From a virus, in IMG/VR virus record IMGVR_UViG_3300044953_000562, positions 1 to 26,637 of that record: a DNA stretch of 26,637 nucleotides. One strand, 5' to 3'. The translations under genes and the position numbers were made by a program. Below are positions 1 to 26,637 of this stretch, in pieces (position 1 is the first letter of the stretch; the number at the start of each line of letters is the position of its first letter). The notes below the pieces were generated by a model, which was given only the letters and a program-made list of their open reading frames with translations, searched no databases and had not been told where the DNA came from.

Positions 1-1
1 A

Positions 2-21
2 CGCCGCCCTAACGGGCGGCG
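2..21. other. GC-rich 8-bp hairpin at window edge
   Basis: Positions 2-9 (CGCCGCCC) and 14-21 (GGGCGGCG) are perfect reverse complements around a TAAC loop. No T-run follows on the + strand, and the - strand tract lies outside the window. It could be the tail of an upstream terminator or part of a packaging site. The sequence does not decide. Confidence 0.5.
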
Positions 22-73
22 GGTGCCCTCCCTCTGTCCAAAATCAATCCTCAAATCACTGCCCCAATCACCC

Positions 74-102
74 TTGCCCAACAAACCCCCCTCTCCTATA
101 CT
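74..102 (+). promoter_or_regulatory. Sigma70-like promoter for the head operon
   Basis: A TTGCCC -35-like hexamer (74-79) is separated by exactly 17 nt from a TATACT -10-like hexamer (97-102). The predicted transcription start is about 109-111, just ahead of the ATG at 114, so the message would be essentially leaderless. The same architecture (TTGCC box, 17-nt spacer) recurs at 17715-17743, which strengthens both calls. Confidence 0.6.
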
Positions 103-113
103 TCCTCTGTATT

Positions 114-740
114 ATGGGTTCTCTGTTCCCGAACGAATTCGTCCGCCTACGTGGAACCGATGGCCAGGTCTCCGAGTCGGTAGTCCCCGACTTCATGAAA
201 ATGAACCACGGGAGTGAGCTGACTCCCGACGAGCAGGGCCGGTTCCTGCAGGCTTACGCCCGCATCGGCATCCTCGAGAAGGCGTCCGTCGCCGCACAGG
301 TCCACAGCAGCCGAGTAAAGCGGGAGATCGAATCGAACATCGTGTTCGCCGAGGCGATGAAGGCCGCGTACAACTTCTTCAAGGCTACGCTCGAGGAAGT
401 GCTGTACGACAGAGCCGTCCATGGGTGGGAAGTCGGCGTTTACGACCGCAACGGACGCCGGGTCGGGACCGAGAAGCGGTTCGACACCTCTCTCCTTATG
501 ATGCTTGCCAAGCGGCACCTGCCGGAGTATAACGAGCGGTCGCAGATGGATGTGAACCTCAGCGGCGGCGTGCTGGTTGTGCCCGGTACGCCCAAGAGCG
601 TGGAAGCGTGGAAGGACCAGTATGATCGAGTGGAAGGTTCAAGCGGGCGAGTTGAAGCCGACCCTCCCAGGGGGGAGATCGGTAGCATGGGCACCCCAGG
701 AGGGGTCCCAGCAAGCCTTCCTCAGTTGCCCGGTGTTTGA
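114..740 (+). CDS. Small terminase subunit (TerS-like)
   Basis: 208 residues, directly upstream of and overlapping the large terminase. Residues about 36-75 (starting LTPDEQGRFLQAYARIG) look like a helix-turn-helix DNA-recognition segment (ARIGILEKASVAAQVHSSRVKRE), followed by a helical part (EAMKAAYNFFKATLEEVLYDRA) typical of phage small terminases. These oligomerise and select viral DNA for packaging. The C-terminus (from about 160) is Pro/Gly-rich and low complexity, as expected for the part overlapping terL. Start choice is uncertain: ATG 114 has no Shine-Dalgarno and lies only 3-5 nt after the predicted transcription start, implying leaderless translation. ATG 195 and 201 are alternatives, also without a clear Shine-Dalgarno. 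The role comes from position plus the HTH pattern, not from a diagnostic motif. Confidence 0.75.
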   Translation: MGSLFPNEFVRLRGTDGQVSESVVPDFMKMNHGSELTPDEQGRFLQAYARIGILEKASVAAQVHSSRVKREIESNIVFAEAMKAAYNFFKATLEEVLYDRAVHGWEVGVYDRNGRRVGTEKRFDTSLLMMLAKRHLPEYNERSQMDVNLSGGVLVVPGTPKSVEAWKDQYDRVEGSSGRVEADPPRGEIGSMGTPGGVPASLPQLPGV

Positions 741-2736
741 GTGCCTGTACTCGGGCACTCGCGGGCCGGGTAAGGGTCAGCCCCTCAACGCCACCGTCTG
801 GACGCCGAAAGGCCCCGTCCGCATCGGGAAGCTCAAGCCCGGCGATACCGTTTTCGACGGATCCGGCAAGCACTGCGAAGTTGTGCAGGTCTTCGACCGG
901 GGTTTCCAGCAGATCTACGAGTTCCAGTTCGACAACGACTCCTCCTGCTGCGTCGACGGGGAGCATCTCTGGCTGGTTTTTGATGTGATGACCGAGGAGT
1001 ACAAGGTCGTCGATACCAGGGTGCTCCTCGACAAGTTCCACCGGCCCACCTTTCGCTTCCCGATCATCCATCGCCTAGATTTTGAAGCGGTGGACCCGCT
1101 GCCCGTTTCTCCATGGGACTACGGGCTTGAGATTGGCAAGACCACGCGGATGTTTGATGAAGAGAAGGTGCTGGTACGACCGCAGAGGGAGCGGTTGAAC
1201 ATCCTCGAAGGCTTCCTCGCGGGGCTGTACACGCCGAAGACCTCGGTCGGATGGGCGAAGGGCTCCGCCCACGGGAAGCTGCTGAGAGACCTGCGGCTCT
1301 CCCTGGGCCTGCACCCGCACACCGGGGAGCCGACGAAGTTCAAGAAGATCACCCGAATCCGGAAGCTGGGGCGGGAGCCGACGCGATGCATCGCGGTGAA
1401 CTCGCCCGAGCAGACCTACATCACCAACGACTTCACGATCACCCACAACACGGACGCCCTGTTGATGTCCTGGGCCCAGTATGTCGGGCAAGGCCACGGT
1501 CCGAGTTGGAGGGGGATCTTGTTTCGACAGAGCTACCCGGAGCTCAGCGACGTCGTTTCCAAGACGAAGTTCTGGTTCCCGAAGATCTGGCCGGGGAAAG
1601 CATCGTTCAACGAGCAGAAGATGACCTGGACGATGGCGGGAGGAGAGCAGTTGCTGCTCCGCCACATGGGCAGAGCGGACGACTACAACTCCTACCACGG
1701 CCACGCCTACCCCTGGGTGGGCTGGGAGGAGCTCACTACGTGGCCGGACGACGTCTGCTACCGTCTGATGATGTCCTGCTGCCGTTCGACGAACCCTCGC
1801 ATCCCCCGCATGTACCGGGCGACGACGAACCCCTACGGGGTCGGGCACAACTGGGTGAAGAACCGGTTCCGGTGTCGGACGATGACGCCCGACAACTTCA
1901 TCGGGCCGGTGTTCGGCGATCCGCCCAGGTGTGCGATCTACGGCTTCGTGCAGGAAAACAAGATCCTGCTCCACTCGGACCCGACGTACCTGCGAAGGAT
2001 CGAGGAGTCGGCCCGCAACCCCGCAGAACGGGCCGCCTGGCTGTACGGTTCCTGGGACATCGTGTCGGGCGGTATGTTCGACGACGTGTGGAACCCCGCC
2101 TTCCACGTCGTGAGGCCGTTCGAGATCCCGCCGTCGTGGTCCATCAACCGCTCCTTCGACTGGGGCTCGAGCAAGCCCTTCTCCGTGGGCTGGTGGGCGG
2201 AGAGCGACGGCACAGACCTATATGGTCTCAGCACCTGCCGGGGCGACCTCTACCGGATCCAGGAGTGGTACGGGTGGACGGGAACGCCGAACGAGGGCTG
2301 CCGCATGGTCAGCAGCGAGATCGCCGAGGGCATCCTCGAACGAGAGAAGCTCTGGTTCCCCAAGCGGCGGGTGTACGCAGGCCCGGCGGACAACCAGATC
2401 TACACGAAGATCGACAACATCTCGATCGCGGACGAGATGGCCCGGCGGGGCTGCCACTGGCAGCGGTCGGACAAGTCGCCCGGCTCTCGACGTCAGGGCT
2501 GGCAGCAGATGCGGGAGATGCTGAAGCAGGCGATGAATCCCAGGAGGGAGGCATCGGGGCTCTTTGTCTTTCACAACTGCGACCACTTCCTCCGGACCTT
2601 GCCTGTTTTACCCCGTGCAGCATATGATCCGGAGGACATCGACACCAACTCAGAAGACCACGTGGCCGACGAATCACGATATCGCGTCTTGACACGACCC
2701 CACAAGGTCCGGGTCAATCCCATCAAAGGACGGTAA
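622..2736 (+). CDS. terL: Large terminase subunit (TerL) precursor with intein
   Basis: ATPase-nuclease motor that packages DNA through the portal. ATG 622 is preferred over the longer frame from 577 because GAAGGA (611-616) lies 5 nt upstream. The precursor is 704 residues. Removing the intein (775-1449, 225 residues) leaves 479, a normal TerL length. Exteins rejoin as GTRGPGK/TDALLMSW, a perfect P-loop. Downstream are the Walker B and catalytic segment VGWEEL (Glu-Glu codons 1726-1731) and an ATTNPYG coupling motif (about 1819-1839). RNase H-like nuclease acidic residues are seen in RSFDWG (Asp 2158-2160), AGPAD (Asp 2389-2391) and HVADESRY (Asp 2668-2670). It overlaps terS by 119 nt and ends one nucleotide before the portal start. 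Without splicing the P-loop Lys and Thr are separated, so the ATPase should be inactive. Confidence 0.95.
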   Translation: MIEWKVQAGELKPTLPGGRSVAWAPQEGSQQAFLSCPVFECLYSGTRGPGKGQPLNATVWTPKGPVRIGKLKPGDTVFDGSGKHCEVVQVFDRGFQQIYEFQFDNDSSCCVDGEHLWLVFDVMTEEYKVVDTRVLLDKFHRPTFRFPIIHRLDFEAVDPLPVSPWDYGLEIGKTTRMFDEEKVLVRPQRERLNILEGFLAGLYTPKTSVGWAKGSAHGKLLRDLRLSLGLHPHTGEPTKFKKITRIRKLGREPTRCIAVNSPEQTYITNDFTITHNTDALLMSWAQYVGQGHGPSWRGILFRQSYPELSDVVSKTKFWFPKIWPGKASFNEQKMTWTMAGGEQLLLRHMGRADDYNSYHGHAYPWVGWEELTTWPDDVCYRLMMSCCRSTNPRIPRMYRATTNPYGVGHNWVKNRFRCRTMTPDNFIGPVFGDPPRCAIYGFVQENKILLHSDPTYLRRIEESARNPAERAAWLYGSWDIVSGGMFDDVWNPAFHVVRPFEIPPSWSINRSFDWGSSKPFSVGWWAESDGTDLYGLSTCRGDLYRIQEWYGWTGTPNEGCRMVSSEIAEGILEREKLWFPKRRVYAGPADNQIYTKIDNISIADEMARRGCHWQRSDKSPGSRRQGWQQMREMLKQAMNPRREASGLFVFHNCDHFLRTLPVLPRAAYDPEDIDTNSEDHVADESRYRVLTRPHKVRVNPIKGR
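775..1449 (+). other. Class 3 intein inserted in the TerL P-loop
   Basis: A 225-residue in-frame insertion between P-loop Lys and Thr. Block A (residues 1-25, GQPLNATVWTPKGPVRIGKL) keeps canonical spacing (A6, V8, G13), but residue 1 is Gly rather than Cys or Ser. Block B has GEHLW with H64 and W66 (codons 964-966 and 970-972). Block F has TRCIAV with C205 (1387-1389) where ordinary inteins have Asp. Block G is ITHN with T223, H224 and N225 (1441-1449), followed by +1 Thr. W(B12), C(F4) and T(G5) together are the class 3 signature, in which the block F Cys starts splicing. Residues 107-180 look like a decayed LAGLIDADG endonuclease. If Gln 778 were residue 1, splicing would leave GPGKGT, which breaks the Walker A, so Gly 775 is preferred. 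Confidence 0.92.
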
Positions 2737-2737
2737 G

Positions 2738-4165
2738 ATGCCTGTCAACACAGAGCATGCAGACTACATGAGAGCGGCCCCGCAGTGGAAGATGTGCCGC
2801 GACGCGATCGACGGCGAGGACGCGATCAAGCGGGGCGGGCCGACCTACCTGCCCATCCCGCCCGCCATGCAGAGCGGCACGCGGGAGCTCTCCCCCGACC
2901 TGAAGAAGGACTACTCCTGGGCTCCCCAGGGGTATCACTTCTACATGACGATGGCGTCGTTCCCCGAGATCGTCTCGCCCATGATCGACGTCTTCCAGGG
3001 CATCATCCACACGAACCCGCCGCACCTCGCCCTTCCGCCCGCGATGGAGTATTTGAACGAGGAGAACAAGCTCGTCTCCATGTGGCAGAAGATCACCCGC
3101 GAGATCCTCTCGGTGGGGCGGATTCCCGTCGTCCTCGACATCAATCCGGACGACAACCTCGTCTACCCGGTGATGTTTTCGGCGGAATCGCTGATCAACT
3201 GGGGCGAGAACTTCGCCGTTCTGACCGAGTACGTGAACGTCCCCGACAGCGACCGCTTCGACCCGAGGCAGGAGTTGAACTACCTCGTCTACGAGATGAT
3301 GCAGGACGGCTTCGTGTTCGTCAGCCGCTACAACGAGAAGAGGCAGATCGTCAGTTCCGGTCCCATCTCGCTACGCGGGAGATCATTTTTTCAGGCCCTG
3401 CCGGTCTTCCCCCTGGGCGTTTCCGGCATGGACTGGAAGGTCGGCCCCATCCCCGTCATCTCGATGGTGCGGCGGGCACTGGAGATCTACAGGCTCAACG
3501 CCGACTACCGCCGAGCCCTCTACATCAAGTGTGATCCGCAGCCGGTCATTACCGGTGTCACCAACGACAACGAGATTCCTAACCGTATCGGTGGCAATAC
3601 GGTCTGGACCTTCACCTCGCCGGAAGCCAAGGCGTACTACCTGGACATCGACGGGCAGGGCATTCCGATCCTGCGGATGGCGATCGAGGACGAGTACACG
3701 CGGTTCTGGAGGGAGGGTGGACGGCTCCTGGAGTCCTCCTCCGCCCCGGTGGAGAGCGGCCTCGCCCTGCGGTTGCGGCAGATGGCCCAGCAGGTCTCGC
3801 TGCGGTCTCTGGCCCTCTGTGCGGGGCAGGCTCTCAACCAGATCCTCAACGTGATCGCCACGGGCCTCAACGTGCCCGTCGATCCGAAGCAGCCGTTCTT
3901 TGTCGCCGACATCGACTTCTCCGAGCCCCGCCTCACCGGTCAGGAGCTCCGCGAGATCATGGAAGCGGTTACGATGGGAGCCCCGCTGGCTCTCGAGACC
4001 GTGCACGAGCGAGCTCGCCGTGGCGGCCTGACCAAGGAGACGTTCGAAGGGGAACTCGCCCTCGCTGGAGGCCAGTTCCTTCAACCCAAGTCCCAGCAAG
4101 AGGTGAACGATGGAACTACCGAAGACGGTCGAGGAGTTGCAGGCACTGCTGAACAAGGAGACTGA
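2738..4165 (+). CDS. Portal protein (DUF4055-like)
   Basis: 475 residues. Forms the dodecameric channel at one capsid vertex through which the terminase pumps DNA and to which the tail attaches. The protein has the layout of the DUF4055 portal group: an early YLPIPP and GYHFYMTMASFPEIVSPMID segment, a central clip/stem-like region, and a long helix near residues 330-380 (GRLLESSSAPVESGLALRLRQM). Position directly after TerL and before scaffold and coat fits. Shine-Dalgarno AAAGGA (2725-2730) precedes ATG 2738, which follows the terL stop by one nucleotide. The 3' end overlaps the scaffold gene by 56 nt. The exact family name is from pattern recognition; the portal role is strongly supported by gene order. 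Confidence 0.88.
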   Translation: MPVNTEHADYMRAAPQWKMCRDAIDGEDAIKRGGPTYLPIPPAMQSGTRELSPDLKKDYSWAPQGYHFYMTMASFPEIVSPMIDVFQGIIHTNPPHLALPPAMEYLNEENKLVSMWQKITREILSVGRIPVVLDINPDDNLVYPVMFSAESLINWGENFAVLTEYVNVPDSDRFDPRQELNYLVYEMMQDGFVFVSRYNEKRQIVSSGPISLRGRSFFQALPVFPLGVSGMDWKVGPIPVISMVRRALEIYRLNADYRRALYIKCDPQPVITGVTNDNEIPNRIGGNTVWTFTSPEAKAYYLDIDGQGIPILRMAIEDEYTRFWREGGRLLESSSAPVESGLALRLRQMAQQVSLRSLALCAGQALNQILNVIATGLNVPVDPKQPFFVADIDFSEPRLTGQELREIMEAVTMGAPLALETVHERARRGGLTKETFEGELALAGGQFLQPKSQQEVNDGTTEDGRGVAGTAEQGD

Positions 4166-4796
4166 AGGTCTCCGGAAGAACCGGGACGAGATCCTCGGTG
4201 AGAAGAAGAAGCTCGCCGAGTTCGTCGAGCAACTCGGCGGCCTGGAGTCGGCCAAGGGGCTGCAGGAGCTCCGGACCCGCATCGAGAAGGACGAGCTCGG
4301 GAAGCTGCTGACGTCCGGTCAGTACGACAAGTGGTTCGACACCCGGACCGAAGCTCTCCGGACCTCGTACCAGAAGCAGATCGACGCCCTGAACAAGAAG
4401 CAGACCGAGAGCGAGCAGCAACTTTCCCTTGCCCAGAAGCAACTCTCGGATACACTGATCTCGCAGGCTGTCACCCAGGATGCGGTGGCCGCTGGCGTCG
4501 TCCCGGAGGCTGTGCAGGACGTTCTCCTCAGGGCGCGGGGCACTCTGAGGGTGGACGAGAACGGGAAGGTCGTCGTTCTGGACGCCGGCAATCAGGTCGT
4601 CTTGGGGAAGGACGGCAAGTCGCCTCTCTCGCCGCGCGAGTGGGTTGACAGCTTCAAAGACAAAGCACCACACTGGTGGCCGTCGTCCCAGGGGGCCGGG
4701 GCCAAGGGTGGCCGAGGAGCTTCAGAGCTCACCGCCGACGAGATCGGCAGGATGAGCATGGAGCAGTATCGAGCGTTCCGCGAGAAGAAGAAGTAA
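4110..4796 (+). CDS. Capsid scaffold protein
   Basis: 228 residues lying between portal and coat genes, the normal place for a scaffolding protein. Residues 1-45 and 85-120 are charged, heptad-like and Gln/Lys/Glu-rich (for example KKQTESEQQLSLAQKQL), predicting coiled coil. A DGK-rich middle and Gly-rich linker (about 190-205) lead to a basic C-terminal helix ending REKKK, the type of tail that binds coat protein electrostatically. AGAGGTG (4100-4106) gives a good Shine-Dalgarno for ATG 4110, and the start lies inside the portal gene, suggesting coupled translation. No protease gene or protease motif is seen nearby, so the scaffold may exit without cleavage, as in P22. That last point is inference. 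Confidence 0.8.
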   Translation: MELPKTVEELQALLNKETEGLRKNRDEILGEKKKLAEFVEQLGGLESAKGLQELRTRIEKDELGKLLTSGQYDKWFDTRTEALRTSYQKQIDALNKKQTESEQQLSLAQKQLSDTLISQAVTQDAVAAGVVPEAVQDVLLRARGTLRVDENGKVVVLDAGNQVVLGKDGKSPLSPREWVDSFKDKAPHWWPSSQGAGAKGGRGASELTADEIGRMSMEQYRAFREKKK

Positions 4797-4830
4797 CCCC
4801 AACCCCCCGTAGGAAAAGGAAAGCACCGTC

Positions 4831-5985
4831 ATGGCCAACACGTTCTTGACGAACTCGATCGTCGCTCGGGAAGCGGTTCGCCTGCTCCCCAGCAACATCG
4901 TCATGCCTCACCTCATCGATACCCAGTACCGCGAGGAGTTCCTCGGTGCGAAGGTCGGTGATACCATCTCGATTCGCCGCCGGTTCGTGCCCACCGTCAG
5001 CGAGTACAACGGCTCGACGATCACGGTCCAGGATCTGACCGAGACGTCGGTTCCGTTCCAACTGGAGAAGCACTTCGACTGCTCCTTCAAGATCACCACC
5101 AAGCAGCGCACCCTGAGCCTCGAAGACCTGTCCAAGCAGGTCATCGCTCCCGCCGTGCTGGCGATGGCGGAGAAGATCGACAACTACATCTGCGGCAAGC
5201 TCACCGACATTCCCGGTGCCGCTGGCCCCTCGTCTTCGGCCCCCGGCGACCTCATCGACGACCTGGCCTCGATGGCTCTCGTCGAAGAGAGCGCCAACAA
5301 CCTCCGCTTCCCCAACGCCCCCCGCTACATGGTCGTCTCTCCCCGCCAGAAGGCGACCCTGATGGGCGTCGACTCCTTCGTCGAGGTCGACAAGTCCGGC
5401 ACCTCGGACGCTCTCCGCAAGGCCCTGATTCGCCAGACGATGGGCTTCGACATCTACATGAGCCAGAACGTGCCCACCACCACGTTCACTTCCGGCACTC
5501 AGACGGCTGCGGTCGTCAACGGTGCTCTGTCCGCTGGTGCGACCTCCATCGCCTGCGACGGCGGTGCGGTGGCCACCGGCACGCTCAAGGAGGGCGACAT
5601 CCTCGACCTCGCTGGCTACGGCCCGGTGACCGTGGCTGCGAACGTGACCTTCTCCGGCAGTGCTGCCACGGTCACGATCAAGGAGCCTCTCCGGACGGGC
5701 GTCGCTGACAACACTGTCGTCACCGTCTACGATGGTGGCGGCAACACTCGGGCCTGCCACGGTGCGATCTTCCACCCGTCGGCCATGGCTCTCGTCAGCG
5801 TGCCCCTCGAGCCCGCCATGTCCGTCAGTTCCGAGACCATCGTCGACGATCTGACCAAGATGGCCATCCGGGTCACCACCGACTGGGACCGCGACACCAA
5901 GGCTGACGTCATGTCCCTCGACGTCCTCATCGGCGCGAAGGTCATCGACGGTCGGCTCTGCCGCCAGATCATCGGCAACGTCTAA
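4831..5985 (+). CDS. Major capsid protein (P22-like coat)
   Basis: 384 residues. Builds the icosahedral shell. The N-terminus (MANTFLTNSIVAREAVRLL, then LIDTQYREEF and GDTISIRRRF) closely follows the P22 gp5 coat family pattern (LNELVAREAL, GDTV and a basic strand). The segment from residue about 215 (VNGALSAGATSIACDGG, LKEGDILDLAGYGPV) corresponds to the beta-rich insertion of P22-type coats, followed by a conserved AIFHPSAMAL-type strand. It is shorter than P22 gp5 (430). Shine-Dalgarno AGGAAAAGGA (4811-4820) lies upstream of ATG 4831. An intrinsic terminator follows the stop, as expected for the most abundant structural transcript. Confidence 0.9.
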   Translation: MANTFLTNSIVAREAVRLLPSNIVMPHLIDTQYREEFLGAKVGDTISIRRRFVPTVSEYNGSTITVQDLTETSVPFQLEKHFDCSFKITTKQRTLSLEDLSKQVIAPAVLAMAEKIDNYICGKLTDIPGAAGPSSSAPGDLIDDLASMALVEESANNLRFPNAPRYMVVSPRQKATLMGVDSFVEVDKSGTSDALRKALIRQTMGFDIYMSQNVPTTTFTSGTQTAAVVNGALSAGATSIACDGGAVATGTLKEGDILDLAGYGPVTVAANVTFSGSAATVTIKEPLRTGVADNTVVTVYDGGGNTRACHGAIFHPSAMALVSVPLEPAMSVSSETIVDDLTKMAIRVTTDWDRDTKADVMSLDVLIGAKVIDGRLCRQIIGNV

Positions 5986-5993
5986 CTCCACGG

Positions 5994-6025
5994 GCTCCGC
6001 ACATCTAACGGTGTGCGGGGCTTTT
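5994..6025 (+). terminator. Intrinsic terminator/attenuator after coat gene
   Basis: A 9-bp stem (GCTCCGCAC 5994-6002 with GTGCGGGGC 6013-6021, one G-T pair) and a 10-nt loop are followed by TTTT (6022-6025). The ATG of the next gene follows at once (6026), so the hairpin 3' arm also covers its ribosome-binding region. It probably terminates only partly, lowering expression of the downstream genes relative to coat. Confidence 0.7.
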
Positions 6026-6559
6026 ATGCCTTTCGTCCTGGAAACTGGTGCAGGCGTCCCCGGTGCGAACTCCTACGCAGCGGTGGCTGCTTTCCAGACC
6101 TATCACGAAGATCGAGGAAACTCGCTGGTCAAGCCGGGGACCGATCCCCCAGAGGACTACAGCGACGAGGAGATCGAGCAGGCCCTCATCAAGGCCACCG
6201 ATTATCTCGACGCGAAGTTCGAGTTCGTCGGCTACCGGACGCTCTCCACTCAGTCGCTGGAGTGGCCGAGGAGCTCGGCGTACTACAACCACGACGGTCG
6301 AATCATCAGCGGCTTGCCCAGTGAGCTCGTCGTTGTCTGTTACGAGCTCGCCTATCGAGCCCTTTCGACCAGCCTCATGCCGGACCCGACTTACGAGACC
6401 TCCGGCCTGCGACTGACCCACAAGCGGACCAAGGTTGCCGTGCTCGAGACGGAGTGGACGGCGGCCAACGGCGGGCAGCCCGTTCAGTTCAAGGACTTCC
6501 CGTTCGAGCGGCGTCTCGAGCCCATCATCGTCTCTCGCGGTTTCATGCTGAGGGCCTAA
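6026..6559 (+). CDS. Head-tail connector, DnaT-like family
   Basis: 177 residues from ATG 6026. The sequence follows the phage family named DnaT-like ssDNA-binding protein: FVLETGAGVPGANSYAAVAAF, then IEQALIKATDYLDAKF, LSTQSLEWPRS and a late LAYRAL helix. Despite the database name, its position immediately after the coat gene is that of the head completion/adaptor protein that docks on the portal, and I favour that role. A longer GTG start at 6011 is possible, but it lies inside the terminator stem and adds residues that do not fit the family start. GCGGGG in the hairpin arm is the only Shine-Dalgarno-like sequence, so translation may depend on unfolding that hairpin. Confidence 0.82.
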   Translation: MPFVLETGAGVPGANSYAAVAAFQTYHEDRGNSLVKPGTDPPEDYSDEEIEQALIKATDYLDAKFEFVGYRTLSTQSLEWPRSSAYYNHDGRIISGLPSELVVVCYELAYRALSTSLMPDPTYETSGLRLTHKRTKVAVLETEWTAANGGQPVQFKDFPFERRLEPIIVSRGFMLRA

Positions 6560-6560
6560 C

Positions 6561-6914
6561 GTGGCGTCAGAGTTCCTGGATATTGTGCTGGAGATGCTGA
6601 TCAACAGCGGGTCCGACTACACCGCCAAGAAGACCGACCGGGTTGCCACCGATCCCAACAAGCCCTGGAGAGGCAACGGCGAGGACACTCCCACCACGGC
6701 CACGGTTCGGGCCTATATCTGGGATGAGATGTTCGACACGGAAGAAGGCGATGTGGTCCGCAGGGTCATGGGCATCCGAGCCGTTGTGGCTGCCTCGGGA
6801 CTTGCCGTAGACCTCCGCAGCTTCGACTTCCTGGACAAGTACCGTATCGAGTCCGTCAACCCGATCGTCGACAAGGGAGAAACGGTCGCCTACCTCCTGA
6901 AACTGAAGCAATAA
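6561..6914 (+). CDS. Probable head-closure (stopper) protein
   Basis: 117 residues starting at GTG 6561, two nucleotides after the preceding stop, with GAGGG (6550-6554) as a weak Shine-Dalgarno. The protein has a beta-rich core (TATVRAYIWDEMF, VMGIRAVVAASGLAVDLRSFDFLDKYRIESVNPI) resembling the small barrel of siphovirus stoppers that seal the connector after packaging. The call rests mainly on position, between the adaptor and the tail terminator, and on size. No diagnostic motif was found. Confidence 0.58.
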   Translation: MASEFLDIVLEMLINSGSDYTAKKTDRVATDPNKPWRGNGEDTPTTATVRAYIWDEMFDTEEGDVVRRVMGIRAVVAASGLAVDLRSFDFLDKYRIESVNPIVDKGETVAYLLKLKQ

Positions 6915-7351
6915 TGCCAGCCACACGGACCCAAGCTCGAGATGAGATCTTCGCCGTTGTCAAGACGGCGGTGGAATCCATCAGTTCGGGCATCCGGCCT
7001 GAGGTGATCTGGCAGGACGTCATCGCCGATCGCCCGACCCCGGATGTTTCCACCCCAGGGACGAAGAATTGGCTGAAAGTTGATCTGTTCCACACGGATT
7101 CTGAGCAGGCCCACATCGGATCGCGGGTGCAGTCGCGGCGAGGCGAGTTGGCGATGAATCTCTTCACTCCGGTCAACGACGGCCTTGTGAACGCGGATTC
7201 GATCGTCCGGACGCTTGAGGGGGCTTTCGTGAAAAGGCAGACAGCAAATGGTGTTTGGTTTCGTGCCCCCAGGTCGGTAGAATTGGGCACGACCGGCGTG
7301 TACTACCAGTGTTCCGTCACAGTTGATTTCACTTACCTTGAGGTGCTCTGA
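6914..7351 (+). CDS. Probable tail terminator protein
   Basis: 145 residues. The alpha/beta layout of tail terminators is visible: an N-terminal helix (TQARDEIFAVVKTAVESI), a strand and extended loop, then helix VNADSIVRTLEGAFVKRQ and a final strand (YYQCSVTVDFTYLEVL). Such proteins cap the tail tube and join it to the head. ATG 6914 shares one base with the previous stop, and its own stop shares one base with the tail-tube start, so all three are translationally coupled. Assigned from gene order and fold pattern. Confidence 0.65.
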   Translation: MPATRTQARDEIFAVVKTAVESISSGIRPEVIWQDVIADRPTPDVSTPGTKNWLKVDLFHTDSEQAHIGSRVQSRRGELAMNLFTPVNDGLVNADSIVRTLEGAFVKRQTANGVWFRAPRSVELGTTGVYYQCSVTVDFTYLEVL

Positions 7352-8952
7352 TGGCCGCAGTAGGAAAGATCGACAGCAACTCGACGCTGCTTCGCTTCGC
7401 GGAAGAGACCAGCCTCGGTACTCTGTCCGGTTCGCCCACGTTCTACGAGATGGAGCCCAACAGCTACTCGGACTTTGGGCCCTCCGTGACGCTGGTCCCT
7501 CGTGTGCCCATCAACCAGAGCCGGCAACGCAAGAAGGGCGTGCTGACTGACCTGGACGCCTCGGGCGGCTTCAACACCGACCTCACGCAGACCAACCTCG
7601 AGCGGTTGATGCGTGGGTTCATGTTCGCCAACTGGCGAGAGAAGGCCAAGACCAAGTCCGACTACGGCAACGGCACGACCGTCACGCTGACTTCCACGAC
7701 CACCTCGGCCTACGTCTCCTCGGCGGGCAACCTGGGCATCTTCCGCGTCGGCGACCTCGTGTTCGCCTCCGGCTTCACGAACACCGAGAACAACGGCCTG
7801 AAGCGAATCACCGCGGTCACCACCGACGGTGCTGGTGGTTCGCCGGACTCCGTCACCGTGGCGGAGACCCTCGTCGTTGAGACGCCTCCCGCCGCCGCGA
7901 AGCTCGTCCATGTGGGCTTCCAGTTCTCCGCCGGTGACCTGGACGTCACGACCTCGGGTGCTTTCGCCACCTACACCACCACGACCAAGGATCTCACCCA
8001 GTTCGGCCTGATCCCCGGTGAGATGATCTTCGTCGGCGACAGCACCACCTCGCTGATGAAGTTCACCAACGCCGCCAACAACGGCTTCAAGCGGGTGCGG
8101 TCGGTCACCGCCAACGCCCTCGTTGTGGACAAGTCCGAGTCCGCGATGGTCACGGAGGCTTCCACCTCCGAAACCGTTCGCATCTTCTTCGGTCGCGTGC
8201 TCAAGAACGAGTCCGATCCGACCAACATCGTCCGGTACACCTACCAACTCGAGCGGCAACTGGGCTACTCCGACACGGCGGACACCACGCTCAAGCAGGC
8301 GGAGTACCTCAAGGGTGCGGTGCCCAACGAGTTCACCATCCGCATCCCCTCCGCCGACAAGGTGATGGTCGACCTCTCGTTCGTCGCCAAGGACCACGAT
8401 ACGATCGACGAGAACACCACCGGTGCCGATACCCTGCGGTCGGAAGCGGCGGGTGCGACCGTCATCCCGGTCGTCGAGGCGGACGCCTTCAACACCTCGT
8501 CCAACGTGCCCAACATCACGATGCACGTGGTGAGCTCAACCGCCGAAGCCCCGGCTCCGCTGTTCTCGTTCGTCCAGTCCCTCGAGCTCACCATCAACAA
8601 CAACGTCACCCCGCTCAAGGCGGTCGGGACGCTCGGTGCGTTCGAGATGAACGCCGGTCTCTTCGCGGTCTCTGCGAACGCGACCGTCTACTTCAACGAT
8701 GTCGATGCCATGGCGACCATCCGTCAGAACTCTGACGTCACCATGGCGTTCCACCTGTACAAGGCCAACGCGGGCATGAGCTTCGACCTGCCCCTCATCG
8801 CCGTCGGCGATGGTCGCCCGGCGGTTGCGTCGGATACTCCCGTGACTCTGCCCCTCACGAATGAGGCGGCTTCGGGTGCCAAGGTTCTCTCCACGATGAA
8901 CCACACCCTCCTGATCGTGTCGTACGATTACCTTCCTTCTCTCGCGGAGTGA
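7351..8952 (+). CDS. Major tail tube protein
   Basis: 533 residues; polymerises into the tail tube. The N-terminus (LLRFAEETSLGTL, FYEMEPNSYSDFG, VPINQSRQRKKG, GGFNTDLTQTNLERLMRGFM) matches the Phage_tube_2 type of tail tube proteins. It is long for the family because of two related beta-rich inserts at about residues 127-175 and 218-265, both with a [VP]G[DE]xx[FI] strand and an NNG[LF]KR[IV] turn. The C-terminal half (for example LELTINNNVTPLKAVGTLGAFEMNAG) resumes the tube fold. GAGGTG (7340-7345) precedes ATG 7351. The next genes are the chaperone pair, as in lambda-like tails. Confidence 0.85.
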   Translation: MAAVGKIDSNSTLLRFAEETSLGTLSGSPTFYEMEPNSYSDFGPSVTLVPRVPINQSRQRKKGVLTDLDASGGFNTDLTQTNLERLMRGFMFANWREKAKTKSDYGNGTTVTLTSTTTSAYVSSAGNLGIFRVGDLVFASGFTNTENNGLKRITAVTTDGAGGSPDSVTVAETLVVETPPAAAKLVHVGFQFSAGDLDVTTSGAFATYTTTTKDLTQFGLIPGEMIFVGDSTTSLMKFTNAANNGFKRVRSVTANALVVDKSESAMVTEASTSETVRIFFGRVLKNESDPTNIVRYTYQLERQLGYSDTADTTLKQAEYLKGAVPNEFTIRIPSADKVMVDLSFVAKDHDTIDENTTGADTLRSEAAGATVIPVVEADAFNTSSNVPNITMHVVSSTAEAPAPLFSFVQSLELTINNNVTPLKAVGTLGAFEMNAGLFAVSANATVYFNDVDAMATIRQNSDVTMAFHLYKANAGMSFDLPLIAVGDGRPAVASDTPVTLPLTNEAASGAKVLSTMNHTLLIVSYDYLPSLAE

Positions 8953-8955
8953 TGC

Positions 8956-9348
8956 ATGAACATCTACGGTCTCAAGTCCCAGTGTCAGTACGCGGTTCTC
9001 GATCTCGGCGATTACGGGCGATTCCACATCGCCCCTGCCGAGGGCAGCACGAAGTTTGCGAAAGTCACGGAAGAGGTCTCGCGACCCTACCGTGCCCTGA
9101 TCAAGCACGACGCCCTCGACGAGAACAGGGCCAACCAGATCCTCGCCGAGATCTTCGCTCGCTGCGTTGTGGTGAACTGGGAAGGCGTGGTTGGAGAGGA
9201 CAACCAGCCGATCCCCTACTCGCAACAGAAGTGCAAGGAGCTTCTGCTCGAGATCCCGAACCTCTTCACGATCATTCGTGAGTTCTCCCGCGACACCTCC
9301 AACTTCCGCAACGTTCAGGCGGATGTGGGAAACTCTGCGACGTCCTGA
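8956..9348 (+). CDS. Tail assembly chaperone, unshifted form (gpG-like)
   Basis: 130 residues; CGGAG (8945-8949) is 6 nt before ATG 8956. It sits between the tail tube and the tape-measure region, where lambda gpG and its analogues bind the tape measure and recruit tube subunits. A slippery heptamer at 9327-9333 lies five sense codons before the stop (9346-9348), so most ribosomes make this form and a minority shift into the -1 frame. An ATG in another frame at 8952 is not used, because that frame gives an unstructured Arg/Pro-rich product. Confidence 0.85.
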   Translation: MNIYGLKSQCQYAVLDLGDYGRFHIAPAEGSTKFAKVTEEVSRPYRALIKHDALDENRANQILAEIFARCVVVNWEGVVGEDNQPIPYSQQKCKELLLEIPNLFTIIREFSRDTSNFRNVQADVGNSATS

Positions 9349-9659
9349 CATACGAATTGAAGATGGGGGCCATGGAGGCCACCATTGTCAAGACCTGTGC
9401 TCGGAGCAAGCGAGAGCTTCCCGAGAAGGTTAGGAATGCCCCTACCCTCGAGCAGGGGCTTGAGCTATACTACATTGCCTTCCAGCGACTCTCGAGCACG
9501 AGAGCCGTTGGTATGGGTCTCGGCCCGATACCCTGGACTGCGATTCAGACCTACTGCGAGACGTACGAGCTTGATGAGGTGACCCAAGAACTGATGCATG
9601 TGTACATCCCGGCCATGGACAATGTATTCCTGAAGATCTCCCAGGAGAAGAAATCATGA
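8956..9659 (+). CDS. Tail assembly chaperone frameshift product (gpGT-like)
   Basis: Predicted product of -1 ribosomal frameshifting: codons 8956-9333, then 9333-9659, 234 residues in all. The extension has a strong T-domain signature: LEQGLELYYIAFQRLSSTRA, VGMGLGPIPWTAI and a final VYIPAMDNVFLKI helix. That family pattern has no good independent start: TTG 9357 lacks a Shine-Dalgarno and begins after conserved-looking upstream residues. In lambda the T domain recruits tail-tube subunits to the tape measure, and the same role is inferred here. The product overlaps the next gene by 4 nt (ATGA). Confidence 0.85.
9327..9333 (+). promoter_or_regulatory. -1 frameshift slippery site G GGA AAC
   Basis: Heptamer GGGAAAC is phased exactly as X XXY YYZ in the upstream frame (GGA 9328-9330, AAC 9331-9333). 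After a -1 slip the tRNAs re-pair on GGG and AAA. The shifted frame is open from here to 9659. Lambda uses GGGAAAG at the same place in its G-T genes. No strong downstream stem was identified by eye. Confidence 0.88.
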
Positions 9660-10621
9660 AGAACGACATTGGACGTCTGGCCGCCGAGTACCTTGCCAAG
9701 TTCCCCACAGAATCGAATCGATCGATTGCTGCGGCACTGGCTCTGCACCACCCGGCGGTGGGCACGCTCGAGCAGTTCCGCAGTGCCGTGCGGCATCGTC
9801 GGGGTGCCGCTGGGAATGAGAAACGGAAGTCCGCGACCTGCGTGAGAGAGGAGATCCCGAAGACACGGGCACTCCCTCCCGACAACCTTCTCATCTCCGG
9901 CAATCGCCGTGTCCTCATCCTCTCCGACGTCCACGTTCCCGTCCACGACGAGATGGCGATGAAGACGGCGGTGAAGTACGGGAAGGATCACAAAGCAGAT
10001 ACCATCTTCCTCAACGGGGACTTCGTCGACTTCGCGAGGGTCTCGGATCACCGGCCCACGCCCGACCTCCCGGAGATGAGGGAAGAGCGGGCCGTGGCCA
10101 TCGAGTTCCTCACCTGGCTTCGCCGCCAGTTTCCGAGAGCCGACTTCTACTACCGTCTGGGGAACCACGAGGAACGGCTCGAAGCCTACGCCTACGACCG
10201 AGCCCCTGCGATCTGGGAAGAGGCTCTCCATTCGTTTGAAGCCTACTTGCGGTTGGAATCCCTGGGCGTTGCGTGCATCAAGTTCAGGCGTCGAGTGGAC
10301 CTTGGTAGCCTCAGAACCTACCACGGCCACGAGCTCCCCAAGGGCATCTCTTCCCCGGTGTCCCCGGCCAAGAGACTCTACGACCGAATGAAGACGACCG
10401 CCTTGTGCGGTCATTTTCATAGGACGAGCCGCTACGTCGCCCCCGATAGTGAACACAAGCTGGTCACCTGTCACACCGTGGGCTGCCTGTGTGGCCTCTC
10501 GCCCCTCTACGCGAGGGTGAACGACTGGAACTTCGGCTTTGCCTTCATGGAACTCGACAAGAGCGGCGACTTCATGCTGGACAATCTTGCGATTTCACGA
10601 TCGGGGAAAGTCTTCCGATGA
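9656..10621 (+). CDS. Calcineurin-like metallophosphoesterase
   Basis: 321 residues with a complete two-metal phosphoesterase active site: D91-x-H93 (SDVHVP), GD at 121-122 (LNGDFVDF), GNHEE 169-173, HGH 223-225 and GHFH 252-255. Such enzymes hydrolyse phosphodiesters or phosphomonoesters with Mn or Fe; the substrate cannot be read from sequence. Residues 1-50 look like a small helical, possibly DNA-binding, segment (SIAAALALHHP, EQFRSAVRHRRG) seen at the front of some phage phosphoesterases. AGGAG (9643-9647) precedes ATG 9656, and the start overlaps the chaperone stop by 4 nt. Location between tail chaperone and tape measure is unusual. It may be a moron (DNA or cyclic-nucleotide hydrolysis) or help tail assembly. 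Confidence 0.88.
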   Translation: MKNDIGRLAAEYLAKFPTESNRSIAAALALHHPAVGTLEQFRSAVRHRRGAAGNEKRKSATCVREEIPKTRALPPDNLLISGNRRVLILSDVHVPVHDEMAMKTAVKYGKDHKADTIFLNGDFVDFARVSDHRPTPDLPEMREERAVAIEFLTWLRRQFPRADFYYRLGNHEERLEAYAYDRAPAIWEEALHSFEAYLRLESLGVACIKFRRRVDLGSLRTYHGHELPKGISSPVSPAKRLYDRMKTTALCGHFHRTSRYVAPDSEHKLVTCHTVGCLCGLSPLYARVNDWNFGFAFMELDKSGDFMLDNLAISRSGKVFR

Positions 10622-10764
10622 GGAACACGGTGGTCGAGATTCTCCTCCTAGTATCCGTCCTAGCTTCGATGCTGGGGGTGGTATACAATAATGAGGTGGT
10701 CCTCGCTGCGTCCATTGCCCTGAGCTCCGCGTTGCTCTTGATCCAACTGGTAGGCCGACGATGA
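10618..10764 (+). CDS. Small two-helix membrane protein
   Basis: 48 residues from ATG 10618, overlapping the phosphoesterase stop by 4 nt and the next start by 4 nt. Two hydrophobic segments fill most of the protein: about residues 5-23 (VVEILLLVSVLASMLGVVY) and about 27-45 (VVLAASIALSSALLLIQLV), with a short YNNE turn between them and a basic GRR end. The shape is that of a class II holin or another small phage membrane protein, but the location is odd for lysis. Function unknown. Confidence 0.65.
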   Translation: MRNTVVEILLLVSVLASMLGVVYNNEVVLAASIALSSALLLIQLVGRR

Positions 10765-11135
10765 GTCGAATTCAAAACAAAGCGTGGGATCAGATGATAA
10801 AGCGGGAGGCTCCTCGCTTCAAGGCCATTATCGATAACTACATCGTCGTTCGTGCTTCGAGGGTCATTCGAAATAGCCCGGTTGATACGGGTCTTCTCCG
10901 GAGTAACTGGGTCATCACGCTGAAGGCTCCCTCTACGCAATTGCGTCCTCCCCACTTCCCTGGTCGTAAACTGGGAAGAGCGGAGAAGGCCAACGCAGCG
11001 GCGGCCATTGCGGCTGTTCAGCGTGCTCTTGTCCCACGCAAGTGGGATGAAGGGTTTCACATTACGAATACTGCACACTACGTTGAAATCGCGATGAGCG
11101 AAGCGGAGAGCCTGATTCGGAAGGAGTTTCGCTGA
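10761..11135 (+). CDS. HK97 gp10-like tail completion/minor tail protein
   Basis: 124 residues. The SPVDTGLLRSNW segment (about residues 39-50) is the hallmark turn of HK97 gp10-type proteins, which follows a long N-terminal helix. The rest (AEKANAAAAIAAVQRAL, then HITNTAHYVEIAM) also fits. In most siphoviruses this family is encoded before the tail tube as a connector/neck protein. Here it sits directly before the tape measure, which may mean a tail-internal or assembly role. The start overlaps the previous gene by 4 nt, and the stop shares one base with the tape-measure ATG. Confidence 0.72.
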   Translation: MSRIQNKAWDQMIKREAPRFKAIIDNYIVVRASRVIRNSPVDTGLLRSNWVITLKAPSTQLRPPHFPGRKLGRAEKANAAAAIAAVQRALVPRKWDEGFHITNTAHYVEIAMSEAESLIRKEFR

Positions 11136-13915
11136 TGCCTGTTCCTCTCCCCAAAGCTGGCATTACGATTCCTGTCAACTTTTCTGTGAACGGCGCTCCT
11201 GCCGCACAGAATGCCGTCAATGGTGTCGGCAATGCAGCCAACAACGCGACGAAGAAAATCAACAATGCGACGGAGGCGCTGAATCGATTTCATGAAATCA
11301 CTCGTCGACTCCGTGACATCGTTTTCTTCTCTTCGGCGACGCTGTACCTCACGCGACTGATGTCTCATCTGTCAGACGAGTTCACGTTGTCGTCGAACCG
11401 TCTCTTTCAGTTCTATCGCAACGCCAACCTTGTTGCGGAGAAACAGAAAGAGCTCATCGAACTTTCTAACCGCACCCGCACCGCGTTCGCTTCGTCCGCC
11501 GAAATCTATACCAGAACGGCGTTGTCGACTCGCGAACTGGGGCTTTCGGAGCAAGACCGTCTTGACATCGTCGAGACCCTGAACAACTCCGTTCTCCTGA
11601 GCGGTGCGACTCAGGAAGAGGCGACGAACGGCCTGATTCAGTTCTCGCAGGCTCTTTCTGCGGGCCGGTTGGCTGGCGACGAGCTCCGTGCCGTGCTCGA
11701 GCAGCTTTCGTACATCTCGGAGATCATCGCGAAGGACTTGAACGTTGACCGAGCGGCTCTCCGCGAGCTCGGTGCTCAGGGTAAGCTCACTAGCGACATT
11801 CTGGTTCGAGCCGTTCTTGGTGCCACGGCCAAGACCAGGGAAGAAGTCAAGAACACTACGGTCACTCTGGGGCAGGCGTTCACCATTCTGAGGAACTCCA
11901 TCGTTCAAATGCTCGGAACGACACAGAGTGCGAAGACTCTGTTTTCTTCTATCGCTGATCTTTTGGTGACGATTGCGAGGAACATCGAGACGGTGACAAG
12001 GGTGCTCGTCGGCGGTGGCATCATCATCTTCTTGAATCGTGTGTACCGACTGATTCTCGCTATCCAGGCTGTCAAGACTTTCCCCTTCGTCTTTTTCCTC
12101 ACGACGGCTATCGGTGCCCTGGCTACTTTCTCCAGTGAACTGGAGGTCAGCGCAGAGCTCGGCATCACCCTCGAAGACGTCTTCGTTTCGACCTTCTCGG
12201 TTCTCCTCGAACTTCTTCAGAAAGCCGCTAAGTGGCTGTTGACTCTCAACGGTTACTTCGGAACTGAGTGGAGGACTTACTTTGATGACTTCAAGAAGGG
12301 TCTTGCCAGCGTCGCCGACTTCCTGGAGTGGTTGTCCCCGGCGATCAACGAGGTCATGACCATTACGATCACGGGCATTGGTTTGGTTATGAAAGGATTT
12401 GCCAACCTGGGCACTGGGATCGCAGAAGTTATCATTGGAATTCGGCATGCCTGGTTCTCTGCGATTGAGGCCATGACCGATATCATGAACACCAAGCTGA
12501 TCAAGCCCCTCAAAGACTGGTACGTAAAATACGTGAAGCTGGCTTTCGGGATCAATCCCAACAGTGGATTGAAGTTTGGAGTTGGCGGTAAGGTCATTGG
12601 CGGCCCGGAGGATGAAGACACTCCTGAAAAGAGGATCGCAGCTGATAATGCGTTCGCTCAGAAGATTCGTACTCTTCTGAACGCGAAGACCCCCGAGGAG
12701 ATTGATAAGCAGATAAACGAGGCCCTGACTGGTGCTGAAGTAGCTTCTGCGGCGGCTGCCGGTGGCCTCAAGTCACTCATTGAGGTTATGAGGAGACAGG
12801 GTGTTCCGCGACGTCCCGGAACTGACGATACCGAAATCAATGGCTTCCTGAAAGAGATCATCGAACCTGCCGCCAAGCGGGCCATTGCCCGCCGTGAAAA
12901 GAACACCAATCAGCGAGTCGACACTGCGCTCGCCCGAGACCTGGATTCGTTCGAGGATCCGTTCAACGAAGCTCGCCGCCGCTCCTTGACCGAGGTCACC
13001 TTCGACCTTGAACTGGAGAAGCTGCAGGCTCGGCAAGATCTCCTGCGACTCAATCAGACTACTTCTCAGAGTATTCTGGACGTCGAAGAGGATGCTCTGA
13101 AGATCTACGAGAAGACCGGAGATATCACGGGGCAGCAGATCCTCCCCGCGAAGAGGAAGGAACTCCTCGATACTCTCGAAACCAACCGTCTCCTTGAACT
13201 GCGAAGGCAAATCTATCGCGGAATCGTCGTTGATATGAAAGACATCAATGACAAGAACAAGGAACTACAGAAGCTCCAGAGAGATGGTGATATCAGCCAG
13301 GAACAAAGAATTCGGGCTGAACGGAAGAACAAGATCGACTCGCTCGAGAAGGCCACGGACGTCCTGTCCGGCTTCGAGCGGGGCTACCAGCAGGTGCTTC
13401 TGTCCCTCTCCGACTTTGCGTCCCAGGCGGAGCGTACCGTCGTCAACGCTTTCCAGACGATGGAAGATCAGGTTGTGAAGTTTGTCCAGACCGGCAAGTT
13501 CTCGTTTAGCAGTCTGGTCGATTCCATTCTCGCGGACCTTACCCGCCTGCTATACCGGCAGGCCCTCTCGGGCCTCCTCGGGGCCGGGGACGGTAACCCC
13601 CTGTTTGGTCTGCTCGGAGCCCTCGGAGGCGGTTCTCCGGCTCCTCTCGCGGCGGCGGGCGGTGCTGCCGCGACTCCCGGCAAGGGCTACCTCGTGGGCG
13701 AGCGAGGGCCGGAGCTCTTCTACCCGACTACCTCTGGCCGCATCAGCCCCAAGCCGATTGCCCAGGGGGGCGGGAGCGGTGTAAACTTGTCCGTGGTCAA
13801 CGTGCTCGACCCGGCTGAAATCACTGCGGCCATTTCTTCGCCGTCCGGAGAACAGGCCATCGTGAACTCGATTCAGCGCAACCGACGAACGGTCAGAAGG
13901 ACTCTCGGTGGCTGA
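11135..13915 (+). CDS. Tape measure protein
   Basis: 926 residues; sets tail length and is ejected with DNA. The N-terminal third carries the phage tape-measure domain (SNRTRTAFASSAEIYTRTAL, NGLIQFSQALSAGRLAGDEL, VLEQLSYISEIIAKDL). The centre has hydrophobic segments (about 285-335 and 400-440) that may insert into the host membrane. Residues about 620-780 are charged coiled coil. The end carries a lambda gpH-like tail: FSSLVDSILADLTRLLYRQA, then GYLVGERGPELFYP and GRISP. AAGGAG (11121-11126) precedes ATG 11135. At about 0.15 nm per residue the tail would be roughly 140 nm, which is a rule-of-thumb estimate. Codons are less GC-rich than in the coat and tube genes. Confidence 0.93.
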   Translation: MPVPLPKAGITIPVNFSVNGAPAAQNAVNGVGNAANNATKKINNATEALNRFHEITRRLRDIVFFSSATLYLTRLMSHLSDEFTLSSNRLFQFYRNANLVAEKQKELIELSNRTRTAFASSAEIYTRTALSTRELGLSEQDRLDIVETLNNSVLLSGATQEEATNGLIQFSQALSAGRLAGDELRAVLEQLSYISEIIAKDLNVDRAALRELGAQGKLTSDILVRAVLGATAKTREEVKNTTVTLGQAFTILRNSIVQMLGTTQSAKTLFSSIADLLVTIARNIETVTRVLVGGGIIIFLNRVYRLILAIQAVKTFPFVFFLTTAIGALATFSSELEVSAELGITLEDVFVSTFSVLLELLQKAAKWLLTLNGYFGTEWRTYFDDFKKGLASVADFLEWLSPAINEVMTITITGIGLVMKGFANLGTGIAEVIIGIRHAWFSAIEAMTDIMNTKLIKPLKDWYVKYVKLAFGINPNSGLKFGVGGKVIGGPEDEDTPEKRIAADNAFAQKIRTLLNAKTPEEIDKQINEALTGAEVASAAAAGGLKSLIEVMRRQGVPRRPGTDDTEINGFLKEIIEPAAKRAIARREKNTNQRVDTALARDLDSFEDPFNEARRRSLTEVTFDLELEKLQARQDLLRLNQTTSQSILDVEEDALKIYEKTGDITGQQILPAKRKELLDTLETNRLLELRRQIYRGIVVDMKDINDKNKELQKLQRDGDISQEQRIRAERKNKIDSLEKATDVLSGFERGYQQVLLSLSDFASQAERTVVNAFQTMEDQVVKFVQTGKFSFSSLVDSILADLTRLLYRQALSGLLGAGDGNPLFGLLGALGGGSPAPLAAAGGAAATPGKGYLVGERGPELFYPTTSGRISPKPIAQGGGSGVNLSVVNVLDPAEITAAISSPSGEQAIVNSIQRNRRTVRRTLGG

Positions 13916-14957
13916 CGAACTGGCTCTTGTCGAGAAGACGGATCTCTACACCGCCTCCAACGGTGTGGACGTAGAAGCCCTGTTGGCGTTGAGAGGATGG
14001 ACCGTCCAGTCGACGGGCAACGTCCTTTCGTCCAACACCACGGCTCATACGGGCTCGACCTCGCTGTTCCTGCCGCTCAACGCCAGCCCCACCGTCTCGG
14101 CGATCGGCCCGAAGGTGCTGGCGACCGCTCCGGTCAACGGCTTCTACCTGTCCTTCTGGCTGCGGAAGCCCAGCACGGACACCGGTCTCTTCGAGATCGG
14201 GTTCACGAACAACAGCACCACGACCCCGCACGCGAACAACAAGTTCTCGTGGACTCCGAAGTCCAGCGGCTCCGTCGTGACGCTGGTCATCGACTCGGTG
14301 ACCGTCTACAACCAGACGTCCAACGCCTCCTGGGAAGGCAAGGCGATCGGCTCGTGGGCTCTGATCGAGTTGTTCCTCTCCCAGACCACGGGCTGGAAGC
14401 TGTACCTGGACGGCGTGCTGATCTCCTCCGGTGCGCAGAACATCTCCGGCTCCTCGGAGCCCGACCGCGTTCTCTTCTACGCGAGCGGTTCGGCCTGCTC
14501 CGGCTTCCTGCTAGACGATGTGTTCGTTATCGCGGACCCGAGCTTCACGACTACCCGTGGGACTCGCTACCGTGTCCGCCAGATCAACCCGTCAGCGGAG
14601 GGCTCGTTGACCGCCTTCACGCTCGGTGCGGGCTCGACGAAAGTGGACGCCGTCTCGGCTCCCGCCGACACGGTGGACTACGCTGAGGGCGAGTCCGGTC
14701 AGTCGCAGACTTTCAATTTTGAGTTGCCTACCGGCACATACCTGGGCCTTGCACTGCAGCAGTATCGTCAGATGACCGCTGGCTCTCTGACGTCCCAGGC
14801 GATCAAGCGGTCTGGTGGCAGCAACACGAACATGGGCAGTTCGGAGACGGTCTCCTCGACCTCTCCTCACTTCAAAGAGACACTCACCAAGGTCGACCCG
14901 GTGACGGGCGTTGCGTGGGTCGCTGGCACACACGAACTGGGGCTTGTCCTGTCATGA
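13908..14957 (+). CDS. LamG-like virion or tail-associated protein
   Basis: 349 residues from GTG 13908, with AGAAGG (13895-13900) 7 nt upstream and an 8-nt overlap with the tape measure. Residues about 45-210 look like a concanavalin A/LamG jelly roll: TAHTGSTSLFLPL, GFYLSFWLRKPS, WALIELFLSQTTGWKLYLDG and a final DRVLFYASGS strand. These folds commonly bind glycans. The C-terminal 130 residues form a second beta-rich part (GSLTAFTLGAGSTKVDAV, TYLGLALQQYRQM). Encoded between tape measure and lysis-like genes, it is probably a tail or appendage protein contacting the host surface. The exact structural position is unknown. Confidence 0.62.
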   Translation: MADELALVEKTDLYTASNGVDVEALLALRGWTVQSTGNVLSSNTTAHTGSTSLFLPLNASPTVSAIGPKVLATAPVNGFYLSFWLRKPSTDTGLFEIGFTNNSTTTPHANNKFSWTPKSSGSVVTLVIDSVTVYNQTSNASWEGKAIGSWALIELFLSQTTGWKLYLDGVLISSGAQNISGSSEPDRVLFYASGSACSGFLLDDVFVIADPSFTTTRGTRYRVRQINPSAEGSLTAFTLGAGSTKVDAVSAPADTVDYAEGESGQSQTFNFELPTGTYLGLALQQYRQMTAGSLTSQAIKRSGGSNTNMGSSETVSSTSPHFKETLTKVDPVTGVAWVAGTHELGLVLS

Positions 14958-15343
14958 GAATCTTCCTCATCGCTCTCGTGCTGTTCGTCTCTGGTTGCGA
15001 AACCATCAAGATCGCCCACAAGCGGGCGGTCGGGGAACCGGTCACCGCTGAGGAGCAGCAGAAGTCCGAGCATGAAATGCTCATCCTCAACAGCCTCAGC
15101 GAGACGTTCCTCTCGATCGGCGGTCCCATTGGGGTGGCCGTCGGCGGGGTCATGTCTGGCCTATCATTCCTCCTGTACAGGATCGGCAGGCGGAAGGGCC
15201 TCGAAGACCTGATCGTGCCGATCCAGGAGTCGAAGATCCTCGAGGACAAGGCGGTCGGTGAACAACTTTTGAGCAAGATGACTCCAGGGATTCAGAAGCG
15301 ATTCAAGACCGTCAAGAACAAACCCGAGAAGCCCAAGACATGA
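14954..15343 (+). CDS. Lipoprotein with internal membrane segment
   Basis: 129 residues from ATG 14954 (ATGA overlap with the previous gene). Residues 1-14 are a lipoprotein signal (MRIFLIALVLFVSG) with lipobox VSGC and Cys15 as the predicted lipidated residue. A charged stretch follows, then a second hydrophobic segment at about 55-76 (IGGPIGVAVGGVMSGLSFLLY) and a basic, Lys-rich tail. Together with the two membrane micro-proteins that follow it may be part of a lysis cassette (outer-membrane spanin or unimolecular-spanin-like), but no spanin family motif is seen. A superinfection-exclusion lipoprotein is the alternative. Confidence 0.7.
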   Translation: MRIFLIALVLFVSGCETIKIAHKRAVGEPVTAEEQQKSEHEMLILNSLSETFLSIGGPIGVAVGGVMSGLSFLLYRIGRRKGLEDLIVPIQESKILEDKAVGEQLLSKMTPGIQKRFKTVKNKPEKPKT

Positions 15344-15519
15344 ACATCCAGATCGACGACAATCTGATCGCTGCGATTGTGGGCAGCCTTGGTGCGGGGC
15401 TCGCTCGCGTGGTTCACCACTTCAACATCCGCATCGCGAGCGCCGAGGTCAAGATCGAGTCCCTATCAACAAGGGTCGATGCCATTGAGGAGGCCGCCCA
15501 TGATCATGAATCCGCTTAG
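15340..15519 (+). CDS. 59-residue membrane/coiled-coil micro-protein
   Basis: ATG 15340 overlaps the lipoprotein stop (ATGA), and the frame ends TAG 15517-15519. The N-terminal part (LIAAIVGSLGAGLARVV, residues 9-25) is weakly hydrophobic. Residues 33-52 (ASAEVKIESLSTRVDAIEEA) form a heptad-like amphipathic helix. This order of short membrane segment and coiled coil resembles small holin-associated (XhlA-like) proteins, although XhlA has the reverse order. The 3' end carries the Shine-Dalgarno of the next gene. Function is inferred only. Confidence 0.6.
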   Translation: MNIQIDDNLIAAIVGSLGAGLARVVHHFNIRIASAEVKIESLSTRVDAIEEAAHDHESA

Positions 15520-15604
15520 CTTCGCGTGTGTCATCGCGTCTTCCGTCATCATCGCTGAACTGATGTTCCGCTTTGTGCTGTTCGTGTCCAACCGGTTTTC
15601 CTGA
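15500..15604 (+). CDS. 34-residue single-pass membrane peptide
   Basis: ATG 15500 has a very strong Shine-Dalgarno, GAGGAGG (15487-15493), at 6-nt spacing and encoded inside the preceding gene. The product is almost entirely one hydrophobic helix (about residues 8-30: FACVIASSVIIAELMFRFVLFVS) with a short basic end. A longer reading of this frame from 15377 adds only a basic, Ser-rich shadow segment. Its stop shares a base with the ATG at 15604. Candidate pinholin or lysis regulator; not a recognised family. Confidence 0.6.
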   Translation: MIMNPLSFACVIASSVIIAELMFRFVLFVSNRFS

Positions 15605-15615
15605 TGGAGTTTGAC

Positions 15616-17706
15616 ATGCTTCGCTACCTTGCTGCCCTGCTGCTCGCTATCACTCTGCCCGCCAACGCCCAGTGGACCCACCACGACGGCACCATCGTCC
15701 CCGATTACATCGGGAACGGCTTGCCGGGTGTTGTCATCGACCGCGACACCCAGTGGGCGGCCCCGACCAGAAACGAATTCGTCCATGTGACCAATGGGGC
15801 GACGCTGACCATCTCCTCTTTCTGCGAGGCGGACACGATCTACGTTACCGACGGGCTGCTCGTCCTCGAGCCGGGAGCCCGCGTGGTGATCAAGCACGTG
15901 GCAAGGAACTTCGACCTGAAGGATGTCGGCGGCGGCATCATCACGGTGAACAAGGGTGGACTCCGCATTCTGGGCACGCAGAGGCCCAGGGTGTTGCCCG
16001 TGGCCACCGATGTGGCCAAGGGAGCCACCGCCATCAACCTGCCGCCGGACCACGGCCTGCGGGCGGGGGACACCATTGTCCTCCCGATGACCGAGTTTTG
16101 GCGCAATGGCACCCTCGTTACGCTGGCCAATCATCAGGACGAAGTCATCGTCCTCACTGGCGTCTCCGCCACGACCGCGACCTGGAGCACGCCCACTCGC
16201 TTCAACCACATTCGCCCTCGCATGCCCGACGGCTCGCCCGCCTGCGACCTGCCGGTGGGCCTGCTCACCGCCGATGTGCGTATCGAGTCGGCGACGCCTG
16301 CCGATATCCCGTCTCGCGGTCATGTCATCCTCATGGGCGAGGGGGCTGTCGAGCTCTACAACGGTGCCTTCATCGGGCTAGGCCGATCACTGGTCGACGG
16401 CAATCAGCGGACGCCGCCTTTCACCGGCATCGCACCCCCTGGGCGTTATCCTATCCATGCTCATCACAGGATGCACGGCGAACCGCCGATTATCCAGGGA
16501 TGTGCTGTCTGGGGCGACGACCGCACGGCCCACGGCATCGTCTACCACCACTCTTTCTACTCGCAGATTCGCGGGAACTTCGTCTACGGCACGCTCGGGG
16601 CCGCCATCCTCGATGAGGATGGCAATTCTGTCGGATCCGTCATTATCGGCAATCTGGTCACGAGAGTTAGCGGACTCGGCGGTGGCTACTTCCAGGGCGT
16701 CCCCGCCACGATTCGCCACGTGGCTCAGTACCGTGCGGGTGGACACGCCTACGTCACGGCGGGCTATCGCCAGGCCGTTCGAGAGAACTGGGCCTGCGTC
16801 GGGGCTGCGAAGCCCGATCAGGCTGGCTTCATGATCTTCCCGCTGTTGGCTGAACCCGGCTTGATGCCGAACAGCCCGAACGCTCCTCATGACCAGTGGA
16901 CGATGCAGAACCCGCAGTACGGCATCGACATTGTTGTGAAAGACAACATCGTGATTGCCGGTGCGATCGGATACATCGCGTGGGGGATCAACGGGACGAG
17001 GACTTCTACGCTACCGGGGACCAATCGGACGCTGATCGGTCCCAACTACGCTTACGACGTAGCTTCTCGCGGCATGCACTTCTACGCCTGCTCGCGTCTG
17101 GACTGGAAGCAGGACACGATCGTTACTGGCCACAAGCAGCCGATCACCCAGGTGTTGTATCCTGCGACCGGCGTTACTCTGACGAACGATGAACGAATCG
17201 TGAACTGCAGCTACGAAGGTCGCATCCACGGCGTCGCCTTGGGCGTGTCTCTTTCTCCGTTCTTGGAGACATTCACTCTCAAGGGCTCGATCGTCGCGAA
17301 AGCGGGTATGCGGCGAGGCTGGCCCGCCACCCTGCAGGGTGCGGCCAATAACCCCAGAACCTTCCCTCCCCGCACTATCGAGATCCAAGCCGATCTCAGT
17401 GGCTGCCCAGAGATGGTTCAACAGGAGAATCATCCAGCCGCAGAACGAATTCAGGACGCCGCGACGAATGACGATTTGCTTGTCTGGCTCTTCGGAGTAA
17501 AATATCGGGCGTTCGCCCCGGACCAGTTCCCGGATGTCCTCGCCCCGATCACCGGTGTCTACCCGAACAACATCGGACGCCGGGGCAACGACCCGGTGCA
17601 CACCGGAAAGACCAACGCACAGGTTCCGCTGCCCTCGCGTGGAGCCGTGTCTCCGCGAGAGGGTAGGATGTGGTCTGGGATGATCCTCGTGGAAGCTCCT
17701 CAATGA
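15616..17706 (+). CDS. Secreted G8/CEMIP-like beta-helix protein
   Basis: 696 residues from ATG 15616, which has GGAG (15606-15609) at 6 nt. ATG 15604 would add MEFD and spoil the signal peptide. Residues 1-18 (MLRYLAALLLAITLPANA) form a Sec signal, cleaved before Gln19. Residues about 20-150 follow a G8-like pattern of short strands (VTNGATLTI, YVTDGLLVLEPGARV, ITVNKGGLRILG). A parallel beta-helix follows, with the motif set of eukaryotic CEMIP/TMEM2 proteins: YPIHAHH (278-284), RTAHGIVYHHSF (303-314), LGAAILDEDGN (327-337) and a following Asn-rich turn. Family members include hyaluronan-degrading enzymes. I infer a polysaccharide-binding or -degrading protein exported by the host, or a tail depolymerase. 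Confidence 0.75.
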   Translation: MLRYLAALLLAITLPANAQWTHHDGTIVPDYIGNGLPGVVIDRDTQWAAPTRNEFVHVTNGATLTISSFCEADTIYVTDGLLVLEPGARVVIKHVARNFDLKDVGGGIITVNKGGLRILGTQRPRVLPVATDVAKGATAINLPPDHGLRAGDTIVLPMTEFWRNGTLVTLANHQDEVIVLTGVSATTATWSTPTRFNHIRPRMPDGSPACDLPVGLLTADVRIESATPADIPSRGHVILMGEGAVELYNGAFIGLGRSLVDGNQRTPPFTGIAPPGRYPIHAHHRMHGEPPIIQGCAVWGDDRTAHGIVYHHSFYSQIRGNFVYGTLGAAILDEDGNSVGSVIIGNLVTRVSGLGGGYFQGVPATIRHVAQYRAGGHAYVTAGYRQAVRENWACVGAAKPDQAGFMIFPLLAEPGLMPNSPNAPHDQWTMQNPQYGIDIVVKDNIVIAGAIGYIAWGINGTRTSTLPGTNRTLIGPNYAYDVASRGMHFYACSRLDWKQDTIVTGHKQPITQVLYPATGVTLTNDERIVNCSYEGRIHGVALGVSLSPFLETFTLKGSIVAKAGMRRGWPATLQGAANNPRTFPPRTIEIQADLSGCPEMVQQENHPAAERIQDAATNDDLLVWLFGVKYRAFAPDQFPDVLAPITGVYPNNIGRRGNDPVHTGKTNAQVPLPSRGAVSPREGRMWSGMILVEAPQ

Positions 17707-17714
17707 AGTGAGTG

Positions 17715-17743
17715 TTGCCTTGTCAGCGAGTCTTCGGTACAAT
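17715..17743 (+). promoter_or_regulatory. Sigma70-like promoter for the tail-tip block
   Basis: TTGCCT (17715-17720) and TACAAT (17738-17743) are separated by exactly 17 nt, in the only real gap (17707-17772) of this part of the operon. Predicted start is about 17750, leaving a short leader with GGAG (17761-17764) ahead of ATG 17773. It shares the TTGCC box and spacing with 74-102. Confidence 0.68.
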
Positions 17744-17772
17744 TCCAGCAACCCCTAACTGGAGAATGCACG

Positions 17773-18129
17773 ATGAACCTCGAAGAGATCAAGGATGCGC
17801 TTCGTGAAGTCGTGACCAGCATCGAGTCCCTCCAGGACGCCCTCGACGAGTACGAGGAGTGCGAGGACGACGAGTGCACCGAGTGCACCGGCGTTGACGA
17901 GACCGATGAAACCGACGACGAGGATGATGAGACCGACGATGACGACGTCTTCGTCGATCTCGGCACCCCGGCTCGTGACGAGTTCATCGACTCGATCGAG
18001 AAGGACTCTCTCGTCGACGGGGTCGAGATCCCCGACTTCATCGACGAGGATACGCTGACTGACCGTCAGGTCGTCCTCGTCGTCGACAAGGACTTCCTCG
18101 AGCAGATCCGTGAACTGATTGTGGAGTAG
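17773..18129 (+). CDS. Small, highly acidic protein
   Basis: 118 residues, first gene after its own promoter, with Shine-Dalgarno GGAG (17761-17764) at 8 nt. The N-terminus is an amphipathic helix (EEIKDALREVVTSIESLQDAL). Residues about 25-62 are an Asp/Glu/Thr low-complexity stretch with three Cys, and the C-terminus is again acidic and helical (VDKDFLEQIRELI). Charge is strongly negative throughout. No family recognised. Such proteins may act as chaperones, DNA mimics or flexible structural linkers. Its position ahead of the appendage genes does not choose between these. Confidence 0.75.
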   Translation: MNLEEIKDALREVVTSIESLQDALDEYEECEDDECTECTGVDETDETDDEDDETDDDDVFVDLGTPARDEFIDSIEKDSLVDGVEIPDFIDEDTLTDRQVVLVVDKDFLEQIRELIVE

Positions 18130-18135
18130 CATCTC

Positions 18136-18603
18136 ATGTCGGAGTTCGCAATTCACCGAGTGACACTGGAGGTTGTCACCAGTGCACCTACCGGTTCGCT
18201 CGGATCGGATTGGATTGAATACGGCTTGAAGGCCCCCGCTCGTCAACCAACGGCTGACGAGTGTCGGGTCTTCACGACGGTGGCTCGACGGTATTGGAAG
18301 ATCGCCAGTGATGAACTCGCTGAGATGACCGCGCCCGAGAAGGCAGTCGTGGACGCTGCTGCTGCCGCTGCTGCTGCCGCTGCTGCTGCCCGGCAGAATG
18401 ACATCGACGAAGTGCGAGTCCGAGCTCAGGCCCTACGCGATACTCTTCAGGCGGCTCGCACGACAATTCAGGCGGTCAGGGCCGCAACACCGGCGAATCT
18501 GGCCCAGGTCAACACGGTCATTGACCAGCTTTGCGACGCCGTACTTGATGTGGGCACCGTGCTGGGTAAGATACTTGAGGCCCAGTTCAGGAGCCTCAAC
18601 TGA
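18136..18603 (+). CDS. Tail-appendage protein with poly-Ala hinge
   Basis: 155 residues; GGAG (18123-18126) precedes ATG 18136. An N-terminal domain (residues 1-72) is followed by twelve Ala (74-85) encoded by three perfect copies of GCTGCTGCTGCC (18355-18390). A helical, probably coiled-coil region then runs to the end (RVRAQALRDTLQAARTTIQAV, LGKILEAQF). The layout suggests an N-terminal binding domain hinged to a coiled-coil stalk, as in small fibre or fibre-associated proteins. The stop overlaps the next ATG. Family not recognised with confidence. Confidence 0.65.
   Translation: MSEFAIHRVTLEVVTSAPTGSLGSDWIEYGLKAPARQPTADECRVFTTVARRYWKIASDELAEMTAPEKAVVDAAAAAAAAAAAARQNDIDEVRVRAQALRDTLQAARTTIQAVRAATPANLAQVNTVIDQLCDAVLDVGTVLGKILEAQFRSLN
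18355..18390 (+). repeat. Three perfect 12-bp tandem repeats (poly-Ala)
   Basis: GCTGCTGCTGCC is present three times without mismatch, in frame. It could change copy number by slippage and so change hinge length by four Ala per unit. Confidence 0.9.
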
Positions 18604-19106
18604 TGCCCAATAATTTCGAGTTGGTCATTCCCGCCGATGCGTTCGTCATGCCGTCGAGCGCGTACCCGTCGAGTGGGTATATCCAGGAACGCCCGTATCT
18701 CGCATTCGACGACTCAACGCCCGAAACGGCGATCACACAGCCGCTTCAGATGCCCGCCACATACACGGGCTCTGGTACGCTGAAGCTCGATATCTTCTAC
18801 ATGATGGCGTCGGCCACCAGTGGTAAGTGCGAGTTCGAGGTGTCGGTCGAGGCGGTGACGCCAGCAGATGCGCTGGACCTTGACAGTGCTTCATCTTTCG
18901 ATGCAGTAAACAACGGCCTGACAGATCCGGTAGCCGGTACTGCGGGTTATTTGATGAAGCTCACGGTCACCTTGACCAGCAAGGACTCCGTGGCGGCGGG
19001 AGACTATGTTCGCATCAAGGTCAGCCGTGACGCTGATGACGGAACGAACGATACTGCGACGGGAGACGCTCGTCTTCTCGGTGCTGTGCTCCGTGAGGAG
19101 ACCTGA
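18603..19106 (+). CDS. Beta-sandwich appendage/neck-type protein
   Basis: 167 residues, ATG 18603 sharing a base with the previous stop. Consecutive strands are evident: YLAFDDSTPETAITQPLQMP, LKLDIFYMMASATSGKCEFEVSVEAVTP, LMKLTVTLTSKDSVAAGDYVRIKVSRDADD and ARLLGAVLRE. This resembles a small beta-sandwich module that recurs in uncharacterised phage structural genes, often near tail fibres. Probably a virion surface or fibre-associated protein. The exact role is not visible from the sequence. Confidence 0.62.
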   Translation: MPNNFELVIPADAFVMPSSAYPSSGYIQERPYLAFDDSTPETAITQPLQMPATYTGSGTLKLDIFYMMASATSGKCEFEVSVEAVTPADALDLDSASSFDAVNNGLTDPVAGTAGYLMKLTVTLTSKDSVAAGDYVRIKVSRDADDGTNDTATGDARLLGAVLREET

Positions 19107-19109
19107 TCC

Positions 19110-21179
19110 GTGGCGAGGAGCTTCGCAAGCGCCAGCACGCAGTATCTCACGCGGAGCGACGCGGTAGGTATTTCTGCGTACCCGTTTTCGATGGCTTGTT
19201 GGTTCCGGGGAACATTCGGCACATCTGCAAGCTACCGATTGATGTCGTTGAGCAACAACGACGGTGGTGGTGGTGCGCCTTTCCATTCACTGACCGTAAA
19301 CCCCACAGGATCAGCGACAACAGACGATCAGTTGGCTGCTGACTCCTATGACGGTGTGGGATTCTCCTACGCGGCACACACGGGGGCTGTGCTGGCCAAT
19401 GATACGTGGTATCACGGTTGTGGCGTGTGGACTTCCGACACATCAAGAAAAATCTATAAAGACGGAGGCAATAGTTCAACAAACACGACAAGCCGAACCC
19501 TCGGTACGATGCAGCGATTTACTATCGGAGCACTGAGACGTAACTTGGTTATGAACTCTCCGATGGAAGGCCGGATCGCCGAGGCCGCCATCTGGAACGT
19601 GGCTCTCAGTGCTGACGATGCAGCCTCGCTGGCTGCCGGGGCGTCTCCGTTGACCATTCGCCGCGACGCCCTGGTGGGCTACTGGCCCCTGCGTGACGCT
19701 GACGGAGACATCTCAGCGGTCAACGCCTATACGATGACGCCGACGAACTCGCCGACCTACGGCGACCACATATGGGCGATCCGCCGTCCGTGGATCATGT
19801 CGGTCGGCCCGGCGATTGTTTCTAATCCCAAAGATCAGGTCCACAACTTCTCCGTTTTTGGAGTCCATTCTCCAAACTACGGATCGATTCATAATCTTTC
19901 TCTTCTCGCCTTGCTGCAACCGTCTCTCCACCTACTGAACGACCTTGCCATCCTTTCCGTGGAAGGGCCAGGCCGCTCGTCGGTGGCCAACCTCTCGGTC
20001 CTCGCCGTCACCGAGCCGACCCAGGATCTCGTGCTGAGCTTTGCTCCGGAAGTGGAGATCAACGAAAAGCTCGCGTGGGAGACTCACGTTCTGAGCTCGC
20101 TGACTGACGCAGAGCAGCGTATCGCGGAGCGTCGGTATCCCCGCCACACGCTCGAGCTCACCTACGTGCTGGCCGAAGACTCCCGGCGGTACATGGAGAG
20201 CATCCTCGCCAGCGGCAGGCAGAACTCCGTTTACGTCCCCCAGTGGCAGGAACCCCTCTGGCTGACGGCGACCGCTTCGGCGGGGGCTTCCACGCTGAAC
20301 ACCTCCGCTACCAACACGGCGGACATCCGCGTCGGCGACCGGCTTTTCATCTCCTACTCCGACACGGAATACGATCTTCTGCCGATCTCCGCTGTGGGGG
20401 CGAACTCCATCACGGTTTCGAGCCCGACGCTGCGGGAGTGGCCTTCCGGCACGATGGTCTGTGCCGCTCGGAAGTTTGCCATCCAGCCGACGAGCTCCGG
20501 CGATCGATCGCCCAATGAGGCACTTACTATCTCGATCGTCGCTAATTCGCTCGACCACGCGGTTGACCTCGCCGACTCGAGCAGCTTCGCTACGCAGGAC
20601 GGCCTGATCTTCCTGACGAATCCGAATGCGATTGACGGCGATTCCAAGCGAGAATATACGGTTCAATACCTTCAGTTGGATTCGCCCGCCTCTCGGTTGC
20701 GCTACGACACCCGCTGGAGCCAGTCCAAGGTCACCTCCCACCAGGGCCTCAACAGCACCACCCCAGCAGGCAGGCGGGCTATCAAGGGCCTTCTCTACGC
20801 CCTCCGGGGCAGGCAGGTGGCGTTCTACGTGCCCCTGCACGAAGAGTCCCTAGTCGCCTCCGCTGTGACGTCCGGCACGAACTACGTCGACGTTGCGAAG
20901 TCCGGTCTGCTGGACTGGTCGGCACACGCAAAGAACAAGCTGCGCACCACCCTGGGCGGAACGGCCTACGTCAAGTCGATCACGGCGGTCCAGGAAGTCA
21001 ACACCACGACCGACCGCATCTACCTCGATAGCAACTGGGCTGCCTCTGGCACCCCGACTCGGGTAGAATACGTCGAGCTCGTCCGCTCAACGTCGGACAG
21101 CTTCACGATTCGACATCTGGATCAGTTGGGCAACTCCGAACTCCGGTTCACGGTCACGAGTGTGCTAGATGACGTTTGA
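19110..21179 (+). CDS. LamG-distal tail protein fusion
   Basis: 689 residues from GTG 19110; GAGGAG (19095-19100) is 9 nt upstream. Residues 1-200 are a LamG/concanavalin domain (FASASTQYLTRSDAV, FSMACWFRGTF, DTWYHGCGVWTS, EGRIAEAAIWNVALS, VGYWPLRDADGD). Residues 245-308 are four 16-residue repeats with consensus xNLSVLAVxxPxxxxV. The rest looks like a tail-tip or distal tail protein with two related halves: YPRHTLELTY, YVPQWQEPLWLTA and IRVGDRLFISY, then LRYDTRWSQSKV, RQVAFYVPLHEESLV and FTVTSVLDDV. It lies directly before the gpL- and hub-like genes, as a Dit/gpM-type protein should. The lectin-like front probably projects outward and binds a glycan. Confidence 0.68.
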   Translation: MARSFASASTQYLTRSDAVGISAYPFSMACWFRGTFGTSASYRLMSLSNNDGGGGAPFHSLTVNPTGSATTDDQLAADSYDGVGFSYAAHTGAVLANDTWYHGCGVWTSDTSRKIYKDGGNSSTNTTSRTLGTMQRFTIGALRRNLVMNSPMEGRIAEAAIWNVALSADDAASLAAGASPLTIRRDALVGYWPLRDADGDISAVNAYTMTPTNSPTYGDHIWAIRRPWIMSVGPAIVSNPKDQVHNFSVFGVHSPNYGSIHNLSLLALLQPSLHLLNDLAILSVEGPGRSSVANLSVLAVTEPTQDLVLSFAPEVEINEKLAWETHVLSSLTDAEQRIAERRYPRHTLELTYVLAEDSRRYMESILASGRQNSVYVPQWQEPLWLTATASAGASTLNTSATNTADIRVGDRLFISYSDTEYDLLPISAVGANSITVSSPTLREWPSGTMVCAARKFAIQPTSSGDRSPNEALTISIVANSLDHAVDLADSSSFATQDGLIFLTNPNAIDGDSKREYTVQYLQLDSPASRLRYDTRWSQSKVTSHQGLNSTTPAGRRAIKGLLYALRGRQVAFYVPLHEESLVASAVTSGTNYVDVAKSGLLDWSAHAKNKLRTTLGGTAYVKSITAVQEVNTTTDRIYLDSNWAASGTPTRVEYVELVRSTSDSFTIRHLDQLGNSELRFTVTSVLDDV
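19842..20033 (+). repeat. Four 16-residue coding repeats
   Basis: Four consecutive units encode HNFSVFGVHSPNYGSI, HNLSLLALLQPSLHLL, NDLAILSVEGPGRSSV and ANLSVLAVTEPTQDLV. The spacing is exact (48 nt each) and the first-half strand and the Pro are conserved. The DNA copies have diverged, so the repeat is old and shaped at the protein level. Confidence 0.75.
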
Positions 21180-22020
21180 TACGAAGGAAATCTCGACGTC
21201 AGGCTCGCGACCGGTCGAACTCTATGAATTCACACTAGGAAGTGACGCTTATCGGTACGTGGCCTCCGATAATACCTACTCCTACCTCACCCAGACCTAC
21301 TACCCGACTCAGATCACGCGGTCCTCGTCGGTCACTGGGCGAGAGGAGAGCCAGGAGAACCTCTCCGTCACGCTGCCCCGGCAGAACGCGATCGTCAGTC
21401 GCTACCTGCAGAACCCGCCGGGCGTCAAGTGTGTGTTGAACATCTATCGGACGCAGATCGGGGAGACGGACGGCATCCTCGTCTTCAAGGGGCTGGCCAA
21501 GGCCATCGTGTTCTCTGCTGACGGGGCCTCGGCCACCATCACGTGTGCCCCGCTTACCGTCGGCCTGTCCCGGCTGATCCCTCGCTACACCTACTCGACG
21601 CCCTGCAATTTTGTCCTGTTTGATAGCAATTGCGGCGTGAAGGAGTCGAAGTTCACCCGAAGGCTCCGGATCACGGCGGTGAACGGTACGACGCTGACGA
21701 TCGCTCTCGCGGGCGGCCTCGGGAACAACTACTACAAGGGCGGTTGGCTCTCCGTCCCGGACACCGGGGAGCATGTGCTGATCCTTCGGCAGACCGGTGA
21801 TAGCGTGGGCATCCTTCGCCCAGTGAACGGGCTGGAAGTCGGTGCTTTGGTGGACATGAAGGCCGGGTGTCCACACACGATGACCGCTTGCAACACGAAG
21901 TTCAACAACGCTGCAAACTACGGTGGCTTCGCCTACGTGCCGACGCGGAACGTGTTCCGGAGCGGCATCCAACAGAATCCTGATGAAACCCCTCGCGGGC
22001 GTGGAGGCATCGGCTACTAA
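21169..22020 (+). CDS. Tail tip/hub-associated protein (DUF2163/BR0599, gpL-like)
   Basis: 283 residues. The N-terminal half fits DUF2163 (VELYEFTLGSDAYRYVASD, YYPTQITRSS, ENLSVTLPRQNAI, ITCAPLTVGLSRLIPRY). The C-terminal part fits the BR0599 pattern (YSTPCNFVLFDSNCG, AGCPHTMTACNTKFNN, YGGFAYVPTRNVF). Cys146, 155, 234 and 241 are spaced 9 and 7, like the four iron-sulfur ligands I recall for lambda gpL, so a bound cluster is plausible. These proteins join the distal tail ring to the hub. The start overlaps the previous gene by 11 nt, and the stop shares a base with the hub ATG. Confidence 0.8.
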   Translation: MTFDTKEISTSGSRPVELYEFTLGSDAYRYVASDNTYSYLTQTYYPTQITRSSSVTGREESQENLSVTLPRQNAIVSRYLQNPPGVKCVLNIYRTQIGETDGILVFKGLAKAIVFSADGASATITCAPLTVGLSRLIPRYTYSTPCNFVLFDSNCGVKESKFTRRLRITAVNGTTLTIALAGGLGNNYYKGGWLSVPDTGEHVLILRQTGDSVGILRPVNGLEVGALVDMKAGCPHTMTACNTKFNNAANYGGFAYVPTRNVFRSGIQQNPDETPRGRGGIGY

Positions 22021-25000
22021 TGGGATTCTTCTTCACACTGTTCTTGTGGGGCTTCTTCTTCCTGCTCTCGGAGCTTCTGCGTCCGAAGCCCAAGCAGGAG
22101 CAGGCCCGCCCCGCCGGTCTGGGCGACTTCAACTTCCCGACGGCCTCTGAGACTCGCCACATCCCGCTCGTCTGGGGTACGGTGAAGATTGACGGCCCGA
22201 ACGTCGTGTGGTACGGCGACCTGCAGAAGATTCCCATCACGAAGAAGGTGAAGACCGGCCTCTTCTCTTCGAAGACCGTCGTGGTGGGGTATTACTACTT
22301 CCTGGGTGTGCAATTCGCCCTCTGCCGAGGGGTGGCCGAGGAACTGCGTCGCATCTGGGTGGACGAACGCATCCTCTACGATGGCACGGTGAGCGGTTCA
22401 CTCGAGCACAACGAAACGGTCAGCATCAACCGACCGCTGTTCTTCGGCGGCACGGAGAACGGCACAGGGGGCCTTGTGGGACCGTTGCGTTACCTCAGCG
22501 GAACGACTCCTCAGGCGGCACCGACGTACCTCGCCGGCAAGCAGAACCCGACCACGGGCTACCCCGGAACGGCCTATGTCCTGCTAGAGCGGATGCTTCT
22601 TGGAACGTCCTCCAACCTGCCCCCCTGGGCGTTTGAGTTGCAGAAAATTCCGGAAGATCTCTCGTTCGCGGACCCCGACGGTACGGTGGATCTGAACTTC
22701 GATGTGAACCCGCCAAGCACGGAAGATACCTACACTGCTCCGGAAAACTTCACGACTCGCGGGACGGTCACCATCCGGACTTACGACAACGGTGCATTCG
22801 TAGACGGTGACATCATCACGGTTACCGTCAACGGCACAGTGGTCCGCGACTACTACACGTTGCCTAGCCCGGCTTCGCCCGACATCCTCGACATCACGCA
22901 ATACCTTCTGCCCTACCAGCAGAATGAGATCACCGTCTACGCCCACAACGAAGGCGGCGTTGGGCCCAGGAACACGACGCAGTTCGATCTGCTGGACGAA
23001 GACGGTTCGGAGATCACTGGGCGATTCAACCTGCTCCCCCTCGATACCGGCTACCTGTATTTCAACTGGTATCCGGAAGTCCCCTCGTCCACGATTGACT
23101 ACGGCGACGGCGTGCTGGACGCCAACCCCATCTACGTCCTCTGGGAGATCATGACGAACTCCGACTGGGGGCTGGGGCTGCCTACCTCGGACATCGACCG
23201 GTCGAGCTTCCTCGTGGCGGCGGCTACCTGCACCGAAGAACTCAACGGCTTCTCTCTCATCCTGGATAGCCAGCGGGAAGCCTACGACCTGATCGAGGAG
23301 ATCCAGCGGCAGGTCGACGGCGTCGTCTTCATCTCGCCCCGAACGGGCAAGTGGAAGATCAAACTGATCCGCAACGACTACGTCGTCGACGATCTGGTCG
23401 AACTGAACGAAAGCAACATCCTCGAGATCAAGGACTACACCAAGGGCACGATCGAGGATACGACGAACGAAGTCCGGGCGGGGTACTCCCGCCGGGTCGA
23501 CTTCTATCAGGAGAGCTTCATTGTCGCTCAGGACTCGGCCAACATCAGGGCCCAGGGGGAAGTCGTCTCTACGACGATCCAGTTCCCCGGCGTGAAGAAC
23601 TCGCACCTTGCGTCGAAGCTCGCCTGGCGGGAACTGCGGCTCCTGAGCTACCCGCTGGCGAAGGCTACGCTCCGCTTGAATCGGTCGATGTACCTGCTCG
23701 AGCCGGGGCAGGCGGTCCGCTGGTCTGACCCTCTCCTGGGCTTCACCAACCTCGTCATGCGGGTGACTCGCATCGACTACGGGTCGCCCAGTGACGCTTC
23801 GATTGAGGTCAGTCTGATCCAGGACATCTTCGGTCTCGACGAAGCGTCGTACGATGATCCGCCGGATGGGGAATGGGAGAACCCAACCGAACGTCAACCG
23901 GAAGACGTCGATCTCGTTGATCAGGTGGTATTCGAGGCTCCCTACGCGATGTGTCGCGTCGAGGGTGTGTCGATCGCTCGCGTCTGGTTCGGGGCTCGCA
24001 GTTCTTCGCAGTACATGATCGGCAAGACCGATGCCGACACGGCGGTCGGCGAAGTGAACGCCTCGATGCTGACGCTGCAGTTGTCGGCGGCCCTGAACGC
24101 CTCGGACACGAGCTTCACGGCGTTGGCCTCGCCCGATACGGCGGCGGACGTCGACGCGAGAGGGACGTTCGTTGTTTCGTCGACTCAGAACGGCGAAGAA
24201 CTCCTTCAACTCGTTCTCGTCGATCAGGAGTTCATGCTCGTCAACTCGATGGTGAACTCCGCTGGCAACTTCGCCTTCACGGGCGTCACTCGTGGCGTAC
24301 TGGACAGCGTGCCGACGACTCACTCAGCCTATGCTCGCGTCCACCTACTGTTCACGGGCGGCAACCTCACGACCAAGGCGTATGAGGGCAACGAAGTCCT
24401 CGACTTCCGTATCTGCCCCGTCTCCGCTGGCGAAGCCCTGGACTATGCCTCGGCGACCTCGAACTCCCTCACGCTCCAGAACCGGGCGGTCCGTCCCTAC
24501 CCGCCGGTCGACCCCGTCGTCAACTCGGTCAGTTGGCCTTCCTCGGTAAACGCCAACACCGGCCTGAACGTGTCGTTCACTCGTCGCGACTACCTGGGCA
24601 CGAACGAAGTCACGCGGGCGACGACGAGTGCCTTCCCTGGCTCCACCGAATACCGGTGCCGCGTCCTAACTGATGGCGTGGAGCGGTTCACGACGGCCTG
24701 GAACAGCGGGGCGGCCAGCATCGACGTCTATCGTTCAAGGGTGCTCCGCTACACTTCAGGTGCCCTGCCGACGAACATCACGTGGGAGATCGCGACGAAG
24801 CACACCTTCGGCGGTTCGCCCATAGAGGCTCTTCAAAAGCTGACCCACACCGCAACGTACACTGACAGCGAGCTCTCCAACGACACCAACATGGGAGTCC
24901 GGACGTCCGGTGTGGCGACAGCTTCGTGGGTTGTTCCTGACACCGGCACCTACGACTTCATCCTCGAGAGCTCGGCGTCCCTCGCGGTCGTGGTGGAAGC

Positions 25001-25187
25001 CCAGGTGAACGGCGGTGGCTGGTCGACCGTGATTACGTCGGGTGCGACGACCGGCACGCTGGCCCTCACGGCGGGCGATAGTCTGGCCATGCGGTTCACC
25101 GGCACGGCTGCTCGATCGGAGCTCCTCGTGCGAGCTCTCGCTCCCGTTAGCACTGCGGACGGATACGCCGTTTACTCTATCAGCTAG
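22020..25187 (+). CDS. Tail hub / host-recognition protein (gpJ/GTA-hub-like)
   Basis: 1055 residues, the last gene of the tail block. After a very hydrophobic N-terminus (residues 2-20) come the usual hub opening (ASETRHIPLVWGTVKIDGPNVVWYGD) and a domain with WVDERILYDG, LLERMLL and WAFELQKIP. A jelly-roll-like insert lies at about 220-335. The hub core follows (ANPIYVLWEIMTNSDWGLGLP, ATCTEELNGFSLILDSQREA, IQRQVDGVVFISPRTGKWKIKLIR, then ARLNRSMYLLEPGQAVRW). The C-terminal 400 residues are tandem beta domains, including a fibronectin-like part (YPPVDPVVNSVSWPSSV). Forms the tail-tip plug and probably receptor contact. Closest to Phage-tail_3/gpJ-type proteins by pattern. Confidence 0.85.
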   Translation: MGFFFTLFLWGFFFLLSELLRPKPKQEQARPAGLGDFNFPTASETRHIPLVWGTVKIDGPNVVWYGDLQKIPITKKVKTGLFSSKTVVVGYYYFLGVQFALCRGVAEELRRIWVDERILYDGTVSGSLEHNETVSINRPLFFGGTENGTGGLVGPLRYLSGTTPQAAPTYLAGKQNPTTGYPGTAYVLLERMLLGTSSNLPPWAFELQKIPEDLSFADPDGTVDLNFDVNPPSTEDTYTAPENFTTRGTVTIRTYDNGAFVDGDIITVTVNGTVVRDYYTLPSPASPDILDITQYLLPYQQNEITVYAHNEGGVGPRNTTQFDLLDEDGSEITGRFNLLPLDTGYLYFNWYPEVPSSTIDYGDGVLDANPIYVLWEIMTNSDWGLGLPTSDIDRSSFLVAAATCTEELNGFSLILDSQREAYDLIEEIQRQVDGVVFISPRTGKWKIKLIRNDYVVDDLVELNESNILEIKDYTKGTIEDTTNEVRAGYSRRVDFYQESFIVAQDSANIRAQGEVVSTTIQFPGVKNSHLASKLAWRELRLLSYPLAKATLRLNRSMYLLEPGQAVRWSDPLLGFTNLVMRVTRIDYGSPSDASIEVSLIQDIFGLDEASYDDPPDGEWENPTERQPEDVDLVDQVVFEAPYAMCRVEGVSIARVWFGARSSSQYMIGKTDADTAVGEVNASMLTLQLSAALNASDTSFTALASPDTAADVDARGTFVVSSTQNGEELLQLVLVDQEFMLVNSMVNSAGNFAFTGVTRGVLDSVPTTHSAYARVHLLFTGGNLTTKAYEGNEVLDFRICPVSAGEALDYASATSNSLTLQNRAVRPYPPVDPVVNSVSWPSSVNANTGLNVSFTRRDYLGTNEVTRATTSAFPGSTEYRCRVLTDGVERFTTAWNSGAASIDVYRSRVLRYTSGALPTNITWEIATKHTFGGSPIEALQKLTHTATYTDSELSNDTNMGVRTSGVATASWVVPDTGTYDFILESSASLAVVVEAQVNGGGWSTVITSGATTGTLALTAGDSLAMRFTGTAARSELLVRALAPVSTADGYAVYSIS

Positions 25188-25191
25188 TGAT

Positions 25192-25450
25192 CTGAGCAAA
25201 CTGAGCAAGATCTGAGTCAACGTAAAGGGCCTTTCCATAACTACTTACAACAATTTGACTCAGTTGCTTAGTTGCTCAGCCCTGAACCCTAAACTTGTAC
25301 CCCGGCGACCCGCTTGCCTCCCCCTTTTCGATCTGAGTAGACTAAGCAACTGAGTCAGGCGTTTCTAAGTACCTGCCACTTAGTTACTTAGAGCTAATAC
25401 TCTCTCTTCCAAATAATAAATAGATCTGAGTAGACTGAGCAAACCTGAGG
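25192..25450. repeat. Clustered CTGAGYAA-type repeat array (candidate origin or operators)
   Basis: The gene-free stretch 25188-25461 holds about fourteen copies of an 8-bp unit close to CTGAGCAA/CTAAGCAA/CTGAGTCA. Cluster 1 (+): 25192, 25201, 25212. Cluster 2 (inverted): 25256-25263, 25264-25271, 25272-25279. Cluster 3 (+): 25333, 25342, 25350, with weaker inverted units at 25376-25391. Cluster 4 (+): 25426, 25435, 25445. Within a cluster units are 8-11 bp apart, about one helical turn, and clusters 1-3 end in CTGAGTCA. Clusters 1, 3 and 4 start GATCTGAG. Between clusters lie A/T-rich tracts (for example 25405-25425). This layout fits iterons of a replication origin or multiple operators for a phage regulator. 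Confidence 0.82.
25314..25343 (+). promoter_or_regulatory. Possible weak promoter inside the repeat array
   Basis: TTGCCT (25314-25319) and TAGACT (25338-25343) are 18 nt apart, reusing the TTGCC box of the other two promoters. The -10-like box lies inside repeat cluster 3, so a repeat-binding protein would occlude or modulate it. The -10 match is only 4 of 6. Confidence 0.35.
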
Positions 25451-25461
25451 TTTTTCAAGCT

Positions 25462-25830
25462 ATGAAACCCATTCCCAAGAGCGTCTACCTTTCTGGGCCC
25501 ATGCGGCACTACCCCTACTACAACGCCAAGGCGTTTGACAGCCTTGCAGGCCCCCTCCGGGCGGACGGGTGGGCCGTGGTCTCCCCCGTAGACCTGGACC
25601 GTGCAGACGGCTTCGAGCCGCTGGCGATGCCCCCCGATTCGGACTGGTCGCAGGTGCCCTACATGGGCCTCACGCTGCGGGAGCTCGTCGCCCGTGATGT
25701 TGAGGCTCTCCTTACCTGCGAGTACATCCTGATGCTCTACGGCTGGGAGAACTCCGTTGGAGCGAGGGCTGAGCTCGCCGTCGCGGAATTCGCTGGCCTG
25801 CTTGTCCGATACCAGCGAGACATAAAATAG
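25462..25830 (+). CDS. DUF4406/nucleoside deoxyribosyltransferase-like protein
   Basis: 122 residues from ATG 25462; TGAGG (25446-25450), part of the last repeat unit, is a distant Shine-Dalgarno. The sequence follows the DUF4406 group of the nucleoside 2-deoxyribosyltransferase superfamily: VYLSGPMRHYPYYNAKAF near the N-terminus, LRADGWAVVSPVDLDR, LRELVARDVEALLTCEYILMLYGWE, then NSVGARAELAVAEFAGL (SxGAxxE, the expected catalytic Glu region). Members act on nucleotides or nucleosides, but the phage substrate is unknown. It is the first gene after the repeat array and precedes a helicase, consistent with DNA metabolism. Confidence 0.75.
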   Translation: MKPIPKSVYLSGPMRHYPYYNAKAFDSLAGPLRADGWAVVSPVDLDRADGFEPLAMPPDSDWSQVPYMGLTLRELVARDVEALLTCEYILMLYGWENSVGARAELAVAEFAGLLVRYQRDIK

Positions 25831-25834
25831 AGGC

Positions 25835-26637
25835 ATGTACTACAAGACGAAGCCTCTTCGCCACCAACAAGAAGAGGTCGAAAAACGTGGAAGTTGGCCA
25901 GCGGCGGCTCTGCTATGGGACGCTGGCGTAGGAAAGACCAAGACGACGCTGGACAACGCAGCCTTTCTATTCCTAGACGGGAAGATCGACACGCTTGTCG
26001 TCGTCGCTCCGCCGGGGTTGGACTACAACTGGCTCGCCAGCCAGGCCCCGCAGCATCTCGCCTGTCTGTATGAGGGCTACGTTTTCTCTTCGTCGAAAGC
26101 TCGGCTGAAGTCTTACGAAAACACGAAGAAGTGGCTGAAGACCTTCCCCCGGAAGGAGAAGTTGCTGGTCGTCGCGATGTCGTACGACTCCGTCCTGACC
26201 GAGGCGGGACACTCGCTGATCGAGTGGCTTCTCCATAACCGCGTGTGTATGCTCGTCTTGGACGAGTCCCAGAAGGTCAAGAACCCAGGTGCGAAGAGGA
26301 CGAAGCGGCTCGTACCTATGGGCAGGTACGCGGCCTATCGCCGCATTCTTAGCTGGACGCAGGGCTCGGAGTGTCCCTTCGAGCACTACGCCCCCTTCAA
26401 GTTCCTCGATGAGGAATTCTGGAAGGCTCGAGGAATCGGCTCCTACGCTGGCTTTCAGGTTCGCTACGGTGAGTTTCGACCCCTATTTGTCCCCGCCGCT
26501 GGCAGGACGATACAGATACCTAGCGGCTACCGCAATCTGCCAGAGCTCAAGACGCACCTGTCCGCCCTGGCAACGTGGGTATTGAAATCTGAGGTGCTGG
26601 ATCTTCCGCCCAAGACCTACACTCGCATTCGTCACCC
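25835..26637 (+). CDS. SNF2-type helicase/ATPase, N-terminal part (cut by window end)
   Basis: The frame from ATG 25835 stays open to the window end (267 codons). An in-frame TAA (25823-25825) lies just upstream and there is no alternative earlier start. Seen: LRHQQEEVEKR (a Q-motif-like opening), Walker A DAGVGKT (29-35), VVVAPPGLDYNW (motif Ia), Walker B LVLDESQKVKNPGAKRTK (DESQ 143-146), and a motif III region RRILSWTQGSE (169-179) where the family usually has LTGTP. The second RecA-like domain lies beyond the window. Phage members of this superfamily act in replication, recombination or transcription. The AGAGG ahead of the ATG is unusually close (1 nt), so initiation may depend on coupling with the upstream gene. 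Confidence 0.85.
   Translation, partial: MYYKTKPLRHQQEEVEKRGSWPAAALLWDAGVGKTKTTLDNAAFLFLDGKIDTLVVVAPPGLDYNWLASQAPQHLACLYEGYVFSSSKARLKSYENTKKWLKTFPRKEKLLVVAMSYDSVLTEAGHSLIEWLLHNRVCMLVLDESQKVKNPGAKRTKRLVPMGRYAAYRRILSWTQGSECPFEHYAPFKFLDEEFWKARGIGSYAGFQVRYGEFRPLFVPAAGRTIQIPSGYRNLPELKTHLSALATWVLKSEVLDLPPKTYTRIRH

Follow-up and report, generated by a model that had tools for sequence, protein, structure and literature searches.

The question raised by this locus is what interrupts the Walker A motif of a phage large terminase (TerL), and whether the interruption can be removed from the protein. The window, by which we mean the whole stretch of DNA analysed, is an entire virus record of 26,637 bases from an uncultivated source, with genes in the order terminase small subunit (TerS), TerL with its insert, portal protein, P22-type coat protein, tape measure protein and further tail genes. 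From this gene content it is clear that the window is the structural region of a tailed phage. Very probably the insert is a class 3 splicing element at the Walker A Lys|Thr bond of TerL, one that splices, derives from homing and has a decayed endonuclease. The features on which this reading is built are as follows.

114..740, + strand: terminase small subunit gene, directly 5' of TerL and overlapping its start (phrog_4044, E=5.9e-23)
577-2736: TerL reading frame, likely start ATG 622
622..774, + strand: N-extein of TerL from the likely start ATG 622, ending in Walker A ...GTRGPGK (motif alignment with homologues)
775..1449, + strand: predicted class 3 intein, 225 aa, Gly1 to Asn225 (HMM, invariant residues, AlphaFold model, structure matches)
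964..972, + strand: block B catalytic His64 (B:10) and Trp66 (B:12), invariant in 20 class 3 inteins and confirmed by residue check
1099..1140, + strand: LAGLIDADG motif 1 relic, LPVSPWDYGLEIGK, catalytic Asp lost (HMM alignment)
1189..1314, + strand: putative LAGLIDADG motif 2 relic, RLNILEGFLAGLYTPKTS...LRLSLGL, compared with RLA.LQGLMDTDGS...RSLGG
1387..1389, + strand: Cys205, block F position 4, invariant, expected first nucleophile
1441..1452, + strand: Thr223 (G:5), His224, Asn225 and +1 Thr, the last being also the Walker A Thr (residue check, invariant columns)
1450..2736, + strand: C-extein, the remaining TerL with the rest of the ATPase and the nuclease regions (phrog_979)

The interrupted protein is recognizable as a phage large terminase. 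Its Walker A and Walker B regions are present, the TerS and portal genes adjoin, and the C-extein matches the phrog_979 terminase large subunit family (E=8.3e-19); identity to other TerLs is 45-64% overall, and that of the C-extein is 61% to its relative L001 and 45-56% to isolated phages. Scans for Rfam families and tRNAs gave no match, nor did NCBIfam, and Pfam returned only Hint_2 and Terminase_6N, both sub-threshold. Between the Walker A Lys and Thr, positions 775-1449 hold 225 in-frame codons with no stop, beginning GQPLNATVWTPKGPVRIG, ending RCIAVNSPEQTYITNDFTITHN and flanked by GTRGPGK and TDALLMSW, such that TerL minus the insert reads GTRGPGK-TDALLMSW. An in-frame insert of this length at this bond had been claimed in a preliminary description of the DNA, and coordinates, frame and homologues all bear it out; the 479-residue product proposed there agrees with simple arithmetic, as a precursor starting at ATG 622 has 704 aa, 225 of which belong to the insert.

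The position of the insert is defined by terminases that lack it. Homologous loci numbered 97, 17 from a scan with the C-extein and 80 from a TerL-profile scan blind to intein content, a few contigs being represented twice. GxRGxGK runs without interruption into T or S and then D in 94 of the 97, most frequently as GTRGPGKTDA, and the other three (L186, L198 and L199, with L198 the same contig as L035) are interrupted at the K|T bond where the insert of the window lies. Intein-free homologues with the loop GPGKG-T had been named beforehand as the observation that would speak against this site; none of the 97 loci reads that way, and the alternative boundary KG|Q, which implies such a loop, was rejected because it is seen in none of the homologues. 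Aligned with its relatives, the intein boundary is unambiguous. A different kind of intein, class 1-like (Cys1, ...SGN|S), is present in two of the terminases, L015 and L016 (TerL ORFs at 1273 and 1382). It lies at TTNPYG|C, on the downstream side of Walker B, and the Walker A motif of both proteins is uninterrupted.

Class 3 inteins are defined by a Trp-Cys-Thr set together with the lack of a nucleophile at residue 1 (PMC3196547, PMC5222942, PMC7891396). With the boundary set by the uninterrupted homologues, residue 1 of the window intein is Gly and not Cys, Ser or Thr, which supports the earlier statement that it is unable to serve as first nucleophile. Trp B:12, Cys F:4 and Thr G:5 are present as W66, C205 and T223, all aligning to invariant columns, and His B:10 (H64), the penultimate His (H224), the C-terminal Asn (N225) and Thr+1 complete the catalytic complement. 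A direct residue check returned G, W, C, T, H and N at positions 1, 66, 205, 223, 224 and 225 and Thr at +1, exactly the Trp-Cys-Thr residues, terminal His-Asn and +1 Thr listed in the preliminary description; aligned with 20 class 3 inteins the full set falls into line, and G31, H64, W66, C205, T223, H224 and N225 (window numbering) are invariant throughout. A class 3 HMM built from 60 other class 3 inteins, with the window intein left out, matched the window ORF with E=1.7e-38 and no other among the 466 window ORFs, in two pieces, one ending where the endonuclease is inserted and the other made up of the final 39 residues. By its E value this match is far beyond chance, and it points to common descent with class 3 inteins. 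A tblastn search detected relatives in 319 phage records, full-length in phiKT1019 (29% identity, E=4e-18); exact peptide patterns for close intein relatives found none in viral_contigs, and a scan of genome_contigs with the same profile yielded 28 pattern matches and no confirmed intein.

The structure model points in the same direction. The AlphaFold model of the intein (mean pLDDT 88.7, pTM 0.83, with the splicing domain mostly >90) has what is predicted to be a HINT fold, and its best structural match, with Z 19.9 and 123 residues superposed at 1.6 A, is 6bs8, a class 3 intein from DnaB of Mycobacterium smegmatis. Tied with 6bs8 are Prp8 inteins and the class 3 MchDnaB1 intein (Z 19.6-19.7), and the class 3 structure 6rix scores Z 19.7 against the model. 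The alignment with PI-SceI, which is an intein that has an endonuclease domain, takes in 217 of the 225 residues at about 3.4 A. HMM, catalytic set and fold match uphold the earlier assignment to class 3, and the view that Cys F:4 initiates splicing is supported as an expectation.

The preliminary description had further proposed that Gly1 at a Walker A site marks a recurrent terminase intein allele, and this proposal stands only in part. It does recur: same-site Gly1 class 3 inteins occur in six further terminase contigs (L029, L034, L035, L040, L042 and L043). It does not define the allele, as related terminases have Ser1 (L186) or Arg1 (L199) at the same K|T bond, their class 3 sets being otherwise complete, and Gly1 is common elsewhere. 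Residue 1 among 61 dereplicated class 3 inteins, a sample biased by its search patterns, one of which demanded Gly1, was A in 29, G in 20, P in 4, E, D and S in 2 each, and R and L in 1 each; a further scan added a block B pattern, by which L042 (GLPI) was found. The Gly1 inteins of the sample lie mostly in Cas4-like exonucleases, and Gly1 is the rule in inteins of Cas4/RecB-like exonucleases, as the isolated phages Traft412 and Frankenweenie exemplify. Other terminases have K|T inteins with Ala1 (L118 from Manda, L120, and L122 from Ec_Makalu_002), and at least four changes are needed to place Gly1 on the intein tree. Gly1 is neither special nor diagnostic within class 3. One published result speaks against regarding Gly1 as harmless: the AceL NrdHF intein, also of class 3, no longer spliced once it carried an A1G substitution (PMC7891396). 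A suitable junction must accordingly accompany Gly1 in natural inteins; the literature examined contained no splicing test of a natural Gly1 class 3 intein. Set against each other, the frequency of Gly1 in nature and the loss of splicing in AceL NrdHF make the role of residue 1 directly testable. Some same-site inteins are worth recording in this context. Those of L186 (1514-2500) and L199 (424-1401) are class 3 inteins at the terminase K|T bond, and L186, which pairs Ser1 with Cys F:4, could be used to test which nucleophile initiates splicing. L046, a 477-aa ORF, has a same-site Gly1 intein (GFPLDEIIYT) with a broken C-terminal junction (VTRGLRCHAQYG...), either through an assembly frameshift or as a dead copy.

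A feature absent from the preliminary description is the eroded endonuclease. In same-site relatives whose motifs are intact, the sequences are LPxDPYxLGLxLGDGS and LQGLMDTDGS, and motif 1 in intact relatives takes the form LP(I/V)DPY.LGL.LGDGS; the corresponding stretch of the window intein reads LPVSPWDYGLEIGKTT, without the catalytic Asp, and its middle region is >100 residues shorter than in the same-site relatives. The putative motif 2 relic is weak by sequence, 55 of 5000 shuffles scoring as high (about 0.011), and it falls within the region that aligns to PI-SceI endonuclease structures, an alignment that takes in the helical middle of the model. Compared with its relatives, the LAGLIDADG endonuclease is a truncated relic lacking its catalytic Asp, and with both losses the intein should not home; the preferred reading is a one-time homing intein for which homing is no longer expected. 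LAGLIDADG motifs are kept in 82.5% of class 3 inteins and are thus typical, not required (PMC7891396), and loss of the endonuclease motifs is the usual account of how mini-inteins arose (PMC5222942). Comparable shrinkage is seen in the jumbo-phage helicase inteins L019, L020, L022 and L025 and in the exonuclease inteins L107 and L115.

The trees give some indication of how such inteins have moved. The six Gly1 TerL inteins form one clade (100/99), the TerLs that bear inteins are scattered among intein-free TerLs with at least four state changes, and the inteins of L029 and L035 are sisters while their TerLs are not. In a quick tree the window TerL is sister to the intein-free L001 with support 99. 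One intein clade in scattered terminases fits homing between lineages, or horizontal spread. The window intein itself is divergent and has the longest branch (1.66) in an intein tree that held no class 1 set. In one tree it joins the Gly1 TerL clade and L048 (83/86), grouping with the Gly1 TerL clade (p-AU 0.535) and grouping with the jumbo-phage inteins (p-AU 0.444) were both retained, and in a quick tree minus residue 1 its grouping with the Gly1 TerL inteins dissolves. A position beside the Gly1 TerL clade is suggestive for the window intein, not secure, and a common origin with the six Gly1 TerL inteins is likely. The closest intein by identity, 38% over the splicing parts, is that of L048 (2501-3517) and L111; it has Gly1 and an intact endonuclease, and sits in the P-loop of an SF2-helicase-like protein.

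In the class 3 family, Cys F:4 attacks the upstream junction, the N-extein is transferred to the +1 residue and Asn cyclisation follows (PMC5222942). By this precedent Cys205 would attack the Lys(-1)-Gly1 bond, aided by His64 and Thr223, the N-extein would then pass to Thr+1, and Asn225 would cyclise as the exteins join to give a 479-residue TerL with its P-loop, GTRGPGKT, intact. The lack of a nucleophile at residue 1 is shared with class 2, and Thr+1 might be imagined to attack the upstream junction directly, leaving Cys205 dispensable; the full Trp-Cys-Thr set, the class 3 inteins among the best matches and the block to splicing caused by Cys F:4 mutation in three tested class 3 mini-inteins (PMC5222942) make such a route exceedingly improbable. 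Until the class 3 reaction has run, the ATP site would be split and the motor should be inactive. A split P-loop would be unable to bind ATP, so TerL would be active only after splicing; that packaging ATPase activity is off before then is a fair inference by analogy, precursors of RadA with a P-loop intein being known that lack ATPase activity (work mentioned in PMC6195587). Kelley and co-workers concluded that terminase inteins must splice before motor assembly, and those they tested spliced readily (PMC5050341). The window intein, formerly spread by homing and having lost its endonuclease in this copy, would persist because TerL needs it spliced out.

It might instead be decaying altogether, in the manner of Arsp-FB24 Arth_1007, a dead class 3 intein (PMC3196547), with splicing lost and the phage or its TerL defective, and the eroded endonuclease and the long branch would suit such a fate. 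Against this, the window intein keeps every splicing residue where Arsp-FB24 is without Cys F:4 and His B:10, its splicing domain is modelled with high confidence, TerL is essential and keeps its reading frame, and the neighbouring terminase and structural genes have open reading frames. We consider loss of splicing unlikely. That splicing might time packaging is an old general idea. It was put forward for this intein in the preliminary description, and in its stronger form holds that a redox or metal signal restrains splicing until late infection. There is a precedent in DnaBi1, a P-loop class 3 mini-intein of M. smegmatis whose block F Cys lets it sense redox state (PMC6195587), and the window intein has C34, C58 and C59 besides C205. 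The toggle partner of DnaBi1, Cys48, however, aligns with Ile47 of the window intein, five tested terminase inteins spliced quickly (PMC5050341), and loss of the endonuclease with retention of splicing is explicable without any benefit; regulated splicing is very unlikely on this evidence. It is just as hard to credit that the Gly1 intein, its homing lost, is kept as a conditional switch delaying packaging till late infection, with Gly1 tolerated through compensating changes specific to GPGK|G.

Several known systems bear comparison with the window intein. DnaBi1 (Msm DnaB-1, PDB 6bs8), the best structural match, is likewise a class 3 intein at an ATPase Walker A Lys|Ser/Thr site without an active endonuclease; it differs in its host, DnaB, in its 139 aa with a short linker in place of the ~70-residue endonuclease relic, and in its redox partner Cys48. 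A P-loop class 3 mini-intein has already been published with a structure (PMC6195587). The insertion bond is also published: the TerL1-a allele of mycobacteriophages and a Kocuria prophage occupies the same Walker A Lys|Thr position of a large terminase, although of another family, terminase_1 (PMC5050341). Class 3 inteins in terminases have been described as TerL1-c, -d and -e, and the K|T intein of the cluster E phage Manda differs in its Ala1 and intact endonuclease. The six IMG/VR inteins share GPGK|G...THN|TD junctions, Gly1, Trp-Cys-Thr and a related terminase with the window intein, but have 330-342 aa, intact LAGLIDADG and at most ~33% identity to it. Those of the Cas4/RecB-like exonucleases (Traft412 L125, Frankenweenie L126) are class 3 with Gly1, a K|G junction and THN|T, but lie in another host protein and a separate clade. 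The jumbo-phage helicase inteins (phiKT1019 L019, KpZh_1 L020) are class 3 or class 3-like, occupy a P-loop K|T site and are equally shrunken in the endonuclease region (197-227 aa), but they have Ala1 and a helicase host and form a separate clade, weakly set apart from the window intein. Novelty lies in the allele family of this terminase lineage and in its eroded member. A well-delimited class 3 intein is added in a terminase lineage beyond mycobacteriophages, and one site in one gene family offers the intein life cycle for comparison at several stages: uninterrupted, with an intact endonuclease and with a decayed one.

Several further observations were made in passing. In the Salmonella phage vB_SalM_SA002 (L026, 1058-3648), two annotated helicase genes are apparently one intein-split helicase. 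Within the window, a calcineurin-like metallophosphoesterase gene lies between tail genes at 9656-10621, a large protein encoded among the tail genes at 15604-17706 has a weak match to a CEMIP beta-helix (E=7e-6, below the Pfam cut-off), and a DUF4406 protein at 25462-25830 is followed by an SNF2-type helicase cut off by the end of the contig.

Follow-up and report, generated by a model that had tools for sequence, protein, structure and literature searches.

A CEMIP/TMEM2-family beta-helix protein with a predicted Sec-type signal peptide, encoded between the tape measure and distal tail genes of a phage

Within the 26.6-kb virus record examined here (IMGVR_UViG_3300044953_000562, all 26,637 nt of which are referred to below as the window), an intact frame of 696 codons runs from an ATG at 15616 to a stop at 17706, and the core of the protein that it encodes is a member of the CEMIP/TMEM2 beta-helix family, with a similarity far beyond chance. 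Judging from the sequence, we consider it somewhat better than an even bet (roughly 0.6) that this protein is a depolymerase which is made late in infection, exported by the host Sec system and breaks down the capsule or matrix of that host itself. On this reading, a siphovirus-like phage would have acquired an entire bacterial gene for a secreted CEMIP/TMEM2-family enzyme, together with its signal peptide, in an expandable slot that separates its tape measure gene from its distal tail genes. The gene would be transcribed with the late operon, the product exported by the host Sec machinery, and the enzyme would act on host capsule, exopolysaccharide or biofilm matrix late in infection or after lysis, which could help progeny to escape and reach new cells. 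The retained signal-peptide-like N-terminus, the family core, the layout common to bacterial relatives, the enlarged slot with its accessory gene and the TMEM2-like fold all speak for this reading.

Family membership and conserved residues

The features of the gene are as follows.

15606..15609, + strand: Shine-Dalgarno sequence GGAG, 6 nt 5' of the ATG at 15616 (direct reading)
15616..17706, + strand: CEMIP/TMEM2-family beta-helix protein, 696 aa (ORF, Pfam, tblastn, profile, model)
15616..15669, + strand: predicted Sec-type signal peptide MLRYLAALLLAITLPANA, predicted cleavage before QW (reading, hydropathy, layout of bacterial relatives)
16321..16323, + strand: invariant His236 (alignment of relatives; His in TMEM2 too)
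16381..16386, + strand: Gly256-Arg257, invariant in the subfamily, the Arg not kept in TMEM2 (alignment)
16441..16668, + strand: Pfam CEMIP_beta-hel match, residues 276-351 (Pfam search)
16444..16467, + strand: RYPIHAHH motif (R277 Y278 P279 H281 H283 H284), RYPVHFH in TMEM2 (alignment)
16546..16548, + strand: invariant His311 (alignment including TMEM2)
16609..16623, + strand: LDEDG motif (E334 D335 G336; alignment including TMEM2)

An earlier note on this DNA had proposed kinship with CEMIP/TMEM2 from three quoted motifs, all of which were found as written, in an ORF at the coordinates that it had given. The kinship is borne out by a profile built from bacterial family members only, which scored 135 bits (E 2.8e-40) when the best of 2000 shuffles reached 6.5 bits, by tblastn matches (E to 8e-11) to proteins annotated as G8 that are encoded on plasmids of Roseobacter and others, and by the fold match to TMEM2 described below. 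The search with G8 and CEMIP models that the note had suggested gave a divided answer. The Pfam CEMIP_beta-hel model (PF24606) matched with E 7e-6 and 26.4 bits, just under the cut-off of 27.3, a cut-off exceeded by all eight of the distinct viral-contig relatives tested from the first pattern scan, and the combined family profile matched human TMEM2 (8C6I) with E 1e-29. G8 (PF10162) gave no Pfam match at E up to 1, and a profile of the relatives' N-terminal region did not beat shuffles, so the G8 part of the proposal did not hold at the level of sequence. As residues from 33 onward of the predicted structure align with TMEM2 from residue 127 (VIA-align), a remnant G8 fold is nevertheless possible. 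PHROGs and NCBIfam searches with the protein gave no match, and a phmmer search of PDB sequences with the single protein produced a chance match only.

The predicted structure, an AlphaFold2 model built with 41 sequences (pTM 0.82, mean pLDDT 73), has pLDDT mostly above 80 for residues ~60-350, with local dips, and is weak in its C-terminal third. When it was compared with known structures, a check also put forward in the earlier note, the human TMEM2 ectodomain (8C6I) ranked first in the PDB by Foldseek (E 5.6e-11; query TM 0.50), with depolymerases and tailspikes of phages coming next, and the named matches in the Foldseek viral library likewise included tailspikes and capsule depolymerases. 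VIA-align gave Z 23.5 for TMEM2 over 553 residues, the longest span of all rows. Alginate epimerases (Z ~23) and the RbmB lyase (Z 22) are similar in Z, over ~300 residues; hence the fold alone cannot single out the CEMIP family, which the sequence does.

Among 41 relatives, the columns that never vary are R234, H236, G256, R257, Y278, H281, H283, H311, G328 and E334. H236, RYPxHxH, H311 and EDG are common to TMEM2 and the window protein, in which RYPxHxH, the downstream His and E-D-G appear in the family order. Many other conserved positions are changed (E338S, W148L, R219A, N273A and W306H among them), and the protein could therefore be inactive or altered in specificity. We know of no CEMIP/TMEM2 family member for which the catalytic residues have been established. 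Tentatively, and at rather less than even odds, the minimal phage and bacterial forms may keep the essential site alone (H236, RYPxHxH, H311, E334-D335) and so point to the TMEM2/CEMIP active site, tailed phages having repeatedly taken up such enzymes, here as a Sec-exported 'matrix exit' enzyme. Small members that keep the few residues invariant as far as human make the question of the TMEM2/CEMIP active site directly testable.

The N-terminus and bacterial relatives

The ATG at 15616 was taken as the start, rather than an alternative in-frame ATG at 15604, because only the former has the GGAG at 15606-15609 at a spacing of 6 nt. The signal peptide, also claimed in the earlier note, was judged by eye, by simple hydropathy and by N-terminal homology to bacterial relatives: n-, h- and c-regions and an A-x-A site can be read in MLRYLAALLLAITLPANA ahead of QW, and the top 11-residue hydropathy is 2.45, though the simple rule used for calling signal peptides is loose and is passed by 7 of 69 slot ORFs from related loci, most of them unconvincing. 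Many bacterial relatives have a signal peptide ending in A-x-A before Q and then a His-rich stretch, as the window protein does (for example, ...VAWAQEIHNHS... in a bacterial protein and ...PANAQWTHHD... here). As bacterial relatives share this layout, the gene is most likely, on its sequence, that of a bacterial secreted polysaccharidase captured whole, which favours the recruitment from a bacterial polysaccharidase that the note had offered as one possibility.

When 84,980 species genomes were scanned, 48 relatives were found, mainly from Acidobacteriota, Nitrosomonas and Planctomycetota, the best at 33-34 % identity; identity to bacterial relatives over the core domain is ~23-34 %. In a tree of the family, the viral rows fall into more than one clade, and the starred branches require a minimum of five changes from viral to bacterial carriers or back, the tree being a quick search with SH-aLRT support only, in which the window protein is a long branch of unsure exact place. 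Repeated capture by phages of bacterial secreted genes of this family is the simplest account. The end branch of the window protein measures 2.77 substitutions/site, and the keeping of a signal peptide despite such divergence of the core argues for selection on export.

That long branch, together with the many conserved positions lost and the undetectable G8, is also what would be expected of a catalytically dead carbohydrate-binding protein or a degenerating passenger gene. We give this explanation the least weight of those considered, because the 696-codon frame is open, the residues selectively kept are exactly those invariant from phage to human, and GC3 is phage-like at 0.76. As this value is similar to that of the neighbouring genes, the gene is by composition no recent arrival.

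At three Roseobacter plasmid loci (L003, L004 and L005), glycosyltransferase genes immediately precede the G8/CEMIP genes, and the G8/CEMIP gene of L005 adjoins an O-antigen ligase gene too. These neighbours hint at trimming of exopolysaccharide by the bacterial proteins, and are in line with an enzyme acting on the cell's own exopolysaccharide. Outside the Roseobacter plasmids, no consistent polysaccharide theme was seen around the bacterial relatives.

The tail operon and relatives in other viral contigs

The gene lies in a phage tail operon, as the earlier note had stated, and is preceded there by the tape measure gene and followed by tail genes. The surrounding features are listed below.

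11135..13915, + strand: tape measure protein, upstream border of the slot (Pfam, PHROGs)
13908..14957, + strand: slot protein, 349 aa (no Pfam or PHROG match)
14954..15343, + strand: small protein with a lipobox-like N-terminus (MRIFLIALVLFVSGC) and a hydrophobic segment, slot neighbour (no family match)
15340..15519, + strand: 59-aa protein with a hydrophobic segment (ORF)
15500..15604, + strand: 34-aa hydrophobic ORF whose end lies 12 nt 5' of the CEMIP ATG (direct reading)
19110..21179, + strand: tail protein (Laminin_G_3 and phrog_1082), downstream border of the slot (Pfam, PHROGs)
21169..22020, + strand: tail assembly protein, phrog_778 (PHROGs)
22020..25187, + strand: tail hub/tail protein, phrog_1101 (PHROGs)

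Upstream of the slot lie genes for terminase, portal, a P22-type coat protein, tail tube and tape measure, and the CEMIP gene itself is preceded by the three small ORFs (14954-15343, 15340-15519 and 15500-15604), each of which encodes a hydrophobic segment. The head-tail region also includes a metallophosphoesterase gene (phrog_221, 9656-10621), and a nucleoside 2-deoxyribosyltransferase-like gene (phrog_355, 25462-25830) is found 3' of the tail genes. The tail protein at 19110-21179, in which an N-terminal Laminin_G_3 (concanavalin-like) domain is fused to phrog_1082, is possibly a carbohydrate-binding tail tip. Searches of the window for tRNA genes and Rfam families gave no match.

A similar module is present in Bradleyvirinae, for example in Xanthomonas phage DoCa10, in whose annotated first 36 kb no CEMIP-like protein was found. 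None of 80 viral loci fetched using the tail hub gene carries a relative of the CEMIP gene, many of these loci being short and not spanning the slot. In the 20 related loci where both borders could be placed, the tape-measure-to-tail slot is 0-2.9 kb, either empty or holding two main genes (1.9-2.9 kb), compared with 5.2 kb in the window. The enlarged slot and the absence from the 80 loci indicate that the CEMIP gene is accessory and not a core part of the tail.

An accessory gene in a variable slot, adjoined by small hydrophobic or lipoprotein-like ORFs and with an apparently exported product, might instead be lysogenic-conversion cargo, encoding an exported enzyme by which the host surface is remodelled to keep out other phages, or which helps the lysogen to use polysaccharide from its environment. 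We regard this as quite improbable, since no promoter-like site of its own was found upstream of the gene on the + strand, expression is expected with the late genes, and no integrase or repressor was seen within the window. The sole candidate for a dedicated promoter, at 17715-17743, is 3' of the gene and at chance level, and was rejected.

Relatives were found in ~14 other viral contigs, several of them among structural genes, using a hand-made YPxHxH...ED pattern with many chance matches then removed by profile. Scans of viral contigs for close relatives, using the window protein and the neighbouring tail proteins, found none. The relatives in L014 and L017 have coat-region genes on one side and the tape measure gene on the other, that in L033 follows a coat-like gene, and those in L045 and L041 lie before or upstream of terminase and portal genes. 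Those in L012, L015, L031, L047 and L049 may be in the host flanks of proviral contigs. In L013 (a 77-kb viral contig) the gene is flanked by genes for a ribonucleotide reductase and a dCMP deaminase. The proteins of L014/L017, L016 and L045 form a related group (42-47 % identical), and the two genes preceding the CEMIP gene are also common to L014 and L016 (~50 % identity), one of them with a weak thioredoxin-domain PHROG match. As the proteins of L045, L013 and L033 have no signal peptide, phage members of the family are not generally exported, and virion-borne or intracellular forms may exist also. In the L033 protein (6298-10101, 1268 aa, 3' of a P22-like coat gene), residues 19-109 are similar to a small ORF that adjoins the protein annotated as major capsid protein in Manatee Spring podoviruses (MW202742), so the L033 protein may be a CEMIP fusion attached to the capsid or virion; only these residues, which precede the G8 and CEMIP domains, matched isolate phages by tblastn.

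Such relatives bear on whether the window protein is itself virion-borne, a tail component digesting surface polysaccharide at entry with its N-terminal hydrophobic stretch uncleaved or unused. The gene has the same orientation as the tail genes around it, tailspikes account for most beta-helix depolymerases of phages and are the next fold matches after TMEM2, and the L014/L017, L033 and L045 relatives lie among head, tail or packaging genes, those of L045 and L033 encoding no signal peptide. However, the window protein has kept a predicted Sec signal peptide of the kind common to secreted bacterial relatives, has no recognised virion-binding N-terminal domain, and is absent from all related tail modules examined, and we consider a virion-borne role unlikely, though it is the strongest of the alternatives to export.

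This branch of phage CEMIP enzymes appears to be undescribed in the resources searched, since there is no PHROGs family for the window protein or the L014 relative, and no isolate-phage match by tblastn for either of these or for the L041 relative. No literature linking CEMIP or G8 with phages was found.

Comparison with known systems

TMEM2 and CEMIP (KIAA1199, HYBID) are cell-surface or secreted hyaluronidases important in human hyaluronan turnover. The window protein resembles them in its beta-helix fold and in the conserved RYPxHxH, H311, EDG and H236, and differs in being phage-encoded and without a G8 domain detectable by sequence. TMEM2 also has ~170 extra residues between two profile-matched stretches (chain 164 to 335) that are absent from the family profile. 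We infer that this insert is lectin-like domain 1, where reported inactivating TMEM2 substitutions fall (PMC10206443). Even the activity of human TMEM2 is disputed (PMC10206443 and PMC10276149 versus PMC10474455); hence, family membership does not imply that hyaluronan is the substrate.

The secreted G8/CEMIP_beta-hel proteins of Acidobacteriota, Nitrosomonas, Planctomycetota and Roseobacter plasmids share the same core and, in many cases, the same signal-peptide layout, but the window protein has diverged much further, and no G8 can be recognised in it.

As a rule, the polysaccharide depolymerases of phages are tailspikes bound to the virion. Those of phi297 (gp61), LKA1 (gp49) and AP22 (gp54), the K1 lyase, and the P22 and HK620 tailspikes are likewise right-handed beta-helices that act on polysaccharide, but no sequence kinship with them was detected, and the window protein has a predicted Sec signal peptide and no recognised virion-binding domain, with no match to a head-binding family in Pfam or PHROGs. 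If exported by means of a signal peptide inherited from a bacterium, it would be a soluble 'public good' enzyme, unlike virion-bound tailspikes. Phage depolymerases in soluble form are already recognised as a class (PMC7232179), and WceF of Pantoea stewartii, by description an exported beta-helix enzyme with a tailspike-like fold, acts on the exopolysaccharide of its own host, though it has a Tat signal and is encoded by a bacterial gene (PMC7949094).

Follow-up and report, generated by a model that had tools for sequence, protein, structure and literature searches.

A candidate paired, iteron-like replication origin at the boundary of structural and replication genes in tailed phages

The locus and its neighbouring genes

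The window analysed here is a whole IMG/VR virus record (IMGVR_UViG_3300044953_000562) of 26,637 bases, and the genes listed for it run on the + strand. They follow the order TerS, TerL, portal, head and tail genes, a 274-bp gap, a DUF4406 gene and a helicase gene. The features around the gap and at the left end of the window are the following.

1 to 113, + strand: left contig end, 5' of the TerS gene; the window opens 113 bases before the putative TerS start
3 to 740, + strand: TerS-like gene (phrog_4044, E 1e-22)
577 to 2736, + strand: TerL (terminase large subunit) gene
22020 to 25187, + strand: tail protein gene, the final gene of the structural module (phrog_1101, E 2e-191)
25188 to 25461, no strand: origin-like non-coding element (274 bp), from the tail-gene stop to the start of the DUF4406 gene
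25394 to 25425, no strand: AT-rich segment (75% AT), candidate DNA unwinding element
25462 to 25830, + strand: DUF4406 / nucleoside 2-deoxyribosyltransferase-like gene (phrog_355, E 6e-22; PF14359, E 1e-14)
25835 to 26635, + strand: SNF2-like DNA helicase gene, truncated by the contig end (phrog_62, E 3e-35), the anchor gene for the conserved position

The first-pass annotation had placed a repeat array exactly where structural genes give way to DNA-metabolism genes, and this placement is correct: the tail gene stops at 25187, and the DUF4406 gene starts at 25462 and is followed by the SNF2-like helicase gene. The GC content of the element is 44%, compared to about 60% in its flanks. It had also been stated that the protein binding the array is not encoded in the window, and indeed no gene for such a protein was recognised there; the element adjoins no initiator gene, its neighbours being the tail, DUF4406 and SNF2-like helicase genes. 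The window helicase is 33-39% identical to its counterparts in eight phages by alignment. At the place where eight relatives align SGTP or TGTP, a few residues and then GP, it reads SWTQGSECP, and its ATPase motif may be altered.

The repeat array

Four clusters of CTGAGYAA-type units had been described in the gap, with clusters 1-3 each carrying CTGAGTCA at the end and cluster 2 inverted, and all of this was recovered. The clusters, together with a degenerate one, are arranged as follows.

25192 to 25219, + strand: cluster 1, CTGAGCAA, CTGAGCAA, CTGAGTCA
25256 to 25279, - strand: cluster 2, inverted, CTGAGCAA, CTAAGCAA, CTGAGTCA when read on the - strand
25333 to 25357, + strand: cluster 3, CTGAGTAG, CTAAGCAA, CTGAGTCA
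25365 to 25391, mixed: degenerate extra cluster, mostly inverted, with a + unit at 25365 and - units at 25376 and 25384; the unit at 25384 is strict and the other two have one mismatch each
25426 to 25449, + strand: cluster 4, CTGAGTAG, CTGAGCAA and a partial CTGAG

The word CTRAGYMR, matched at all eight positions, occurs 12 times in 25188-25461 and five times in the other 26,363 bases, with 0.05 occurrences expected inside the element. The scatter of the unit at background rate, which the first-pass annotation had named as evidence against its reading, is thus not seen. When at least seven of the eight positions had to match, 16 units were found inside (two of them mutually overlapping) and 150 outside, with 1.56 expected inside. 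The element is also highly similar to itself, with 85 pairs of 9-mers (at most one mismatch, both orientations) compared to about 10 in shuffles, and none of 200 dinucleotide shuffles reached 85. In a repeat-density scan that made no use of location, 25201-25500 ranked second in the window, behind coding repeats at 17801-18100. The first rank is due to the gene at 17773-18129, which encodes a small acidic repetitive protein with runs of D/E and T. The repeat array is therefore confirmed as real, its units and clusters being far above chance.

Within the clusters, units on the same strand are spaced by 8, 9 and 11 bp, mostly 8-9 bp, and because of these values the earlier description of a spacing near one helical turn holds only loosely. 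Regularly spaced tandem units in one orientation, as expected for iterons, are thus present within the clusters (8-11 bp), and the orientation of the clusters alternates. Clusters 2 and 3 form a 31-nt inverted repeat with 81% identity. No DnaA-box-like site (TTWTNCACA, one mismatch allowed) is present in 25188-25461, and no terminators or tRNAs were found.

Duplex stability

The least stable 60-bp duplex of the window, by nearest-neighbour stability, starts at 25379 and lies inside the element. Of the 19 comparison genomes, 16 have the helicase-side element within their three least stable independent places. In Lucjan, Pam3, FP1, TM26 and Aergia, the helicase-side element and a second element described below take ranks 1 and 2 genome-wide, and in Sonora they take ranks 1 and 3. 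The exceptions are contigs G002 and G006, which do not follow, and G007, where the rank is five.

The same position in other phages

No close DNA relatives of the window were found, either in the phage collection by DNA, in IMG/VR by the tail protein, or with two array patterns. The window TerL is 54-56% identical to that of Aergia, Lucjan, Sonora and FP1, all of which are Mesyanzhinovviridae. In Lucjan, AIIMS-Plu-RaNi, Sonora, FP1 (whose record opens just 5' of the gap), Aergia, TM26 and Pam3, the helicase gene is the first gene past a large gap between tail or lysis genes and replication genes, and the gap contains repeated words in both orientations. The repeat count of the gap was not reached by any of 200 shuffles in Lucjan, AIIMS-Plu-RaNi, Pam3, Sonora, FP1 and Aergia, and was weak in TM26 (11 of 200 shuffles) and Simon (10 of 200). 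The position of the element 5' of the SNF2-like helicase gene is conserved.

A broader set of loci, including the best 80 of 508 IMG/VR relatives, was screened with a crude ORF rule, by which 55 of 100 loci have a gap of at least 150 bp. After removal of redundancy, 42 gaps including that of the window were retained, a set that still contains coding stretches and other false gaps; 20 of these 42 exceeded all 40 shuffles in a copy-number test. Helicase-side arrays of units of about 9 bp occur in Mesyanzhinovviridae, Pam3, TM26 and many IMG/VR contigs. The word of the unit varies from phage to phage and a NNNRAGYAA-like core is common: the 5' part of the unit is phage-specific, the RAGYAA-like part is shared, and the final unit often carries GTCA. 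Typical clusters are the following.

Window: CTGAGCAAaCTGAGCAAgatCTGAGTCA
Locus L045: GTAGAGTAA-GTAGAGTAA-GTAGAGGCA
Locus L056: GTATGACAA-GTATGGTAA-GTATGGTCA
Locus L075: GTTAAGAAA-GTTAAGTAA-GTTAAG

Conservation in relatives, on which the first-pass annotation had let its reading depend, is accordingly divided, as architecture and place are kept in distant relatives but the exact word is not.

The shared core was counted in 89 nonredundant loci, again drawn partly from the best 80 of 508 IMG/VR relatives. Tandem RAGYAA pairs per 250 bp amount to 0.60 and 0.31 in the 500 bp 5' of the helicase gene, compared to 0.00-0.10 in other bins, and this enrichment is a description with controls rather than a blind test, because the core was picked after the gaps had been read. 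At least one tandem pair is present in 30 of the 89 loci, compared to 6, 7 and 11 of 89 for three permuted control words, which show no rise 5' of the helicase gene. The spacing spectrum, which ignores distances of 4-5 bp as internal to the unit, peaks at 9 bp with 89 pairs, compared to 10 in coding controls.

The element does not stand out everywhere. A repeat scan that ignored location ranked the helicase-side element fourth or higher in no more than 13 of the 19 genomes. In AAT-1, QDWS359, DoCa6, JG024, RDJL Phi 1, Carpasina, AMA1, phiVC8 and Barton, DNA polymerase or another gene lies directly upstream of the helicase homologue, and there is no large gap between tail and replication genes. 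The strict tandem pattern was present in one of seven whole records from this set. In two IMG/VR loci (L004 and L005), the start of the helicase homologue overlaps the preceding gene, and neither gap nor array is present there.

A second copy near the terminase genes

Whole genomes of six GenBank phages and 13 IMG/VR contigs were scanned, up to the last 333 bases of FP1 and the last 4,545 bases of G002. In a separate search of whole records, the strict pattern matched in 14 of 28 records, and matches were also located far from the helicase gene. A second copy lies 5' of the annotated TerS gene in FP1, Aergia, Sonora and Pam3, and in Lucjan it precedes both TerL and an open frame without annotation, which is taken to be TerS. 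Among the 17 genomes in which TerL was located, 13 have a second unit-rich peak 0.9-3.3 kb upstream of TerL; by our reading nine of these are clear-cut, being at least twice the next peak, and the peak is weaker in G005, G019, Sonora and Aergia. The remaining four genomes, G002, G006, G012 and G015, have no such peak.

Using blastn, a diverged copy was detected upstream of TerL in 10 of the 17 genomes, and G017, in which the position of TerL was not located, also has a second copy. The two copies are 99.5% identical over 216 bp in G018, 98.6% over 69 bp in FP1, 95% over 107 bp in G016, 91.6% over 225 bp in Pam3, 82% over 161 bp in TM26 and 82% over 233 bp in Lucjan, where the copy is inverted. 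Shorter pieces were found in Sonora, G011, G009 and Aergia. The copies have the repeats and the AT-rich part in common, and in all 11 genomes with a blastn copy the aligned part ends at least 60 bp before the helicase start. The distance between the two elements is about 22-36 kb in the phages examined. As the window starts 113 bases before the putative TerS start, and the copy in relatives is located farther upstream than that, a second copy would be off the left contig end, and we infer that the window phage probably has one.

Candidate binding proteins

The SNF2 helicase, a gp33-like and a gp34-like protein, a Dda-like protein, PolA and a primase-SF3 helicase are encoded in all 19 genomes. 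No initiator binding the units was identified among the replication proteins compared. In a Mantel comparison of protein distance with array similarity, r was 0.26-0.60 for all of them, so that no single binder is picked out. By analogy, the primase-SF3 helicase would be a candidate binder resembling P4 alpha. Sequence comparison with the PDB matched the primase to the structure of a phage primase-helicase (6k9c / 6k9e, E 3.5e-9), the gp34-like protein gave no match and the gp33-like protein gave chance-level matches only.

A profile search also revealed a tandem-HTH protein whose gene immediately precedes that of the primase-SF3 helicase in 13 of the 19 genomes. An example is Aergia_0058 (L142:19831-20157), which has two HTH-like domains. 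This protein is a candidate regulator or initiator accessory, and it was rejected as the universal binder because it is missing from six of the 19 array-carrying genomes. The replication module of Aergia (L142:8666-14119) additionally encodes an amino acid:DNA transferase, 5-hmdU DNA kinases and Nmad5, associated with DNA hypermodification.

Interpretation and alternative explanations

The first-pass annotation had offered an iteron origin or a multi-operator switch as its best guesses. The former is partly supported and favoured here, and the latter remains the main rival. We consider the element, with a probability of roughly 0.55, to be one of a pair of replication-origin-like, initiator-binding elements resembling oriL/oriR of the Bacillus phage SPP1. 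This reading is favoured because the least stable duplex adjoins the repeats, the place is conserved, and the duplication leaves out the promoter-proximal part and disregards orientation in Lucjan. Also in its favour, the element is present alongside an unrelated TerL in Pam3, whereas the SNF2 helicase, the primase-SF3 helicase and the other four proteins named above accompany it in all 19 genomes. Tandem sites, a meltable core, a duplication sparing the promoter-proximal part and an inverted copy fit one or more origins better than an operator. Several observations count against the origin: both copies precede operons, as operators would; the GC-skew check that had been suggested turned out negative, the skew being flat in six relatives, with no switch at either element; the element has no DnaA-box-like site; no initiator was identified; and the second peak is missing in four of 17 genomes.

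We infer protein binding, melting and initiation at the element, which could proceed as follows. An initiator encoded by the phage would recognise the tandem units of 8-9 bp in the opposed clusters and wrap the DNA. It would then melt the AT-rich segment at 25394-25425, and the helicase and primase encoded downstream would load afterwards. The copy that relatives carry 5' of the terminase genes would serve as a further origin or, as has been suggested for SPP1 oriR, as a barrier to the replication fork that sets off concatemer synthesis.

In the rival reading, the copies are paired operator arrays. Both would be bound by a single regulator of the phage, such as the tandem-HTH protein, and it would thereby control two operons, the replication one and the terminase/structural one, each of which begins shortly 3' of a copy. 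We regard it as rather unlikely, yet operators for two operons have to be taken into account since both copies head an operon, each lying directly 5' of the first gene of a co-directional module, and since the word TGGGYTA recurs before the helicase gene. Of 41 gaps, 12 carry TGGGYTA, promoter-like in its place, no more than 100 bp from the start of the helicase gene, compared to 0.35 in shuffles; it is located just 5' of the ribosome-binding site, for example in L012, L036, L046 and L056, and is perhaps a phage promoter. However, TGGGYTA is absent from the junction in the window, where a consensus scan of 25000-25900, limited to sigma-70-type promoters, gave no sites, and -10-like words show no clear enrichment (in 7 of the 41 gaps, compared to 3.9 in shuffles). 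The tandem-HTH gene beside the primase gene agrees with a regulator, whereas the six array-carrying genomes without it do not. The duplicated part also omits the gene-proximal stretch, the Lucjan copy is inverted, and an instability rank of 1-2 exceeds what an operator needs.

The remaining alternatives assign the element to other processes. If the element were bound by terminase, for example as a packaging (pac) site, the helicase-side copy would be a second site of this kind; this would be in line with the copy just 5' of TerS in relatives and with the available text of PMC11946847, in which Mesyanzhinovviridae are described as headful and circularly permuted. The window element is 22 kb away from the terminase genes, however, and such a site is quite improbable because Pam3 carries the same kind of element in both places, although its TerL is unrelated (22% identical to that of the window). 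The two homologous copies flank the structural module and contain short repeats, direct and inverted, as a recombination, partition or attachment site might. No gene for an integrase or for partition was recognised in the window, however, and the module order, as far as annotated, is the same in Aergia with direct copies and in Lucjan with inverted copies, which makes this idea very doubtful. Finally, the clusters could be mRNA hairpins 5' of the replication operon. The + strand folds better than all but one of 200 shuffles (z -3.0), with clusters 2 and 3 pairing, and this fold is explained away by the fact that opposed clusters of one word must fold. No Rfam family matched the element above its gathering score, the sole matches being at chance level; moreover, an RNA element leaves the 9-bp tandem units and the AT-rich core unexplained, and the inverted Lucjan copy would yield a different transcript. 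An RNA function is accordingly hardly credible.

Beyond the window, it is tempting, though for now speculative, to propose that paired origins of this type form a widespread, hitherto undescribed class among tailed phages encoding SNF2-like and primase-SF3 helicases. These origins would head the replication and terminase operons, with copies that are alike within a phage and a word that drifts between phages, and one fast-evolving initiator could tie initiation, the concatemer switch and packaging to the module boundaries.

No description of an element of this kind was found in the open-licence literature searched, and the site or mode of the start of DNA synthesis in Mesyanzhinovviridae and related lytic phages was likewise not found there. 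The available parts of open-licence papers on these phages make no mention of origin repeats, and AT-rich non-coding regions are noted in an Ab18-like phage, with no function given in the text available (PMC5418858). The element is accordingly called a putative paired iteron-like origin, its function being predicted from sequence. If this is true, precise origin candidates of 300 bp become available in cultured Pseudomonas, Stenotrophomonas, Bordetella, Rhizobium and Pseudanabaena phages, and direct tests become feasible for the use of origins, for the theta-to-concatemer switch and for how initiator and DNA word co-evolve.

Comparison with known origins

The iteron origins of plasmids and lambda consist of tandem short asymmetric units beside an AT-rich segment, and the window element likewise combines such units with an AT-rich segment. 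It differs from them in its units of about 9 bp, in their arrangement in opposed clusters of two or three, and in having neither an adjoining rep or O-like gene nor a DnaA-box-like site. In the satellite phage P4, the alpha protein acts on ori and crr, with direct and inverted iterons at two places. The phages discussed here are similar in encoding a primase-SF3 helicase and in having iterons in both orientations at two places. P4 is a small satellite, and its ori and crr are a few kb apart.

Opposed multi-unit clusters with a phage-specific word are, to our knowledge, not a feature of SPP1. In SPP1, oriL and oriR are bound by gp38, whereas no initiator was identified here, and oriL is located inside gene 38, whereas the element here is an intergenic gap. 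The SPP1 helicase is DnaB-like, and the phages here encode a primase-SF3 helicase. According to the available parts of PMC6316719 and PMC3485210, oriL and oriR are about 12-13 kb apart, compared to about 22-36 kb here, and oriR is intergenic and located in the late region. As in an SPP1-type dual origin, direct repeats adjoin an AT-rich, unwinding-type segment in the window.
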